Virus record (IMG/VR): IMGVR_UViG_3300032087_000618
Coordinates: 1 to 54,067 of that record
DNA: 54,067 nucleotides
DNA from: a virus
Reading direction: 5' to 3' (one strand)
Both the position numbers and the translations under genes were made by a program. Positions within the stretch are counted from its first letter, which is position 1. The number at the start of each line of letters is the position of its first letter. The notes beneath the pieces were generated by a model. It did no database searches and had not been told where the DNA came from. It saw only the letters and a program-made list of their open reading frames with translations. Of this stretch, positions 1 through 54,067 are shown one piece after another.

Positions 1-1023
1 TTCTAACGTCATTTTGTCTACTGAAATAGTATCCAAGCCTTCTTCGGCTAAGTGCTGCCTGTAGTCTTCGGTTAACCATGTTAACTTCTCTAGCTCCTTT
101 ATTGTATAGGATTGATTGTAGGAACAAGCAGTATGTACGCACAGCCAAAAGAACCCTCGGTCATCCATAGCTTTGGTGTCGTTAAACTCAAACAAACCCT
201 TGGCTAGATCAGATCCTTGGAAGTTCAGGAATGGTTCTGTGTAGTACACTCTACCTCTGTAGTCACACTCTACCGCTTGATAGAATGTATTGTCACTTAT
301 TGCTCTTGCTTTGTTGAGGATAAACTTCATCTCAATTCGTTTTGACCTAGCTTTGTCACTCTTATCTTTCATATCTATAAACTTAGTGACGTTATCCCTA
401 AGAGCCTTAACAAGATCCACGTTAAGGCGCCAAGCAGTCCCTTGTAGCTTATCTAAGGCTTTGACAAAGGGTTGGTCAAGGCACTGGCTAAAGTCCCTCT
501 CAGAGGTCATACGTTTGATATACGGCCTCTTAGTCACTGGGTTTCTTAGCCCAGTTATCTTCGGGAATCTTCGGAAGCTAGTACCAGTTAAGGTAGCCTT
601 CTCGAAATCCTCAGGGATATCCCCAAGTAACTCCCAGTTCTCTGTTAAAAATATAACATATGGCGCACGATATCCTTCGTACTCTCGTTCAATCTCTATG
701 AACTTAAGCTTAAGGAATGCTTCAATAAACAGATCACCTACTGCGAATAACTCTGTGTAAGAACTATTCTTGATACCCATTCGGGATAGTACTGCTAACC
801 CTATGGCCGTAGATGTAGCTGTTAGTTTGAAACTCTTACTGCTGTTGCGAGACCTTAGGAAGGTACTCTGAGCTGCTTGCACTGCACATATAGTCAGCTC
901 TTCATACTTTAAACCATAGTCCATATGCCGGTTCAAGAGTTCGATGCCCGAGTGATTCCTACCCCGGGCACCTTCTCTGTTACTTCTTATATACTCTGCT
1001 ACTGCATGTATAGCTCCAGCCAA
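1..1023 (-). CDS. T7-like single-subunit RNA polymerase, N-terminal part (cut by window edge)
   Basis: Reads as an open frame of about 341 codons that runs off position 1 and continues, on the circle, into the piece at 53014-54067. The stretch DYRGRVYYTEPFLNFQGSDL near residue 254 matches the T7 RNA polymerase DWRGRVY...NPQGND (DxxGR) region, followed by the equivalent of T7 YYWLKIHGA. Start choice: TTG at 1023, one base after the primase stop and six bases after an AGGAG. The DxxGR motif lies about 165 residues earlier than in T7, so the N-terminal promoter-recognition domain is clearly shorter. Role: transcription of phage middle or late genes. The 5' end in the sense of a true start is not certain, but no in-frame ATG occurs before residue 33. 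Confidence 0.9.
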   Translation of the reverse strand, partial: MAGAIHAVAEYIRSNREGARGRNHSGIELLNRHMDYGLKYEELTICAVQAAQSTFLRSRNSSKSFKLTATSTAIGLAVLSRMGIKNSSYTELFAVGDLFIEAFLKLKFIEIEREYEGYRAPYVIFLTENWELLGDIPEDFEKATLTGTSFRRFPKITGLRNPVTKRPYIKRMTSERDFSQCLDQPFVKALDKLQGTAWRLNVDLVKALRDNVTKFIDMKDKSDKARSKRIEMKFILNKARAISDNTFYQAVECDYRGRVYYTEPFLNFQGSDLAKGLFEFNDTKAMDDRGFFWLCVHTACSYNQSYTIKELEKLTWLTEDYRQHLAEEGLDTISVDKMTLE

Positions 1024-1024
1024 T

Positions 1025-2638
1025 TTACACTCCTGCTTTGTAATCTAAGAAATCTACCTGACCTTTCAAACGTTTCGTCCGTTGATCATAATATGCTGAA
1101 CCACAATCACCAGTAAGCCCTGTGAATCTAGACTTCAGGACCCTTAGGTGTATCGTGTTTCTCTCGTCTTCATTCTGTGCTATCAAGTTACGTGCAAATG
1201 TAACAATATCAAAACTAATCTGTTTGATTGAGCCAGAACCTTTGATGTCATCTATGGAAGCTAGGTGTCCCTCTTCGAAGGACTTACCTTGAGACTTACG
1301 TAGGTGGGATATGATACCCAACCAAACATCGTGCTTCTTTACAACCTTAAGTAAGTCAGACATTACAGCGTCGATAGCCTCGTTACCACTTTTACCATCA
1401 GTACCTTCTGATACTGCAATAGTAATATGGTCAAGGACTAAGTACTTGCAACCTAATAAACACAAGTTCTCTATTTGGTCTATAAGAGAAGAATCAGATA
1501 CAGCACCGTTGTGATCAAGCAAGATGAGACGATTATCTCCAAATATGCCATCAAATGCATTTCTCTCCTGTTCTTCTGTTGCGTCTTCTGGTACAAACAT
1601 TTGAATAAACTTCTGGGCAGAGTCACCAATTGATTCTTCTAGTGACACCATACCAATGTTATCCTCAGTCTCTTCCTTCAACTGTAAAATAATTTCTTTA
1701 ATCATAGTAGACTTGCCTGACCCAGTACCAGAGGTGAACAATGTTATCTCACCATGTCGCATACCCTCTAGCTTATCATTCAAACCTTTGAGGCACGAAG
1801 GGTATGGTACAGATTGTACTGTCTTGCGCTTGACATACTCTTCCCAGATAGCTTCACCACGTACCACAGCGGCAGGGGTGTAGGGTTGAGCAGACCAGAA
1901 CGCACTAATCAGGGCTTGGTGCCCATGTTTAATTAAAGTCTCACATGGATCATTTTCAGGTAGGGATGCTACCTTTACTTTATCCCAACCAATAATCTTT
2001 GCAGCATTCTCAATAGCCTTCTCGCCAGCTTCATCCTGATCAAACATAAGGATAACTGTATCAAAGGACCGCACCCACTCACGATTACTAATGAGGGGAT
2101 TTAAGTTGCTAGATGATGGTAAGGATACTACGGGGTAGATCTTCCCCCCGTGGGATAGGTTTGCTTGTGCAACTGCCATTGCGTCTAACTCGCCCTCAGT
2201 GATAACCAAAGAGCGACCACCTTGTGTAAAGGATGATTGACCAAACAGTTCAATATCAGAGAAGTCACCCTTGACCCTAAAGTCCTTAGGTAACTGACGT
2301 ATCTTATAAGCTACAACTTTGTTCTTCTTAGTGTACGGGTAGTAGTGAGCTTCTATCGTACCGTCTTGATTGTACGCTACTCGCATACCATAGTGTGCCG
2401 CGACTTGCTTTGTGATACCACGCTCTTGTACGCCACGAGTATCGTATGCATCTATCGCTTCTAAACTTTCAGTTTGCTTTGGTTGATATGATTCCTGCAT
2501 TGTATTTTCTCTTTCATTTTCAAAGGTTACTTTATGACATACGAAACATTTACCTACTCCATTAGAGTACATACCCACTCCGTCTGACGAGCCACAATGT
2601 TTACATGGCATATGCTTTACAAATCTATCTTTCTTCAT
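1025..2638 (-). CDS. T7 gp4-like DNA primase-helicase
   Basis: About 537 aa. N-terminal zinc ribbon (CKHC...CFVC, first 40 residues), then a TOPRIM primase core (VITEGELDAMAVAQA and FDQDEAGEKA) and a RecA/DnaB-type helicase with Walker A TSGTGSGKST. This order is that of phage T7 gene 4: it primes lagging-strand synthesis and unwinds the fork ahead of the family A polymerase. I prefer the ATG at 2638, which has a GGTGG five bases upstream, over the GTG at 2647. It lies between the GIY-YIG gene and the RNA polymerase gene in the replication run, all on the same strand with almost no gaps. Confidence 0.93.
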   Translation of the reverse strand: MKKDRFVKHMPCKHCGSSDGVGMYSNGVGKCFVCHKVTFENERENTMQESYQPKQTESLEAIDAYDTRGVQERGITKQVAAHYGMRVAYNQDGTIEAHYYPYTKKNKVVAYKIRQLPKDFRVKGDFSDIELFGQSSFTQGGRSLVITEGELDAMAVAQANLSHGGKIYPVVSLPSSSNLNPLISNREWVRSFDTVILMFDQDEAGEKAIENAAKIIGWDKVKVASLPENDPCETLIKHGHQALISAFWSAQPYTPAAVVRGEAIWEEYVKRKTVQSVPYPSCLKGLNDKLEGMRHGEITLFTSGTGSGKSTMIKEIILQLKEETEDNIGMVSLEESIGDSAQKFIQMFVPEDATEEQERNAFDGIFGDNRLILLDHNGAVSDSSLIDQIENLCLLGCKYLVLDHITIAVSEGTDGKSGNEAIDAVMSDLLKVVKKHDVWLGIISHLRKSQGKSFEEGHLASIDDIKGSGSIKQISFDIVTFARNLIAQNEDERNTIHLRVLKSRFTGLTGDCGSAYYDQRTKRLKGQVDFLDYKAGV

Positions 2639-2656
2639 TAAGACCACCGTTCTTCT

Positions 2657-3196
2657 TTAAGGTTCTTTATCGCTCTTCTCTTTTCCTGCGATTCCTTCTT
2701 CCTCTGAATCCGTGAGGCCTTCTTTGTCTTTCCACTCTTCTCGTATTCTATCGGAGATTGTGGACAGTCTTTCTTTTGTTTCATGGTTAACTTCTTCCTT
2801 AGGTATGAACTTAATTGCACCTATCTGTCTGTTGAGGAATACAGGTGTACCATCGGGATACTTCTCAGTAAGAACATCAAGCTCCCATTGTACCTTAACT
2901 TCCCCTGCAGACAACCCACCCCTAGTTTCAAATAACTGTAGCATCTCAAACTCAAAGTAATCCTTACCGAAGTCTTCTATAAGCTTGTTGATATGCTTAG
3001 AAGAACTACTGTATGTCTTCCAGTTAGACACTACTCTATCCTTACCCTTGCGATACTGATGGAATTGTTTACGCCCAATGTATCGTTTAGGTTCTTCAGG
3101 GTGTGTGCAAGTTATTAAATAAATAAATCCAAAGTATTCATCAGGGTCAAAGGGAGGACCGTAGTACTCCCAATGCCCTAAGTCTTGTTCACTCAT
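2657..3196 (-). CDS. GIY-YIG family endonuclease
   Basis: 179 aa. The N-terminal half shows the family signature: GFIYLIT near residue 23, RYIGRKQF near 38, an acidic residue in LSAGEVKVQWELDVL and an Asn in VFLNRQIG. The C-terminal 50 residues are charged (Lys/Glu). The start ATG overlaps the stop of the exonuclease gene (ATGA), so the two are probably translationally coupled. Such proteins are either homing nucleases or structure-specific nucleases; its fixed place between the exonuclease and the primase-helicase, without an intron or intein next to it, makes a recombination or repair role at least as likely as homing. That role is inferred. Confidence 0.75.
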   Translation of the reverse strand: MSEQDLGHWEYYGPPFDPDEYFGFIYLITCTHPEEPKRYIGRKQFHQYRKGKDRVVSNWKTYSSSSKHINKLIEDFGKDYFEFEMLQLFETRGGLSAGEVKVQWELDVLTEKYPDGTPVFLNRQIGAIKFIPKEEVNHETKERLSTISDRIREEWKDKEGLTDSEEEGIAGKEKSDKEP

Positions 3197-3960
3197 CTTA
3201 GCGTACTCCCTTCAAAGACTTCATCAAGTTTCAAAGGTTCAAAGCCATCGAAGGATCTACGCATATAGATTAAGTTGAAGCATAAGTCCAGCTTCTCTTT
3301 CCATTCTCTAGGGTGTTTCTCTCTCCATGTGGATCTAACTACATCCATCATATCTGATTGATCTACACCATCTAGTATTTTCTCAGCAGTCTTGGGGCCT
3401 ATACCTTTCAAGCCTTGAATATTATCTGAAGAGTCACCAGTCAGTAGTTGCTTGCAGAGTAGATAGTGACCTGTCTCTTCATCAATGTGGTATAAGTTCT
3501 GCTTATTAAAGTTCCAATGCCATCCGGGAATCATGTCGATATCTTTATCAACGTGTGCGATTACCCATGAGTCTCCAGCTTCGGTAGCTTCAGTAGCCCA
3601 GATAGATACTAAGTCATCTGCCTCACAACCATCTGAGGGTACACAGTCAGTTGCCCAACAGTACTCATATAGGTTGTTAAGAATATCCTTAACCTTAGGG
3701 TCCATCTCGTACTTGTTACGATTAGCTTTGTAATCATTAGTGATATCATGCCTAAAGTTACCCTTGCCTTTTACAGCAACGTAACCCCTAGAACTATTAG
3801 TGTCTCGCATTACAGCTTTCAGGGCCAAGTCAAATGTACTTTGAGCCTGAGAGTCTGAGTTAGTTGTAGCTGCGATACGATATAACATTGAGTCTGCATC
3901 AATAAAACATTTGTCAAACTCTGGTTCTTCTTTGTACTCAGTATTAGTGAACGTCAGCAT
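3193..3960 (-). CDS. 5'-3' exonuclease (T7 gp6 / FEN family)
   Basis: About 255 aa. N-terminal FIDADSMLYR gives the first metal-binding Asp cluster; GCEADDLVSIWA and HVDKDIDMIPG give the other acidic clusters; GDSSDNIQGLKGIGPKTAEKIL is the helix-hairpin-helix typical of this family. It would remove RNA primers and degrade host DNA for nucleotides. I chose ATG at 3960 because GGAG lies six bases before it; an ATG at 3987 lacks a ribosome site and would lengthen the overlap with the DNA polymerase. With the chosen start the genes overlap by 17 bases. Confidence 0.92.
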   Translation of the reverse strand: MLTFTNTEYKEEPEFDKCFIDADSMLYRIAATTNSDSQAQSTFDLALKAVMRDTNSSRGYVAVKGKGNFRHDITNDYKANRNKYEMDPKVKDILNNLYEYCWATDCVPSDGCEADDLVSIWATEATEAGDSWVIAHVDKDIDMIPGWHWNFNKQNLYHIDEETGHYLLCKQLLTGDSSDNIQGLKGIGPKTAEKILDGVDQSDMMDVVRSTWREKHPREWKEKLDLCFNLIYMRRSFDGFEPLKLDEVFEGSTLR

Positions 3961-5776
3961 AGCTGTCTCCAATTTGTCCATCACCATCCATACACATTAC
4001 ACCTACAGATTTAGGTGCTTCTTTAAATGCCTCAACACAGATATCTTTTACAGCCTCTGCGTCAGACTCCTTTGCTACAAACACTACCTCATCATGGTAG
4101 AACAGCGTGGGGTAAGCCTCAAGCCCTTGCTCTTTTATCTTATTGTAAGCATATACTAATGCTGCTTTACAAGTGATACCTTCAAGAGTCTGGAGTAAGT
4201 AGTTCAAAGTCTGATGCTCTGACCCTACCATTACTCGTCTACCATCAGCACCAATGATAAAGCCTTGTCCAGTTCTCATTTGTGAGTGTCTGAACTCATC
4301 CTCTAAGCTATCTTTCAGAACCTTAAGTCCCGGAAGTGTAGCCTTGAATGTTTCATCAGCTTGCTTACCAATCTTGGCAGACTTCTTACCTGATACTGCT
4401 TCACCTAGTTTAGCATGTCCTGCACCAAACAGATAGGCATAGATGAAAGTCTTTGCTTGTGGTCGTGAGATCCCTAGGGTATCAGCATTACGTTGGTGTA
4501 CATCACCGTTGATTACCTCATCGGTAAACTTATCATCATTGATATAGTGGCACAACCCACGGAACTGATTACCTGCAGAGTCAGCACCAACAACCTTCAT
4601 GCCTTTCTCACAAGTCAGTAGACTTCGTAGTTCCTTCCCGTATGGGGCATAGACCCCTGGGATATTGACGATAACTCTGTGTCTACAGCGAAACGATGGA
4701 GTACCAATTGTAAACATAGAACCATGCAACCTACCATCATTATACTTTTCTTCATCTCTAACCTCTTCGATCCAGCCCTCTACAGTGGCTAGTCTGTTAC
4801 GTAACATGTAGTAATCACTGATGTATTCACCTAGTTTCCCAAGGGGCTTTAGTGAAGAGTCAGTTAGTTTAGGACTCTGTTTAATCCAAGTACCGTTAAT
4901 TTTCTTAACAGTCCAGTCGTCTGGCTTCCATCCTCTATCTAACAAGAACTTCTTAACCTCTGCCATCTGACCTAGTTCTACTGGCTTAAACTCTACCCTA
5001 GTATATGGGCCAGAGATGTTACCATCAGAAGCTTTGATGTCTTCATCTATCTCGAACCAATCTATTACACGCTTGTAGTAGGTACCGTCTTTCTTAACCA
5101 GTTGGTCTACCTCTTTGTTACCACGCATAACTGCAACCATACCTAGCTGAGGGTTTAACTCGTCTTCGATATGCTCCATCTTGTCTAAGATTTCTTCATA
5201 CAAAGCTTCAGCTCTGTCCATATCAAACACCCAACCCTTCTGGGTAATCTCTGCATTAACCTTAGCAAAGTCATGCTCAAGCTCAAGAGCCTGCATAAAC
5301 TTAGGGTTACTTTTGATTAGCACAGATGCTTCTTTAGATACTCTATTGTACACCTTCAGGTTAAGCTCTACGTCACGTATACAATACTCAAGCATCTCTT
5401 TACTGTAACAGCTCCAATCCTCATGGTCTCCCTTGGGGTATTCAAAGAACCCGCCCCAGCCCTTAAGCCCATGCAAGTGGCCCCTTTGGTACTTACATAG
5501 TTGAGACATAATAAAGGTATCCCAAACCCTAGTACCCTCGGAGGGCTCCCAGCCTAGTAGCTTCTTCATCACAGGCAAGTCAAACGATATGATGTTATGG
5601 CCTGCAATAATCTTAGCGTTAGACAGTCTATCCAAACCCTCTGCCATAGATGGTAGGTCACTGTCATAGTCTGAGTAGGAATATACCTCTTCTGTTGTGC
5701 AGTCTTGCATGACTAGCATCCAGATCTTATCAGGGAATAAACCATTTGTTTCTACATCGAATACATATTTGCTCAT
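3944..5776 (-). CDS. Family A DNA polymerase (T7 gp5-like)
   Basis: 610 aa, shorter than T7 gp5 (704 aa). Proofreading exonuclease motifs are intact: YVFDVETNGL at the N-terminus (D-x-E), AGHNIISFDLP, and YCIRDVELNLKVY. Polymerase motif A is VVGADSAGNQFRGLCHY, motif B is RPQAKTFIYAYLFGAG, and motif C is LFYHDEVVFV. AAGG lies eight bases before the ATG. It should be the replicative polymerase; the thioredoxin-like protein encoded at 9442-9714 might serve as a partner, but a thioredoxin-binding loop cannot be assigned by eye. I see no DnaJ-type zinc insertion. Confidence 0.96.
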   Translation of the reverse strand: MSKYVFDVETNGLFPDKIWMLVMQDCTTEEVYSYSDYDSDLPSMAEGLDRLSNAKIIAGHNIISFDLPVMKKLLGWEPSEGTRVWDTFIMSQLCKYQRGHLHGLKGWGGFFEYPKGDHEDWSCYSKEMLEYCIRDVELNLKVYNRVSKEASVLIKSNPKFMQALELEHDFAKVNAEITQKGWVFDMDRAEALYEEILDKMEHIEDELNPQLGMVAVMRGNKEVDQLVKKDGTYYKRVIDWFEIDEDIKASDGNISGPYTRVEFKPVELGQMAEVKKFLLDRGWKPDDWTVKKINGTWIKQSPKLTDSSLKPLGKLGEYISDYYMLRNRLATVEGWIEEVRDEEKYNDGRLHGSMFTIGTPSFRCRHRVIVNIPGVYAPYGKELRSLLTCEKGMKVVGADSAGNQFRGLCHYINDDKFTDEVINGDVHQRNADTLGISRPQAKTFIYAYLFGAGHAKLGEAVSGKKSAKIGKQADETFKATLPGLKVLKDSLEDEFRHSQMRTGQGFIIGADGRRVMVGSEHQTLNYLLQTLEGITCKAALVYAYNKIKEQGLEAYPTLFYHDEVVFVAKESDAEAVKDICVEAFKEAPKSVGVMCMDGDGQIGDSYADVH

Positions 5777-5830
5777 AATATTTCCTTTACGAGTAGTTTA
5801 ACGACTCTATACTCAGGTCTATTAATAATA

Positions 5831-7684
5831 TTAGAACGTTACTTCACACGCTCCACCAGCACAAGCCGCCTCACCACTGAGGTCAGTCTTGTCTTCTACT
5901 TCCTTCACTTGAGTTAGATCAATGTTTTGTAGGGCAGACTCCATAATCCTATAGCGTTCCTCTGAGATATCCTCAAAGGGTGCTTGAACATATGTGCCAC
6001 CATCATAAGGTAGTACAGCAATACCATTGAAAGTGTAGCGGTTCTTCCACATCCACTCACCTGCTAGCTCCCACTCATCTTCTTTGATAGAGATGGTGCA
6101 GGATACATTGTGAGAGTTTTGACCCTCGATGTGCCCCGGTGCTACCCATTCTACATTATACTTACGAACTCTGTCAAGTAATTCAACAGGGCTTTCTGTT
6201 CTAAGTATAGATCCCTTTGGTGCTTCTTGTGGTATTTCAATTACAGCTTGCTCCGTAGGGTTGAAGTACTCGTCTTCCACCAGCTCCGGATGGTTCTCAG
6301 CGAAGTACTGATATAGGGCTTCATTCTTTCCAACCCTCTGACGACGAATGTAGTAATCATTATGCCAAGCATGAATACCACTACTACTACCGAGTACACA
6401 AGAACTAGTGCCACTAGGCTTAACCGTAGTGCATCGTGCAGCTGAGTTGATTCCCAGTTGCTTAGCCACCCTTTTGTTTTCTTCGACAACTTCTCTTGCA
6501 GCTTCTTCCAAGTCATAGTTAAGTACCTTTCCTGATCCAATCCCTGTTTGTCCTACACCAATCAGTGCATCACGTTCACAGGTTTCCTGCCACTCAGGTC
6601 GTAAGTAGTGGAAGTCTGTGTACCCTGCTTGAAGTGTGCCGATTAAAGCTGCAGCCCTTGCTCTTTCGTTAAGGTCCTCTTGGGATACAACATTAGAAGC
6701 GTTAAGTTCTGTAAGGTTACACATCTGATAAGGACGTAAGCCAATCTCACAGCAAGGGTTAGTACCCCAGTCTTTATCATTAGTAAAGTATATACCCGGC
6801 TCACCAGAACCTGATAGCTCTACACGTTCCCATAGCTTTTCGAAAACATCTTTGGTAATACGATGGCGTACCATTACTGCAGAGTTATTAGACCTTGCAC
6901 GTTGCGGGTTGTTCTCCCACCATGATCCAGCCTTACATGCTAACATCTCTGCGTCATCCATTGAGAACAACGAGATCATAGCAGCTCTTCGGATACCACC
7001 AGTTAGTACAGCATCAGCAATGAAGCACATCATGTCATGTACCTCAAGGGTAGTAAGCTGTCGCCCTATAGCCTGATCAAAGATAGATCGTAAGTTATGA
7101 ATACAATCTTTCAAAGGCTGTGGGCCGGGAGCCTTACCACCTGTAGTGATTAGCATAGCACCCTTGGGTCGTATGTCACGGTAGTCAAACTCTACATCCA
7201 TTGTATTGTAGAAGTATGATTCACATAGAACCTTAACTGCATCTGCCCAACCTTCGATGTTATCAGATACTAGGAACCTACGCTTACGTTTCTTAGGACC
7301 TGCTACTTCAGGTAGCTTACGGGTGTGGTGTCGTTGCACTGAGTAACCTACACCGGTACCGCCTAACAATAAGAACATAGTTTCTGCAAAAGCTTCTACG
7401 CTTTCAACAGGTAAGTATGCACAGTTGTAGATACGGTTAGGTGCTAGTTCAATAGGTGCTCCACCAAACTGAAGGGCCCTCATAGAGGGTAGAACTTTCT
7501 TATCGTATACAAACTGATAAGCAGCTTCAATCTCTTCTGCAAACTTAGGGTACTTACGTTGGTGCATCTCTTTGTTGCGGGTAACTAATTCGTCCCAAGT
7601 TTCTCTACGCTCTAACTCTGGGATATATTTTGCATACTTGCTGAAGACTGTTATATCGGATAAGATTTGATTTGATGTGTTCAT
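5831..7684 (-). CDS. nrdJ: Class II (adenosylcobalamin) ribonucleotide reductase
   Basis: 617 aa, one chain with no small-subunit gene nearby. Signs of the B12-dependent class: PSGTSSCVLGSSSGIHAWH-type loop (SGTSSCVLG...GIHAWH), TGGIRRAA, and a C-terminal redox pair CAGGAC just before the end. The active-site loop reads TNPCCEIGLRPYQMCNL, with Cys where many homologues have Gly (usually PCGE). It makes deoxyribonucleoside di- or triphosphates and depends on host cobalamin, which suits a marine host. The 3' neighbour starts inside its first codons on the shared strand (4-base overlap with endonuclease VII). Confidence 0.93.
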   Translation of the reverse strand: MNTSNQILSDITVFSKYAKYIPELERRETWDELVTRNKEMHQRKYPKFAEEIEAAYQFVYDKKVLPSMRALQFGGAPIELAPNRIYNCAYLPVESVEAFAETMFLLLGGTGVGYSVQRHHTRKLPEVAGPKKRKRRFLVSDNIEGWADAVKVLCESYFYNTMDVEFDYRDIRPKGAMLITTGGKAPGPQPLKDCIHNLRSIFDQAIGRQLTTLEVHDMMCFIADAVLTGGIRRAAMISLFSMDDAEMLACKAGSWWENNPQRARSNNSAVMVRHRITKDVFEKLWERVELSGSGEPGIYFTNDKDWGTNPCCEIGLRPYQMCNLTELNASNVVSQEDLNERARAAALIGTLQAGYTDFHYLRPEWQETCERDALIGVGQTGIGSGKVLNYDLEEAAREVVEENKRVAKQLGINSAARCTTVKPSGTSSCVLGSSSGIHAWHNDYYIRRQRVGKNEALYQYFAENHPELVEDEYFNPTEQAVIEIPQEAPKGSILRTESPVELLDRVRKYNVEWVAPGHIEGQNSHNVSCTISIKEDEWELAGEWMWKNRYTFNGIAVLPYDGGTYVQAPFEDISEERYRIMESALQNIDLTQVKEVEDKTDLSGEAACAGGACEVTF

Positions 7685-8055
7685 TCTCTGCCCTTCTTTA
7701 AATAAGTTCTGATTCTATCTAGTGCACCGAAGTCATCCTTCAGCCCACCTAACGTCCTGTTGCATGAGTGGCATATCCACCCTCTAAATTTACTGGTTAA
7801 GTGATCATGGTCTAGTGCCCATGGTGATTTGTTTACACCCCCACAACCTGCAGCTTCTTCAGCATTCCTTAGGCATATGGGACATTGGTAATCATCAGGT
7901 GGCGGCTCTACCTCTTTACGTAACTGATCACGTACTTTTTGTACAGACCATATGCATAGCCTGCATGTAGTCTTACGGTACCCCCTACCACTTTCCATAG
8001 GGAACTCTTCTTCTGGTTTCTTTACTCTACACTTATTACAAGTCTTTAAACCCAT
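7681..8055 (-). CDS. Endonuclease VII-like HNH nuclease (Holliday resolvase type)
   Basis: 124 aa. Two zinc-binding pairs are visible (CNKC/CRLC at the N-terminus, CPIC and CHSC in the centre) around the HNH core WALDHDHLTSKFRGWICHSCN, the layout of phage T4 endonuclease VII relatives. It would resolve branched DNA before packaging. Its last codons overlap the RNR start by four bases (ATGA). Since T7-like phages usually encode a gp3-type resolvase and I see none here, this protein probably takes that place (inference). Confidence 0.88.
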   Translation of the reverse strand: MGLKTCNKCRVKKPEEEFPMESGRGYRKTTCRLCIWSVQKVRDQLRKEVEPPPDDYQCPICLRNAEEAAGCGGVNKSPWALDHDHLTSKFRGWICHSCNRTLGGLKDDFGALDRIRTYLKKGRE

Positions 8056-8058
8056 TGG

Positions 8059-8229
8059 TTAATCTCCAGCGATTACAACTCCATCTTCTTTAGAAATAAA
8101 ATTAATGTAGCCTTCAGGTTCTCTGCTCATATACTCTGACTCTTCCTCGCTAAGTAATTCAACAGCCTGTCCTACAAGATTCGAGTACCACTTCTTACTA
8201 TCATTACAACTTTTTATATACACTAACAT
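8059..8229 (-). CDS. Small hypothetical protein (56 aa)
   Basis: Not recognised. A 56-codon frame from ATG 8229 to TAA 8059 fills the gap between thyX and the endonuclease VII gene. The start overlaps the thyX stop and has GGGAGG eight bases upstream inside thyX, which supports translation. The product begins MLVYIKSCNDSKKWYSNLVG, has an acidic middle (LLSEEESEYMSREPEGY) and no membrane segment. The density of genes on this strand and the good ribosome site make it likely to be real. Confidence 0.7.
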   Translation of the reverse strand: MLVYIKSCNDSKKWYSNLVGQAVELLSEEESEYMSREPEGYINFISKEDGVVIAGD

Positions 8230-8861
8230 ATAAGTGCCTCCCAGCTTTCAGGGTACAATGGTTCAATAATATCCCCAACCAACCTAGCTAGTAGCTGTAT
8301 CTCTACCTGAGAGTTTTCCGCAATACGTTGTTTGTACATACGGGCCCAAGCAGCTAGAGATCCAGTAACATAATAGCTTGTTATCATAGACTGAGGCAGC
8401 ACCATTCTTGCTTGCTCAGGTGCTACCCCTTTCTTTAACATTGTCTTGTATAGGGCGAGACAATCATGCAAAACATAACGATACTCTCTGTTAAGAGTAA
8501 GTTGATCTGAGTGAGGCCCATCAGAACCTTGTTTGATACTACTGTTAGGACGGTTTCTCCATACAGGCGTATAGAATTTAGGCAAATCATCTACATACCT
8601 CCTACTAACTTCATTATAGGTAAAGCCTATCATATGTTTAAACCTTTGCCTTGCTACAAAGATAGGTACTTCTTCCCTTATAGTTATTTGAGGGTGACTA
8701 AAGGGAGTCCAATGATTGTGCTTCGCAAGATACTTAATTAACTTAACATCTTTATCTGGCAATTCATTTCCATCAAAGAAACTCTCTTTATCAAAACTAA
8801 CTCTAGCTGAATTAACAACAGTTAGGTCTGAACCCATGTGGTCTACATACTCTGCTTTCAT
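8223..8861 (-). CDS. thyX: FAD-dependent thymidylate synthase
   Basis: 212 aa, the usual size. The ThyX signature appears as RQRFKHMIGFTYNEVSRRY around residue 73 (family motif RHRxxSxNExSxRY with the first His replaced by Gln). It makes dTMP from dUMP using methylene-tetrahydrofolate, NADPH and FAD. It sits in a nucleotide-metabolism group with class II RNR, the DUF6378-type protein and MazG, and its ATG follows directly on the stop of the 48-aa gene. Confidence 0.95.
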   Translation of the reverse strand: MKAEYVDHMGSDLTVVNSARVSFDKESFFDGNELPDKDVKLIKYLAKHNHWTPFSHPQITIREEVPIFVARQRFKHMIGFTYNEVSRRYVDDLPKFYTPVWRNRPNSSIKQGSDGPHSDQLTLNREYRYVLHDCLALYKTMLKKGVAPEQARMVLPQSMITSYYVTGSLAAWARMYKQRIAENSQVEIQLLARLVGDIIEPLYPESWEALIC

Positions 8862-9008
8862 TTAAGTCCTCTTTTCTTTTTCCTTATTAAGGCCGGAGGC
8901 CTTGGAATCTTTCTTAGTCTTTGACTTAGACCCAAAGATATTATCCCAAGCCTCATCGAACTTATTCCTATCAGGTATAGGTCTCGGTCTTGATCCTTTA
9001 CCAGACAT
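8862..9008 (-). CDS. Small conserved phage protein (48 aa)
   Basis: A 48-codon frame (ATG 9008, TAA 8862) begins MSGKGSRPRPIPDRNKFDEA and has WDNIFG in the middle, followed by a Lys/Ser-rich tail. Proteins of this form (MSxGSxPRPIPDRxxFxxxWDxIFG) are frequent in T7-like and other lytic phages, but I know no function. The stop lies right before the thyX ATG, with the AGGACT of its last codons acting as the thyX ribosome site. Confidence 0.8.
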   Translation of the reverse strand: MSGKGSRPRPIPDRNKFDEAWDNIFGSKSKTKKDSKASGLNKEKEKRT

Positions 9009-9010
9009 AT

Positions 9011-9277
9011 CTAGTCCTCCAAAAGTTGTTCAACTAGTACAGCATAGCCTGCAATATCATGCCAGCTATCTGCGTATGTCGGGTCTCCATTAAGGATACG
9101 TGCTACCTTATGCTGTATCATTTCAAGAGATTCTCTTTGGTGTGGTTGTAGGTCATGCCATCCGGGGGTTACACGCATAACATATTTCAAATCTTGACTT
9201 AGTTTACTTTGAGTTTCAAAAGAACCGTAACGGTTTCCACGGGTCTCTAATGTTTCTTCTGTTTTAGTGGCTTGCAT
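9011..9277 (-). CDS. DUF6378-type phage protein
   Basis: 88 aa, with the pattern ETRGNRYGSF...PGWHDLQPHQRESLEMIQHKVARILNG-DPTYADSWHDIAGY, which I recall as the DUF6378 family found in many phages. The conserved His and acidic residues and the all-alpha look resemble MazG-type nucleotide hydrolases, but that resemblance is an inference. It lies inside the nucleotide-metabolism run and its start overlaps the upstream 58-aa gene. Confidence 0.75.
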   Translation of the reverse strand: MQATKTEETLETRGNRYGSFETQSKLSQDLKYVMRVTPGWHDLQPHQRESLEMIQHKVARILNGDPTYADSWHDIAGYAVLVEQLLED

Positions 9278-9440
9278 GTTTACTCGACTCCTCTAGTGAC
9301 TGTATGCAATCTAGAACATAAGCAGATAGTTGAAATGCTTTGCTTTCTTCATCTACTAACTCTAAAGAGTCAGACTCAAAGCTTACTGAAACTGAATCAT
9401 TCTCTTCTGTATCTTTTAAACGTATTGTATAGCTTGCCAT
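9264..9440 (-). CDS. Small acidic hypothetical protein (58 aa)
   Basis: Not recognised. Frame from ATG 9440 to TAA 9264, preceded by GGAGG with suitable spacing. Begins MASYTIRLKDTEENDSVSVS, strongly acidic, ending QSLEESSKHASH. It overlaps the DUF6378-type gene by 14 bases and follows the thioredoxin gene with a one-base gap, so it belongs to the same transcript. Confidence 0.7.
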   Translation of the reverse strand: MASYTIRLKDTEENDSVSVSFESDSLELVDEESKAFQLSAYVLDCIQSLEESSKHASH

Positions 9441-9441
9441 A

Positions 9442-9714
9442 TTAGTTACCTCCAGCGGTAATGAATCCTTTTATAGCGGCATCAGTATGATTAGCACCCC
9501 TCAGTACATCTCTTATAGTACCGGGAGCATCCTCTTTAATTAAGAGGGGTATTGATTTAATATTATATTGCATAGCAAACTCTTTACCTCTGTCAGTCCC
9601 TATGTCCATTAAGATTATGTCATCATAAAGTCCAAGTTTTTGTAGCCTATCTTTCATTTGGGTACATCCGGGGCATCCGGGGCCAGTTACTAATACTAGT
9701 CTATCCCTCTTCAT
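9442..9714 (-). CDS. Thioredoxin/glutaredoxin-like protein
   Basis: 90 aa. The redox motif CPGC stands at residues 14-19 (GPGCPGCTQM), the cis-Pro loop is NIKSIPLLI, and the length fits a minimal thioredoxin fold. It could reduce the C-terminal Cys pair of the phage RNR, or act as a processivity partner of the DNA polymerase as host thioredoxin does in T7; neither can be decided from sequence. It overlaps the upstream 70-aa gene by 14 bases. Confidence 0.85.
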   Translation of the reverse strand: MKRDRLVLVTGPGCPGCTQMKDRLQKLGLYDDIILMDIGTDRGKEFAMQYNIKSIPLLIKEDAPGTIRDVLRGANHTDAAIKGFITAGGN

Positions 9715-9913
9715 GCTCTATCTCCATGTAGATATTACCCCAAGTTATTGTGAGTAATGGTAATAAAATAACTACCCCTTGGAAAGGGAATGCTTCTAAG
9801 GTACCATCTTCTGTATAGCCCCATACTGGCCTGCTATCACAGAACTCAATGTCGATACCTGTACCATTACGATACTCTGCTGTTAACAATTTTCCTAAAA
9901 ACTTAATGCTCAT
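9701..9913 (-). CDS. Hypothetical protein (70 aa)
   Basis: Not recognised. MSIKFLGKLLTAEYRNGTGI at the start, a hydrophobic stretch FPFQGVVILLPLLTITWG in the second half that could be buried or membrane-associated, and an acidic end (MEIEHEEG). It is the first gene after the terminator and TGTCGGT-repeat segment at 9930-10031, so it may start a transcription unit that runs on through thioredoxin and thyX. Confidence 0.55.
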   Translation of the reverse strand: MSIKFLGKLLTAEYRNGTGIDIEFCDSRPVWGYTEDGTLEAFPFQGVVILLPLLTITWGNIYMEIEHEEG

Positions 9914-9932
9914 TTGCGTGTGTCCTCACAGT

Positions 9933-9998
9933 TGTCGGTGCCCGAAAGCCCGTGTCGGTTGTCGGTGCCTGAAAAAAAATGCAAGTGTAGGTGTCGGT
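9933..9998. repeat. Cluster of four TGTCGGT heptamers
   Basis: TGTCGGT occurs at 9933, 9953, 9960 and 9992 (ACCGACA on the transcribed strand) just upstream of the 70-aa gene. Two further copies flank the double terminator at 18395 and 18440. Both sites sit between a minus-strand terminator and the next gene. The arrangement suggests an operator, processing or polymerase-binding site; function unknown. Confidence 0.5.
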
Positions 9999-10003
9999 GT
10001 TGC

Positions 10004-10031
10004 AATAAAAAGAGGGGCATCAAAGCCCCTT
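10004..10031 (-). terminator. Rho-independent terminator
   Basis: On the minus strand AGGGGC, a TTTGAT loop and GCCCCT form a perfect short stem (10013-10030) followed by CTTTTTATT. It closes the transcript coming from the TerS-like gene. Confidence 0.8.
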
Positions 10032-10112
10032 CTAAAAAGTGAGGGTTTTATTATTTAAGGACGGATAACCCACAACCATGTCCTCGGGTAACACCTTTAC
10101 CGTCACGGACAT
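10032..10112 (-). CDS. Possible 26-aa peptide
   Basis: Frame ATG 10112 to TAG 10032 encodes MSVTVKVLPEDMVVGYPSLN plus six residues and ends directly at the terminator stem. The amino acid pattern looks like a coding peptide, but the ribosome site is weak (AAGG two bases from the ATG) and part of the frame lies in an inverted repeat. It may instead be a structured leader. Low confidence. Confidence 0.25.
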   Translation of the reverse strand: MSVTVKVLPEDMVVGYPSLNNKTLTF

Positions 10113-10113
10113 G
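10077..10113. other. Imperfect inverted repeat (possible structured RNA)
   Basis: CATGTCC (10077-10083) pairs with GGACATG (10107-10113); inside, GGTAA (10087-10091) pairs with TTACC (10097-10101) over a five-base loop. The whole 37-base element lies in the 265-base gap between the TerS-like gene and the 70-aa gene, which otherwise holds only the terminator, the TGTCGGT repeats and two very short frames. Confidence 0.4.
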
Positions 10114-10179
10114 ACCTTATTAAAGGTAGTGTGCAATCATGTTTCCATGTACCCTGTTGCAATACTCCGAATCCATTTC

Positions 10180-10614
10180 TTATCCACCACTTAATCTATC
10201 TATCTCAGCTTGTAACTCTTCATCAGTTAGATCAGTATAGTCAAAGTTAGTATTAACATTCTCTGATCTTTGTAACTTAGGTTGTTCATACTCAGCTACA
10301 ATTGATGCTAGTCTAGATGCTTCAACCATATCGTCTTCCGATATAGACTTTAGCATGGCTAGCTTCATAACCGTAAGACCCTTAGGTATAGAATCCATCA
10401 GGCTATCTGATAAGTTGTTTACTAGATTAAGAACATCTTTCATTTGTTCTTTCATTTGCTCATTTTTAATCCTAGCTTCAGTAGCTTTCTGACTCATCAT
10501 TGCCATATGCTCTTTGTCGTGCCTTGGCTTTAGATTAGCTAATGAATTAGGGTGTATCTTTTTCTTACCTTCCTTCACATCATCTTGAGTGAAGATCTTT
10601 TCTTGAGTTGACAT
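10180..10614 (-). CDS. Candidate terminase small subunit
   Basis: About 144 aa from ATG 10614, which has GGAGG five bases upstream (an ATG at 10626 is possible but lies before that site). Features: basic N-terminal HPNSLANLKPRHDKEHM, a long helical centre with a coiled-coil look (KNEQMKEQMKDVLNLVNNL), and an acidic tail DLTDEELQAEIDRLSGG of the kind seen at the end of many TerS proteins. No TerS gene is visible next to the large subunit at 20133. Assignment is by general resemblance only; a scaffold or DNA-binding role remains open. Confidence 0.4.
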   Translation of the reverse strand: MSTQEKIFTQDDVKEGKKKIHPNSLANLKPRHDKEHMAMMSQKATEARIKNEQMKEQMKDVLNLVNNLSDSLMDSIPKGLTVMKLAMLKSISEDDMVEASRLASIVAEYEQPKLQRSENVNTNFDYTDLTDEELQAEIDRLSGG

Positions 10615-10633
10615 TATATCCTCCATTCTAGGG

Positions 10634-10657
10634 CTCCCTCTATAAGGTACTATAAAC
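10634..10657 (-). promoter_or_regulatory. Putative phage promoter
   Basis: The minus strand carries TTTATAGTACCTTATAGAGG followed by GAG, about 30 bases before the TerS-like start and just after a terminator. An almost identical block (ATTATAGTACCTTATAGAGA then GAG) occurs on the plus strand at 19795. The ending TATAGAGGGAG recalls T7-class promoters (TATAGGGAGA). Best guess: recognition site of the phage T7-like RNA polymerase. Confidence 0.55.
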
Positions 10658-10700
10658 CCTAGACTAACATATAAGCCTTCTCTATTGCGTTCTAAGCGAG

Positions 10701-10741
10701 TTAAAAGAAACCCTACCTAACCTATTAAAGATCAGATAGGG
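10701..10741 (-). terminator. Rho-independent terminator
   Basis: Minus-strand CCCTATCTGATC and GGTTAGGTAGGG form a 12-pair stem with a few G-U pairs over a seven-base loop, followed by TTTCTTTT. It lies downstream of the SSB-like gene at 10906 and immediately upstream of the putative promoter at 10634. Confidence 0.75.
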
Positions 10742-10767
10742 CCTCTTAGGTTGTAAACTATGCGGTC

Positions 10768-10860
10768 CTATGGCTTTTGATCATACATACTAAGCCATAA
10801 TAAGAACAACATAAAACATGCAAAAAGAATAATAGTGAATCCCTTACTCTTTATTCCCAC
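10768..10860 (-). CDS. Possible 30-aa membrane peptide
   Basis: A frame from GTG 10860 to TAG 10768 reads MGIKSKGFTIILFACFMLFL and then LWLSMYDQKP: a Lys-rich start, one strongly hydrophobic segment, a polar end. The in-frame stop just before the GTG leaves no longer option, and no clear ribosome site precedes it, so translation is uncertain. The rest of the 279-base gap 10627-10905 holds the terminator and promoter listed separately. Confidence 0.3.
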   Translation of the reverse strand: MGIKSKGFTIILFACFMLFLLWLSMYDQKP

Positions 10861-10905
10861 TTAGGAAGTTAGTTCACGTTATTAGAACGATAAACTATTA
10901 GCATG

Positions 10906-11373
10906 TTAGAACTCAGAGGAATCAACCGCTGAATCGTCTACGTCAAAGTCAACTGAACCAGTGTACTCAATTAGATCAGTGATCTGAATTGCAGTAAGGA
11001 TGGTTGAGATACCTTGACGACCAGCAACATCGTACTCTCTACGGTAAACTTTTACGTTACCCTTAGAGCCATTGCCGATCTTAATCTTAGGATCAATTGG
11101 TTGCTTCTTCCCATCGACTAAACCAACTGGATCATTTGCATCACCATCTTTCCGTACAGCTTTACGCTTTAGGTTGATAGCAACACGACTTGGATCATCC
11201 TTTACTGGACGTACACTGCCGTAACCTTCCAATTCTTCTGCACGATCTGAAGGCACAACGATTTGACACTCCCATTGCAGGGTTCCGAATGGATCTGTGG
11301 GGTTATCAGGGTCAACTTTAACGTAGTTGAGTGTAACATCACGGATGATTGAAGTTCCAAGAACTGCTGACAT
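10906..11373 (-). CDS. Single-stranded DNA-binding protein-like
   Basis: 155 aa. The central IKIGNGSKGNVKVYRREYDV and the following ILTAIQITDLIEYTG resemble the OB-fold ssDNA-binding proteins of T7-like and other lytic phages (gp2.5 / DUF2815 type). The C-terminus is acidic and ends in Phe (DVDDSAVDSSEF), as in proteins that recruit replication partners by an acidic tip. It would coat single strands at the fork. A second protein with the same sort of tail is encoded at 18552-19040. Confidence 0.7.
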   Translation of the reverse strand: MSAVLGTSIIRDVTLNYVKVDPDNPTDPFGTLQWECQIVVPSDRAEELEGYGSVRPVKDDPSRVAINLKRKAVRKDGDANDPVGLVDGKKQPIDPKIKIGNGSKGNVKVYRREYDVAGRQGISTILTAIQITDLIEYTGSVDFDVDDSAVDSSEF

Positions 11374-11441
11374 AAATATATACCTTTAAATAATTAATTA
11401 AATATTTGTTTCTCTATGATTTATACTGCTCTATGCTGTTA

Positions 11442-11666
11442 TCAAGTCATGGTGTCCTCCAGTTGGTCAGTTATTTCCCAAGCAAAGTTATCCAATACCC
11501 AATGCTCAACGCAGTCAAGCACATTAACATCTCTGTGCTCTGACTTTGCTAGCTTGTAGTATGGTTCCCATTCATCAATGAGTATGCCAAGATCCGAAAT
11601 AACCGTTATGTTGCTCCGTATTTCACCGTTAACATACTCAGGTACTGCATAAGCGTACATTCTCAT
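11442..11666 (-). CDS. Hypothetical protein (74 aa)
   Basis: Not recognised. MRMYAYAVPEYVNGEIRSNI at the start, acidic, with Trp-rich helices (DEWEPYYKLAK, VEHWVLDNFAWEITDQLED). It overlaps the GGCT-like gene by four bases and is the last gene of the amidoligase block in transcription order. The AT-rich 68 bases after it hold no visible gene. Confidence 0.6.
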   Translation of the reverse strand: MRMYAYAVPEYVNGEIRSNITVISDLGILIDEWEPYYKLAKSEHRDVNVLDCVEHWVLDNFAWEITDQLEDTMT

Positions 11667-12067
11667 AGAAGATCCTTTAGTTTTACCACCTCACGATCAG
11701 ACCAATCTCCAGATTCAATCCTAGGATAATCATTGTATCCACCATCACGCAAGGTATAGGTCATTGCATTACCATAGGGAGTACTGATTACCTCCCTGTC
11801 GTAAAAGTTACTCTCACCTATACCACGGTATCCCTCCAGTCTATCGAGGCGAGAGAGGGTATCTGAGTCCACCTCGTAGACTTCTACTTTAATACTAGTA
11901 GATCCACCAGTGATACCCGGAAACCCTCCAAGTGAGAACATTTCAAACTTAGGTAACGTAAAACCTTCACCAAGAAACTTAGAGTTAGATAGCAAGACAT
12001 TGTTGCCGTTACCTTTCCTAAGTGTACCATATACTGCTACTTTATACAACTCATTTGAACCATTCAT
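11663..12067 (-). CDS. Gamma-glutamylcyclotransferase-like (GGCT/AIG2) protein
   Basis: 134 aa. The substrate-loop signature VAVYGTLRKGNGNN is at residues 10-23, and LDRLEGYRG supplies the acidic residue at the end of the fold; DGGYNDYPRIESGDW completes it. The family cleaves gamma-glutamyl amides with release of 5-oxoproline. It follows the ATP-grasp gene with a two-base gap, so it may remove or recycle gamma-glutamyl groups put on by the amide ligases upstream (inference from context). Confidence 0.85.
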   Translation of the reverse strand: MNGSNELYKVAVYGTLRKGNGNNVLLSNSKFLGEGFTLPKFEMFSLGGFPGITGGSTSIKVEVYEVDSDTLSRLDRLEGYRGIGESNFYDREVISTPYGNAMTYTLRDGGYNDYPRIESGDWSDREVVKLKDLL

Positions 12068-12069
12068 AA

Positions 12070-13335
12070 TTAACTCCGAAACACTAGTGTAGTTGGTATC
12101 TCGACTTCAAGGTGGAATGCTAGCTCCATATCAAGACCAGGTATTACTTTAATCTTACACTTGGTTCCGTCTGCAGATACATGAAACAATTCATAAACAA
12201 GGGATTGATTTACATCTTGATTATAGTAATGAGCTAAAGCATTGAGACCTTGGATGCTAGAGAACGTATTACTTTCGTCTGAAGCTAAGTCCATAAGTGT
12301 ATCAATTACAACACTATTTATATAAATGTCTCTACTACCTACTGGCTGAGGGTTATAAAGCAATGACCATCCTCTAACATGTTCAATCATTTCCTCACTA
12401 GCTGAACTAATAAAATCCCTTCCTTTAATTTCAAGCAATCTTTCAACTCTATTAGTTACTAAGGATCTTTCTTCATTACTTAGAATTGATTGTAGAGTTT
12501 CAGGTATGCTATCATTCCATACAGTTACTGGACTAGAATCCATTAAAGACTTTAACGCATGGTAGTATCTATCTCTACTAGTTTCACTATGTAATCCACA
12601 AGCAGTATTAACTTCAATAACTGTAGCAAGCTGGCGTCTTTCATTCCATATTACATCAACAGCACCAAAGTCTAAACCTAAAGCTTTTACAGCATTAACA
12701 GCATTAGATAACACTGATGGATCTGGATCAAGGTTTTGAATAGCAAATATAAAACCATTGTTTCTATTTCTAATTTGGTAATTAGCTACACCATTCATAG
12801 AAGAATCAACAGCTTTACGTTGAACAAAGATAGCTTCACCGTTGCACACATGAACACGATACTCATCACGCTTCTTCATGTACTTAGTATACAAAGGTGC
12901 TTTTGGTATAGCTTGATCAGCCCTACTATCTTCACAGTAAGGTATCAACTCAAGACCATTACCTGAATGACTTTGAACAGTATGTCTAACTACTACATCA
13001 AAGCCATCGTTGAACCATTGCCTTGCAGTACGAACACTCGTAGTCCAGTCAGGTATATTAACTTTAACCGAAGCACGTTCGTTATGATCTTCAATTGCTT
13101 GGAAGAACTTAGTCTTATGAGAAGCTAACTTGACATTCTCAGGTTTGTTAAAGACTTTAGCACTCGGTAGGTGAGACAGATCAACAGTTGAATTACCCCA
13201 ATTGATTAAGGTAAGGTCATCTCTGTCTCTTACATTTGAGTTTTCTAGTCTCATTCGTTTACAGTTAAACATATCCGCTACAACTTTAGCAGATTCACTT
13301 GCACTACTATAAGGTACTACTAATACTTTACTCAT
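12070..13335 (-). CDS. ATP-grasp ligase-like protein
   Basis: 421 aa. Central part has the pattern of ATP-grasp enzymes: VVVRHTVQSHSGNGLELI with a lid-like basic stretch (YTKYMKKRDEYRVHV), and GAVDVIWNERRQ...TVIEVNTACGL carrying the Asp, Glu and Asn that bind magnesium-ATP. The last 130 residues are unrecognised. Such enzymes join a carboxylate to an amine through an acyl phosphate. Its ATG directly abuts the stop of the glutaminase gene, and a promoter-like 13-mer (TAGTACCTTATAG) lies within its first codons at 13307-13319. Confidence 0.85.
   Translation of the reverse strand: MSKVLVVPYSSASESAKVVADMFNCKRMRLENSNVRDRDDLTLINWGNSTVDLSHLPSAKVFNKPENVKLASHKTKFFQAIEDHNERASVKVNIPDWTTSVRTARQWFNDGFDVVVRHTVQSHSGNGLELIPYCEDSRADQAIPKAPLYTKYMKKRDEYRVHVCNGEAIFVQRKAVDSSMNGVANYQIRNRNNGFIFAIQNLDPDPSVLSNAVNAVKALGLDFGAVDVIWNERRQLATVIEVNTACGLHSETSRDRYYHALKSLMDSSPVTVWNDSIPETLQSILSNEERSLVTNRVERLLEIKGRDFISSASEEMIEHVRGWSLLYNPQPVGSRDIYINSVVIDTLMDLASDESNTFSSIQGLNALAHYYNQDVNQSLVYELFHVSADGTKCKIKVIPGLDMELAFHLEVEIPTTLVFRS
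13307..13319 (-). promoter_or_regulatory. Intragenic copy of the putative promoter core
   Basis: TAGTACCTTATAG, identical over 13 bases to the core of the elements at 10634 and 19795, inside the first codons of the ATP-grasp gene. It lacks the GAGGGAG that follows the core elsewhere and encodes V-V-P-Y-S, so it could be chance. Confidence 0.25.
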
Positions 13336-14511
13336 CTAGAACATCCTTTGGGTTTCTGAGGCTAATAAAACGGAATCTTTCTTTAACAGTTTGTCAACAA
13401 CTTCTTTACGGTGCTCATTATTAACATCTGTTTCTATGACTTCGGACAGCCAAGGTTCTGATACAATCAGAGTAGGCTCACCGTTTTCATATATTAAAGT
13501 TTGAACAAGGGCAGTGTAGTAACCAGCAAGAGAATCCATAGGCTGATTGTAACACTTGATATTAACTACAGGTTTAACGTCAGTAGTTGTACCTGTCATT
13601 GTACCAACTTTATTACTAGGTTTTGCATCTGGTAAACCATGGGAGTAAAACTCAATCTCTTCATGGCTCTTAAGATTATAGTCATGCAACTTTTTATGAC
13701 CAACCTTGGTAGTTGTAGCAACTCCCTTACCCTTAGGTATAGGTGCAGATTTATAATCATAAGTATTCCAGTTGTTGTACCCGTAGTTAGCTTGGTACTT
13801 TGGCTTTGGCTTTGGTGCTAGCTTTACCTTAGTTTGTTTCATCTTAGAGGTAGCGCCCTTCAAATCAAAGGATACCATTTGACCTACAGGTAACTCATGC
13901 AGTTCATACTTTACACCATTACGTTGAAGAACTAGGTGTAGCATGTGCTCTTCGGAAGCGTAATAGTATATATCCTTATCCTTTTGCTTTGCAATAAACA
14001 TAGGTCGTTCATCATTACGAACTATATAATACTTCATTTCGTAATCATTGTACCATGTCAGAGCAAATGCACCGATGAGTTTACTAATAACATCTTTAGG
14101 ATTATCAGCAAGACCCATAGCATATGCAATATTCTCACTGTCAACAACAAAGTCTTTATGATCAGGTAGTGTTGTCTGATCTGCAAGAGTACCGTTGTGA
14201 CATAACGTTACGTTACCGTAAGTAAACGGGTGAGCGTTCGCATCATTGACTGCACCTTGAGTAGCATATCTGTTATGACCCATCAAGAAGTCAGACTTCA
14301 AGTCAGATATCATATCACTCGTAGTTGTCAGTTGAAGAAAGTCAGTAGCATTTAAAGCTCGTTTGTATGTAGTCACGACATTGTTATGATCGTTACGTGC
14401 AATACCTGTACTATGAGAACCACGTAATGCATCCACATACAGTAACTGTTTAAATACTTTGTTGCTTACATAGGTAATATCTTTACCCACAACACCTACT
14501 AATCCACACAT
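13336..14511 (-). CDS. Class II glutamine amidotransferase (Ntn-type glutaminase)
   Basis: 391 aa. Starts MCGLVGVVG, with the catalytic Cys at position 2 exposed after Met removal; GHNRYATQGAVNDANAHPF and LCHNGTL are the glutamine-binding and oxyanion motifs of the PurF/GlmS/AsnB family. The domain covers about the first 200 residues. The remainder is Lys- and Tyr-rich (KPKPKYQANYGYNNWNTYDY) and unrecognised; there is no AsnB or GlmS synthase domain, so ammonia would be passed to a separate partner, possibly one of the neighbouring ligases. Overlaps the upstream amidoligase gene by 13 bases. Confidence 0.9.
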   Translation of the reverse strand: MCGLVGVVGKDITYVSNKVFKQLLYVDALRGSHSTGIARNDHNNVVTTYKRALNATDFLQLTTTSDMISDLKSDFLMGHNRYATQGAVNDANAHPFTYGNVTLCHNGTLADQTTLPDHKDFVVDSENIAYAMGLADNPKDVISKLIGAFALTWYNDYEMKYYIVRNDERPMFIAKQKDKDIYYYASEEHMLHLVLQRNGVKYELHELPVGQMVSFDLKGATSKMKQTKVKLAPKPKPKYQANYGYNNWNTYDYKSAPIPKGKGVATTTKVGHKKLHDYNLKSHEEIEFYSHGLPDAKPSNKVGTMTGTTTDVKPVVNIKCYNQPMDSLAGYYTALVQTLIYENGEPTLIVSEPWLSEVIETDVNNEHRKEVVDKLLKKDSVLLASETQRMF

Positions 14512-15413
14512 AAATTATCCTTAAGTTTTTCCAATTGGGTTTGACCTTGGTAGTTTTCATATATCTCAGAGTGGGCTTCTCTGAAACGTGTAGTGAATAA
14601 CAAGTCCTCGCCAATGCACACACCATCGTATATCTTTTTGCGTACACGGTTAGCACTCTTTATATTCTTTACAATAAGCTTATCACTAAAGACATGCCTA
14701 AGCATTGCGATGTGCCCATCAGTACTTAGTATCTTTGGTAGATCATGTAAAGATTTAGAAGGATCTAATACAAACATCTTTAGAGATAACAAATGATTAA
14801 TCCAGTTTATTATCTCACGCTTATCACCACTACCCTTATGACCACGGAACTCAAGAGAACCAAAGGATCTTAGGGATAGAAGATTAAGAGCAGCATATTT
14901 ACTAAAGTGTCTTTCATTTACACCGCTAGGGCCAGAGTGAATAAGATCAAACAAGTTATCAATCTGATTCTTACCACGGTATAGTGACAATGAATAGATA
15001 CCTTCTTCTCTCTCTTGTCCACATATACTGAACAGGTAAGGCTCTACCATAGCATACAATATAACAAGAGATATTACTTGATCCCAGCTTAAGTCTCTTA
15101 CATCCACATGCACATGCAAGGAAGTCCTTTCGGAAAACCTTTTATCAGGTACACTTTCAAGATACTTATGCAAAGAATCAATACGTTTACAGGCAGCACT
15201 GCCACCTATAGGTCCACTGAAAACATATTCAACACCGTTATTTCTCAACGACCCATCACTTGTCATTCTCCATCCGGGTACATGGGCTGGGTTGTACATG
15301 TTTTCTATTTCAACTTCGAGACCTACCTTAGTATTAGATAGAAGCTCTCCGTTTTTAAGCTGAGGTTTAGAGTCCTCTCTGTGATTCCACAATGATTGAA
15401 CTGTGATATCCAT
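14499..15413 (-). CDS. Amidoligase (COOH-NH2 ligase, glutamine-synthetase-like fold)
   Basis: 304 aa. KVGLEVEIENM near residue 30 supplies the metal-binding E-x-E, SDGSLRNNGVEYVFSGPI follows, then TSLHVHVDV (His-x-His) and GSLEFRGHKGS with the Arg; this is the pattern of the PF12224 amidoligase family. Such enzymes use ATP to form amide or peptide bonds, but substrates in phages are unknown. It overlaps the 220-aa gene by 47 bases. A second ligase of a different subfamily lies two genes upstream. Confidence 0.85.
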   Translation of the reverse strand: MDITVQSLWNHREDSKPQLKNGELLSNTKVGLEVEIENMYNPAHVPGWRMTSDGSLRNNGVEYVFSGPIGGSAACKRIDSLHKYLESVPDKRFSERTSLHVHVDVRDLSWDQVISLVILYAMVEPYLFSICGQEREEGIYSLSLYRGKNQIDNLFDLIHSGPSGVNERHFSKYAALNLLSLRSFGSLEFRGHKGSGDKREIINWINHLLSLKMFVLDPSKSLHDLPKILSTDGHIAMLRHVFSDKLIVKNIKSANRVRKKIYDGVCIGEDLLFTTRFREAHSEIYENYQGQTQLEKLKDNLCVD

Positions 15414-16029
15414 TTGGTATAATCCTCTTTAGACTAGGTATTACATGAATTAATTTATCACTGATAGATACTGATGTACCTTTAACTACACCAACTGCAT
15501 TGTTACGATACATCAACAATGGTTTGGAGCAGAATGCAAAGTTACTAATACAGAAGTCAGATGATACAGCTCTTGCGATTTTCTCACCAGCGTCTACTAA
15601 TTCAATAGCTTCAAAGAAATCAGTATACTTTGGGTTGAATATATCATACTCCAACTTACTGCTATAATACCTAGTAGACGGGCTTAGTTGTTCAATTAGC
15701 TCATCATCGTAGGTAGTTATATGTAAATTTTGAAGTCGAAGTCCCTTCTTCCATTGCCTTGCTGCACGTCTTGAGGTATAGCACACATGATCCTTTACAT
15801 TTATCATGCCTAATGCAGGGAAGGACATCTTGAAATCGATACGTTTATTCCACAAAGGAAGTCTTATAACGTCTTGATTAGACTTCTTTACATAAGCGTA
15901 CCCATCGCAAACTTCTAACAACCTTGCTGGGTAAAACCCTTCATCATCAGGCGACTTAACTTGGATAACAGTACCCTCGTAACTTGCAGAAATGTCACGC
16001 ATGGTCATGTCACTGAAGATATTACTCAT
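15367..16029 (-). CDS. Hypothetical protein in amidoligase block (220 aa)
   Basis: Not recognised. The N-terminal 60 residues (SYEGTVIQVKSPDDEGFYPARLLEV...YVKKSNQDVIRLPLW) look like a small beta-barrel; the middle contains basic stretches (YTSRRAARQWKKGLRLQ). Its ATG overlaps the stop of the upstream amidoligase (TAATG), so it is translationally coupled to it. Position between two amidoligases suggests a substrate-binding or carrier role, but nothing in the sequence proves that. Confidence 0.65.
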   Translation of the reverse strand: MSNIFSDMTMRDISASYEGTVIQVKSPDDEGFYPARLLEVCDGYAYVKKSNQDVIRLPLWNKRIDFKMSFPALGMINVKDHVCYTSRRAARQWKKGLRLQNLHITTYDDELIEQLSPSTRYYSSKLEYDIFNPKYTDFFEAIELVDAGEKIARAVSSDFCISNFAFCSKPLLMYRNNAVGVVKGTSVSISDKLIHVIPSLKRIIPNGYHSSIIVESQRGL

Positions 16030-16835
16030 TAACTAGGTACCTCCAATTTAAGTTCATCAATAATATGCCATGCTAAACCCTGATCACTTTTGTTAATAGC
16101 TTTCTGGACAAGCTTAGGATCACATACTTTTATGTAATCTTTCAGTTTATCTAGGTTGCTAGTGGACCATAGGGTTGTATCATAGACCCAAGACATAAGC
16201 TCATCTGAGTTTAACCAGAAGTTACTTAGTGCTCGGTACTCTACACCGTATTCTTTCGGGCGCATTGTACCTGCTTTGCCATACAACTTACGTCTCTTCG
16301 CATCGGTATCTAACAGGATCGAAGGGACACCAAGGGTATAGTCCAACATCTTGACAAGAGACTCAGCACTTCCCAAGCATGGGTCATCATACCCAACATG
16401 AACATGACCACCAGCAGTCCTCAAGTTAACCTTAGACCCGTTAGGCCTCGGCATCTCACGGCCAGTCCAAGCGTTCCACTCAGAGCTGCAACCAAATTCC
16501 ATAGCGTTAGGTCCATAACTCTCAAGCATACCTTTGTCAAAGACATAACTAGGAATGATGACTGGTTGTAAGTCATTGTTTTCTAACACATTTTTCAGAG
16601 AGGTCATAACAGCATTCATGTTCTCTACAAAATCGAAGCATGTATTAGCAGGGTTAATGTTAAATTCTGCCAGCACATTGTCTTCTTGTAGGCCACCATG
16701 AGACACTGGTCTCGGTCTCTCTTTACTACCACCAACTTTACCGATAGCAGATGTGATGTTACCTGATAGGTCTGCTACAAAAACCTCAGGGTCTGCACCC
16801 ACTGTAACGTTTTCCAACTTAGATTCGTATAACAT
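16029..16835 (-). CDS. Amidoligase (COOH-NH2 ligase type 2, phiEco32 type)
   Basis: 268 aa. VTVGADPEVFVADLSGN (GxDPE) at residue 10, DNVLAEFNINPA, then TAGGHVHVGYDD and EYGVEYRALSNFWL make the pattern of PF14395, the COOH-NH2 ligase type 2 first noticed in phage phiEco32. The D-P-E, E-F-N, H-V-H and E-Y-R residues would bind magnesium-ATP as in glutamine synthetase. Together with the ATP-grasp, glutaminase and GGCT-like proteins it forms a full amide-bond tool set. Confidence 0.88.
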   Translation of the reverse strand: MLYESKLENVTVGADPEVFVADLSGNITSAIGKVGGSKERPRPVSHGGLQEDNVLAEFNINPANTCFDFVENMNAVMTSLKNVLENNDLQPVIIPSYVFDKGMLESYGPNAMEFGCSSEWNAWTGREMPRPNGSKVNLRTAGGHVHVGYDDPCLGSAESLVKMLDYTLGVPSILLDTDAKRRKLYGKAGTMRPKEYGVEYRALSNFWLNSDELMSWVYDTTLWSTSNLDKLKDYIKVCDPKLVQKAINKSDQGLAWHIIDELKLEVPS

Positions 16836-16845
16836 AGAGTAGTCC

Positions 16846-17802
16846 TCAGTTCTCTATAAGTGAAATGATTTGTTGCATTTGATCAGAAGTTATATGGCGA
16901 TTAGGTAAACTAATATAACGTAAGTCACCGAACCTGTATACACTTTCTAGCCCTAGTATATCTTTAGCTACAGTTAGCATAAAGTTACCACGACGATAAG
17001 CACTAGCACCCTTCTTGGCAAAGAACCTACCCAAACATTCTGGGTTAGACTTTGGAGCACGATGGTACTTGTTAGTATCCCGGAACAATCCTTGTATACC
17101 CTTGAACAATTTGTCATCATACTCTTCATTGACTAAACGATTCAACAGGATCTTAAGGGTTCGTACTGTGGTATACTCAGGGTACAGTACGGTACTTTCG
17201 GCACAGCTAATAGGGTTAAACATATCTAGACGATAAGCTGTATCCTTTTCCTCTGAGCCTCTAAGTTCTGGATCAGAGGTAGCTTCACCGGACTCATAGT
17301 TGTGACTTAAGGTATTGTTAAGGCCCAACGCTAATACAAATGCAGTATCCTTCTGGGCTTTATGGTATCTAACGAGACGATCCCATTGCCTAACTATACC
17401 AGCTTGAAACTGTGGTAGTCTCAACAAGAATAGAACCAACATCATTCTATCTGCAGGTACATCAGACTTAACCCTGAACCCAGACTTGTAAGCCACTATG
17501 TTATTGGGCTTCCTGCTGTCCAATATACAATCACTAATGAACGGAAGACTCATTAGATAAGACCACCACCTAGATGCTGTAGACCAGTTCATCAATGGAG
17601 ATAACCTTATATCTTCGATGTAGCATTCTGAATCTTCGCAGAATTGTTCACCAAAGAAAGGCTTGTACTTTATGTTATGAATCCGAATACCATACTCACG
17701 GTCTCTATGATCAAGTATGTTATTGATATGAGCAAAGCAAGCTCTATCATTAAACTTGAGAGTCCTTGAGTTATTAGTTACAACTTCAAATGATACACTC
17801 AT
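16846..17802 (-). CDS. Hypothetical protein in amidoligase block (318 aa)
   Basis: Not recognised. Begins MSVSFEVVTNNSRTLKFNDR; Trp- and Arg-rich middle (NWSTASRWWSYLMSLPF, VRQWDRLVRYHKAQ), and a short acidic insert (GEATSDPELRGSEEK). No signal peptide or clear membrane segment. It lies ten bases upstream of the type 2 amidoligase and its ATG overlaps the stop of a 29-aa membrane peptide gene, so it is part of the same transcript. Its length and position make it a candidate partner or substrate-recognition subunit. Confidence 0.65.
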   Translation of the reverse strand: MSVSFEVVTNNSRTLKFNDRACFAHINNILDHRDREYGIRIHNIKYKPFFGEQFCEDSECYIEDIRLSPLMNWSTASRWWSYLMSLPFISDCILDSRKPNNIVAYKSGFRVKSDVPADRMMLVLFLLRLPQFQAGIVRQWDRLVRYHKAQKDTAFVLALGLNNTLSHNYESGEATSDPELRGSEEKDTAYRLDMFNPISCAESTVLYPEYTTVRTLKILLNRLVNEEYDDKLFKGIQGLFRDTNKYHRAPKSNPECLGRFFAKKGASAYRRGNFMLTVAKDILGLESVYRFGDLRYISLPNRHITSDQMQQIISLIEN

Positions 17803-17888
17803 TCTTTGTCCTCTTGGTTAAGTTCATTACACTTAATATAAATTGAAACGATTACTGCACCTATAAACAATAATATTATATCGCCCAT
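17799..17888 (-). CDS. 29-aa single-pass membrane peptide
   Basis: Frame ATG 17888 to TGA 17799, overlapping the end of the 60-aa gene and the start of the 318-aa gene. Product MGDIILLFIGAVIVSIYIKC then NELNQEDKE: one hydrophobic helix of about 17 residues and a charged tail. Overlaps on both sides (ATG in the upstream gene, TGA sharing bases with the downstream ATG) are the usual sign of a coupled real gene. Function unknown; it could anchor the module at the membrane. Confidence 0.55.
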   Translation of the reverse strand: MGDIILLFIGAVIVSIYIKCNELNQEDKE

Positions 17889-18058
17889 TTGTCCATCACC
17901 TTTTCAACACGTAAAAAGAATTTAACAATATGAACACGTATCCTATCAAGGTCTTCGGCACTAGCTCTGCCTTGGTATCCATTGATGTGGTGTACGTAAC
18001 GTGCAATAGCTGCACCTCTCAACTTGTTATCATCTATATCAGCAAAGTTAAACTCCAT
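17876..18058 (-). CDS. Small hypothetical protein (60 aa)
   Basis: Not recognised. MEFNFADIDDNKLRGAAIAR at the start, then HHINGYQGRASAEDLDRIRV and a basic helical end (FFLRVEKVMDKW). Overlaps the upstream 99-aa gene by 11 bases. Looks like a small all-helical protein. Confidence 0.6.
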   Translation of the reverse strand: MEFNFADIDDNKLRGAAIARYVHHINGYQGRASAEDLDRIRVHIVKFFLRVEKVMDKWAI

Positions 18059-18347
18059 CGTTATAGTCCTCCGAGATATCCTTAAGGTCTACATAGACTG
18101 GGTTACGCTTTCCATCGGGAGACACTAGGGCTACAGTCTTATGCCCTTTGACCTTGAAGATACCGTTGGCTACTAAGGTTTCACCGTAAGGCAGTGAACG
18201 TTTACCTAGGTAGATACCACCAGATATACGTTGACCCTTAGGGTACCATGCAGTTACAACTTTCATCTCATTCTCATTGGTGCTGTGTATTACAGACCAA
18301 GTCTTCTCAACAACATTACTTGCTTTTACTCTTGTACCGTATTGCAT
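18048..18347 (-). CDS. Hypothetical protein (99 aa)
   Basis: Not recognised. Basic, beta-rich sequence with conserved-looking turns (GIYLGKRSLPYGETLVANG, HKTVALVSPDGKRNPVYVDL). GAGGA lies before the ATG. It is the first gene after the double terminator at 18409-18494, so it probably opens the transcript that carries the amidoligase block. Confidence 0.6.
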   Translation of the reverse strand: MQYGTRVKASNVVEKTWSVIHSTNENEMKVVTAWYPKGQRISGGIYLGKRSLPYGETLVANGIFKVKGHKTVALVSPDGKRNPVYVDLKDISEDYNDGV

Positions 18348-18394
18348 TATGCTATCCTCGGTTTGCTTGTGGAGTCCATGGGGAGCCCATGGGG

Positions 18395-18446
18395 TGTCGG
18401 TTGCTTGTAAAAAACACCGGGCAATTATGCCCGTGTGTGTGTCGGT
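18395..18446. repeat. Two further TGTCGGT heptamers flanking a terminator
   Basis: TGTCGGT at 18395-18401 and 18440-18446, the same word as in the cluster at 9933-9998. One copy lies on each side of the hairpin at 18409-18433. The segment also contains two CCATGG palindromes (near 18377 and 18387). Confidence 0.45.
18409..18433 (-). terminator. Rho-independent terminator (second of a pair)
   Basis: Minus-strand CGGGCA, loop TAAT, TGCCCG and then GTGTTTTTT. It follows the stronger hairpin at 18452-18494 by about 20 bases. Confidence 0.7.
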
Positions 18447-18451
18447 TATTA

Positions 18452-18494
18452 CAATAAAAAAGAGGGCGATCTCTCCGATTAGGAAAGACCACCC
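18452..18494 (-). terminator. Strong rho-independent terminator
   Basis: Minus-strand GGGTGGTCTTTCC pairs over a five-base loop with GGAGAGATCGCCC (13 pairs, some G-U), followed by TCTTTTTTATT. It lies about 60 bases after the SSB-like gene at 18552 and separates it from the downstream amidoligase transcript. Confidence 0.85.
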
Positions 18495-18551
18495 TCAACG
18501 GGGGAAACTGGAGGTACGCACCCTGAACTAGCAGTACGCACCACAGACCGT

Positions 18552-19040
18552 TTAGAACGGTGAGTCAGAAGCCGTAGCAGGCTCGGACTCGATGTTGAGC
18601 TCGAGGAGCTTCGCAGTAAGTGCGTCTTGCTTAGACTGTTTAAGGTCAAAGCTAACCGCACGAACAGCAACAATCCGCGCATTAGTACCAGCTTTATATT
18701 TGGTACCATCTTTGCGCTGACCTGCAGGATAGTCACGAAGCTCAAATAATAAATGAGCAACGGCACCATTCTCCAAATCATCCTCGATATCATTACCCTC
18801 TGCGTCCTGAATAGACACAGGTGGTACATCGACATCCATTGCGCCATACTTGGCATTGGTGCTATACCAGAAGCCACCATCGTTGGCAGTCTTTAGACCT
18901 ATTTCAGCCAGACCTTCACCACTAAGATGAGCTCCGTACTGCAGGCCAAACTTACCACGATATGCTCTACGAAGCTTGCACGCAGAGATAGTGACATTAG
19001 GTATAGCAACGGTTCTGACTTTAACTTTATCATTTGACAT
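18552..19040 (-). CDS. Single-stranded DNA-binding protein-like (second copy type)
   Basis: 162 aa. Beta-rich N-terminal half (VAIPNVTISACKLRRAYRGK), a segment NGAVAHLLFELRDYPAGQRKDGTKYKAGTNARIVAVRAVSF that fits an OB-fold with a basic loop, and an acidic tip ending in Phe (SDSPF) like bacterial SSB. No detailed homology to the 155-aa protein at 10906 is obvious, so these may be two unrelated SSB solutions. Isolated by a strong terminator downstream; GAGGAA precedes the ATG. If a virion RNA polymerase of N4 type acts here, an SSB would be its natural cofactor. Confidence 0.55.
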   Translation of the reverse strand: MSNDKVKVRTVAIPNVTISACKLRRAYRGKFGLQYGAHLSGEGLAEIGLKTANDGGFWYSTNAKYGAMDVDVPPVSIQDAEGNDIEDDLENGAVAHLLFELRDYPAGQRKDGTKYKAGTNARIVAVRAVSFDLKQSKQDALTAKLLELNIESEPATASDSPF

Positions 19041-19126
19041 GATAGATTCCTCTTGGTTGAATTACACTAGGTTAGTGTATCCAAGAAGGATGCCAGACTC
19101 GCAGGCACCCCCAAGGATACCTTATA

Positions 19127-19141
19127 CCAGCCGAAGGCTGG
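19127..19141 (+). other. 6-bp hairpin with a three-base GAA loop
   Basis: CCAGCC-GAA-GGCTGG, perfect. No T-run follows on either strand, so not a terminator. Promoters of the N4 virion RNA polymerase are 5-7 bp hairpins with three-base loops and a purine at the loop centre; this element and the imperfect GGATCC-GAA-GGAGCC at 19659-19673 have that shape on the plus strand. Confidence 0.4.
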
Positions 19142-19205
19142 CTGTTACAACAACAAAATACGCTGTAACTATAATAGCCCCTGAAAGGATCCAAGGGCTA
19201 CGAAC

Positions 19206-19484
19206 TTACAACATAGATGATACAATGTGACCAGCTAAGGATACGATGAACAGTATCGACAAAGCAAGAAACACGTGACACTTTACCCGAGCACGCCTGT
19301 ACCTTGACACATCTTCGGAGTATTGAAGGTCAAGTAACTTCGAGATTGGAGTAGCACCTCGACGTTTAGGCTTGAGATAATTAGAAAGAATCTCGAGAAT
19401 ACCAAACACGGCAACAGACCCAATGATGCCGAGAGCTGAGGCAGTTAATAAGATGCCCCACGGGTCAGATAATAGATGTTCCAT
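19206..19484 (-). CDS. Two-pass membrane protein (92 aa)
   Basis: Not recognised. Two hydrophobic segments are evident: WGILLTASALGIIGSVAVFG (residues 9-28) and CHVFLALSILFIVSLAGHIV near the C-terminus, separated by a basic loop (LKPKRRGATPISK...RYRRARVK). GGAG precedes the ATG. It is the first gene of the leftward arm, next to the divergent control region, which is where early host-takeover genes tend to sit. Confidence 0.6.
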   Translation of the reverse strand: MEHLLSDPWGILLTASALGIIGSVAVFGILEILSNYLKPKRRGATPISKLLDLQYSEDVSRYRRARVKCHVFLALSILFIVSLAGHIVSSML

Positions 19485-19730
19485 AACAGTGCTCCATGCC
19501 CCCTAAGGGACTCTAATAAGTATGTGTACCCGCAGACTACTTCCGGATTCGAAAGGGTCTTACGGGCTCTCAGGGAGACCTAAGGCTAGTATGCCCTCGG
19601 TGCCCCTAGGACCCCCCGCTCTACCAGATATCTGGGAGATCTCTAGGGAATCCCATAAGGATCCGAAGGAGCCTCCATCTACAGGGTGCCACACAGGAAC
19701 CTCGGGGGATCTCTGAGGGGGGTATGGATT

Positions 19731-19749
19731 GTATATAGGGTACTGTATA
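19731..19749 (-). promoter_or_regulatory. Degenerate promoter-like element, leftward
   Basis: Minus-strand TATACAGTACCCTATATAC resembles the core TATAGTACCTTATAGAG (about 13 of 17 positions). It points at the leftward arm, 250 bases from the first gene. Weak evidence. Confidence 0.25.
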
Positions 19750-19794
19750 TCTGGGGGGTTATACTATGTACTCCCTAAAGACCCATTAGTCACC

Positions 19795-19817
19795 ATTATA
19801 GTACCTTATAGAGAGAG
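19795..19817 (+). promoter_or_regulatory. Putative phage promoter, rightward
   Basis: ATTATAGTACCTTATAGAGA followed by GAG matches the block at 10634 (minus) except for two or three bases. It points toward the terminase and structural genes. The end TATAGAGAGAG is similar to the initiation region of T7-class promoters. Confidence 0.55.
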
Positions 19818-20132
19818 AGTATACGTAGGAAACACTTTAGCAGGTGTAAGCTTACCCGACAGTAGCTTATGAGCTCCTTTATGGAGTTAGATTGGTATCC
19901 TTAAGGTACCCACAAGATATGGTAGCTTAAGGTACGAGGGGGCCTTAAGACTTTAGGGACCCTTGAGGTCCTTATCGACAATACAGATATCTATGTGTAG
20001 AGGTATTAGCCCCTCCCCCTAAGGGGCTATGGGGATCCTCGACACGGTAGGAACCCTTAGAGGTAATACTATAGATTATATTCCTATGGTACTACTCTCT
20101 CTGGTAAACTTTAAGGTCTGGGAGGACTACAA

Positions 20133-21770
20133 ATGGATAACAAGAGGAAGCTAGCGTTAGCTAAAGAAGCCCAAAGGCGTAAGAAGCTGACGGAGTACCA
20201 AGAGAACTTTGAGCTATTCTCTAAAGATCAGATTAAGATATTGACTAAAGATAGCTCTAAGGGTTTTGTACCCTTCGAGTTCAATGATGCTCAGAAGATA
20301 GTTAATAAAAAGATTAATAAGCAACTTGAGGAAACAGGCCGTGTCAGGGCCATAGTCCTTAAGGGCAGACAGATGGGACTATCGACCTTTGCGACTGCAA
20401 GGGTTTTCTGGAAGTCCTACTTCAATGCGTACAATAAATCAGTTGTTATGGCCCATGACTCAGCCACATCTGATGCACTCTTCACTATGTCAAGGAATAC
20501 TATTTCTAACATGCCCGAAGAGTTTAGACCAGTGTTTAAGAAGTCTAATGCCAAAGAGATTCTATTCGATCACAATGATTCCGGATACAGACTCTACACG
20601 GCAGGATCCCCTGAAGCTGGTCGAGGTACTACTCCAACCATTGCACACCTATCTGAGGTGGCATTCTGGACCCATGATGAAAAGATCCTTGCAGGTCTCT
20701 TTCAGGGTATATCAGAAGCAGATGGTACGGAAGTAATACTTGAGTCTACCGCTAATGGCGTTGGTAACGAGTTCCATAGATTATGGAAAGGTGCAGTAAA
20801 TGGAGAGAATGACTACCTCCCTATATTTGTACCGTGGTTCTTGATGCCGGAATATAGACGAACAGTCTTAGAACCCGAAGCATTCTCAGAGACCCTCACA
20901 GAAGATGAAGTTAAGATACAAGAACAATATGATCTTGACTTAGAACAAATCTACTGGAGAAGGCTCAAGATAGCAGAAGGTGGCCTTAGTAAGTTCCGAC
21001 AAGAATACCCATTGAGCCCTGAGGAAGCCTTTCAGACTTCTGGTGCCAATGTGTTTAATGTGGAAAAACTACAATCCCTAGTACCTTCAGCGGTACTTAA
21101 AAGACAAATATTCTCCCATGATTCCTCTACTTTTGAGGACTTTAGTGAGGGAGACTTAGAGATCTTTAAGTATCCTAAGTTCGATGAGAACTTTGTAATA
21201 GGTGCTGACTGTGCTTTAGGAGTTGGACAAGACTCCTCTGCATGTGTTGTTATGGACTCACATAACGAGGTTGTAGCTTTATATAGAAATAATAGAATAG
21301 ATCCTACTCAATACGGGGACCTACTATTCTATCTTGGAAGATATTACAACAATGCTTTACTAGCTGTTGAATCTAATTCCTTAGGTATAGCAACACTGAA
21401 TCGTCTCAAGCAGATGAATTATGTCAACCTATACCATCAAACCAAAGTAGCTAATGTGTCTAATGAGGAAGGCACTCGCCTTGGTTGGCGAACAACTCAA
21501 GCTACTAAACCCATGATCATAGCGCATCTTAAGAACGCAATTGAGAACGATGACGTTAACCTTGCGTCCCCGCGAATCATCCAGGAATGTATGGATTACG
21601 TGGCTGATGCGAATGGTCGTACCAATGCTATTATAGGCTCACACGATGATACTGTAATCGCTACAGCTATAGCCCTTGAGGTCCTACGTACTCACAGAGA
21701 TCGTTTAGTAAATACGAAAGTAGGATTTCAGAACCAGCAGTTCCTTGAGGATAGTACTAGCTGGCTATAG
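20133..21770 (+). CDS. terL: Terminase large subunit
   Basis: 545 aa. ATPase: Walker A-like KGRQMGLST at residues 77-85 and Walker B in IAHLSEVAFW; the STANGVGNEFHRLW stretch is the coupling region. Nuclease: VIGADCALGVGQDSSACVVMD, LLAVESNSLGIATL and GSHDDTVIATAIAL supply the three acidic sites of the RNase H-like fold. It cuts and pumps DNA into the prohead. First gene of the rightward arm, with GGGAGGA before the ATG. The sequence is not the T7 gp19 kind, which fits the SU10/P22-type head genes after it. Confidence 0.95.
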   Translation: MDNKRKLALAKEAQRRKKLTEYQENFELFSKDQIKILTKDSSKGFVPFEFNDAQKIVNKKINKQLEETGRVRAIVLKGRQMGLSTFATARVFWKSYFNAYNKSVVMAHDSATSDALFTMSRNTISNMPEEFRPVFKKSNAKEILFDHNDSGYRLYTAGSPEAGRGTTPTIAHLSEVAFWTHDEKILAGLFQGISEADGTEVILESTANGVGNEFHRLWKGAVNGENDYLPIFVPWFLMPEYRRTVLEPEAFSETLTEDEVKIQEQYDLDLEQIYWRRLKIAEGGLSKFRQEYPLSPEEAFQTSGANVFNVEKLQSLVPSAVLKRQIFSHDSSTFEDFSEGDLEIFKYPKFDENFVIGADCALGVGQDSSACVVMDSHNEVVALYRNNRIDPTQYGDLLFYLGRYYNNALLAVESNSLGIATLNRLKQMNYVNLYHQTKVANVSNEEGTRLGWRTTQATKPMIIAHLKNAIENDDVNLASPRIIQECMDYVADANGRTNAIIGSHDDTVIATAIALEVLRTHRDRLVNTKVGFQNQQFLEDSTSWL

Positions 21771-21915
21771 GCTGGAAAAGTTTCCCCATTAGTCCTCCAG
21801 CTAACGTTGTGGTTTTCGGTGACATTCACGTTTCGGGAAAGAATAGAATAGGAACCCTATTTAATTTAATGATTGAATGATGGATTGTGTTAATCCAATA
21901 CAGAGGAACTTTAAA

Positions 21916-24132
21916 ATGCAAGAACCCGATGGATACATGGAAGCAGTAACTGATGAGGAATTGATGAACATCATTCACTCTGAAGTAGCTAACTCTCAAG
22001 GTAATTTCCTTGATAGCTCTGAGTTATCAGATGAGCGCGAGAAAGCTACATTCGAATATGCGATGCAGCCCCGAGGACACTTAGCTCCCCAAGGTGTATC
22101 AAAGATCGTGTCCTCGGACACCGTAGAGGCTATTGAGGGGTACTCAGCTGTACTTTCCGAGCTACTACTAAATAATAAAAAATTAGCAAAATTTATACCA
22201 TACTCTAATACTGCAAAAGGTGTACACGAAGCTCGAGTAGCTTCTGACGTTGTAAACTACTGCCTGTTCAAAAAGAACAAAGGCTGGGACCTTATCAACA
22301 CTTGGATGAAGTCAGCACTTCTTTGGAAGAATGCTGCAGTAGTCTGGGAGTACGTAGAGGATTACGACTGTACCTTTGAAGAGTATGAAGAGATCACACC
22401 CGAAGCTTTGGATGTATTACTAGCCGATAACGAAGTGGAAGTAGTAGGTGATCTATTTGTAAATGGGGTAGGTGTGTACGAAGATGTACGTATCAAGCGT
22501 ACCCATAATAAAAGTGGCATAAAGATCCGTAACATTGAACCGGAGTCTTTTATAATAAGCCAAGGTGCGTCTTCTATCCACGAAGCATCCTTCGTAGGTA
22601 TTAGAACAGAAATGACCCGATCAGAGATCCGTAAACAGTATCCTGATCATGCAATGAACATTGATTGGGACAACACAGCTCACGACAGCTATACGTTTGC
22701 CCAAGCTATTAATAATGAAAAAGCTGCCCGAAGGTCTGCTGTAGGACTGAGTAATATTAACTTTAACCCAGTTCAAGCATCAGAAGCAAACCAACTAGCT
22801 ACTGTCTTAGAGTGCTGGATGAGTGTTGACCGGGATGGCGATGGTATCGCAGAGCTTAAAAGATTTATCACAGTCGGAGATCATGTGCTCTTTGAAGAAG
22901 ATGTTGACTGTGTTCAAATCGCAGAACTTAAGGCTTTTGATATCCCACACGAGTGGGCTGGTCTATCTATGGCAGATATGACTCGACCTGCTACTCTGGC
23001 ATCTACAGCTATACTGCGTGGTTTTGTTGAGAATACTTACTTAACTAACTACTCCCCTAAGTTAGCTGATCCAAATGTGGTAGACTTTTCTGCATTGCAA
23101 AATATGAAGCCAAAACAAATTGTACCTACCAACGGAAACCCAGCAATGGCTATTAAGAACATGCCACCTGAGTCTCTGTCTACAGGTACAGTGCCTCTGC
23201 TTGAGTTCTTGCAGAAGCACAAAGAACAAGCCAATGGACTGTCAAAAGCAGCCCAAGGTCTTAATGATACTCTCTATGTGTCTGGGAACTCAGAACAGAA
23301 AGTATCTTCTGTGCAATCAGCAGCACAAACTCGCATTCAACATATCGCCCGAAGATTCATGGAAACCGGCTTAGCTGAACTCTGTGAAGGTGTGTATAAG
23401 ACGATGAAGATGGAAATGCGAACACAATCAGTTGGTTACTATGATCGTAATAACTTCTACAGTACAGTTGACATGAAAGATCTTCCAGATGAGATGATGT
23501 TACAAGTCGAGGCTGACGTAGGTGATGCAAGTAACAAAACTGTGTTAGGTAAAATGGCAATGATCGGAGACAAGGTATTACCTGCTCTAATGAAAGCAGG
23601 ATATCAGGGAGCAATAGATCCCACAGCTCCAGCATCAATTGCCTATAGAACCATTGAGGCATTAGGTGAAGATCCCTTAGACTACTTAGTAGACTACACT
23701 TCCGAAGAGTATAAGAAAACTTCAATGGAAGCCAAGAAGAAGCAAATGGCGCAAACTGAAAAGGCTAAAGAAGTAGCTGATCGAACTCAGCAGGCTAAGC
23801 TAGCTTTAGACCAAGCAAACGTAGATTATACGAATGTTCAGTCTCAGAACGCAATACAAGATAACCTTAAACAACTTGTAGTTGCTTTGGATAAATCATA
23901 TCAAGAATGGGCTAAGTTAAGTGTAACAGCACAAAAAGAAGGACTTGAAGTTCCACAACAACCTGATGTACAGGAAATGTACAAGATGGCTACGGAACTT
24001 GTTAATCAAACTATGACCCAGCCTAATGGAGGAAAACCTTCTACACCATCTCCGGAACAAGCTCAAAACCAACAGCTTACCCCAGAGATGATCCAAGGAT
24101 TCCTAAACCAGACAGGTGGAGGTATGATGTAA
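21916..24132 (+). CDS. Portal protein
   Basis: About 738 aa from the ATG at 21916, which has AGAGGAA at the right distance; an ATG at 21877 lacks one. Order and content fit a large P22/SU10-type portal: WEYVEDYDC, RDGDGIAELKRFITVGD, LADPNVVDFSALQNMKPKQIV, and a long Gln/Lys-rich helical C-terminus (KKKQMAQTEKAKEVADRTQQ) like the portal barrel, ending in a Pro/Gln-rich tail. It forms the dodecameric vertex through which DNA passes. The 145-base gap before it has a GCTGGA...TCCAGC inverted repeat but no gene. Confidence 0.88.
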   Translation: MQEPDGYMEAVTDEELMNIIHSEVANSQGNFLDSSELSDEREKATFEYAMQPRGHLAPQGVSKIVSSDTVEAIEGYSAVLSELLLNNKKLAKFIPYSNTAKGVHEARVASDVVNYCLFKKNKGWDLINTWMKSALLWKNAAVVWEYVEDYDCTFEEYEEITPEALDVLLADNEVEVVGDLFVNGVGVYEDVRIKRTHNKSGIKIRNIEPESFIISQGASSIHEASFVGIRTEMTRSEIRKQYPDHAMNIDWDNTAHDSYTFAQAINNEKAARRSAVGLSNINFNPVQASEANQLATVLECWMSVDRDGDGIAELKRFITVGDHVLFEEDVDCVQIAELKAFDIPHEWAGLSMADMTRPATLASTAILRGFVENTYLTNYSPKLADPNVVDFSALQNMKPKQIVPTNGNPAMAIKNMPPESLSTGTVPLLEFLQKHKEQANGLSKAAQGLNDTLYVSGNSEQKVSSVQSAAQTRIQHIARRFMETGLAELCEGVYKTMKMEMRTQSVGYYDRNNFYSTVDMKDLPDEMMLQVEADVGDASNKTVLGKMAMIGDKVLPALMKAGYQGAIDPTAPASIAYRTIEALGEDPLDYLVDYTSEEYKKTSMEAKKKQMAQTEKAKEVADRTQQAKLALDQANVDYTNVQSQNAIQDNLKQLVVALDKSYQEWAKLSVTAQKEGLEVPQQPDVQEMYKMATELVNQTMTQPNGGKPSTPSPEQAQNQQLTPEMIQGFLNQTGGGMM

Positions 24133-24152
24133 GGGGGTGATCCCATCTAATG

Positions 24153-24178
24153 AGGGGCCCACTACGGGCCCTTCAACT
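24153..24178 (+). other. Nine-bp stem-loop between portal and next gene
   Basis: GAGGGGCCC, loop ACTAC, GGGCCCTTC. No T-run follows, so more likely an RNA-stabilising or attenuating hairpin than a terminator. Confidence 0.4.
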
Positions 24179-24203
24179 TACGACACTAACCAGAGGAGAT
24201 ATA

Positions 24204-24557
24204 GTGGATAAGTATAAAAGCGGGGCTAAACGAAAGTTTAAACCCAAAATGGACCAACAAACCGGAGAGTACAAAGCTAATCCCTTTGGAGACTCCCAAA
24301 AAGCACTAACTACAGCAATGTTTGCTAAGAAAGAGAGAGATGAGTTCTTTACTGAAGCTTACTCTGATATCTTAGTAGATTTGTTTAGTCAGTGGTTAAT
24401 GACAGAACCTCATTGCTTAAAAGAACGTGAGTACTTATACCACGTAGCTATGGGCTTAGGGTCTGTTAAAGAACGTCTAATTAACGTAGAAACATTTGGG
24501 TTTAACCAAGAGTTAATAGACCATAATAAATCTCAAGAAGGAGATATAGATGGATAG
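24204..24557 (+). CDS. Hypothetical head-region protein (117 aa, GTG start)
   Basis: Not recognised. I place the start at GTG 24204, since GAGGAG lies five bases before it; the ATG at 24150 lies inside the preceding hairpin and has no ribosome site. N-terminus basic (DKYKSGAKRKFKPKMDQQ), rest helical with FFTEAYSDILVDLFSQWLM and LKEREYLYHVAMGLGSVKE. Located between portal and scaffold, and overlapping the next gene by eight bases; probably a small head or packaging factor. Confidence 0.6.
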   Translation: MDKYKSGAKRKFKPKMDQQTGEYKANPFGDSQKALTTAMFAKKERDEFFTEAYSDILVDLFSQWLMTEPHCLKEREYLYHVAMGLGSVKERLINVETFGFNQELIDHNKSQEGDIDG

Positions 24558-24753
24558 TGCAATACTAGATAAAGCTATCACTGCTACAGAAAATACAGTG
24601 ACTGCTATGATTAAAGAACTAGCTGCAGGTCCGGGTAAAGCCCGTTACCATGCAGAAACTTTCGTACATGCGTGTAATGCTTTAGATAGACTGAAGACGC
24701 TAAAGAAAGATACCCGAGCCCCTAAGAAGAAGGCGGCTGATAAACAGGACTAA
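24550..24753 (+). CDS. Small hypothetical protein (67 aa)
   Basis: Not recognised. All-helical N-terminal part (DSAILDKAITATENTVTAMI), Lys-rich C-terminus (KKDTRAPKKKAADKQD). GGAGATAT precedes the ATG within the preceding gene. Lies between portal and scaffold in the head operon. Confidence 0.6.
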   Translation: MDSAILDKAITATENTVTAMIKELAAGPGKARYHAETFVHACNALDRLKTLKKDTRAPKKKAADKQD

Positions 24754-24769
24754 AATAGGATAACAAATT

Positions 24770-25882
24770 ATGAGCAATGAAAACACTACAGCCTCTACCC
24801 AATCGGATGACGCTGGTTTTTACGCTGGTCAAGATGGTCAATCTATCGATGACATTCCAGTACCTTTGGGACCAATGGGCAAGTTACTTGGCATTGAAGC
24901 TGAAGGGGAATCTCTACCAAATGATGATGAATCTGATCTTGACCCGGAAGATTCTGTGGAAGAAGAAGATGTGCCCGAAATTGAAGACGCCACAGATGAA
25001 GACGATACCGATGATTATGAGGAAGACGCTGAAGACGATGAAGAGTATGAGGATGATGACGATGAGGATTCTACCCAAGATGACGATTTACCGGATGAAG
25101 AGGAAGTAGACTGGGACTATAAAGTACCCGTCAAGATTGATGGAGAAACAGAATATGTATCTTTGTCAGAACTTCGTAAAGGTTTTGCTACTGATCAACA
25201 CTTGTCTAAGAAGGGTAGAGAAGTTAGTGAGCTTGAAAAAGAATTAAAAGAGGAATACTCCGAAAAGACTAATCAAGCTATAGAACTAGGTAGTGTGTTA
25301 GCTATGCAACTCCAACAAGAAGAGGATGCGCTAGCTAAGAACTACCATGACTTAGAAGCTAAAATTGAGAAAGCTCGTGAAGATGGTGACAACTATGAGC
25401 TCAATGATCTCAAGGATAAACGTGAGACTGCCCAAAAGAAATATTGGGCTGCACGTAACAAACGTGAGACTGTACTTTCAACCTTGCAAGAAAAACAGCA
25501 AGAACAGTTCCAAGCACAAGTAGACGAACTGATGGAAAAGTTTGAGGAAGATATTAAAGTTATCTTACCAGACTTTGACGCAGAAGCTGTACGGCAGTTT
25601 GCATTGGATGAGGGTGTGCCTCAAGAGTTCCTTGATATCATTATGGATGCTAACGTTGTTAAGTTTGTAGATGATTATCGAAGACTTAAGCAGAAAACCA
25701 CAAAAGGATCTGCTAAACGTAAGACAGCACGAAAAGCAAAGGGTGTCCCAACTAAACGTAAAACTACAGCTTCCCAGCGGAAAGCACGAGATCAAGCCGC
25801 ATTACGACAAAAGGTTTTATCTGGTGAATCTTCGGAGGAAGGTGAATTAGAGTTTCTAAAGTCATTAAGTAAGTTCCGCTAA
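24770..25882 (+). CDS. Scaffolding protein
   Basis: 370 aa. Long acidic disordered N-terminal third (runs of Asp/Glu at residues 48-115), helical middle with coiled-coil features (KKGREVSELEKELKEEYSEK, NDLKDKRETAQKKYWAARNK), basic C-terminal end (KQKTTKGSAKRKTARKAKG) suited to coat binding. This composition and the place right before the major capsid protein are typical of phage scaffolds, which guide shell assembly and leave before DNA entry. Identified by composition and position, not by sequence family. Confidence 0.8.
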   Translation: MSNENTTASTQSDDAGFYAGQDGQSIDDIPVPLGPMGKLLGIEAEGESLPNDDESDLDPEDSVEEEDVPEIEDATDEDDTDDYEEDAEDDEEYEDDDDEDSTQDDDLPDEEEVDWDYKVPVKIDGETEYVSLSELRKGFATDQHLSKKGREVSELEKELKEEYSEKTNQAIELGSVLAMQLQQEEDALAKNYHDLEAKIEKAREDGDNYELNDLKDKRETAQKKYWAARNKRETVLSTLQEKQQEQFQAQVDELMEKFEEDIKVILPDFDAEAVRQFALDEGVPQEFLDIIMDANVVKFVDDYRRLKQKTTKGSAKRKTARKAKGVPTKRKTTASQRKARDQAALRQKVLSGESSEEGELEFLKSLSKFR

Positions 25883-25921
25883 TTATAGATTCAATCAAAT
25901 TATAATATAAGGAAATTAAAA

Positions 25922-26953
25922 ATGGCTGCAACAATTTTTGTAACTACTGGTACTCTTTCTGAGAAGGAAGATCTGGCGAACTTTATCTCCATGATCTCTC
26001 GTGAAGAGACTCCATTCTTGTCATCTATTGGCAAAACCACAGCTAAGGCTATCTATCACGAGTGGCAAACTGATGAGCTAGTAGCTCCCGGTTCTGGTGC
26101 TGTTGCTGAAGGTTCTACCTTTGCAACTGTAGCTGCTGCACAAGCTGCTGGCGGTGACCGTACTCGTCTTGGTAACTACACTCAGATCAACTCTAAAACT
26201 GTACAGGTCTCTGGATCTAAGCGTGCTGTTGATCAGGCTGGCGTTGCTGACGAATATGCATACCAGCTGAAGAAGCGTGGTACTGAGCTTCGTCGTGACC
26301 TCGAGCACGATGCTATCCACAGCTTCCACAGCAAGAACGGTTCTGGAACTCGTACTATGGGTGGCTATCAGGCTTACTGTAACGATGCCTCTCTCGTAGT
26401 AAACGGTGGTGAAACTGGTGCTTACACTGCTCCAGGTACTACTGGCGTAGGTACTGCTGGTACTATTAACCGTGGTGCTTCAGATGCTAACCTTAACGAC
26501 ATTGAGCTAAGCCAAGTTGATGACGTTATGCAAGCTATCTACGAAGCTGGCGGTAAAGCATCTACTTTGATGACTTCACCTCTAAACAAGCGTACCTTGT
26601 CTTCTAAAGCTCACGCTACTGGAAACAACACTGTACGTAACGTAGACGACACCGGTAAGATCCGTCAGAGCATTGAGTTGTTCGACAGTGACTTCGGTGA
26701 GATCCGCATTGTACCTAACTACATTATGGGTCTTGCACACAACACTGGAGCAGACGCTACTACTAACTCTGCTAACTACTGTGCGCTAGTATATGATCCC
26801 TCGTTCTTCAAGGTTGCTACTCTGCGTCCTCTTCAGGAAACTGAAGTTGGTCAGCAAGGCGATAGCACTATTGGACAGATCGTGGAAGAGTGTACTCTTG
26901 CAGTAACCAACCCTAAAGGTTGTGGCATGATCGTAGGTCTAGGCGGTAGCTAA
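25922..26953 (+). CDS. Major capsid protein (SU10-like, HK97 fold)
   Basis: 343 aa. The N-terminal pattern ISREETPFLSSIGKTTAKAIYHEWQTD and the later LKKRGTELRRDLEHDAI, TMGGYQAYC and STIGQIVEECTLAV match what I know of the SU10/DUF5309 coat family. Hundreds of copies form the shell. Codon use (many C-ending codons) is distinctly different from neighbours, as expected for the most highly expressed gene. A strong terminator follows at once. AAGGAAA precedes the ATG. Confidence 0.92.
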   Translation: MAATIFVTTGTLSEKEDLANFISMISREETPFLSSIGKTTAKAIYHEWQTDELVAPGSGAVAEGSTFATVAAAQAAGGDRTRLGNYTQINSKTVQVSGSKRAVDQAGVADEYAYQLKKRGTELRRDLEHDAIHSFHSKNGSGTRTMGGYQAYCNDASLVVNGGETGAYTAPGTTGVGTAGTINRGASDANLNDIELSQVDDVMQAIYEAGGKASTLMTSPLNKRTLSSKAHATGNNTVRNVDDTGKIRQSIELFDSDFGEIRIVPNYIMGLAHNTGADATTNSANYCALVYDPSFFKVATLRPLQETEVGQQGDSTIGQIVEECTLAVTNPKGCGMIVGLGGS

Positions 26954-26960
26954 GACTATT

Positions 26961-26989
26961 GGGGTCCCTTAGTGGGGCCCCTTCTTTTT
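26961..26989 (+). terminator. Rho-independent terminator after capsid gene
   Basis: GGGGTCC, loop CTTAGTG, GGGCCCC, then TTCTTTTT. It would set off high capsid mRNA levels from the tail genes. Confidence 0.85.
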
Positions 26990-27005
26990 ACCTGTTGGAG
27001 GGAAA

Positions 27006-27314
27006 ATGGATAATAAATTAATGAAGGCTAATGCTTCTGAGAAGAAGTTTCAAGTCCATCAAGATGTAACTGAGTATTTAAACTATGCTAAAGAATCACG
27101 TGATAAGCAAGCCCTAAGGGGCGATGCATCTCACTATAGGTCTTTTGCAATTATACCCGATGTTGTTGCACTTGAGATATTAACTAAACATGGTTTAAAC
27201 TTACATGAATCAGAGTTTATGAGCAACAAGGAAGACGTTGCTAAATTAAAAAGAATTATAAAATCAGAGTACCCGAATCTCTTAACATCTAATGTAACTA
27301 GAGGTCGTGGTTAA
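27006..27314 (+). CDS. Hypothetical protein (102 aa)
   Basis: Not recognised. Soluble, mixed charge; contains RGDASHYRSFAIIPDVVALE and LTKHGLNLHESEFMSNKEDV, ending TSNVTRGRG. GGAGGGAAA precedes the ATG. Sits between the capsid protein and the head-tail adaptor; a head completion or decoration role would fit the place but is not shown. Confidence 0.65.
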   Translation: MDNKLMKANASEKKFQVHQDVTEYLNYAKESRDKQALRGDASHYRSFAIIPDVVALEILTKHGLNLHESEFMSNKEDVAKLKRIIKSEYPNLLTSNVTRGRG

Positions 27315-27331
27315 AACAAAGGAGACAATAC

Positions 27332-28093
27332 ATGTCAACTCCATTATACGATGCCTTAGTTACTAAAGTGAGATCATGGGTTAACCGGGATTCTAATATA
27401 TTAACAGATTCTCTCGTAGCTGATTTCTTAGATTATTCAGCAGACTTGTGCTATAGAAAGCTAAGAGTACCCCCATTAGAGTATACTTACACATACTCAG
27501 CTGTTGATAGCAATGGCGTAGGGGAAACTAGTTTAACTCTTCCTACAGATTTATCAGAAATCATACAGATTAGAAAAATAGATTCTGAAGGTAACAGTTA
27601 TGTATTTGACGAAAAGTTATCCCTGCTGTCTATGCAAGATGATGACTATACCCACCTTCAAGAGTCCTATGCCCGTAAAGGCCCTGCAGTAATCTTTTAC
27701 CCCGCTGCTAAGCTAGGTGATGTGTACGAAATACACTACTATAGAAGGCTTACTGACTTAGACGCTAGGTACCTAGTTAACCAAGCTAACATAGACGCAG
27801 GGTTAGCAACAGCTTCTACTATTGATGCTGAAGGTGCTGTAGAGTTCCCTGCATCAAGTGGTAACTATTATGTAGGAGCAGAGGTACCTAACTGGCTTAG
27901 AGATAGCAATGAAAGAGTTTTGCTATGGGGTGCTATAGGTCATGCATTTGATTACGTTGGTGAAGATGAGAGATCAGCTAAGTACGTTGCTCAGCAACTA
28001 CAAGGTATACAAGAATTAAATCAGGAAGAAATTCAAAGAAAAGCAAGAGGTGGGTCTCACATACAGACTTACTCTAATACTGCTCAACTTTAA
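27332..28093 (+). CDS. Head-tail adaptor protein (gp6-like)
   Basis: 253 aa. N-terminal helical segment (LYDALVTKVRSWVNRDSNIL, FLDYSADLCYRKLRVPPLEY) followed by a beta domain with LTLPTDLSEIIQIRKI and EIHYYRRLTDLD, then a helical end (RVLLWGAIGHAFDYVGEDER). This is the usual look of the adaptor ring below the portal in P22/SU10-type podoviruses. GGAGACA precedes the ATG. Confidence 0.78.
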   Translation: MSTPLYDALVTKVRSWVNRDSNILTDSLVADFLDYSADLCYRKLRVPPLEYTYTYSAVDSNGVGETSLTLPTDLSEIIQIRKIDSEGNSYVFDEKLSLLSMQDDDYTHLQESYARKGPAVIFYPAAKLGDVYEIHYYRRLTDLDARYLVNQANIDAGLATASTIDAEGAVEFPASSGNYYVGAEVPNWLRDSNERVLLWGAIGHAFDYVGEDERSAKYVAQQLQGIQELNQEEIQRKARGGSHIQTYSNTAQL

Positions 28094-28105
28094 GGAGATA
28101 AGATA

Positions 28106-31100
28106 ATGGCTATTGAATATACACCAGAATCTAGCTTAGTGGCAGATCCTGCAGAGGGTGGGAGCTTTAGTGCTTCCAATGATGCAGAACTTGCTGGTGC
28201 TCAGTCATTTGCAGCTAAAGCAAAGTTAGCACAAATTGCTGCAGAACAGGCAGAAACCAATGCAGAAAACAGTGCTACTTCAGCTAGTGGTGCAGCATCA
28301 ACAGCCAGTACTTTTGCGACTAATGCAGCTAACAGTGCAACTGCTTCAGCTAACTCAGCTACAGCATCTGCTACATCTGCGACTAATGCAGCTAACAGTG
28401 CTACAGCAGCATCTGGCAGTGCCACAGATTCAGCAAACAGTGCTACAGCATCTGCAGGTTCAGCTACAGATTCAGCAAATAGCGCTACAGCATCCGCTTC
28501 GAGTGCTACAGCTTCAGCGGGTAGTGCTACAGACTCTGCCAATTCAGCAACAGCTTCAGCAAGTAGTGCTACAGATTCAGCTAACAGTGCCACAGCATCT
28601 GCAGGTTCAGCTACAGCAGCAGCTGGCAGTGCTACAGCAGCAGCTGGCAGTGCTACCTCAGCTTCTAATAGTGCCACAGATTCAGCAAACAGTGCTACAG
28701 CATCAGCTTCGAGTGCAACTGACTCAGCTAACTCTGCGACAGCTTCAGCTAACTCTGCAACTGCAGCAGCTGGTAGTGCAACTGCAGCATCTAATTCTGC
28801 AACTGCAGCATCTGGTAGTGCGACTGATGCAGCTAACAGTGCTACAGCAGCTGCTAACTCTGCGACTGCTTCTGCAGGCAGTGCCACTAGTTCATCTAAT
28901 AGCGCTACCTCAGCAGCAACTGCACAGACTGCCGCAGAAGCTGCAAGGGATGCAGCACTAGCAGCTTTTGATTCTTTTGATGACAGATACTTAGGTCAAA
29001 AATCCAGTGACCCCTCAACGGATAATGATGGCGATGCTCTTGTTGCAGGTACTTTATATTTTAATACCACAACAGATGCTATGATGGTTTATGAGGGAAG
29101 CTCATGGGTAGCTGCTTACGCTTCTTTATCAGGAGCATTAATTGCTAATAACAACCTGTCAGACTTAAACAATGCAGCTACAGCAAGAACTAACTTAGGT
29201 TTAGGCACAATTGCTACAGCAGCTGCTACAGATTATGTACCTGTAACTGGTGGTACTTTTACTGGTAACGTAGAGTCTCCAGAGTTTATAGGTACGCTTC
29301 AAGGTGAAGTAGTGTTCAAAGCTAAAGCTGGTGAAGCTATTACGAAAGGTGATGCTGTATACGTATCAGGTATTAGCGGGAACACTCCATTGGTATCTAA
29401 AGCAGATGCTGATGATGCAGCTAAGATGCCTGCTTTTGGATTATCTGCAGATACTGTTTCTGCAAACGCTGCTATGGAAGTTGTTATTTTAGGACAACTA
29501 AATAACATAGATACAAGCGGCTATGCCTTAGGAGATATTCTTTATGTATCGAATACCCCGGGAGCTCTTTCAGCTACTAAACCATCTGGAGAGTCTTCTC
29601 AGTTACAAAACATTGGCAAGGTAGAAAGGGTTCATGCAAGTACAGGTTCTATTCTGGTTTCAGGCTCAGGCCGTTCTGCTGCTACTCCAAACCTAAATGA
29701 TGGTCAATTCTTTTTAGGCAACGTATCAAATCAAGCAGTCAGCACTGACTTTACTACTTCTGTACTTGGAGAAATAAGTGCAGGCACTGGTATTGGTATA
29801 TCTGGCGGTGGGGTTATATCTAATAGCGCACCTGATCAGACTGTATCTTTAACAGGTACTGGGGCTACATCCGTTACAGGGACATACCCTAACTTTACTA
29901 TTGACAGCAGTGATAATAACACAACCTACACTGCATCAAACGGGATTACTCTCAGCGGCACAGACTTTCAGCTAACTGATACTAATGCAAAGCTAAACCT
30001 CACTGGCGGTACTATAACTAGTGGTGGGAACATCGGCCTTAAAGTAAGCCACGATGACTTCCAAGAAGGGATTATTAGCTACCGCAACCATGCTACATTT
30101 TCACCTAGTTATGTTTTTGAAAACGCTAGTGGTAGGACAGGTACTCTATATACACAAAATGATTTCCCAATGTGGCGTGATGGCACTACAAGCAATTCAT
30201 ACAAAGTGTGGACACAGGGCAACGATGGCTCAGGCTCAGGCTTAGATGCTGACCAGCTAGATGGTGTTGAAGCTACTGGTTTTGGTAGGTTTTATAACAA
30301 TGCAGTAATCACAGCTACAACTACAGCCGATCTAATAACGCAGTTGAGCAATAACTACGGAGCTTTTAATAATAACTATGTCACAGTTAAAGTTCAATGG
30401 TCTTATGCGGGTAGTGGTGATCTTGTAACAGGACATTCTACTATTGGTACTATTGAATTAGCGGGATGCCTTATTGAAACATGGGGTGGCACCTATAAGC
30501 ATATGCGTATAACAAGGCCAACAACAGGTACAGGTTTAACCAAGATTTGCGTATATAACGATCAAGGTAGCAGCTATAGCCCTGGTTGGAGAGAAATAAT
30601 ACAGGCTGATGGTACCGGTAAGATTGGTATTGGAACAAGCAGCCCCACAGCCCCTTTACATATTGATTCAGATACTAATCCAATGATTACTTTGGATAAC
30701 AATACTACAGGGGTTATTCCTCAGTTCCGAATATATAACGCTAATACTGCAAATGGTTATTTTGGAATAAACACTTTTGGTAATACAGGTAGGTTTACAC
30801 AAAACAGCAGTACAGGTACCCCAGGGTCTTTTACTTGGGAGCAAGGCTCACTTGGTGAAAAGATGAGGCTTAATAACCTAGGTAGATTAGGTATAGGGAC
30901 TACAGGCCCTGCCGCAGCTTTACACGTTGTAGGCTCTATTGTAGCTACTGGTAATATTACAGCTTACTACTCTGATGAACGTCTTAAAGATTTAAAGGGT
31001 ACTATTGAAAACCCCTTAGAAAAACTTAATACCTTAAACGGATACTACTACACCCCCAATGAAGAAGCAATCTTAGAGGGTGCGGAGTGGAATGGTTTAG

Positions 31101-31285
31101 AAGTTGGTGTATCAGCTCAAGAAGTTGAAAAAGTATTACCAGAAGTTATTAGGCCTTCTGCTATAGGTAAAGACTACAAAACTGTAGCCTATGAGAAGCT
31201 AACACCGTTACTTATCGAAGCTGTAAAAGAGCTATCAGAAAAAGTAGATAAACTTGAATCACGACTATATGAATTGGAGAAATAA
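28106..31285 (+). CDS. Tail fibre with Ala/Ser repeats and S74 self-cleaving chaperone
   Basis: 1059 aa. Residues about 55-272 consist of near-perfect seven-residue Ala/Ser/Asn/Thr repeats of the type SATDSANSATASAGS, a fibrous shaft. Then a marker segment YLGQKSSDPSTDNDGDALVAGTLYFNTTTDAMMVYEGSSW common in fibre proteins, beta-rich middle parts, and from about residue 950 a peptidase S74 domain: YYSDERLKDLKGTIENPLEK with the Ser956-Asp957 pair, ending in a coiled coil (KELSEKVDKLESRLYELE). The S74 domain folds the trimer and cuts itself off before Ser956. Receptor binding is the expected role. Confidence 0.92.
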   Translation: MAIEYTPESSLVADPAEGGSFSASNDAELAGAQSFAAKAKLAQIAAEQAETNAENSATSASGAASTASTFATNAANSATASANSATASATSATNAANSATAASGSATDSANSATASAGSATDSANSATASASSATASAGSATDSANSATASASSATDSANSATASAGSATAAAGSATAAAGSATSASNSATDSANSATASASSATDSANSATASANSATAAAGSATAASNSATAASGSATDAANSATAAANSATASAGSATSSSNSATSAATAQTAAEAARDAALAAFDSFDDRYLGQKSSDPSTDNDGDALVAGTLYFNTTTDAMMVYEGSSWVAAYASLSGALIANNNLSDLNNAATARTNLGLGTIATAAATDYVPVTGGTFTGNVESPEFIGTLQGEVVFKAKAGEAITKGDAVYVSGISGNTPLVSKADADDAAKMPAFGLSADTVSANAAMEVVILGQLNNIDTSGYALGDILYVSNTPGALSATKPSGESSQLQNIGKVERVHASTGSILVSGSGRSAATPNLNDGQFFLGNVSNQAVSTDFTTSVLGEISAGTGIGISGGGVISNSAPDQTVSLTGTGATSVTGTYPNFTIDSSDNNTTYTASNGITLSGTDFQLTDTNAKLNLTGGTITSGGNIGLKVSHDDFQEGIISYRNHATFSPSYVFENASGRTGTLYTQNDFPMWRDGTTSNSYKVWTQGNDGSGSGLDADQLDGVEATGFGRFYNNAVITATTTADLITQLSNNYGAFNNNYVTVKVQWSYAGSGDLVTGHSTIGTIELAGCLIETWGGTYKHMRITRPTTGTGLTKICVYNDQGSSYSPGWREIIQADGTGKIGIGTSSPTAPLHIDSDTNPMITLDNNTTGVIPQFRIYNANTANGYFGINTFGNTGRFTQNSSTGTPGSFTWEQGSLGEKMRLNNLGRLGIGTTGPAAALHVVGSIVATGNITAYYSDERLKDLKGTIENPLEKLNTLNGYYYTPNEEAILEGAEWNGLEVGVSAQEVEKVLPEVIRPSAIGKDYKTVAYEKLTPLLIEAVKELSEKVDKLESRLYELEK

Positions 31286-31287
31286 AA

Positions 31288-31635
31288 ATGCAATTTAATT
31301 GGAGAATAGATAGTTTAGATACTGATATAAATACTGGACTCATTCGTGCTGCCCATTGGGAGCTTTCTGCTTTTGAATGGGTAGACCTCGAAGGGGGTAA
31401 CGAGAATGATAAAATTTTACACAGAGAAAGGCTTTACGGTATATTAGATTTTTGGGATGCTACATCTGAGTCTGAAAGTTTTATAGATTGGGAAAGTGTA
31501 ACAGAAGAGAAAGTTATAGGTTGGGTTAAGGATTCTTTAGGAGAAGAAGAAGTTCTTAAATTAGAGGAATCTGTAGTTAACAATTTAAATCTTAAAATAA
31601 ACCCTGAAACTAAAACTAATTTACCTTGGGAGTAA
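31288..31635 (+). CDS. Conserved fibre-associated protein (115 aa)
   Basis: MQFNWRIDSLDTDINTGLIR followed by AAHWELSAFEW matches a small family often encoded directly after S74 fibres; I recall it as a domain of unknown function (DUF7936 type), but am not sure of the number. The C-terminal part (DWESVTEEKVIGWVKDSLGEEEVLKLEE) is acidic and helical. Starts two bases after the fibre stop, so co-translated; fibre assembly is a reasonable guess. Confidence 0.65.
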   Translation: MQFNWRIDSLDTDINTGLIRAAHWELSAFEWVDLEGGNENDKILHRERLYGILDFWDATSESESFIDWESVTEEKVIGWVKDSLGEEEVLKLEESVVNNLNLKINPETKTNLPWE

Positions 31636-31641
31636 TAATGT

Positions 31642-32235
31642 ATGGCGTTACAAAGCTCAGGTCAAATTTCTTTTAGTGATATTGCTGTTGAAGCGCTGGG
31701 TGTTGCTTACGGCACTGACCAGAATCTTGACTTTAATGATTCAAGGTTAAGAAGTCTAGCAAATAGAGCATACCCTTTATCTATTGGTACTAATAATTTT
31801 TATGGTAAAGTAGGTGGTAAAGATCAGCAAATTATTACCGTAGGTAGTACTTGGCTTAACACTAATGATGGGGGTGCATATGGTTACAGAAACTTTTACC
31901 CAGCGGGTTCGTATATCGGGACTATTAATGACGGGACTGTAGACTTTAGAAATAATGCGTCATTTATCTCTTGCTATTACACCACTGGTAGCAAACAGAT
32001 TGTATTAATCCTTTCAGGATACTCTTACGGAAATTCGGGATTTACCACTATAGAAATTAGGCCACAATACTTAACGGGTTCTGGATCAACAACCCCTGTC
32101 TTTTTTAATTATCGGTCCAGTGCAACGTATTCCGCTGGAAGTTACTATAACTATACAAAATGGGTTTGGACGGGTATTAACAGCAACCCTTTTGGTAGTA
32201 CTACACAAGATAAAAAGCTAGTCATTTTAAGGTAG
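31642..32235 (+). CDS. Tail/structural protein (197 aa)
   Basis: N-terminus MALQSSGQISFSDIAVEALG and NDSRLRSLANRAYPLSIGTNNFYGK is a common opening of phage tail or tail-tip proteins that carry a host-range domain behind it. Remainder is beta-rich with many Tyr, Ser and Gly (YTTGSKQIVLILSGYSYGNS). Probably a virion accessory or adhesin-like protein. No better assignment possible. Confidence 0.65.
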   Translation: MALQSSGQISFSDIAVEALGVAYGTDQNLDFNDSRLRSLANRAYPLSIGTNNFYGKVGGKDQQIITVGSTWLNTNDGGAYGYRNFYPAGSYIGTINDGTVDFRNNASFISCYYTTGSKQIVLILSGYSYGNSGFTTIEIRPQYLTGSGSTTPVFFNYRSSATYSAGSYYNYTKWVWTGINSNPFGSTTQDKKLVILR

Positions 32236-32242
32236 GTATGCT

Positions 32243-32395
32243 ATGGAATATACAGTAAGAGAAGAACCAAAAGCAAAGTGGGCTTGCTTTTCAAAAGATA
32301 ATATTGTGTACGAAGTAAATATTATTGATGTCCCTGATGACGAAGTACAAGAAGCTTTGTTAAATGCAATAGAACTGTTTAATGAAGAGGAGTAG
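32243..32395 (+). CDS. Small hypothetical protein (50 aa)
   Basis: Frame ATG 32243 to TAG 32395: MEYTVREEPKAKWACFSKDN, then a strongly acidic helix (DVPDDEVQEALLNAIELFNEEE). GGTAGGT precedes the ATG. Fills the space between the tail protein and the glycosyltransferase-like gene. Not recognised. Confidence 0.6.
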   Translation: MEYTVREEPKAKWACFSKDNIVYEVNIIDVPDDEVQEALLNAIELFNEEE

Positions 32396-32399
32396 TACT

Positions 32400-33311
32400 T
32401 TGAGATTTTATATTTTAACATCTAATGATCAACCGGCATTGGCTAGGTTTTTTGATCCTAAGTATAGTAACTTAGACCCTGAAGATGCTGTAGTAGTTAT
32501 TAACACTTTAAATGATTACCATAAAAGACTAGCTAAAAGTTTCTGTGAAAAGAACAATATAGAGTACCATGTAACTGAAAGTGATGGTACTCCGGCAACT
32601 GGTAAAAACTCTTTACTTGATATATTTTTAAAGTCTGAAGATAACTACTGTTGTTTAGCAGATGGGGACGATCTCTTAACACCCCATGGTGTTTGGTTTT
32701 ATAAAAACTTAGAGTCCTTAGAAAAAGTACCTGATGCTTTATTTCTTTTAAATCAAAAAAGTGTAAAACTTAAACCAGAGAATACTTTATTATCTCAGCC
32801 ATTCACTGTTAATTACGATAAACTTTTAAACTTTGATTATACTAAATTCTTTATTGAAGAGCATGGATTAGAGGAGGATAGAGCTGAGTTTTACCATAAC
32901 CTACATACAGAGTATTACAATCAATCTAAAAAATATTCTGAAGGATCTGAGGCTCACTCACGAGTAACATGGTTTAGTCGTAAAGCAGCAGAGTTTAAAT
33001 TCCCTAACAGTGTAGTAGTTGGTGAAGATACTTTGCAAATGTATATGTTAAAAGATCAAGCAGTGTTAGGTAATTTAGATGTAAGAACTACTGATGAAAA
33101 GCCTGCTACTTATCTTTATGACCAGACAAAACCGGGAACAGTAGCAATGGTGTCTGAGGGAAATAGTAATTACGACTGGATGCAGTTTTATTTAATACAG
33201 CTAAAACAAATGGAAGATGATAATAAACTTCATAAAGGTGTTACTCTTCCTAAATTAATAATGGAGTACCCCGAAGATTACTCATTGGGTGATTATGGAA
33301 TAACAAGGTGA
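32400..33311 (+). CDS. Glycosyltransferase-like protein (GT-A type)
   Basis: About 303 aa. Start TTG at 32400 after GAGGAG (seven-base spacing) gives MRFYILTSNDQPALARFFDP; an ATG at 32382 lies inside the 50-aa gene without a ribosome site. N-terminal Rossmann-like half, YCCLADGDDLLTPHGVWFY around residue 85 with the D-x-D that binds nucleotide sugar in family 2 enzymes. The C-terminal half is not recognised. It is in the middle of tail and lysis genes, so it may glycosylate a virion protein or the host surface. No second sugar gene is seen. Confidence 0.6.
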   Translation: MRFYILTSNDQPALARFFDPKYSNLDPEDAVVVINTLNDYHKRLAKSFCEKNNIEYHVTESDGTPATGKNSLLDIFLKSEDNYCCLADGDDLLTPHGVWFYKNLESLEKVPDALFLLNQKSVKLKPENTLLSQPFTVNYDKLLNFDYTKFFIEEHGLEEDRAEFYHNLHTEYYNQSKKYSEGSEAHSRVTWFSRKAAEFKFPNSVVVGEDTLQMYMLKDQAVLGNLDVRTTDEKPATYLYDQTKPGTVAMVSEGNSNYDWMQFYLIQLKQMEDDNKLHKGVTLPKLIMEYPEDYSLGDYGITR

Positions 33312-33327
33312 TACAAGGAGAGCAAAG

Positions 33328-33765
33328 ATGCTAGCTGAACTCGCTGCTGCTAATGCAGCTTTTGCAGTTATTAAAAAGACAATAGCTAATGGACAAGAGT
33401 TAGCAAGTGTGGCACAGCAGGCTAGTTCATACTTTAATTCCAAAAGTTCTATAGCTAAGAAAGCTAATAAAAATGGAAACAAATCAGACATGGAAGCATT
33501 CATGGCCTTAGAAGCCCTCAAGCAACAAGAGGAGGAGCTAAGGGAAATAATGATATATGCAGGTAGAGCCAATATGTATGACGATTGGTTACAGTTTCAG
33601 TCTGATTGTAAAAGAAAAAGAAAGGAAGAAGAGAACGCGATACTTCGCAAGAAAGCTAAAAACAAAAAACTTATTGTTGAAATATTTACTGGCGTAATTG
33701 TAGCTTTAGTTGCTATACCGTCTATCGTGGGGTTAACCTACACAATAGTAAACTTTTTCAAGTAA
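33328..33765 (+). CDS. Conserved phage protein with C-terminal membrane anchor (145 aa)
   Basis: MLAELAAANAAFAVIKKTIA at the start is a frequent opening of a small phage family found near holin genes. Middle is charged and helical (EALKQQEEELREIMIYAGRA, KRKRKEEENAILRKKAKNKK), and the end has one hydrophobic segment (IVEIFTGVIVALVAIPSIVG). Cytoplasmic coiled coil plus C-terminal membrane span, located two bases short of the holin ribosome site, fits a lysis accessory or antiholin role, which is inferred. Confidence 0.65.
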   Translation: MLAELAAANAAFAVIKKTIANGQELASVAQQASSYFNSKSSIAKKANKNGNKSDMEAFMALEALKQQEEELREIMIYAGRANMYDDWLQFQSDCKRKRKEEENAILRKKAKNKKLIVEIFTGVIVALVAIPSIVGLTYTIVNFFK

Positions 33766-33778
33766 AGGAGGACACATT

Positions 33779-33961
33779 GTGCAACTCAGTGATATCGAGG
33801 AAGAGACCAAACAAGTTATGGATATAGCAGCCGCAAGTACAGGAGTACTAAGCCTTGTTGCTTGGTTACCACCCGTAGCTTCATTATTGACAATTATATG
33901 GTTAGGTATTCGTATCTATGAATCTGAAACTATCCAAAAGTTAATACATAAGGATAAATAA
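33779..33961 (+). CDS. Holin (small class II-like, GTG start)
   Basis: 60 aa from GTG 33779, preceded by AAAGGAGG. N-terminal acidic helix (QLSDIEEETKQVMDIAAAST), hydrophobic STGVLSLVAWLPPVASLLTIIWLGIRIYE with SWLPP-like centre, and a basic-charged end. The VAWLPPVASLLTI pattern is that of the small holins of T7-like marine phages. It would open the inner membrane at lysis time. Confidence 0.82.
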   Translation: MQLSDIEEETKQVMDIAAASTGVLSLVAWLPPVASLLTIIWLGIRIYESETIQKLIHKDK

Positions 33962-33963
33962 CT

Positions 33964-34251
33964 ATGCCACTAAAAGACCCAAGACTCAAAAGAGCAGGGG
34001 TCTCTGGGTACAATAAACCTAAGAGGACCCCTAACCACCCTACGAAGTCACACATTGTTGTGGCTAAGCAAGGTGATACAATCAAGACTATTCGCTTTGG
34101 AGAACAAGGTGCATCTACTGCAGGGAAACCTAAGGCAGGTGAGTCTGCTAAAATGAAAGCTAAACGTAAAAGCTTTAAGGCTAGGCACCGTAGGAACATT
34201 GCTAAGGGGCCCCTGTCTGCTGCTTACTGGGCTAATAAGGTGAAATGGTAA
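33964..34251 (+). CDS. Small basic phage protein (95 aa)
   Basis: PLKDPRLKRAGVSGYNKPKR at the start, QGDTIKTIRFGEQGASTAGKPK in the middle, and KARHRRNIAKGPLSAAYWANKVKW at the end. Very rich in Lys/Arg. This form, ending in the RHxxNI...GPLSAAYWAxKxKW motif, is a recurrent family in lytic phages and is also known from some giant viruses. Function unknown; DNA binding inside the head is plausible. First of three adjacent basic proteins. Confidence 0.7.
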   Translation: MPLKDPRLKRAGVSGYNKPKRTPNHPTKSHIVVAKQGDTIKTIRFGEQGASTAGKPKAGESAKMKAKRKSFKARHRRNIAKGPLSAAYWANKVKW

Positions 34252-34448
34252 TGGCTAAAGGTGTAATGCATTATACAAAAGACGGTACTCCACATAAGGG
34301 TGCTACTCATAAGATGCCGAATGGTGAAGTTCACTCAGGTGCTACTCATAGCCCTTTGTCTGCAAAACTTTTTCATTTCGAAGAACTATCAAGTAAAGCA
34401 AAGGAGAAAGCTATGAGCTACGGTAAAGGTAAAAAGAAAGGTAAATAA
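34251..34448 (+). CDS. Small basic phage protein (65 aa)
   Basis: ATG 34251 (TAATG overlap with the preceding stop) or ATG 34245 two codons earlier. Product contains a duplicated motif: GTPHKGATHKMPNGEVHSGATHSPLSAKLFHFEEL, ending in Lys/Gly repeats (YGKGKKKGK). His- and Lys-rich. Not recognised beyond a general likeness to small virion-associated basic proteins. Confidence 0.65.
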   Translation: MAKGVMHYTKDGTPHKGATHKMPNGEVHSGATHSPLSAKLFHFEELSSKAKEKAMSYGKGKKKGK

Positions 34449-34450
34449 CT

Positions 34451-34864
34451 ATGGCTAGGTCAAACGAAGCATTATGGAAACGTATTGTTGCTAGTGTTAA
34501 AGCTGGTAGTAAGGGTGGTAAACCCGGACAGTGGAGTGCTCGTAAAGCCCAGTTAGCTGGACAGAGGTACCGTAAAGCTGGCGGTAAATACTCAGGTAAA
34601 AAGACTAAAGCCCAGAAGTCCATGACTAAGTGGACTAAAGAAAAGTGGGGTACTAAGTCAGGTAAACCTAGCACACAGGGCAAGAAAGCTACTGGTGAAC
34701 GGTACTTACCTAAGAAAGCTAGAGGTGCCCTATCAGCTAAAGAGTATGCGGCTACTAGTAAGAAAAAGAGGGAGGACACTCGTAAGGGTAAGCAGTTCTC
34801 TAAACAACCAAAGAAGATTGCAAAGAAAACTGCAAGGTATCGTAAAGGACCTTTGAGTAAATAG
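34451..34864 (+). CDS. Basic DUF5872-like protein (137 aa)
   Basis: MARSNEALWKRIVASVKAGS, KGGKPGQWSARKAQLAGQRY and KEKWGTKSGKPSTQGKKATG, followed by ERYLPKKARGALSAKEYAAT, match the DUF5872 pattern as I know it from phages and large DNA viruses. About one third Lys/Arg, low in acidic residues. Looks nucleic-acid binding. Third of the basic trio and placed between two membrane lysis genes. Confidence 0.75.
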   Translation: MARSNEALWKRIVASVKAGSKGGKPGQWSARKAQLAGQRYRKAGGKYSGKKTKAQKSMTKWTKEKWGTKSGKPSTQGKKATGERYLPKKARGALSAKEYAATSKKKREDTRKGKQFSKQPKKIAKKTARYRKGPLSK

Positions 34865-34873
34865 GAGATAACA

Positions 34874-35272
34874 ATGCTATCACAATTAATCGGACCTGTT
34901 ACAGGATTACTAGACAAATTTATAGAGGACAAAGACAAAAAGAATGCTATCGCTTTTGAACTTTCTACGATGGCTGAGAAACATGCTCAGGAACTTGCTA
35001 AGGCACAAATCGAAGTTAACAAAGCTGAAGCAGCTCATAAGAGTTTGTTTGTCGCAGGTTGGCGTCCGGCTGTTGGCTGGGTATGCGTGGCTGGGATGGC
35101 AGGTAACTTTATTATTATACCGCTGGCAAACTTTACGCTTGCTCTTGCCGGTTCTGCAGTCAGTATTCCCCTTGTAGCTCTTTCGGAAATGATGCCTGTC
35201 CTTATGGGTATGCTGGGCTTAGGCGCTATGCGTACCGTAGAAAAAACTAAAGGCGTACAAAGAGAAAAATAA
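34874..35272 (+). CDS. Three-transmembrane holin-family protein
   Basis: 132 aa. Helical charged N-terminal half (DKFIEDKDKKNAIAFELSTMAEKH), then KSLFVAGWRPAVGWVCVAGMAGNF, the hallmark GWRPxxGWxC of the 3TM holin family (PF11351 type), and two further hydrophobic segments (IIPLANFTLALAG, IPLVALSEMMPVLMGMLGL). A second holin in one phage is common in marine podoviruses. AGGAGATAAC precedes the ATG. Confidence 0.82.
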   Translation: MLSQLIGPVTGLLDKFIEDKDKKNAIAFELSTMAEKHAQELAKAQIEVNKAEAAHKSLFVAGWRPAVGWVCVAGMAGNFIIIPLANFTLALAGSAVSIPLVALSEMMPVLMGMLGLGAMRTVEKTKGVQREK

Positions 35273-35287
35273 AAAGGAGAATTACTA

Positions 35288-35851
35288 ATGGCTAGTCAGA
35301 TTAATGACAGTAACCCAACAACGGGTTCACCGACAACCCAATCTGTGAGAGATAACTTCACTGAAGCTAAAAATGAAATTAATGGGATATTAAGATCCTC
35401 GCTTGATGTAGTATCTACTACTGGTTCAAGTACAGCTTATTCTGCTAACTTTTCTAATAATGTTGTTAAAGCAGAAGGTGCCCGAATCATAGTAAAGGCA
35501 CACCAAGCTAATACTGGCAGTGCTACTTTAAACGTAGATGCAACTGGTGCTGCTACTATAAAAAACTTAGATGGTAGTTCTTTATCTTCAGGTCAAATTG
35601 GAGGAACTTCTCATTACTTAGATTTAATATATAATAGTTCTAATAACACATGGGTACTTTTAAACCCTGTTCACCATGCCCTTGCTATCTCAGATGTATC
35701 TGGATTACAGACTGCACTTAATGGTAAGCTTGGGACAGGTGATAATGCTGTAAGCGCAACTACTGCAACTAACGCTACTAAGTGGGATAACTACAGCGTA
35801 TCGACAAGTGCTACGGGAACAAACAGTACTACAATTTATTTCAGGACTTAA
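35288..35851 (+). CDS. Tail fibre-like protein (187 aa)
   Basis: MASQINDSNPTTGSPTTQSV and RDNFTEAKNEINGIL is a common N-terminal part of short tail appendage proteins. Middle is a beta domain (TLNVDATGAATIKNLDGSSL, DLIYNSSNNTWVLLNP), end has a fibre-like repeat (ALNGKLGTGDNAVSATTATNATKW). Probably a structural protein carried on the tail. GGAGAATTACT precedes the ATG. Confidence 0.7.
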   Translation: MASQINDSNPTTGSPTTQSVRDNFTEAKNEINGILRSSLDVVSTTGSSTAYSANFSNNVVKAEGARIIVKAHQANTGSATLNVDATGAATIKNLDGSSLSSGQIGGTSHYLDLIYNSSNNTWVLLNPVHHALAISDVSGLQTALNGKLGTGDNAVSATTATNATKWDNYSVSTSATGTNSTTIYFRT

Positions 35852-35854
35852 ACT

Positions 35855-36838
35855 ATGGATATCTATATTGGTGCAAATAAAATAAATGAAATATACATTG
35901 GTACCTCTCAGATAAGTGAAGTTTGGATTGGATCAAATCAAGTTTGGGCAAGAACATTTTATTTACCAGAAACAGGCTTTAATAATTACAGTGATAGTGG
36001 ATTTAATAACGAAGGTAGTAATTTAACTAACGGCATTACTATCACTAGAGATGTTACTTTAAAGGTAGAGGTTTCAGGCAGCGTTGGGTCTTCTGCTCAT
36101 TTTTCTCTTGAAAGGAAAACTAACTCTTCCTCTAACTGGCCTACTGCAGGTACATCTTATAGCACTAAATGGTCTAGTGGGTCTTACACTAATAACGCAA
36201 AAACCTTAAGTTGCATAGTTGGAAATGTATTAAGATTTAATGGATATCTAGCTGCTCAATCTACAGATATCGATGTAACTGTAGTTGTAAAAAATAATGC
36301 AGACAATCAAGTATTAGATACTTTTACTTACTTTGTTGAAGATTTATTTAATTACACTGGCGGTGGTGGTGGAAGCTATGGTTGTTTCCCCGGAGACTCT
36401 TGGGTTTCTATGGAAGACCTTAGCACTAAACGAATATCAGAGATAGAAGCAGGGGATAAAGTTATAGGTGATAACGGAATAGTAAACGAAGTTATTGAGC
36501 TTCGTACTATCGAAGAAGGTGAAAGACCTATCTTTAAAATTAATCATCTTAAGACAACTCCAGCTCACCCAATAAAAACATCAGAAGGCTGGAAGGCTAT
36601 AGACCCCGAAGCTGCAATGTATGTACACCCTGAAATGACAATAACTGAATTAAAAGTAGGGGACATGATAGTACGGGTAAATGATGAGGGTAATGAGTAT
36701 CAGGAAGAAGTCACTAGTATCGACTTAGAAGTTACTACAGATCCTGTATACAATCTAAACGTATCTGGAAGTGACACACCAGAGATAAATGGTAATGATA
36801 CCTATGTCGTAGATGGTGTTGTAGTACACAACAAATAG
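35855..36838 (+). CDS. Tail-region protein with C-terminal Hint (hedgehog/intein) domain
   Basis: 327 aa. Residues 1-31 hold three short repeats (IYIGANKINE, IYIGTSQISE, VWIGSNQVW), then a beta domain, a GGGGGS linker (169-174), and from Cys177 a Hint domain: CFPGDSWVSMEDL with GDKVIGDNG, block B KTTPAHPIKTSEGW, and the C-terminal block YVVDGVVVHN ending Asn326-Lys327. No homing nuclease insert. Because the residue after the Asn is Lys and the chain ends there, normal splicing with a Cys/Ser/Thr acceptor is excluded; N-terminal cleavage at Cys177 (or transfer of the N-terminal part to another nucleophile) is the expected chemistry. Confidence 0.85.
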   Translation: MDIYIGANKINEIYIGTSQISEVWIGSNQVWARTFYLPETGFNNYSDSGFNNEGSNLTNGITITRDVTLKVEVSGSVGSSAHFSLERKTNSSSNWPTAGTSYSTKWSSGSYTNNAKTLSCIVGNVLRFNGYLAAQSTDIDVTVVVKNNADNQVLDTFTYFVEDLFNYTGGGGGSYGCFPGDSWVSMEDLSTKRISEIEAGDKVIGDNGIVNEVIELRTIEEGERPIFKINHLKTTPAHPIKTSEGWKAIDPEAAMYVHPEMTITELKVGDMIVRVNDEGNEYQEEVTSIDLEVTTDPVYNLNVSGSDTPEINGNDTYVVDGVVVHNK

Positions 36839-36848
36839 GAGATAAAGT

Positions 36849-38630
36849 ATGGCAACTTCCCCGAGAACACCTAGGAACTTTTTTCCTGCAGACTTAACAC
36901 CTCTGTTATTGTCTGGGTGGCAAACAAATAAATTTGATAAAAGCATTCCTTTCTGGGCTGAAGTTGATGGGTTACAGTTTACAGATACGTCTATTAGGCG
37001 TAAGCCCGGTAAATCTTTAATAGGTAACTTTAGCTCACAACCTATACGTGGGATGATAGCTATTAATGAATATGACACTAAGGTTCTTTACCTAGGTGAT
37101 CTTAATAAAATTTATAGATGGAAACTAGATGAGCCCCTTGTTTTAAATACAGAAGTGGGTACAGGTTATAGCTTAGTAGAAACCGCAGGTGCTAGTGTTT
37201 GGGATATAGCAGATGGAGGCTCTACTTGGGTTGAAGACAATGGAGCTGTTTCTGTCTGGGATGAAGGCATTGTTGTTGCTACTGCATGGTCATTTACTAA
37301 CTTTGGTACTTGGGTATTAGCAGCAGATAACGTTGGCCCTATCAAGATTAAAAAGAATAATGAAACATTTGCTGAACTAAGTGCTGGTAAAGTATCAGGT
37401 GCTAGTATTTCTTTAGGTGGAAATAATCATGCTGTAGGGGATAATATAACCTTTTCTGGAGGATCTGGTAGTAGTTTTGCTGGAACTGTAACAGCAGTTA
37501 GTGCAGGGTCTGTAACAAGATTCAAGGTAACTAACTACGGATCTGGCTATGCTAATGGCAACACTATAAGCCAAGCGTCTACTTCAGGTTCTGGGACAGG
37601 TTTACAGTTATCACTAACAGTGTCTGATTGCCCTTTTACTAGAGTATCAGCTTTAGATAAATCTGGACCTCATATCTTAGCTATTAACTATGATAAAGAT
37701 AATTCAGAACATCCTTATGATGTTGCGTGGTGTGATACAGACAACCCAGATACATGGGTAGCTGCAGCGAATAATGCTGCGGGTAGTCTTACGCTACGAG
37801 AAGCATCATCACCTTTAAAAGCTATAGTACCCCTAGGGGATGCTAAGGCTATTTACACAGAAGATCAGATGTTTATCTTGCAGTACACTGGTGCCCCATA
37901 TTACTTTGGGTACTCTACTGCTTTTGCTTCTGGTGCTGGTGCAGTATCTTCTAAGTCTGTAGTAGCTGTAGATTCAACTAACTATGGCCTTTCAAAGAGA
38001 GGGTTATTTGTTACTGATGGTAACTCTGTTCAAGCTATAGGAGATGTAGAAGGTATTAACAAATACATTCGAGATAATATTGCAGAATCAGAATATCCTC
38101 AGGTAGTCGCTTATCATAACAAAGTAAACAATGAGGTTATTTGGTCCTTGCCTATTATGGATACTAAGCCTAACACTCAGATTACTTATAACTATTCTAA
38201 CAAAACATTTAGTATAGAATCAGTAGGTTCTAGCGCAACTCAAATATCTGGCGTATTTAACCATGATATTACATCTGATCCTACAGGTAATGTATATTTT
38301 GAAGATGGGTCTACTTCTAGTCATTCTACTTATGGTATTACAAAAGCCCACGATCTTGATGACCCTTACTCTATTAAAGAAATAACAAGTATAAGGGTTG
38401 GTAAGATAGGTGCTGGTACTCCATTAGTTGAAATAGGATTTGCTGAGAACATTAACGATGAGCCTACCTTTAACCCTGAACATAGTTTTTATGTAAACGG
38501 GTCTTATGCTGATTATAAAGTTAGGGTCTCTGGTAGATACCTATTCCTAAAGATATCTTCAAACAATAATGCAGATACTTGGGAAATAACTAATATGGAA
38601 ATTAAAGGTAGAGTAAGAGGGTTTAGATAA
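36849..38630 (+). CDS. Tail nozzle/hub-like structural protein
   Basis: 593 aa. Beta-rich throughout with propeller-like segments (GMIAINEYDTKVLYLGDLNKIYRW, AIVPLGDAKAIYTEDQMFILQY, VDSTNYGLSKRGLFVTDGNS) and an inserted Gly/Ser-rich domain (residues about 180-260: SGGSGSSFAGTVTAVSAGSV). In P22/SU10-type podoviruses the nozzle of the short tail is a large beta-propeller protein encoded here in the gene order. Assigned from fold impression and place. Confidence 0.65.
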   Translation: MATSPRTPRNFFPADLTPLLLSGWQTNKFDKSIPFWAEVDGLQFTDTSIRRKPGKSLIGNFSSQPIRGMIAINEYDTKVLYLGDLNKIYRWKLDEPLVLNTEVGTGYSLVETAGASVWDIADGGSTWVEDNGAVSVWDEGIVVATAWSFTNFGTWVLAADNVGPIKIKKNNETFAELSAGKVSGASISLGGNNHAVGDNITFSGGSGSSFAGTVTAVSAGSVTRFKVTNYGSGYANGNTISQASTSGSGTGLQLSLTVSDCPFTRVSALDKSGPHILAINYDKDNSEHPYDVAWCDTDNPDTWVAAANNAAGSLTLREASSPLKAIVPLGDAKAIYTEDQMFILQYTGAPYYFGYSTAFASGAGAVSSKSVVAVDSTNYGLSKRGLFVTDGNSVQAIGDVEGINKYIRDNIAESEYPQVVAYHNKVNNEVIWSLPIMDTKPNTQITYNYSNKTFSIESVGSSATQISGVFNHDITSDPTGNVYFEDGSTSSHSTYGITKAHDLDDPYSIKEITSIRVGKIGAGTPLVEIGFAENINDEPTFNPEHSFYVNGSYADYKVRVSGRYLFLKISSNNNADTWEITNMEIKGRVRGFR

Positions 38631-38860
38631 TGCTTCCTGTAAACTATGACGCTAGGTCAGTTCAACAAGAAATTAATAAAACTAATGAGAGTGTAAGAAC
38701 TCTCTCTCAATTTATACCTATGATCCCCCTGAGCTACCCGCCAGTTGATGCCTTAACAGGGTACCTTGCTATGAGCGATGGAACTGGTGGGGGCTTTAAC
38801 GGGTCTAGTGGTGCTGGCTTGTACAGGTACACTGGGTCTACTTGGGCATTCGTAGGTTAA
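38630..38860 (+). CDS. Small structural-region protein (76 aa)
   Basis: Not recognised. The ATG overlaps the last base pairs of the nozzle gene (TAATG). Helical N-terminus (YDARSVQQEINKTNESVRTL), Pro-rich middle (IPMIPLSYPPVDALTGYLAM), Gly-rich end with YRYTGSTWAFVG, a motif seen in small fibre-tip or collar proteins. Confidence 0.6.
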   Translation: MLPVNYDARSVQQEINKTNESVRTLSQFIPMIPLSYPPVDALTGYLAMSDGTGGGFNGSSGAGLYRYTGSTWAFVG

Positions 38861-38872
38861 CCGGAGGACTAT

Positions 38873-39325
38873 ATGCTTTGCATGTGGACAAAAGAACATT
38901 TTAAAGATTTACCCGTTGCTTGTTTAGAGCACATAGAGTCTGCCCTAGAGTATGGGCAGGGTGAACGTAAACTAAAACACATAGCTCAAGACCTTATAGA
39001 TGGCACTAAGCAGCTATGGGTAGGCACCCTTGATGACAAGTTTGTAGCTACAGTTATAACTCATGTCATTGACTACCCCAGTAAACGAACTTGTGAAGTA
39101 TGTTACTTGGGTGGTGAAACGGGGGAAGGTGTCCTCGATGCACTAGATCATGTTAAATTAATTGAAGATTGGGCGATCACTAACAACTGTGATGACATAC
39201 AAGTCTTCGGTAGGAGGGGTTGGTTAAGGCCTCTAAAAGAACACGGATTCTCTGAGAGATATACCATAGCTGGTAAATCCTTAAAGAACCCCTCAGATAA
39301 TAAAGGACTTTTAAATGAAACTTAA
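38873..39325 (+). CDS. GNAT acetyltransferase-like protein
   Basis: 150 aa. QLWVGTLDDKFVATVITHVI followed by KRTCEVCYLGGETGEG and DDIQVFGRRGWLRPLKEHGF has the order of beta strands and the R-x-G-W pattern of acyl-CoA acetyltransferase-fold proteins commonly found beside internal virion protein genes in T7-like phages. The acetyl-CoA pyrophosphate loop is not clear, so it may be a catalytically silent member. GGAGGAC precedes the ATG; the end overlaps the next gene by 11 bases. Confidence 0.7.
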   Translation: MLCMWTKEHFKDLPVACLEHIESALEYGQGERKLKHIAQDLIDGTKQLWVGTLDDKFVATVITHVIDYPSKRTCEVCYLGGETGEGVLDALDHVKLIEDWAITNNCDDIQVFGRRGWLRPLKEHGFSERYTIAGKSLKNPSDNKGLLNET

Positions 39326-40124
39326 AGGTAAAAGAACTACTTTTCAAAGTAGCTACGATTCAGAACTAGGTTGTTTTACAGATAGCTATATGCTTCAATG
39401 TAAAGGCGGTGGTGGTACAAGTACTACAACTGTTGAGCCTTCCCCAGAGCAAAGGGCTATACTAAACCAACAGTTAGGTTATGCTAGAGATATGGAAGCA
39501 TTAGGCCCTATGGAGTTCTATGGGGGCGACACAACAGCAGGTATGTCTTCTGACACTGAAGCAGGTCTTGCGGCCCAGCTAGATGCTGCAGGAAGCACAG
39601 GAGCACTTAGCGATACTGCTATGGCTAGGTTCCAAGATGCTATGGCTTATGATCCCTTAAAGGATCCCGGAACGCAAGATTATTTAGATGCTATTACTAA
39701 ACCACTAGTATCTAACTATGAGACAACTATTGCCCCTAAGTTAACTACTGCCGCTGTACAAGGTGGAGCATTTGGTGGCGATAGAGCTGCTATCCAACAA
39801 GAGCGTGCTATTTCTAATTTAACAGGTCAAGTAACAGATGCAAGGACTAAAGCTCTCCAAGGTATTGTAGACTCTAATAGACGACAACAGCTTGGTATGA
39901 TGCAACAGTTACCTCAACTACAAGATTCAGCTTTGCTTCAGTCTCAAATTATTCAAGACGTTGGTGCTGCTAAGGAAGGTTACACTCAAGCTGAAATTGA
40001 TGCAGCAAGAGAAAGATTTGAGTTTGGACAGACTGCACCTCGTCAAAACATACGAGATGCTGCGGCTATGCTTAGCGGTCTTGATTTTGGCAGTATTCAA
40101 ACAACAAAGGGAGGAGGTAAGTAA
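39315..40124 (+). CDS. Internal/ejection protein candidate (269 aa)
   Basis: Contains KGGGGTSTTTVEPSPEQRAI near residue 30, a pattern I know from ejected or tail-associated proteins of podoviruses, and a long helical part with Gln/Ala-rich segments (AAVQGGAFGGDRAAIQQERA, RRQQLGMMQQLPQLQDSALL). First of five ejection-type genes in a row. The stop overlaps the start of the following gene (TAATG). Confidence 0.65.
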   Translation: MKLKGKRTTFQSSYDSELGCFTDSYMLQCKGGGGTSTTTVEPSPEQRAILNQQLGYARDMEALGPMEFYGGDTTAGMSSDTEAGLAAQLDAAGSTGALSDTAMARFQDAMAYDPLKDPGTQDYLDAITKPLVSNYETTIAPKLTTAAVQGGAFGGDRAAIQQERAISNLTGQVTDARTKALQGIVDSNRRQQLGMMQQLPQLQDSALLQSQIIQDVGAAKEGYTQAEIDAARERFEFGQTAPRQNIRDAAAMLSGLDFGSIQTTKGGGK

Positions 40125-40705
40125 TGTTACCATTGTTAGCAATGTCATTAGGTGGAGCAGCATTAGGTGCTTTAGCTAATCCAAAAGACAGAAAGAAAGG
40201 TGCTCTTATGGGTCTTGGATTAGGTTTACTAGGCCCAGCTATGGGTGCAGCAGGTATTGGTTCTGGAGGTGTATTAGGTACTTCTCTTGGAGCTGGCGGG
40301 ACTGCTGCTACTACAGGAGCTGCTACTACAGGAGCTGCTGCCACTGTACCCGGAGCTGTAGCCAGTGCAGCCCCTGTTGTTGAATTAGGGATGTCTACTT
40401 CTGCTATAAACGCTAACGCTGCTAAACTAGCTGCTGAGCAAGCGGCTAAAAAGGCAGCAGGTGATATAGCAGGTAGCACTTTAGGTAGCCAGTTGGCTTC
40501 TGGTGCTGGTAAAGCTGCTGTTGCTTCTGCGCCTGTAGCTTTAGATATCTTAACTAGAGAACAACCTCGGAGTACAACTCAGACCCGTAGCATGTCAATA
40601 GATAATCAAGCTGTTGGGGCTCCAGTTGATCTTTATCAACAAGCAGCTCTTAATAGACAACAAAGAATGAAACGAGGCTTACCCGGACGGAGACTACGGG
40701 GATAA
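40124..40705 (+). CDS. Ala/Gly-rich hydrophobic virion protein (193 aa)
   Basis: Starts MLPLLAMSLGGAALGALANP, followed by GLGLGLLGPAMGAAGIGSGG: Gly/Ala-rich hydrophobic segments able to insert into membranes, and a polar basic C-terminus (QQRMKRGLPGRRLRG). Many podoviruses have such a small protein that forms the outer part of the DNA-ejection channel (as T7 gp14). Assigned by composition and order. Confidence 0.55.
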   Translation: MLPLLAMSLGGAALGALANPKDRKKGALMGLGLGLLGPAMGAAGIGSGGVLGTSLGAGGTAATTGAATTGAAATVPGAVASAAPVVELGMSTSAINANAAKLAAEQAAKKAAGDIAGSTLGSQLASGAGKAAVASAPVALDILTREQPRSTTQTRSMSIDNQAVGAPVDLYQQAALNRQQRMKRGLPGRRLRG

Positions 40706-40717
40706 AGGAGAACAGTA

Positions 40718-43345
40718 ATGGCTAACGATTTAAAAACAATGTCTGACTTGTTCATGGGTTTAATGCACGACATTGATGACGATGAAGACAAAAAGAAAGG
40801 TCTTATACCCGGAACTAACATTCCGTTGCCAGACCCTAACAGCGTAGTCCCACCTGTTCTAGATCAGTTCCAAACACCTCCACCTAAAGCACCCTACCAG
40901 GATGCAGGGGAGTACATGCGGAATTATTTTGCTAGCAATCAAGAAGCTTTAGCTAACAGGGAGCCTATACCCAGAAAAGATATGTTAAGGGCTGATGGTA
41001 CCACTAAATCTGCTCAAGGATTCTTAGGTCCATTCCCAGACCAGTATGGCAAGATGATGACAGAGCAAACCATTGGAGTTGAAATAGACGGTAAGGAAGT
41101 ACAAATGCCAGCTATAGTTCCAACTACTACTCCAGATGAAATAGAGCTACTGGCTTCTGGTAATGTTAACTGGCAAAGCCCACGGGGTCAATTGATCCAA
41201 GATAAAGCCGTAGCTAACTACAGAGATCGAGTTAGTAGAGGCTTAAGCCCTTACTATCAGGATGGTGAAGGTGATGTACCTTCAGTACAAGAAGTGCCTA
41301 AACCAGCTGAAGTAGGTGGACCAGCTTATAGCTATGGTAACTTAGGTGTTAAGCCAGTTAGTACTGTGCTAGACTTAAATGATCCTAATCTGTATGATCC
41401 TTCTACAGGTAATTTAAAACCTGAGTATCAAAAACAAGCTGAAGCTCAATTTGACCCAAATAACTTAGTAGAAGTAGGTGGACCAGCTTATAGCTATGGT
41501 AACTTAGGTGTTAAACCTCAACGTGAGGTCCCTGAATTACCATTTAGTTATAACGTAGAAGATATTCTAAACAAAACCGCTTCAGATTACATACCTAAAC
41601 CTGAACCTACTTTTGGTCAACAAACTGATTTACCTACTTGGCTTACTAGTCCAATTGATGCTATGCGTGCAAGTCTAATGCCGGCAGCTATGGCTAATGA
41701 TCAAGCTAGGATTGACTTTTTAAAAGAACAAGTAGCTAAGGGTAACATGGATCCTGCGGCTCTTAAAGAGGTTGAACGTTTAGAGGAACGAATTAAAAAT
41801 AGTCAAAAGACAATTGATACCTACGAAGCAGAAAAACTTGCAGATAAAACGTACAAGGTTCAAAGGTTACTTGATGCAGGTCTTGTTGTTGAAGCTAGAA
41901 AGTTAGCTGACGAGTTAGGTGTAGACTTTAATACAATTGATAGCGGTACGAAATTAACTATCCCTGATAGCCCTATGATTGGATTAGGTGGTGTACCTAA
42001 GCCTGAGCCTGAACCTGAGGTAAGACCTCCATTAAGGGTTGTAACCACAGAAGAAACAGAAGCTTCAGGTGAACTTATTGGTAGCGACACTTCTAAGCAA
42101 GTTGATGAAAGCCTCAAGGTCTCAGGTGTACAACCTGGGGGTAAGGTTGTTACAACAACTAATACAGAAACAGAGGAAGAGGAAGTAGTAGTCGTTGACG
42201 AAAACGGTGATGAAAAACCCGGATTCCTTAAAAGCCTATGGAACGGCATTAAAGACATTGCTAAAGAAGGGTTTGAAGATCCGTCTTTACGTAGAGCTTT
42301 ATTTGCTTACACTGCCTCAAGAGTCTTAGGCTATGATGGAGTAACCCTAGCTTCTGCTGTTCTTGAGAATGAATGGCAAAAGCAAGCTGCTCAGGCTAAA
42401 GCTGATCGTGAATTAGAAAAACTTTATGGTGAAAAGCAAGCCAAACTAATTCTAGATAAAAGGGTAGACCCTACTAAAGTGTTTACTGTGTATGATAGTC
42501 AAACTAAAACTAACCTTACAGGCTCAACTAGTAAAGATGGTACATTGTTTTACCCAGATAATCCATCAGTCTTTGGGATCGAAGCAGGGTCACCTGTTGA
42601 CTTATCTAAGCTAAGAACTTTTGATGATGGTAGGTTTGAACCTCAAGCTGGTAAAACTATGGCTGAACTCCAAGGTGAGTACCTCGAGTTTGCAGGAAAC
42701 AAAGCTAAGGCTATTATAGCTCAAATAAAACAACGTAACTCCTCTATGGAGTCTACGCAGTTGGATGATTTAGTTTCACAGATGCAAGCTGCAACTAATG
42801 AAAATATTTTATCAGAACCTTTGATGGCGTTCTTATCAACCTTACCAGCAGGTGTAGATCCTAATGATAAGTTTGTTAGGGAAGCAGCTGTTAATGGTAT
42901 CAGAGAGTGGCTTAAATCCTTTGAAAGTGGTCAGACTGTCGATAGTAAAGACTTAGTTGGATTCCTTGATGCTCAACGTATGAAGCTTGATTTAACATCA
43001 AACGGAATACCTCAGGATTACTTTAAGATACCTGCAGATGAAAAGGGAGAAGCGCAAGTTGGTAACAATGCTATTTCTGTAATAATGAATGGTATTGAAA
43101 ACAGCCCTTATGCTAAAGACTTAGGATTAAGTACCCCAATTATTTTATCTAAGATGGCTGACATCTATGGCAAGAAAGTCATTAATGAAAAAGGCTTCCA
43201 AGGCAGAATGAATGGTTACTCTAAAGATTCATTTAGCGAAGGTGATAAGTCTAAGTTTGTATCTCCGTTCTTTGCTTTTGTTCAAAAATCATTTGCTTCA
43301 GACAATGAAGACATAGCAGAGTTAATGGCTGAACTTAAAAAATAA
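40718..43345 (+). CDS. Large internal virion protein (875 aa)
   Basis: Acidic/Pro-rich first part, including a segment RADGTTKSAQGFLGPFPDQYGK with TIGVEIDGKEVQMPAIVPTT that recurs in phage virion proteins, a duplicated 14-residue motif VGGPAYSYGNLGVK (encoded by a 44-base exact direct repeat at 41309 and 41471), a helical stretch near residue 340 (ALKEVERLEERIKNSQKTID), and an acidic linker (TETEEEEVVVVDENGDE). C-terminal 300 residues are helical. No enzyme motif seen. Likely core protein ejected with the DNA. Confidence 0.7.
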   Translation: MANDLKTMSDLFMGLMHDIDDDEDKKKGLIPGTNIPLPDPNSVVPPVLDQFQTPPPKAPYQDAGEYMRNYFASNQEALANREPIPRKDMLRADGTTKSAQGFLGPFPDQYGKMMTEQTIGVEIDGKEVQMPAIVPTTTPDEIELLASGNVNWQSPRGQLIQDKAVANYRDRVSRGLSPYYQDGEGDVPSVQEVPKPAEVGGPAYSYGNLGVKPVSTVLDLNDPNLYDPSTGNLKPEYQKQAEAQFDPNNLVEVGGPAYSYGNLGVKPQREVPELPFSYNVEDILNKTASDYIPKPEPTFGQQTDLPTWLTSPIDAMRASLMPAAMANDQARIDFLKEQVAKGNMDPAALKEVERLEERIKNSQKTIDTYEAEKLADKTYKVQRLLDAGLVVEARKLADELGVDFNTIDSGTKLTIPDSPMIGLGGVPKPEPEPEVRPPLRVVTTEETEASGELIGSDTSKQVDESLKVSGVQPGGKVVTTTNTETEEEEVVVVDENGDEKPGFLKSLWNGIKDIAKEGFEDPSLRRALFAYTASRVLGYDGVTLASAVLENEWQKQAAQAKADRELEKLYGEKQAKLILDKRVDPTKVFTVYDSQTKTNLTGSTSKDGTLFYPDNPSVFGIEAGSPVDLSKLRTFDDGRFEPQAGKTMAELQGEYLEFAGNKAKAIIAQIKQRNSSMESTQLDDLVSQMQAATNENILSEPLMAFLSTLPAGVDPNDKFVREAAVNGIREWLKSFESGQTVDSKDLVGFLDAQRMKLDLTSNGIPQDYFKIPADEKGEAQVGNNAISVIMNGIENSPYAKDLGLSTPIILSKMADIYGKKVINEKGFQGRMNGYSKDSFSEGDKSKFVSPFFAFVQKSFASDNEDIAELMAELKK
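41309..41352 (+). repeat. 44-bp exact direct repeat, copy 1
   Basis: Identical to 41471-41514, 162 bases apart, in frame; both copies encode EVGGPAYSYGNLGVK. Recent internal duplication. Confidence 0.9.
41471..41514 (+). repeat. 44-bp exact direct repeat, copy 2
   Basis: Second copy of the repeat at 41309-41352, within the same reading frame of the 875-aa virion protein. Confidence 0.9.
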
Positions 43346-43371
43346 ATATGTTAATAGGAGAGTAGTCGGTT

Positions 43372-46300
43372 ATGAGCTACATTATAAATCAAAACCAAGA
43401 AGAAGAAGAGTTGGAGCCTATAGAAGGATCTCAAGCCGACTTAACCCCAGAGGCCCCATCGGAAGAAAAGAAAGTCTACCACGGGGCTCAGGCTGTAGAG
43501 CAGGTCTCTCAAAACATTGGAAGACCTTTGACTTATGCTGAGCAAAGAGTTGTAGAAGAGGAGGGGTACGTTGCTACTCCATACTTGGACACTAAAGGTA
43601 TTCTAACTCAAGGGGTAGGTCAGACTGGTGAGTGGATTGAAAAAGGCTTTGAGGCTGCTTTCCAGCATCATGTTGAAAGAACTGAACGTAGAATACCTAA
43701 CCTTAAAGAGTTGCCTGATACATTGCAAGCTGAGTTAATTCAAGCAGAATACAGGGGAGACTTAGGTCAATCCCCTACATTCTTAAAATTGTTTAACCAA
43801 GGTTTTTATCACACAGCTGCCGAAGAGTTCTTAGACCACAAGGAGTACAGAGAGTCTAAAGAAAAGGGCAGTGGTGTGCATAAGCGCATGAAAAGGGTAT
43901 CAGATGCGGTAGCTATGTTTGCTTCTGGAGAAACAGTAAAGGGTGAAGCAGTACCTGAGGCTGCTCGCTTTGAAACCGATTACAATATCGGAACCTCAGG
44001 CTTTGTTACAGTAGATGGAGATACATTTAAAAACAAAGAAACTGGAGTAAAGATCCGTTTAGGTGGAATTGATCTAGCTGAGACTAATAAAGTTGTTGCT
44101 GACAAAGGTTTTATTCGAGGAGAGGGTGGGGGTGACGTAACTAAAGTTATAGTCTCTGCTCTTTTTAATAAATATGGCTTTACAAACCCAGTAATAACTG
44201 ATGAAAAAGATAGCTATGGTAGAAATATTGGTGATATGGTAGATGATCAGGGTAATTCTGGTACGGATTTCCTTATTGCTTCCGGCATTGCTACTCCAAC
44301 GTTTATTGGTAATACAAAAGAAACTATGTCTGACGAGGAATACTCTCGTTATGTCTATAATATGGGACAAAGGGCTATCAGAGACCCTAAAAAACCTAAG
44401 ACTGACATAGAATTAGCTGCTGAACTGATAAGAACTGCAGAATATGCACCCACTAACGGGCAATTTGTAGCAAAACAGCTAGCTTTTAACGAAGCAGAGT
44501 TTGCTTTGATGCCTGAGTTGTTCTCAGGTGTGGTATTACGTAACAAAAATGCTACATTTGATAACAGATCTAAGACACCTTACTCTCAATCCTTTGATAA
44601 TGCTTTAGAAATGGTTAGAAACTCTTTCTTCCAGATAGCTTCTATGGGATTAGACGTAGCTGGCTTTGATGAAGCTGAAGCTTACATGCAAGGTCGGGTT
44701 GATTATAGTAAAAGCAGACTGAAAGACATGCCTAAGGTACGTTTAGACTATAAAGATGTAGATTGGACTAACTTAGACCAAATAGGGGAGTACTTAGGTG
44801 CTAACCTTGCAATGTCCTTACCCTTTATGGGTGTAACTGCAGCTTCACTGTTGCTAGCAGGCCCAACCGGAGGTGCTAGTTTATCTGCACCTGTTATGAT
44901 GTACACTGGTCTTATTATTGACGAAATGCCGGGAGAGCTTGAAGATAAAAGCTATACTTCTGCTGTCGTAGGTGGGTCAATAGCTGCTGCTTTAGATGTC
45001 TTTGGTCTTAGAGGAGCTTTAGGTCTTCTTAAACCTTCTCAGTTTATGACTGGAGAAGCTAAAGAGGCTGCTATCGAGGCTGTTCAAAATGCTAAAGGTG
45101 AATCACTACAACGTATCATATCTGTACTAGGTAAGGAAGCAGGTGATTCAGCTACTACAGGCGTACTAACTAGAGAACAAGCTGAGCTTGCCCTTGCAAG
45201 AAGCAGTAAGCGTCAGATTGCAGCATTGTCTGCAGGTGTTAAGGAAAAAGTAGACCAACAACTACGTAAAAGCGTATTGTTAAAACAGTTTACTAAGGAC
45301 CTTACAGCTGGTGCAGCTTTTGAGGGCAGTACGGAAATGCTTCAAGAGCTTACCCAGTATACTGCAGTAGTTATAGGATCAGATGAAGTATGGAACTTCG
45401 ATAAACTCCAAGACAGACTGGCTAATGCTTTAGTTGCTGGTGGGCTTATGGGTGCTGGTTTTGCTGCACCCGGATCTGTTTGGGAAGCTGGTGCATGGAA
45501 AGATGCTAGCGTAGCTATGGCCGAGTATGATAAAAGATACGATGAGGCTGCTACAACTTGGAAAGAAGAAGAAGTTGAACAGTTTGGTAAGGTAAGAGAC
45601 CTTGATGAAGCACTTGATGCTGAGTGGGATGAAGTTTCACAGAGAGAAGGTAAGCCCCTAGTAAAGAAAGGTGCTAAGCTTCCTGAAAACTTCGATCAAT
45701 TGTCCTTAGAAGAGCAGGCTGATATCCTTATGGGATCTGGTGGTCCTGTGATTAGGCTTGAAGAGTATGCTGATAAAGGTGAAGAACGTAGGAGTGCAAC
45801 ACCTAGGTCTGATAAACTAGTTGATATGTTTAAAGACCCTGTAGCTGCCCTACGTACTGCATTAGATACTCGGATGACTGTTGACTTACTTAATCAAAGT
45901 CCTTCTGCTAGGTTGATTTATTCCATGTTAGGTGGAAGAAAGAACCAAGTGCAAGCTGGATTAGACTTTACTTCAGATAAGGTTGCAAGTTACACAGGCT
46001 TTGAAGGTATGCTTCGTGGTGGTACTATACAAAACATACTTAATACTTTCCAGACAGAAGGTAAAAGGTATGGTAGGCAACGTACAGAAGTGTCTGCACT
46101 TATCTACGATTTCTATGGTACAGTTATCAGGCCTATTACTCAGCCTAAAGGTAAGAAAAGTAGCAACAAAGAGCGTCTAACAGGACCTGAAGTTATTGCA
46201 GCTATTGATTGGGATAATTTACCAACTAGGTTTCAAAAGAACTCTCAGGCTCTAAAGGATATTGTAACAGACTTGTATGCTGTCGATAATGCTATGTGGA

Positions 46301-48111
46301 AAAACATAACTGCTAGGCAGAGTCAAACATCTGAGCCGTTAATAGGTAAGCTACAGGATCACATCTTTAGAAGTAAGGCTTTCTTGAAAGAGAAAATAGC
46401 TAAGGATAAAGATACTTTTATTAAGTTACTTATGCAGGAGAAAGGTCTTAGCAAGGAAAATGCAGAGGCTGTTACAGATACTATACTAGATAACCCAGAT
46501 GCTAACTCATTAGAGGATGCATTTGATTTGACTAGAGGTGGTCTATACCCTGCAGGATTCAAGCGTAGATCATTAGACATTGCAGATAGTAAGGCTTTTG
46601 ATGGGTTCTTGCAGAACAATATCTTTGATAACCTTGAGCAGAACATGAAAAGCTCTGCACGATACATGACATCTTTGAAGTTCTTAGGTAAGAATAATAA
46701 ACTAATGGATCAGTTGCTAACTAAAGTTCACGATGAGTTAGTTGATAAGGGTAACCCTGATGCTGATGAGATAGTGCAAGACCTAGCTATGCACATAAGG
46801 GACCTTGTAAACGCTGACTCAGGTAACTACAGACGTATTGAAAGCGAAGCTGTACGTGGTGCTCAGAAGTTTATGACAGTAGTTGGTGTACTAACCATGC
46901 TACCCCTTGCTGCCCCTATGTCCTTAGTGGAGTTTGCACTAGCCCCTATGAATGTAAACATCCAAGCATTGAACAAAAACATTGGTTCTCTGGGTATGAT
47001 ACTTGGTAGAGAAATGTTTGAGTACTTTGCTGAGATAGGTAGGATCATGGGTGTGGCACCTAAGCGTAGTAACTTTGATACTGCTATTAAAGCTCGTAAG
47101 GAAAGAATGGGTGATGATCCAAGATACGTAGGTATCGAAGATCCCCGAGGACTTCTTAAGCGCATAGGTATGCTACAGCAGAAAACTGGTCAGGCTACCC
47201 TGGTTGGTGTATCTGAGACAAGTGAGTTTACTAAGGCTTTGATGGATAACTTCTTCAAGATTATTGGTTTGACTAGTGTAACTAATGCTACTCGTACATT
47301 GCGTGCTGCATTCTTTAACGACTTCTTAATCAGTAACTTGGATAAAATCCATTCAGCTGGTCTTTTGCAAACCAATGAAGTTGTTGAAGCTCGTCAGATG
47401 CTTGAAGAGTTTGGTATACCTGTAGACACTATGATTGATTTATCTATAGCAGTTAAGGCTGACCCAGATAACCCCCAGCTTAGAGCACAGTGGGAACGTC
47501 AGTTTGATAATGGATTGTTAAACTTTGTCAATGGTGCAGTACCTATGCCTCAGGCTATGACACGACCATTGGTATACAGTGATCCACACTTTGCTATGTT
47601 TATGCAGTTTCAAGGGTTTATTTCTCAGTTCACAGCGGTACATATTCCAAGGATTTGGAAGACAATCAATAAAGCTACCCCCGGCATGAAGTACTCTATG
47701 TTTGCTTCTTTAGCATCCATGTTAATGCTAGGGTATGCTGCTCAGTATCTCAAGGATCTTATTAAGTTTGGTGAAGGATCTCCATACTTATCAGATAATG
47801 AGAAATACTTACGTGCTCTGTATAGCTCAGGTTTACTTGGTACGACTGAAAGGATAATTAGTAATAACTTTTTATTTCCTTTATACGAAGATAGAAGCAG
47901 GTCACTTGTAGAAGCTACTTGGAACTTAGTAGCCGGAGAAGCCCCTGCATCTAATATTGTTGAGAACATATATGGATTAGGACAAGGTGCATTGGATGAT
48001 AACTCAAGAAAGATAGTTAAGTCTGGTCTTTCTTTGACACCTTTCTCACCTTTAAAACATAGAATATACGATGAACTAGTCCAAAACAATTGGATAACAG
48101 GAGATGAATAA
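43372..48111 (+). CDS. Internal virion protein with lysozyme and SNase domains
   Basis: 1579 aa. Residues about 50-185 are a T4-type (GH24) lysozyme: Glu64, Asp73 and Thr79 in EEGYVATPYLDTKGILTQGV keep the 9- and 6-residue spacing of T4 lysozyme Glu11-Asp20-Thr26. Residues about 208-330 are a staphylococcal-nuclease domain: VDGDTFK (Asp215, Asp217), Arg229, GIDLAET (Asp234, Glu237) and YGR (Arg284), all catalytic positions present. The rest is helical with hydrophobic segments near residues 480-510, 1170-1190 and 1445-1465 able to span a membrane. Expected to be ejected, open peptidoglycan and help form the DNA channel; the nuclease target is unknown. TAATG overlap with the next gene. Confidence 0.88.
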   Translation: MSYIINQNQEEEELEPIEGSQADLTPEAPSEEKKVYHGAQAVEQVSQNIGRPLTYAEQRVVEEEGYVATPYLDTKGILTQGVGQTGEWIEKGFEAAFQHHVERTERRIPNLKELPDTLQAELIQAEYRGDLGQSPTFLKLFNQGFYHTAAEEFLDHKEYRESKEKGSGVHKRMKRVSDAVAMFASGETVKGEAVPEAARFETDYNIGTSGFVTVDGDTFKNKETGVKIRLGGIDLAETNKVVADKGFIRGEGGGDVTKVIVSALFNKYGFTNPVITDEKDSYGRNIGDMVDDQGNSGTDFLIASGIATPTFIGNTKETMSDEEYSRYVYNMGQRAIRDPKKPKTDIELAAELIRTAEYAPTNGQFVAKQLAFNEAEFALMPELFSGVVLRNKNATFDNRSKTPYSQSFDNALEMVRNSFFQIASMGLDVAGFDEAEAYMQGRVDYSKSRLKDMPKVRLDYKDVDWTNLDQIGEYLGANLAMSLPFMGVTAASLLLAGPTGGASLSAPVMMYTGLIIDEMPGELEDKSYTSAVVGGSIAAALDVFGLRGALGLLKPSQFMTGEAKEAAIEAVQNAKGESLQRIISVLGKEAGDSATTGVLTREQAELALARSSKRQIAALSAGVKEKVDQQLRKSVLLKQFTKDLTAGAAFEGSTEMLQELTQYTAVVIGSDEVWNFDKLQDRLANALVAGGLMGAGFAAPGSVWEAGAWKDASVAMAEYDKRYDEAATTWKEEEVEQFGKVRDLDEALDAEWDEVSQREGKPLVKKGAKLPENFDQLSLEEQADILMGSGGPVIRLEEYADKGEERRSATPRSDKLVDMFKDPVAALRTALDTRMTVDLLNQSPSARLIYSMLGGRKNQVQAGLDFTSDKVASYTGFEGMLRGGTIQNILNTFQTEGKRYGRQRTEVSALIYDFYGTVIRPITQPKGKKSSNKERLTGPEVIAAIDWDNLPTRFQKNSQALKDIVTDLYAVDNAMWKNITARQSQTSEPLIGKLQDHIFRSKAFLKEKIAKDKDTFIKLLMQEKGLSKENAEAVTDTILDNPDANSLEDAFDLTRGGLYPAGFKRRSLDIADSKAFDGFLQNNIFDNLEQNMKSSARYMTSLKFLGKNNKLMDQLLTKVHDELVDKGNPDADEIVQDLAMHIRDLVNADSGNYRRIESEAVRGAQKFMTVVGVLTMLPLAAPMSLVEFALAPMNVNIQALNKNIGSLGMILGREMFEYFAEIGRIMGVAPKRSNFDTAIKARKERMGDDPRYVGIEDPRGLLKRIGMLQQKTGQATLVGVSETSEFTKALMDNFFKIIGLTSVTNATRTLRAAFFNDFLISNLDKIHSAGLLQTNEVVEARQMLEEFGIPVDTMIDLSIAVKADPDNPQLRAQWERQFDNGLLNFVNGAVPMPQAMTRPLVYSDPHFAMFMQFQGFISQFTAVHIPRIWKTINKATPGMKYSMFASLASMLMLGYAAQYLKDLIKFGEGSPYLSDNEKYLRALYSSGLLGTTERIISNNFLFPLYEDRSRSLVEATWNLVAGEAPASNIVENIYGLGQGALDDNSRKIVKSGLSLTPFSPLKHRIYDELVQNNWITGDE

Positions 48112-51100
48112 TGGCTAAAGGTCGAAGACTATCAGGTCAAGTAGCGCCACTTACAGAGGAAGAAAAAGCAGCAGCTCGAGAAGCAGAGGTAGCTAAGATC
48201 AAAGCAGGTTTACTAGACCAAGCAAATACAGCTGGTACTTTAGGATTAGAGGGACAAGATACAGGGCCACAGGAAGGCCCACCTATTGCACTTCCATCTG
48301 AAACTATTGCAGAAGATCTTAGAAATGTACAGGTTACTCCTCAGGAATCTCAGTTAGCTACGCAAGTAGAGACTGAGGCTACCCCTGAGGCTACACCTCA
48401 ACCTCAGCAAACCCCTATAGCCCAAGCGGTTTCACAAGCAAACCAAGAAAAGTTTGGTCTAACCCCTGAGCAACAAATAGAACGTGAGAATATTAGAGTC
48501 CCCTCTGTCATGGAAGCAGCAGGGGTCGCTAGGGATCGTCTAAACTTACGTAATCAGATTGGAGATAATAATGCTGATCGATTTGATTTAATGGCAGAAA
48601 AGTCTGACTACACCCACCCTGTTACTATGAGCGTTACAGACGCAATTCAGTTTGACCCTGTGCTAGAAGTATCAGATCCTGGGTTTCAGGAAGGACTTGA
48701 GGTACTAGATAAAGAAGCTTTTGAGGTAGAAGATAAAGGTAAAAGACCCTTGCGTGTAAATACTCAAGGTGCCCCTTTAAGACTTAATAGATCTAACATA
48801 CTACTATCAAATAAAGTTCTTGGTATTGGTATAAAGAATCCTAACTTTGATCCCACTGCTATTAAACTTAATGATAAAGGTGGCGTGGCTAACTATGAGG
48901 GAGCTAACCAACAGCCTTTTATACTGGATACTCGTTATATACCTACAATAGCTGCTGTAATTGAAGACATGCTTGTTAAGACTCAAAGAGATATCGAGTT
49001 TGAATCTGGGGCTAACTTAGACCAACCCCCTCTAGATATCGAAATGGATTCTGTTGACCCTACAGCTGCTGAAGTTTATAGGGAACAAGCTGGAAGGGCT
49101 GCACTGGGTAGATCTTTATTCCAAGCAATACGAAGAGAGAAAGCATACTTTGCTGGTGAGCCAACAGACACTTACATGGATGACTTTAAGAATACTACAC
49201 CAGAAACTTTTGAAGCTATTGGTGAAATGTTCTTAGATTATTATGCTACAGTTGCTCCACATATGGTCACTGTTACAAAAGGAACTTATAACACTGGAAC
49301 AGGTGAAGCTACTCAAAGGTCTTATGCTTTATCACCTGAAGCTTATATTGAGTTACAAGAATCTCGTGTAAAAGTACCAGACTTTAAGGCTAAGTTTCTT
49401 ACAATGAAACCTGAACTTGGCACTATACCCTTCGAAGGTATGCTGTTGAAGACAGAGACAGGTGTTATACCTACACCTAAGTCACAACCATTAGTTGAAG
49501 CTAAGATTAATGCTAGTCAAGTTACTAATGTTATTGATGGTAGAAGAGGTTCACTGGCTTTAATGCTTGGTGTACATGCATATGCTACTGCGGTAAAGAA
49601 ACCAGAGGCTAATATAGAATCCGCTAACTTTACTCTTAATGCTATGGATATGGGTCCTGCCCGTATGAATAAGATTAGAAGTATCTATGCTACTCAAAAA
49701 CTTAAGCGTGATATTGCTGACGAAAAGATAAAAGAAATAGACAGGAAGTCTGAACTTAGCGTTGGTGACTCAATACGCAGACAGCAGCTGGAAGCAGAAA
49801 AGCTTTTTAGAGAAGACTTGATGAAGAAGTATGAGTTAGGGAAACCTCTTGATGAAACAGGAACTAATGAGCTACAGGCTTTGTATTATCAACATGCTAA
49901 TAAAAACTTAGAGACCCTTAACTTCATTGCTAGGAATGGTGATGCACCTTTCTATCACACATTTGTAACCCAGAAAGGTAGCCAGCGTTTAACTACAGCT
50001 CAGTACTTATCTTTCCAGAATAGCCACTTGATGCGTAACGTCATTGGCTCTGGTGCTAAGGTTGAGATTAAACCGCTAAGAGGTGGTGAGATAGAGGATA
50101 ACTTCTTATGGTCTGCTAGTACTATCTTCTTTGGTGGTGGTGGTAAACTAAAAGAAGCGGCAATTAGTGATGCTTTGTTTAACATAAAAGAAAAGACACC
50201 TACTTACCAGAACGTTGTTAAGCTAGGTGGTAGGTTAAAAGAGTACTTAGGGATGTTTGATAAAGAGGGTGCGGTTAACTCCTTGAAGAACCTAAAGACT
50301 ACCCCTCAGGGTATCTCAGGTCTTAATGGGTTGAATGGTACATTACCACAGCCTATGCTTCAGGATAAAGAGCTAATGACTTTCTTAGAAGCCTTAAGTA
50401 ACTCTAAGGATTCTCACAAGCATATGATACAGCATCTCGATTATATGATGGCAATGGCTGAGTATGACCAAGCTATGAAGGATGGTACATCTTTCCACAC
50501 TTCTGTTAATGGGGTGGAGATTGACGGTATCTCTAACGGTCTTGCTAGTTTCTTTGTTATGCTAGGTCAGTACAATAAACTGCCTCGTATAGGTGTCACT
50601 AGGGCTGAAGGTTCTGAAGAAGTACTTGGTATGTGGAAAGACTTACCAAATGTTTTGACTGTACCAGAGGCATACGCAGGTGATATTAGGGAAACTTTGG
50701 CTGAAACTCTTCGTTTAAACATGGGCAACGAGGTATCCTCTCTTGCTATGTTTGACAGAAACATAATGGAAGAGTTTGGTTATAGTGAGCAAGACATACC
50801 TAAGCTTCGTAAGATATTAGAGATAGCACTTAAGAAAGAAAACAAAGCAACTTTCCTTAAAGCCCCTATACTTACTTTCCCTTATGGGCAAGAAACTAAA
50901 AATCTAATTGGTTCTATCTACGAAACTATTGTAGCAGATCCAGAGTTATACAAAGAAATTGAATCTTTCTTTGGTAATTTACCTACGGGTGCTAGGTTCT
51001 TAGATATGATTAGGATGCAGGCTCTTAGGTCTACTTTAGGTTATGATGTAATGTTATTCTCTAATCTAGCAAAAGCTGCTGTTGACTTTTCAAGTATCTA

Positions 51101-52097
51101 TAACAGGTACATGTCTGTGACAAACCCAGCAGGCGGTGAGTCTATGTTTGTAGGTAAAGAAACAAAACGTACAGAACGTACAGTTGACCTTAAAGCTACA
51201 TCCAGAAGAGACAAGAAGACAGGTAGAGCAAAACCTTTGATAGCTGCTATGGAAAGACAAAAAGCTAAAGCTGAAGCTGCAGGTGATCTTGAGTCAGCTA
51301 CTAAGTACTCTCAACTTATCAAGGAAACTAAGTCCCCTAGACCCATGGAGATTGCTAAGAAGAAATCATTCCTTAGCCCTTTGACTGCACGTAGAGGTAT
51401 TAGTGGGGGTGTTGCTCATGGTTCTGTATTACCTAACATTGCTCAAGGACTTGACGGTGCTACGGTAATTAAGACTTTTAGTGGCCCTGCTTGGAATGCT
51501 CTAAGTAAAACAGCTGACGGTGAACCTTGGGTTCTTCCTGTATATGATGCTTTCATTACAGATCTTAGATCAATGGGTAAGATGACAAGCATTATAAACT
51601 CTCAGTGGTTTAACATGACATCTGAAACTACTATCATTGATGAAATGGTACAAGGGTTGGATAGGAATGTTAAGCAAGGGAGGAAGATATTTAGTAAGCT
51701 AGCGCAGGAAGGTGGTGTGATTGATGAGGCAGAGCATGGAGCTCTTGCAGATCATGTAGTAAACATGCTGACTTATGCTAAACTTTCAGAGGAAGAAAGA
51801 GGTGAAGCCCAGTCTCTTATTCAGGCGTTAACTGGTGAGTATGTTAGCGGTGGTGTTCAAACAAAACAATCAAGGAACTATCAGAATCTTTATAGTGCCC
51901 AGTTGTTTTTAGAGCAGACTGTCTTTTTCAATACACAAAGAGATATTACTAGATTAGCTCAGAAGTCTAAAGAAGGCAGAGCAAAGATAAGAAGTAAAGT
52001 TAAAGCTGACAAAGAAGGTTATGGACATGAAGTCCTGCAGTATGCTATGGATGACATAGGCCTTGATAAGTCTGCAATGGCATTATTAGATACATAA
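48111..52097 (+). CDS. Putative virion RNA polymerase (N4 vRNAP-like), 1328-aa internal protein
   Basis: 1328 aa; Pro/Gln/Glu-rich first 120 residues, then helical. From about residue 600 the single-subunit RNA polymerase motifs appear in order: TQKGSQRL (620-627, weak T/DxxGR), VEIDGISNGLASFFVMLGQY (motif A, Asp805; T7 has AFDGSCSGIQHFSAML), KAPILTFPYG (motif B, Lys917 and Tyr925; T7 KRSVMTLAYG with the same spacing of eight), GSVLPNIAQGLDGATVIKTF (T7 GIAPNFVHSQDGSHLRKTV), and PVYDAFITD (motif C, Asp1146; T7 IHDSFGT). Asp-to-Lys spacing is 112, almost that of N4 virion RNA polymerase (559 to 670). Last structural gene, followed by a terminator. The family call is mine and needs structure or profile tests. 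Confidence 0.7.
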   Translation: MAKGRRLSGQVAPLTEEEKAAAREAEVAKIKAGLLDQANTAGTLGLEGQDTGPQEGPPIALPSETIAEDLRNVQVTPQESQLATQVETEATPEATPQPQQTPIAQAVSQANQEKFGLTPEQQIERENIRVPSVMEAAGVARDRLNLRNQIGDNNADRFDLMAEKSDYTHPVTMSVTDAIQFDPVLEVSDPGFQEGLEVLDKEAFEVEDKGKRPLRVNTQGAPLRLNRSNILLSNKVLGIGIKNPNFDPTAIKLNDKGGVANYEGANQQPFILDTRYIPTIAAVIEDMLVKTQRDIEFESGANLDQPPLDIEMDSVDPTAAEVYREQAGRAALGRSLFQAIRREKAYFAGEPTDTYMDDFKNTTPETFEAIGEMFLDYYATVAPHMVTVTKGTYNTGTGEATQRSYALSPEAYIELQESRVKVPDFKAKFLTMKPELGTIPFEGMLLKTETGVIPTPKSQPLVEAKINASQVTNVIDGRRGSLALMLGVHAYATAVKKPEANIESANFTLNAMDMGPARMNKIRSIYATQKLKRDIADEKIKEIDRKSELSVGDSIRRQQLEAEKLFREDLMKKYELGKPLDETGTNELQALYYQHANKNLETLNFIARNGDAPFYHTFVTQKGSQRLTTAQYLSFQNSHLMRNVIGSGAKVEIKPLRGGEIEDNFLWSASTIFFGGGGKLKEAAISDALFNIKEKTPTYQNVVKLGGRLKEYLGMFDKEGAVNSLKNLKTTPQGISGLNGLNGTLPQPMLQDKELMTFLEALSNSKDSHKHMIQHLDYMMAMAEYDQAMKDGTSFHTSVNGVEIDGISNGLASFFVMLGQYNKLPRIGVTRAEGSEEVLGMWKDLPNVLTVPEAYAGDIRETLAETLRLNMGNEVSSLAMFDRNIMEEFGYSEQDIPKLRKILEIALKKENKATFLKAPILTFPYGQETKNLIGSIYETIVADPELYKEIESFFGNLPTGARFLDMIRMQALRSTLGYDVMLFSNLAKAAVDFSSIYNRYMSVTNPAGGESMFVGKETKRTERTVDLKATSRRDKKTGRAKPLIAAMERQKAKAEAAGDLESATKYSQLIKETKSPRPMEIAKKKSFLSPLTARRGISGGVAHGSVLPNIAQGLDGATVIKTFSGPAWNALSKTADGEPWVLPVYDAFITDLRSMGKMTSIINSQWFNMTSETTIIDEMVQGLDRNVKQGRKIFSKLAQEGGVIDEAEHGALADHVVNMLTYAKLSEEERGEAQSLIQALTGEYVSGGVQTKQSRNYQNLYSAQLFLEQTVFFNTQRDITRLAQKSKEGRAKIRSKVKADKEGYGHEVLQYAMDDIGLDKSAMALLDT

Positions 52098-52129
52098 TAA
52101 AAAAAAAGAGGAGCCCGTTAAGGCCCCTC
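52098..52129 (-). terminator. Rho-independent terminator for leftward transcripts
   Basis: Minus-strand GAGGGGCC and GGCTCCTC pair (eight pairs, one G-U), followed by nine T. Lies beyond the end of the MazG-side operon. Confidence 0.85.
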
Positions 52130-52150
52130 AGGAATCATGGAAGATTCATT

Positions 52151-52178
52151 GGACCCCTTAATTGGGGTCCTTTTTTTT
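52151..52178 (+). terminator. Rho-independent terminator for rightward transcripts
   Basis: GGACCCC, loop TTAATT, GGGGTCC, then eight T. It ends the structural arm; its T-run touches the stop codon of the opposing 92-aa gene, so both transcripts overlap by about 80 bases. Confidence 0.9.
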
Positions 52179-52455
52179 AATAACCTTTCTTCTCAAGGTT
52201 TGGTAAAGCTTCTGCAACGTTCGCTTTAGCGTACGCAATCATCTTATCTGTAAGAGCCCTAGCTTCCTCGGGGCTTTTACCGTCTGCAAGATAGAATGCA
52301 TAGTTCTCTGTTGCAATGCTTTGTATAATTGCATCATTGATCGCAGGTGTATAGGCTACACTAGGATCTAACTCTAACTCTGATACATAATCCATATCAT
52401 CTACACCTTCATGGCGCATGATGTTATAGGATTTATTTTTCTTTTCTTCACTCAT
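52177..52455 (-). CDS. Hypothetical protein (92 aa)
   Basis: Not recognised. Helical and acidic (YVSELELDPSVAYTPAINDA, YLADGKSPEEARALTDKMIA), no membrane span. Last gene of the leftward arm on the circle, two bases after the MazG-like gene; its stop lies in the T-run of the opposing terminator. Confidence 0.65.
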   Translation of the reverse strand: MSEEKKNKSYNIMRHEGVDDMDYVSELELDPSVAYTPAINDAIIQSIATENYAFYLADGKSPEEARALTDKMIAYAKANVAEALPNLEKKGY

Positions 52456-52457
52456 AA

Positions 52458-52787
52458 TTATTCATCCTTAACGAATATGCCATCAACCATTCGTCCAGTT
52501 CGTTTACTGATAACCTCATAAGCTTGATCGAGGCACTCGTATAAATTAGTATTCCACAGGCGTGTCTGCATGATAAGAGTAACAAGTATGTCACCAATGG
52601 CATCTACCGCCTCCTCTCTGTTGTTACTGGCAATAGCATCGGCTAGCTCCTTAACTTCCTCTTCGGTCTTTACTAACTGCTTAGACCGTATGAATGTATC
52701 TGGAGCATTGGTTGTAAGTATCCCTCGGCTATAGCCCCAGTCAACTACCTTATTCTCCAGCTCTTCCATTATCTCGTACTTACTCAT
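52458..52787 (-). CDS. MazG-like nucleotide pyrophosphohydrolase
   Basis: About 109 aa. Helical with the acidic metal site KTEEEVKELADAIASNNREEAVDAIGDILV (E-x-x-E ... E-x-x-D), typical of small phage MazG proteins, plus WGYSRGIL near the start. They hydrolyse nucleoside triphosphates or ppGpp-like signals. ATG 52787 has GGAG at six bases; ATG 52790 at three. Overlaps the upstream 72-aa gene by about ten bases. Downstream of the RNA polymerase, in the same nucleotide-metabolism strand. Confidence 0.85.
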   Translation of the reverse strand: MSKYEIMEELENKVVDWGYSRGILTTNAPDTFIRSKQLVKTEEEVKELADAIASNNREEAVDAIGDILVTLIMQTRLWNTNLYECLDQAYEVISKRTGRMVDGIFVKDE

Positions 52788-52998
52788 CATTATCTCCTAT
52801 AGACCCTAAGCTTACCATTGTTGCGATTAAATTAAGAGAGCCGATCATAGCAACATTGGATATCCTACCACTGTACTTTTCAAGTACTTCCCCAATATCA
52901 CCTACCAAAGCCTCCTCTACTGCTAGGTGTGCATCCGTTAGGATAGGTTCATCTGTGTTGTGAACTCCCGGCATCTTTACTACTTTATCATCACTCAT
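52780..52998 (-). CDS. Small hypothetical protein (72 aa)
   Basis: Not recognised. Acidic (DDKVVKMPGVHNTDEPILTD), with a mildly hydrophobic C-terminal half (SNVAMIGSLNLIATMVSLGS) that may be a buried helix or membrane-associated. Lies 15 bases after the RNA polymerase stop, with AGGATATAAA before the ATG. Confidence 0.6.
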   Translation of the reverse strand: MSDDKVVKMPGVHNTDEPILTDAHLAVEEALVGDIGEVLEKYSGRISNVAMIGSLNLIATMVSLGSIGDNDE

Positions 52999-53013
52999 TT
53001 TATATCCTTTATG

Positions 53014-54067
53014 TTAGCTAAAGAAGTAGTCAGAACTAATGACTTCCTCTATCTTAAGATCACCCAGCTCTGGTTGCTTAACTGAGTAACCCTTACGGTC
53101 TTCTAGGATTAAAGATTCTATCTTATCAAAGAAGTTTTCTACATTGTACATCATAGCAAACTGCCACTTAGTATGCTCTAGTAGTTTGTCTACATCACAA
53201 GCATGGGTTGAGAACGAATCATGTACTGCCCCAAAGCTCCCAGGGAATGATTCGATAACCTTAGCCATATGTGATGCATCCATAGAGTGTACAAAGTTAG
53301 GCGAACAGCCTGATGCAAACGACCTTCGGCAGGGTATAGCATTACCTTCTTTATTTATTACAGGTATCTTTATGCTATGACCTATCTGCCCTAGGCCACC
53401 TATGGTACTGCGTAGTGTCAAGTTCTTTTGTTTCCATACTTCGTATAGCACAGGGAAACCTGACGGTGTAGTCCACTGAAGGCATGTCTCTCCACTTTCA
53501 AGAACATAGTCTGTTATTTTCTGGAGAAACTTCATGGTCTTTAGGGGACCTACACAGGTATCATTAATGGCTAGTATAAGGTTCTTTGCCAGAACATCAC
53601 AGTCTTCCTTTGTGATCTTATACTTCCTATGATAACCCTCTGTCTTACAATCGTAAAACATATTCTCTGCAATCTTTCTTTGACCTGCAGAGTACGCCCT
53701 TGTCATTGAGCCACGTTTAGCTATGCCCTTTCTGATAGCTTTCATAGGCATATTTCTTTGCTCAAACCACTCAGGCATTCTATCAATCAAACGTTTCGCA
53801 ACCTTTACATAGAAGTCTTTTTGTATACTCTGAGGAACAATTGAGACTAACTTACCAGCCTGACTGTCCTTAGACATCGCAGCCAGATGCTGCCAGCCAT
53901 TGTTACTTCCATCTACAGGTATAGGTAGTCTCGAATGATAGACTCCCTCGGACTCTACGTAGCCTTTGAGATCAAGACAACATGCCAGTAGGGACACTGG
54001 CTTTTCTGCTTCCATCCTGAACTTCATCTCTTTTGCATCCTGTATCAGTTCTTTCTGATTGTGGATT
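53014..54067 (-). CDS. T7-like single-subunit RNA polymerase, C-terminal part (cut by window edge)
   Basis: About 351 codons, entering at 54067 and ending with stop at 53014. Palm and finger motifs of T7 RNA polymerase are complete: PVDGSNNGWQHLAAM (motif A Asp), AKRGSMTRAYSAGQ (motif B Lys and Tyr), SGCSPNFVHSMDASHM, AVHDSFSTHA (motif C His-Asp), and the C-terminal SDYFFS like T7 SDFAFA. Together with 1-1023 the protein is about 695 aa, smaller than T7 (883). The reading frame at 54067 does not join the frame at position 1 exactly: two bases plus probably about five codons are absent by comparison with T7. Confidence 0.93.
   Translation of the reverse strand, partial: IHNQKELIQDAKEMKFRMEAEKPVSLLACCLDLKGYVESEGVYHSRLPIPVDGSNNGWQHLAAMSKDSQAGKLVSIVPQSIQKDFYVKVAKRLIDRMPEWFEQRNMPMKAIRKGIAKRGSMTRAYSAGQRKIAENMFYDCKTEGYHRKYKITKEDCDVLAKNLILAINDTCVGPLKTMKFLQKITDYVLESGETCLQWTTPSGFPVLYEVWKQKNLTLRSTIGGLGQIGHSIKIPVINKEGNAIPCRRSFASGCSPNFVHSMDASHMAKVIESFPGSFGAVHDSFSTHACDVDKLLEHTKWQFAMMYNVENFFDKIESLILEDRKGYSVKQPELGDLKIEEVISSDYFFS

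Follow-up and report, generated by a model that had tools for sequence, protein, structure and literature searches.

What does a phage build with three families of ATP-consuming ligases, a class II glutamine amidotransferase-fold enzyme (GAT) and an enzyme that removes gamma-glutamyl groups, and what would it use the product for? The question is raised by a marine phage, IMG/VR record IMGVR_UViG_3300032087_000618, which was studied over its whole length of 54,067 bases (the window). An earlier note on this DNA had read the genes as an amide or peptide synthesis module, and this reading is supported by conserved catalytic residues and by the constant co-occurrence of a core of enzymes.

Operon layout and catalytic residues

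The module genes run from 17888 to 11663, all on the minus strand. Neighbours are spaced -47 to +10 nt apart and most genes have a plausible ribosome-binding site, which bears out the single tight operon proposed earlier. Their order is 29-aa micropeptide, U318 (318 aa), COOH-NH2 ligase, 220-aa protein, amidoligase, class II GAT, ATP-grasp ligase and GGCT. Counts of promoters and terminators within the operon were not above those in shuffled sequence, and its repeats are just short, imperfect ones. The features are as follows.

11442..11666, minus strand: 74-aa ORF, clade-specific, with a 4-nt overlap with the GGCT stop (57% in locus L047, 35% in L100)
11663..12067, minus strand: GGCT/GGACT-type gamma-glutamyl(amine) cyclotransferase, 134 aa, catalytic Glu78 (PF06094, 1.5e-22)
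12070..13335, minus strand: RimK/cyanophycin-synthetase-like ATP-grasp ligase, 421 aa (phrog_2599, 1.7e-65)
13336..14511, minus strand: class II glutamine amidotransferase-fold enzyme (GAT), 391 aa (GATase_6 PF13522, 2.3e-14)
14499..15413, minus strand: GS/GCS-fold amidoligase (Amidoligase_2), 304 aa (PF12224, 3.5e-6, above cut-off)
15367..16029, minus strand: 220-aa core protein with an N-terminal Tudor/SH3-like small barrel (phrog_11055; AF2; VIA)
16029..16835, minus strand: COOH-NH2 ligase type 2 (GS/GCS-like), 268 aa (PF14395, 7.9e-11)
16846..17802, minus strand: U318, module-specific family, 318 aa (three-seed family; near-invariant Cys22, invariant Arg128)
17799..17888, minus strand: 29-aa single-TM micropeptide with acidic C-terminus, a clade-specific accessory (equivalents in six relatives)
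17876..18058, minus strand: 60-aa ORF, upstream in the same gene run, clade-specific (57% identity in L047); no family by Pfam or PHROGs search

Conservation of catalytic residues was scored over 60–120 distinct loci per family, and the catalytic positions are 95–100% conserved across the families. GGCT passes the PF06094 cut-off (80.9 vs 22.8 bits) and has YtfP and AIG2-like proteins as PDB relatives; its catalytic Glu lies within LxxLEGY, and E78 and the YG are conserved in 60 of 60 loci. The ATP-grasp ligase, whose PDB relatives are RimK and CphA, keeps K74, E158, R160, K174, D227, E241 and N243 at 99–100% over 120 loci. Since it falls under the Pfam R2K cut-offs (21.3 vs 26.2 and 18.8 vs 26.3 bits), it was classed as ATP-grasp and not as R2K; it is also far under the NCBIfam rimK_fam cut-off (17 vs 143.4 bits). 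In the GAT, the Cys2 singled out by the earlier note is the nucleophile and is conserved in 107 of 107 loci, as are the glutamine-pocket residues R81 (Arg), N106 and G107 (Asn-Gly) and D124 (Asp). Pfam detects the GAT domain alone in this protein, the C-terminal ~190 aa having no Pfam assignment. Both GS/GCS-fold ligases are well preserved too: the amidoligase retains G31, E33, E35, E62, H100, H102, E188 and R190 in 100% of 118 loci, and the COOH-NH2 ligase D15, E17, D52, E57, H144, R192, E199 and R201 in 100%, and H146 in 99%, of 108 loci. One COOH-NH2 ligase homologue also matches GCS2 (PF04107); profile comparison detects no mutual likeness between the two ligases.

The earlier calls of a GGCT-like protein, an ATP-grasp ligase, a class II glutaminase and PF12224- and PF14395-type ligases are therefore backed by Pfam and PHROGs matches as well as by conserved catalytic residues. 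Loss of active-site residues across homologues, which had been named as a sign against the module, was not seen, and judged by these residues the enzymes look active. PADLOC, which covers anti-phage defence families, gave zero matches for any module protein, and membership in a defence system was rejected on that account.

Distribution of the core and the gamma-glutamyl-removing step

Among 50,697 phage records, the ATP-grasp ligase matches 309, the COOH-NH2 ligase 312 and the GAT 338, and the first two agree closely both in the genera that carry them and in the numbers of records. The module is carried by UFV-P2, PaP3, phiEco32, 7-11, CW02, CVT22, Rhizobium N3_13, a Cellulophaga crAss-like phage and others, as well as by LUZ24-like, PA11-like and Zobellviridae phages; the statement that related sets occur in phiEco32-like phages is thereby confirmed, the core being the same. 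The COOH-NH2 ligase is encoded on more than 500 IMG/VR contigs and, in cellular genomes, on 12 contigs among 84,980 species (genome_contigs set), 10 of the 12 with module genes, and is thus almost confined to phages. These 12 contigs come from uncultured genomes, and no cellular operon that would reveal the product was found among them.

The module is accordingly an already described set, which this phage has in common with over 300 sequenced phages. To call it a striking combination was an overstatement, as it was in the literature by 2009 and turns up in ~310 of the 50,697 phage records. Iyer et al. 2009 are said to have predicted that the enzyme set makes or modifies peptides. Later papers cite them for the prediction that the set modifies the cell wall or serves secondary metabolites (one is PMC10580990), and none of the papers found on the module reports a product. 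The nearest sequenced phage by portal protein, Roseobacter phage CRP-7 (51%), matches the record in capsid and replication genes too, but is without the module, which therefore is a unit gained or lost between related phages.

Similarity to this phage's proteins guided our collection of 121 distinct loci, and remote versions are therefore under-sampled; IMG/VR records may be fragments, and loci were called complete when at least 4 kb lay beyond the core on both sides (n = 68). Both ligases, the class II GAT and the ATP-grasp ligase are present in 68 of 68 complete loci, and the 220-aa protein in 60 of 68 by profile search. A random distribution without co-occurrence, the other sign against the module that had been named, was thus not seen. 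Of the genes whose co-occurrence the earlier note had wanted checked, the four core enzymes always stand together; GGCT does not, and some phages carry a C26 hydrolase instead of it or besides it.

Compared with the phiEco32/LUZ24-like amidoligase operon (Iyer et al. 2009; UFV-P2 ORF19-29, PMC3890496), this phage has the same enzymes in the same order (COOH-NH2 ligase, ~190-aa protein and amidoligase adjacent, then GAT, ATP-grasp and GGCT), although protein identity is just 25–45%. As in phiEco32-type modules, the four enzymes stand together, a protein of ~190–220 aa lies between the GS-fold ligases and the active sites are intact. The present clade differs by its micropeptide and by a single upstream protein of 318 aa, where phage 7-11 has two U318-family members in tandem. 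The PA11-like, CVT22 and Rhizobium N3 modules share the core of ligases, GAT and ATP-grasp but carry a PuuD-like C26 hydrolase, unlike the GGCT of this phage; GGCT was not found in the CVT22 or N3_13 loci.

Across the 68 complete loci, 23 have GGCT only, 31 have C26 only, 14 have both and none has neither. The C26 proteins of these other modules have the class I GATase fold (PF07722, PuuD-like), with the Cys-His-Glu triad intact in 20 of 20 and with GICRGxQ, the PuuD motif. Among the NCBIfam models closest to them are those for gamma-Glu-GABA and gamma-Glu-CDP-amidate hydrolases, which they match far below the equivalog cut-offs (~23 bits vs 250–266; 22.9 vs 266 for PuuD/gamma-Glu-GABA hydrolase). 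Homologues are rare (63 phage records, mostly module-type phages). Where the gene order reads U318-X-GAT-COOH-220-AMID-GRASP, position X is filled by C26 in 15 loci and by GGCT in 4, two unrelated folds thus taking the same slot in an otherwise identical arrangement.

Under independence, ~10 loci with neither gene would be expected against the 0 observed (Fisher p = 8e-9, without tree correction). On a tree built from the COOH-NH2 and ATP-grasp ligases, there were at least 9 GGCT and at least 8 C26 changes. Simulated independent evolution with matched totals gave zero 'neither' loci in 0 of 753 runs (mean 10), unconditioned simulations did so in 15% of runs, and a strict independent-pairs test had 3 pairs and was underpowered. 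Pfam scans of 50 whole records found at least one of the two families in 48, the 2 exceptions being cut beside the module, and in the separate genome_contigs set C26 is present in 8 of 8 loci with margin. The 14 loci with both show that the folds are not strictly interchangeable; each might have small molecules of its own as substrates, or C26 might serve as an additional glutaminase. What stands of the earlier claim for GGCT as a module part is its presence here with the catalytic Glu kept; it is not fixed, as it alternates with the PuuD-like C26 hydrolase, and this alternation says more about the chemistry than the presence of GGCT alone.

The 220-aa protein, U318 and the micropeptide

The two proteins of 220 and 318 aa had both been listed as unknown. 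The first is phrog_11055, a core protein of the module, and nearly always lies between COOH-NH2 ligase and amidoligase. Its AF2 model (pLDDT 94.7) gave no PDB match at E <= 0.001 in Foldseek; in VIA, residues ~5–70 match Tudor/SH3-like barrels with Z up to 5.6, and the remainder is without a match. The nearly invariant residues are G74 and R91, which give no hint of an enzyme, and a role in binding or as a scaffold is probable for this protein.

For the 318-aa protein the description holds insofar as U318 has no Pfam or NCBIfam match and a weak PHROG match, yet it is not an orphan. Three independent seeds converge on one family of 110–112 ORFs (65 distinct), which is present in 39 of 68 complete loci, usually as the first module gene, and in which Cys22 is 99% and Arg128 100% conserved. 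The named fold matches in BFVD (E <= 0.001), namely CVT22, GAP52, CW02 and Aeromonas 4_4572, all come from module-bearing phages or close relatives of such phages; against the PDB there was no match (best Foldseek E 0.66, VIA Z 3.8). With its conserved Cys and Arg, U318 is a possible candidate for an extra catalyst.

The 29-aa membrane peptide of the earlier note is real, as a single-TM peptide of 26–31 aa with an acidic tail occupies the same place in six close relatives (L047, L100, L121, L123, L129 and L130), but it is confined to the clade of the window and is not a module-wide component. A ribosomal carrier peptide serving as acceptor throughout the module was rejected for this reason.

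A possible gamma-glutamyl-protected pathway and its alternatives

GS/GCS-fold enzymes typically activate the gamma-carboxyl of glutamate, and gamma-glutamyl amides are substrates of GGACT-type cyclotransferases as well as of PuuD-type hydrolases. Characterised members of the GGCT and C26 families act mostly on small gamma-glutamyl amines. Two known systems combine such steps. In the butirosin side chain, the ATP-grasp enzyme BtrJ adds a gamma-Glu that the GGACT-type cyclotransferase BtrG removes; in Puu putrescine breakdown, the GS-fold ligase PuuA is paired with the C26 hydrolase PuuD, and Campylobacter has a gamma-Glu-CDP-amidate hydrolase. The phage module resembles the first in its ATP-grasp ligase and GGACT-type remover, which amount to temporary gamma-glutamyl protection, but is without a visible carrier protein and has two extra GS-fold ligases and a class II GAT. 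It resembles Puu in combining a GS-fold gamma-glutamyl ligase with a C26 remover, and Campylobacter in the C26 remover; it differs from both in the low C26 scores (~23 vs 250–266 bits) and in being without an oxidase, dehydrogenase or kinase partner.

That every complete set has one or the other gamma-glutamyl-removing enzyme is expected of a gamma-glutamyl-protected pathway like BtrJ/BtrG or PuuA/PuuD, and the product is therefore probably built on a temporary glutamate tag. We favour, with a probability of roughly 0.55, a phage-specific pathway in which a small amide or a short peptide would be assembled while a gamma-glutamyl group protects the intermediate, the protection being taken off later. 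In the step order that we infer, one GS/GCS-fold ligase would join the glutamate gamma-carboxyl to an amine, the ATP-grasp ligase and the second ligase would add further amino acids or amines, and the class II glutaminase-fold enzyme would supply ammonia or handle gamma-glutamyl groups. Finally the gamma-glutamyl group would be removed, as 5-oxoproline by GGCT in this phage and by the PuuD-like C26 hydrolase elsewhere. The product would be intracellular and used early to middle in infection. In PaP3, the module (ORF42-48) consists of middle genes peaking at 10–30 min, ORF49 and above being early (PMC4707531); mass spectrometry of SU10 picked up its ATP-grasp, GAT and GGCT proteins, which were assigned to the early class (PMC4281155). 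Most likely the purpose is takeover of the infected cell or evasion of its defences, and the product is neither a virion part nor a wholesale DNA modification.

An intracellular product or a protein tag is likeliest. Tagging of host proteins, in which the RimK/R2K-like ATP-grasp ligase and the amidoligases would add amino acids and GGCT or C26 would recycle or trim gamma-glutamyl links, draws on the kinship of the ATP-grasp ligase with RimK and R2K, on the protein modification predicted for R2K enzymes (Burroughs et al. 2015, PMC4431377) and on the modelled Tudor/SH3-like barrel of the 220-aa protein, which could bind protein or RNA. We consider it unlikely: no conserved acceptor protein was found, and the obligate presence of GGCT or C26 is explained less well, given the small amines on which characterised members mostly act. 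Somewhat less probable again is a modification of surface or peptidoglycan, in which envelope precursors would receive amino acids or amides from the ligases and superinfection would be blocked. The prediction attributed to Iyer et al. 2009, in the passage that cites it (PMC10580990), and the membrane micropeptide of the window's clade speak for it. The micropeptide is clade-specific, however, and clustering of the neighbours of the 121 loci found only replication genes otherwise widely shared and recognised no membrane, lipid-carrier, sugar or transport family, which weakens the idea.

Glutaminases and enzymes that take off gamma-glutamyl groups are established sources of ammonia, glutamate or 5-oxoproline, so that an auxiliary metabolic set degrading glutamine and gamma-glutamyl compounds for nucleotide synthesis might be imagined; we hold this very improbable, as three ATP-consuming ligase families are always kept and the COOH-NH2 ligase is nearly absent from cellular genomes, unlike host-derived metabolic genes. 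Still more remote is an amino-acid adduct on phage DNA made by the module. The module does adjoin replication genes, but the neighbour clusters hold no base-modifying partner family, and LUZ24-like carriers are cut by EcoRI, HindIII, Sau3A and AluI (PMC3634792), BamHI (PMC8540360) and RsaI, HpaI, EcoRV, SmaI and HaeIII (PMC3517423); cleavage by such common restriction enzymes disfavours wholesale hypermodification.

Returning to the gamma-glutamyl-protected pathway, a bolder version is tentative: a virus-only pathway making a new gamma-glutamyl-protected amide or peptide that many unrelated phages need during infection, with COOH-NH2 ligase and 318-aa families that have no cellular counterpart and the latter being a new cysteine-dependent enzyme. 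Added here are the either/or presence of two gamma-glutamyl-removing folds, the obligate core, the conservation of catalytic residues over many loci, U318 as a module-specific family, the Tudor/SH3-like barrel of the 220-aa protein and the near-confinement of the COOH-NH2 ligase to phages. The module is among the commonest unexplained enzyme sets of podovirus-like phages, and no product has been reported since 2009. With one or the other of two unrelated gamma-glutamyl-removing folds constantly present, the vague 'some amide' gives way to a definite prediction about the chemistry: if the pathway is as proposed, a gamma-glutamyl intermediate would accumulate without GGCT, and the C26 enzyme should rescue its loss.

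Micropeptide and GAT C-termini

17799-17888, minus strand: micropeptide with a single transmembrane segment (window; equivalents in the module loci L047, L100, L121, L123, L129 and L130 of other phages or contigs)

These micropeptides, 26-31 aa in length with an acidic tail (QEDK, KDE, KDD), precede the 318-aa gene and are limited to the window's clade. Many homologues of the module's class II glutamine amidotransferase (GAT), among them those of phiEco32, 7-11, CW02 and others (loci L003, L005, L002), carry CxxC pairs at the C-terminus that resemble a zinc ribbon; the window's copy, which is shorter, lacks these pairs.

Record ends and a Vibrio phage assembly

1-1044 and 53014-54067, minus strand: two parts of one T7-like RNA polymerase gene (window)

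Both parts match the RNA polymerase of Roseobacter phage CRP-7, and a gene divided in this way between the record ends is what a circular or permuted genome would give. Joining the ends directly would put the reading frame off by one base; therefore, one end of the record may be wrong by a base.

The module is also present in the 349-kb Vibrio phage V07 (MT135025.1, labelled UNVERIFIED), whose C26 hydrolase has a match identity and score equal to those of the C26 enzymes of ~50-kb Vibrio podophages. The V07 record may be a chimeric assembly.

Ligase genes in Rhizobium N3_13 and a bacterial MAG

2488-3624: class II GAT-like gene 1, N-terminal Cys absent as annotated (Rhizobium N3_13, L007)
9065-10201: class II GAT-like gene 2 (same locus)

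These two genes bracket the ligases of L007. In a Deltaproteobacteria MAG contig (L200), the remaining core enzymes were not found in the stretch retrieved; its two remote COOH-NH2 ligase-like genes and one amidoligase possibly represent a cellular or divergent phage version.

Follow-up and report, generated by a model that had tools for sequence, protein, structure and literature searches.

The virion RNA polymerase (vRNAP) is regarded as a hallmark of the Schitoviridae and as giant in size, at 2842 to 3820 aa in the reference genomes (PMC10654107); an enzyme of 2083 aa is on record for an Alteromonas phage (PMC11705849). The Vibrio phage pVa5 (Schitoviridae) codes for a Cys-free vRNAP of 3344 aa with the motifs EIDGKTNG and KNPLMVIFYG and an N-terminal lysozyme-type domain on the same chain, and the C-terminal domain of the N4 enzyme, gp50, is reported to inhibit it (PMC12633501, preprint). 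One proposal is that a protein may need to lack Cys in order to get through the tail and periplasm (PMC3715699), and vRNAPs have been proposed for StenR_269 and the Zobellviridae on the basis of size, absence of Cys, and helices (PMC10747016). T7 RNA polymerase is made in the cell; it recognizes a double-stranded promoter (PMC4496689).

The window (the whole 54,067-nt stretch of DNA analyzed here) codes for a 1328-aa protein as the final gene of its rightward structural set. We consider it likely, at a probability of about 0.83, that this is a natural compact N4-type vRNAP, and the parts of this reading that are shown are homology, catalytic residues, gene position, absence of Cys, and conserved hairpins. 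It is approximately as large as the N4 mini-vRNAP domain with short extensions added, and it is likely a single-subunit right-hand polymerase. No report of such an enzyme in this phage group was found in a partial search of the open-licence PMC literature.

48111..52097, + strand: likely compact N4-type virion RNA polymerase, 1328 aa, 0 Cys (from the ORF, phrog_2206, hhalign, and Cys count)

Profile comparisons show homology to the N4-type enzymes. Six compact homologues (the window protein and five relatives) match 37 N4-type enzymes with an hhalign probability of 99.4 and an E value of 1.4e-21 across 722 columns, which cover the greater part of the N4 polymerase domain, and 15 annotated phage vRNAPs at E 5.4e-19. 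The same 37 sequences are matched at E 4.1e-11 over 487 columns by the window protein together with that of contig L006, and at E 1e-9 by the window protein by itself, which also matches PHROG 2206 ("virion RNA polymerase") at E 1.4e-4. Used as controls against the N4-type profile, ten further proteins from these phages (a family A DNA polymerase and nine non-polymerases) and the window protein in reverse give E values of 0.10 to 0.48. T7-family RNA polymerases reach E 3.3e-5 (T7) and 0.022 (CRP-7) against this profile, and T7 RNA polymerase lies further from it in sequence than the window protein does, scoring 50.6 versus 89.4 for the window protein alone. Single-sequence searches with the 1328-aa protein returned no Pfam match and no PDB sequence match, tblastn returned no match among 50,697 phage records, and direct BLASTP against the pVa5 vRNAP gave only E 0.011; the six compact proteins match the pVa5 enzyme by hhalign at E 2.2e-5 over 157 columns. 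A phrog_2206 search at E <= 1 matches 14 of 22 records, the eight CRP-7-type records being those without a match, as well as one of 14 control genomes (Lactococcus lactis). The profile matches and the conserved catalytic residues together show that the 1328-aa protein is a homologue, though a diverged one, of the N4-type vRNAP polymerase domain.

A preliminary description of the window, made from sequence alone, had proposed a polymerase hidden in the last internal protein of the structural arm, with motif A at D805, motif B as K917-x7-Y925-G, and motif C at D1146. The position and all three motifs held, with N4 residues D559, K670, Y678, and D951 aligning to D805, K917, Y925, and D1146, respectively.

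49986..49988, + strand: R626, candidate T/DxxGR Arg (N4 R424), in KGSQR; Arg in 12/12 compact homologues in one alignment
50034..50036, + strand: R642 (N4 R440); 39/39 rows
50523..50525, + strand: D805, motif A Asp (N4 D559), in VEIDGISNG; 39/39 rows and 12/12 compact homologues
50859..50861, + strand: K917, motif B Lys (N4 K670), in KAPILTFPYG; 39/39 rows (37 pattern-retrieved) and 10/12 compact homologues
50883..50885, + strand: Y925, motif B Tyr (N4 Y678), also in KAPILTFPYG; 39/39 rows (37 pattern-retrieved) and 12/12 compact homologues
51546..51548, + strand: D1146, motif C Asp (N4 D951), in VYDAFITD; 39/39 rows and 12/12 compact homologues

The 39 rows are the 37 N4-type sequences, the window, and L006. 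Because the 37 were retrieved with a motif B pattern containing the Lys, the invariance of K917 and Y925 among them is by construction. The motif A Asp, motif B Lys, and motif C Asp are present in all 15 annotated phage vRNAPs, and the motif B Tyr in 13, with Phe in the other two. The A-to-B spacing of 112, noted earlier as nearly that of N4 (111), also held (K670 minus D559 in N4), and the range in 80 IMG/VR N4-type loci is 94 to 126. The window protein meets the ExDGxxxG motif (EIDGISNG, residues 803 to 810), which served as a family filter in PMC10654107, and R642 corresponds to an N4 residue that reportedly stabilizes the initiating nucleotide (PMC4496689). The T/DxxGR-like stretch had been called weaker, and it is: KGSQR is degenerate and its register uncertain by one residue, one alignment placing Q625 under N4 R424 and another placing R626 in an all-Arg column. 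N4 K437 is His639 in the window, and the N4 promoter-loop-reading residues K114, R119, and W129 are not recognizable there, in columns that vary widely among the N4-type rows too. The N4 residues named here are present at the stated positions of the N4 sequence; T7 RNA polymerase shares the single-subunit fold and the catalytic D, K, Y, and D in order. We also note that the Arg four residues upstream of the motif B Lys (N4 R666), on which the preliminary description is silent, is Ala913 in the window, Ser in L006, and Arg in the other 37/37 rows.

The compact form is not confined to the window. Cys-free proteins of 1136 to 1328 aa are encoded directly after a homologue of the window's 1579-aa internal protein in eight further contigs and in the isolate CRP-7, and homologues of the 1579-aa protein are present in 10 of 46 contigs with an SU10-type major capsid protein (MCP). 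Homologues lacking the catalytic residues would have counted against the polymerase assignment, but the 12 aligned compact proteins keep all of these apart from the motif B Lys, which is replaced by Arg in two, both CRP-7-type rows. Roseobacter phage CRP-7 gp33 is a hypothetical protein of 1235 aa, not described as a polymerase in the consulted passages of PMC6918029; like the window protein it follows a homologue of the 1579-aa protein, has no Cys, and has an adjacent T7-like polymerase. It differs from the window protein in having Arg at the motif B Lys, and its group has a different motif A context; the CRP-7 genome also lacks a C-GRA-G hairpin, and gp34 lacks the lysozyme-type part of the 1579-aa protein (the match begins at residue 214). 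No profile comparison ties the CRP-7 proteins directly to the window group (E 0.13); the link between the two groups runs via intermediates (E 9e-11, then 2.3e-14).

The case for a polymerase is not rested on predicted structure, because the AlphaFold model of the window protein is weak (mean pLDDT 52.5, pTM 0.54); nor is the model independent, as the alignment behind it held N4-type sequences, including N4 itself. PDB fold searches with this model rank N4 mini-vRNAP first, as 3c3l at E 1.5e-10 and as 3c2p at a Z score of 18.0 with 755 aligned residues and an rmsd of 6.0, and all 50 listed PDB rows have the right-hand fold of single-subunit polymerases. An AlphaFold2 run on the CRP-7 group alone (seven sequences; mean pLDDT 37.5) was uninformative. 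A confident non-polymerase structure, which would have refuted the earlier proposal, did not arise, the model being of low confidence yet polymerase-like. The proposed N4-type identity is thus supported by profile comparison and catalytic residue conservation, with the fold search as a less independent line.

Two further large proteins are encoded immediately before the polymerase.

40718..43345, + strand: internal protein, 875 aa, 0 Cys, possible third ejection protein (from Cys count and position)
43372..48111, + strand: internal protein, 1579 aa, 0 Cys, residues 35 to 205 lysozyme-type (from the pVa5 vRNAP match)

The stop of the 1579-aa gene overlaps the start of the polymerase gene. The lysozyme-type part is homologous to the N-terminal domain of the pVa5 vRNAP (44% identity to residues 4 to 164, E 5e-33; PF00959 at E 9e-4, below cut-off), such that one chain in pVa5 corresponds to two genes in the window, a lysozyme-type protein and a polymerase. 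The 875-aa protein has no family match of note in Pfam and PHROG searches. There is no Cys in the 3782 residues of the three internal proteins, where about 37 would be expected; the 37 other window ORFs counted, which include one (290-760) that is probably not a gene, have 114 in 11594 residues. N4 gp50, gp51, and gp52 are likewise without Cys, but this property is not specific to ejected proteins, being shared by the capsid protein of N4 and by the 370-aa scaffold of the window.

The preliminary description was also correct that this phage has an SU10-like head and a T7-like polymerase.

21877..24132, + strand: SU10-type portal protein (PF23899, E 1.3e-112)
25922..26953, + strand: SU10-type major capsid protein (PF17236, E 7.4e-74)
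53014..54067, - strand: T7-like RNA polymerase, C-terminal part, the second, non-virion polymerase (PF00940, E 1.7e-50; frame open to the window end)
1..1024, - strand: T7-like RNA polymerase, N-terminal part (341-residue open frame running off the start)

The window MCP belongs to SU10_MCP (PF17236) and phrog_1328 and that of N4 to phrog_1357, so the N4-type MCP criterion of the Schitoviridae is not met; both portals belong to phrog_1216. As the two open frames and the intact genes of relatives indicate, the record is cut within the T7-like polymerase gene, as in a circularly permuted map: L006, G036, and G031 have an intact 698-aa gene at the corresponding place. The T7-like polymerase is found in 11 of 13 records, the two misses being contigs of 33.6 and 23.2 kb. 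The window resembles N4 and other Schitoviridae in its polymerase domain, in motifs A, B, and C and their near-identical A-to-B spacing, in a Cys-free polymerase encoded at the end of the structural set, and in a T7-like second polymerase. It differs in its SU10-type head, in a lysozyme-type part on a separate protein, in replacement of R666 and K437, and in polymerase size; the 1328-aa protein does not meet the giant-chain criterion and is too small for the fused N- and C-terminal domains of gp50.

Two hairpins are candidate promoters for such an enzyme, although there are no transcription data and their activity as vRNAP promoters is inferred.

8889..8903, + strand: candidate hairpin promoter AAGGCC-GGA-GGCCTT (center 8896), upstream of a 212-aa gene, RNR, DNA polymerase, primase, and the T7-like RNA polymerase
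19127..19141, + strand: candidate hairpin promoter CCAGCC-GAA-GGCTGG (center 19134), on the template strand for leftward early genes

N4 has hairpins of the same loop type and closing pair, including a GAA-loop hairpin at position 96 with the closing pair of the 19134 hairpin, and a C-GRA-G scan of its first 12 kb at stem >= 5 finds just three sites, all on one strand. At stem >= 6, there are exactly two C-GRA-G hairpins each in the window, G036, and G031 and one in a 14.5-kb part of the L006 contig, and 7/7 are on the would-be template strand for replication-side genes. The L006 hairpin (GGAGCC-GGA-GGCTCC) is at the place homologous to the 8896 hairpin and is not independent of it, and G036 has a hairpin at the same gene position. 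Only 6 of 1000 shuffled window sequences reach two such hairpins, but the pattern was set after the window's own hairpins were known, and only the scan of other family records came later. C-GRA-G hairpins (stem >= 6) are missing from six of 10 records scanned, including CRP-7, and the window shows no excess of hairpins when any 3-nt loop is allowed (12, where 20 shuffles average 13.9). The 8896 hairpin and the 3' end of a 48-aa ORF overlap. Intrinsic terminators were rejected as an explanation, there being no U-run after the hairpins in the transcript direction. The stem base -8G reported for N4 (PMC3715699) was set aside as a criterion, the base being C in the window hairpins; in two N4-type genomes, too, several hairpins have C or A there.

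Packaging, ejection, polymerase activity, and promoter use are inferred. The polymerase would enter the head along with the Cys-free internal proteins of the two genes directly upstream, and would pass the tail and periplasm together with the first DNA. It would then begin transcription, ahead of any need for host polymerase, at hairpins that the template strand extrudes (19134 and 8896). The 8896 hairpin precedes the operon coding for RNR, DNA polymerase, primase/helicase, and the T7-like polymerase, so that the virion enzyme would turn on this second polymerase and an SU10-headed phage would run an N4-like cascade. The earlier suggestion of carriage in the capsid and injection remains an inference, drawn from gene position, absence of Cys, the lysozyme-type neighbor, and the hairpin candidates.

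The alternative that survives best, although unlikely, is that the protein derives from a vRNAP and is now mainly an ejection or internal core protein with an inactive polymerase, the T7-like enzyme doing all phage transcription. The replacement of N4 R666 and K437, the Arg at the motif B Lys and altered motif A context of the CRP-7 group, and the complete T7-like polymerase gene adjoining the 1328-aa gene are in its favor. Against it are retention of both catalytic Asp residues and R642 across the N4-type and window rows, the catalytic positions kept by the compact proteins, and template-strand hairpins at the same gene position in the window, L006, and G036. We regard it as very unlikely that the protein is an RNA polymerase produced late to act within the cell without being packaged; packaging does rest on inference only, but the gene lies in the structural arm beside that of an internal protein with a lysozyme-type part, which in pVa5 is carried by the vRNAP itself, and the 1328-aa protein lacks Cys, as proposed for tail and periplasm passage. 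An ordinary internal virion protein (T7 gp16-like) with polymerase motifs by chance, as its place among large internal proteins and the empty single-sequence searches might suggest, is all but excluded, being already contradicted by the 722-column match with its conserved catalytic columns and by controls at E 0.10 or worse.

Returning to the compact vRNAP, a bolder reading, which we lean toward without pressing it, is that an SU10-headed phage lineage has a complete N4-like cascade in which a natural mini-vRNAP acts as a free protein, and that fusion to, or fission from, a lysozyme-type ejection protein separates the giant from the compact form. If so, the compact form may represent an ancestral or minimal packaged polymerase, which is testable in CRP-7. 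An IMG/VR survey dropped candidates of <2,500 aa and counted as high quality those genomes with all seven N4-type hallmark genes (PMC10654107); compact forms would have escaped it because of the size cut and the hallmark-gene requirement. A natural polymerase of near-mini-vRNAP size raises the question of the role of the N- and C-terminal domains of N4 gp50 and of whether packaging of a small enzyme is possible in their absence. Direct tests could draw on the candidate early promoters and on CRP-7, which is in culture. Among the compact homologues, that of G059 touches PF00940 (E 6.2e-6 in a genome search and 0.0038 by hmmscan), both scores being below the curated cut-off.

The final gene of the rightward structural series (ORF 48111-52097, + strand) codes for a 1328-aa protein that is likely a compact N4-type virion RNA polymerase (vRNAP), to which we assign a probability of about 0.83; its homology to N4-type vRNAPs, catalytic residues, gene position, and lack of cysteine are shown, and we infer that it is packaged, ejected, and active and that it uses hairpin promoters. 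Searches with the single sequence returned no Pfam family, no PDB chain, and no tblastn match among phage records, the sole signal being PHROG 2206 (virion RNA polymerase; E 1.4e-4, residues 759-822). Profile comparisons used annotated vRNAPs from 15 phages and 80 IMG/VR N4-type loci. The loci yielded 74 usable domains; filtering at 75% identity left 48, and 37 entered an alignment completed by the window protein and its 75% identical counterpart in the related contig L006 (39 rows). HHalign matches the latter two to the 37 N4-type sequences with a probability of 97.2 and an E-value of 4.1e-11 over 487 columns (residues 610-1189), and the window protein by itself at E 1e-9. These E-values are for single comparisons; as controls, ten other proteins from these phages (including a family A DNA polymerase) and the reversed window protein gave 0.10-0.48, and T7 RNA polymerase and the T7-like polymerase of Roseobacter phage CRP-7 gave 3.3e-5 and 0.022, respectively.

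An IMG/VR scan with an SU10-type capsid protein provided 543 loci, of which 80 were taken, and 46 contigs, many of them short fragments, were then searched. The vRNAP profile matched in five, and the 1579-aa internal protein encoded directly before the 1328-aa ORF (43372-48111, + strand) is present in ten. The ORF directly 3' of this neighbor was taken from eight of the ten, leaving out G041 and G063.

ORFs directly following the 1579-aa neighbor in related contigs
G036: 1328 aa, 0 Cys
G031: 1275 aa, 0 Cys
G062: 1216 aa, 0 Cys
G059: 1242 aa, 0 Cys
G044: 1272 aa, 0 Cys
G049: 1136 aa, 0 Cys
G045: 1183 aa, 0 Cys
G042: 1186 aa, 0 Cys

A core set of the window, L006, and the first four of these proteins matches the 37 N4-type sequences with a probability of 99.4 (E 1.4e-21, 722 columns) and the 15 annotated vRNAPs at E 5.4e-19. 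Those four were retrieved by a profile containing the window and N4-type rows, but their position after the neighbor is independent of that profile. The remaining four, a far set located purely by position, match the core set at E 2.3e-14 and the N4-type sequences at E 4.7e-6. For the CRP-7 group, the match is E 9e-11 to the far set but merely E 0.13 to the core set.

The preliminary description had placed polymerase motifs A (Asp805), B (Lys917 and Tyr925), and C (Asp1146) in this protein, with a weaker T/DxxGR-like stretch at 620-627. The motifs do lie at these positions, the T/DxxGR-like stretch in a degenerate form (KGSQR) whose register is uncertain by one residue. D805, D1146, and R642 align with N4 D559, D951, and R440 in 39/39 rows, and K917 and Y925 with N4 K670 and Y678, although the invariance of this last pair was built in by fetching the 37 loci with a motif B pattern. 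In the 15 annotated vRNAPs, which were not pattern selected, the Asp of motifs A and C and the Lys of motif B are found without exception, and the motif B Tyr is present in 13, with Phe in two. N4 R666 and K437 are replaced by Ala913 and His639, and N4 R424 lies opposite Q625, adjacent to R626. Among 12 aligned compact proteins, R626, D805, Y925, and D1146 are present in every one and K917 in ten, with Arg in CRP-7 and the CRP-7-type row L009.

An AlphaFold2 model built from the 39-row alignment (mean pLDDT 52.5, pTM 0.54) has N4 mini-vRNAP 3c3l as its top Foldseek match in the PDB (E 1.5e-10), with single-subunit polymerases filling all of the best 50 rows. VIA-align gives Z 18.0 to 3c2p (755 residues, 6.0 A), up to 16.5 to mitochondrial polymerase, and 15.4 to T7 polymerase. 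Because the alignment held N4-type sequences, N4 among them, these matches are support rather than proof; a model of the CRP-7 group was uninformative.

We do not class the protein as a Schitoviridae gp50, since giant size, an N4-type capsid, and an equivalent of R666 were tested and not met. Most of the 35 open frames fully within the 80 N4-type loci (32) span 3030-3763 aa; the other three are shorter, at 1493, 1936, and 2172 aa. We note that in one record (G003, locus L040/L052) the vRNAP is split over two frames (1098 and 2172 aa), with profile piece 2029-2250 out of order. A limited search of the open-licence literature turned up no SU10-type phage with a compact vRNAP. Claims of a related kind are a 2,083-aa vRNAP in Alteromonas phage R22Y (PMC11705849) and vRNAPs in the proposed family Poorviridae and in StenR_269 (PMC10747016); the CRP-7 paper (PMC6918029) appears to name only the T7-like polymerase.

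The 875-, 1579-, and 1328-aa window proteins contain no cysteine in 3782 residues, and about 37 would be expected from the 114 in 11,594 residues of the 37 other ORFs counted. CRP-7 gp33-35 (3826 aa) and N4 gp50-52 likewise have none, and lack of cysteine has been suggested as a possible need for passage through tail and periplasm (PMC3715699). The absence is not specific to ejected proteins, however, as the N4 capsid protein and the window scaffold also lack cysteine. The 1579-aa protein has a lysozyme-type domain that shares 44% identity (E 5e-33) with the N terminus of the Vibrio phage pVa5 vRNAP (3344 aa), which carries lysozyme and polymerase motifs in a single chain, whereas the window has two overlapping genes; fusion or fission, in either direction, is a possible explanation. 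CRP-7 gp34, the homologue of this neighbor, has no lysozyme-type part. Past that part, residues 226-318 of the 1579-aa protein weakly match an endonuclease family (phrog_452, E 0.015).

In N4, a promoter must form a hairpin on the template strand whose closing pair is C-G and whose loop has G at its 5' and A at its 3' side; the enzyme contacts a central purine of the loop (PMC4496689). Scanning for C-GRA-G with a perfect stem of at least 5 bp finds three sites in the first 12 kb of N4 (96, 565, and 4554, which we take to be P1, P2, and P3), all on the template strand, and one 5-bp site in the 40-kb middle. Of two further N4-type genomes, G002 has 12 such hairpins, on a single strand throughout, and G001 carries GCC-GGA-GGC four times at 1.2-3.1 kb, always on the same strand, plus three further sites elsewhere. 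The window itself contains just two stem-6 hairpins, at 8896 and 19134, each located on the template strand for leftward genes. Two are reached in 6/1000 dinucleotide shuffles, a figure that is partly post hoc because the pattern was chosen after viewing the window hairpins; the other family records were scanned after that choice. Both G036 and G031 carry two stem-6 hairpins and no more, identical in sequence (GAGCCC-GAA-GGGCTC) and on the template strand, and G031 has one extra 5-bp hairpin. The second hairpin of G036 is 15 nt upstream of a 183-aa ORF (loop center to listed GTG start), followed by ORFs of 617, 610, 254, 179, 541, and 698 aa that match in size and order the window genes after 8896 (RNR, DNA polymerase, two unnamed genes, primase, and RNAP). 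At the place homologous to 8896, L006 has GGAGCC-GGA-GGCTCC, in which both partners have changed in three of the base pairs. Hairpin conservation is shown among these relatives, but the rule is not family-wide, as stem-6 hairpins are absent from 6/10 records scanned (G062, G059, G044, G049, G045, and CRP-7), in which a search for other repeated hairpins gave nothing convincing. We propose that the compact vRNAP would enter the cell together with phage DNA and transcribe from the hairpins, which would switch on the operon containing the T7-like polymerase.

The window is an IMG/VR virus record of 54,067 bases. Both of its ends fall within that T7-like polymerase gene (minus strand), leaving open frames of 341 residues at the start and 350 residues at the end, and the gene is intact (698 aa) at the corresponding place in L006, G036, and G031; the window therefore probably represents a nearly complete genome in circularly permuted form. 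A search for a terminal repeat gave none. Three other regions were observed:

35855-36838 (+): a Hint/Vint domain (PF14623, E 1.6e-9), which is of a self-processing type, in a structural-arm protein
12070-14511 (-): gene pair resembling S6 glutaminyl transferase (phrog_2599) and glutamine-fructose-6-phosphate aminotransferase (phrog_4736), an uncommon metabolic pair for a phage
19500-20110: about 600 bases between the divergent gene arms without any ORF of 100 aa, dense in short CCTAAGG/AGGG-like words and possibly a packaging or promoter region
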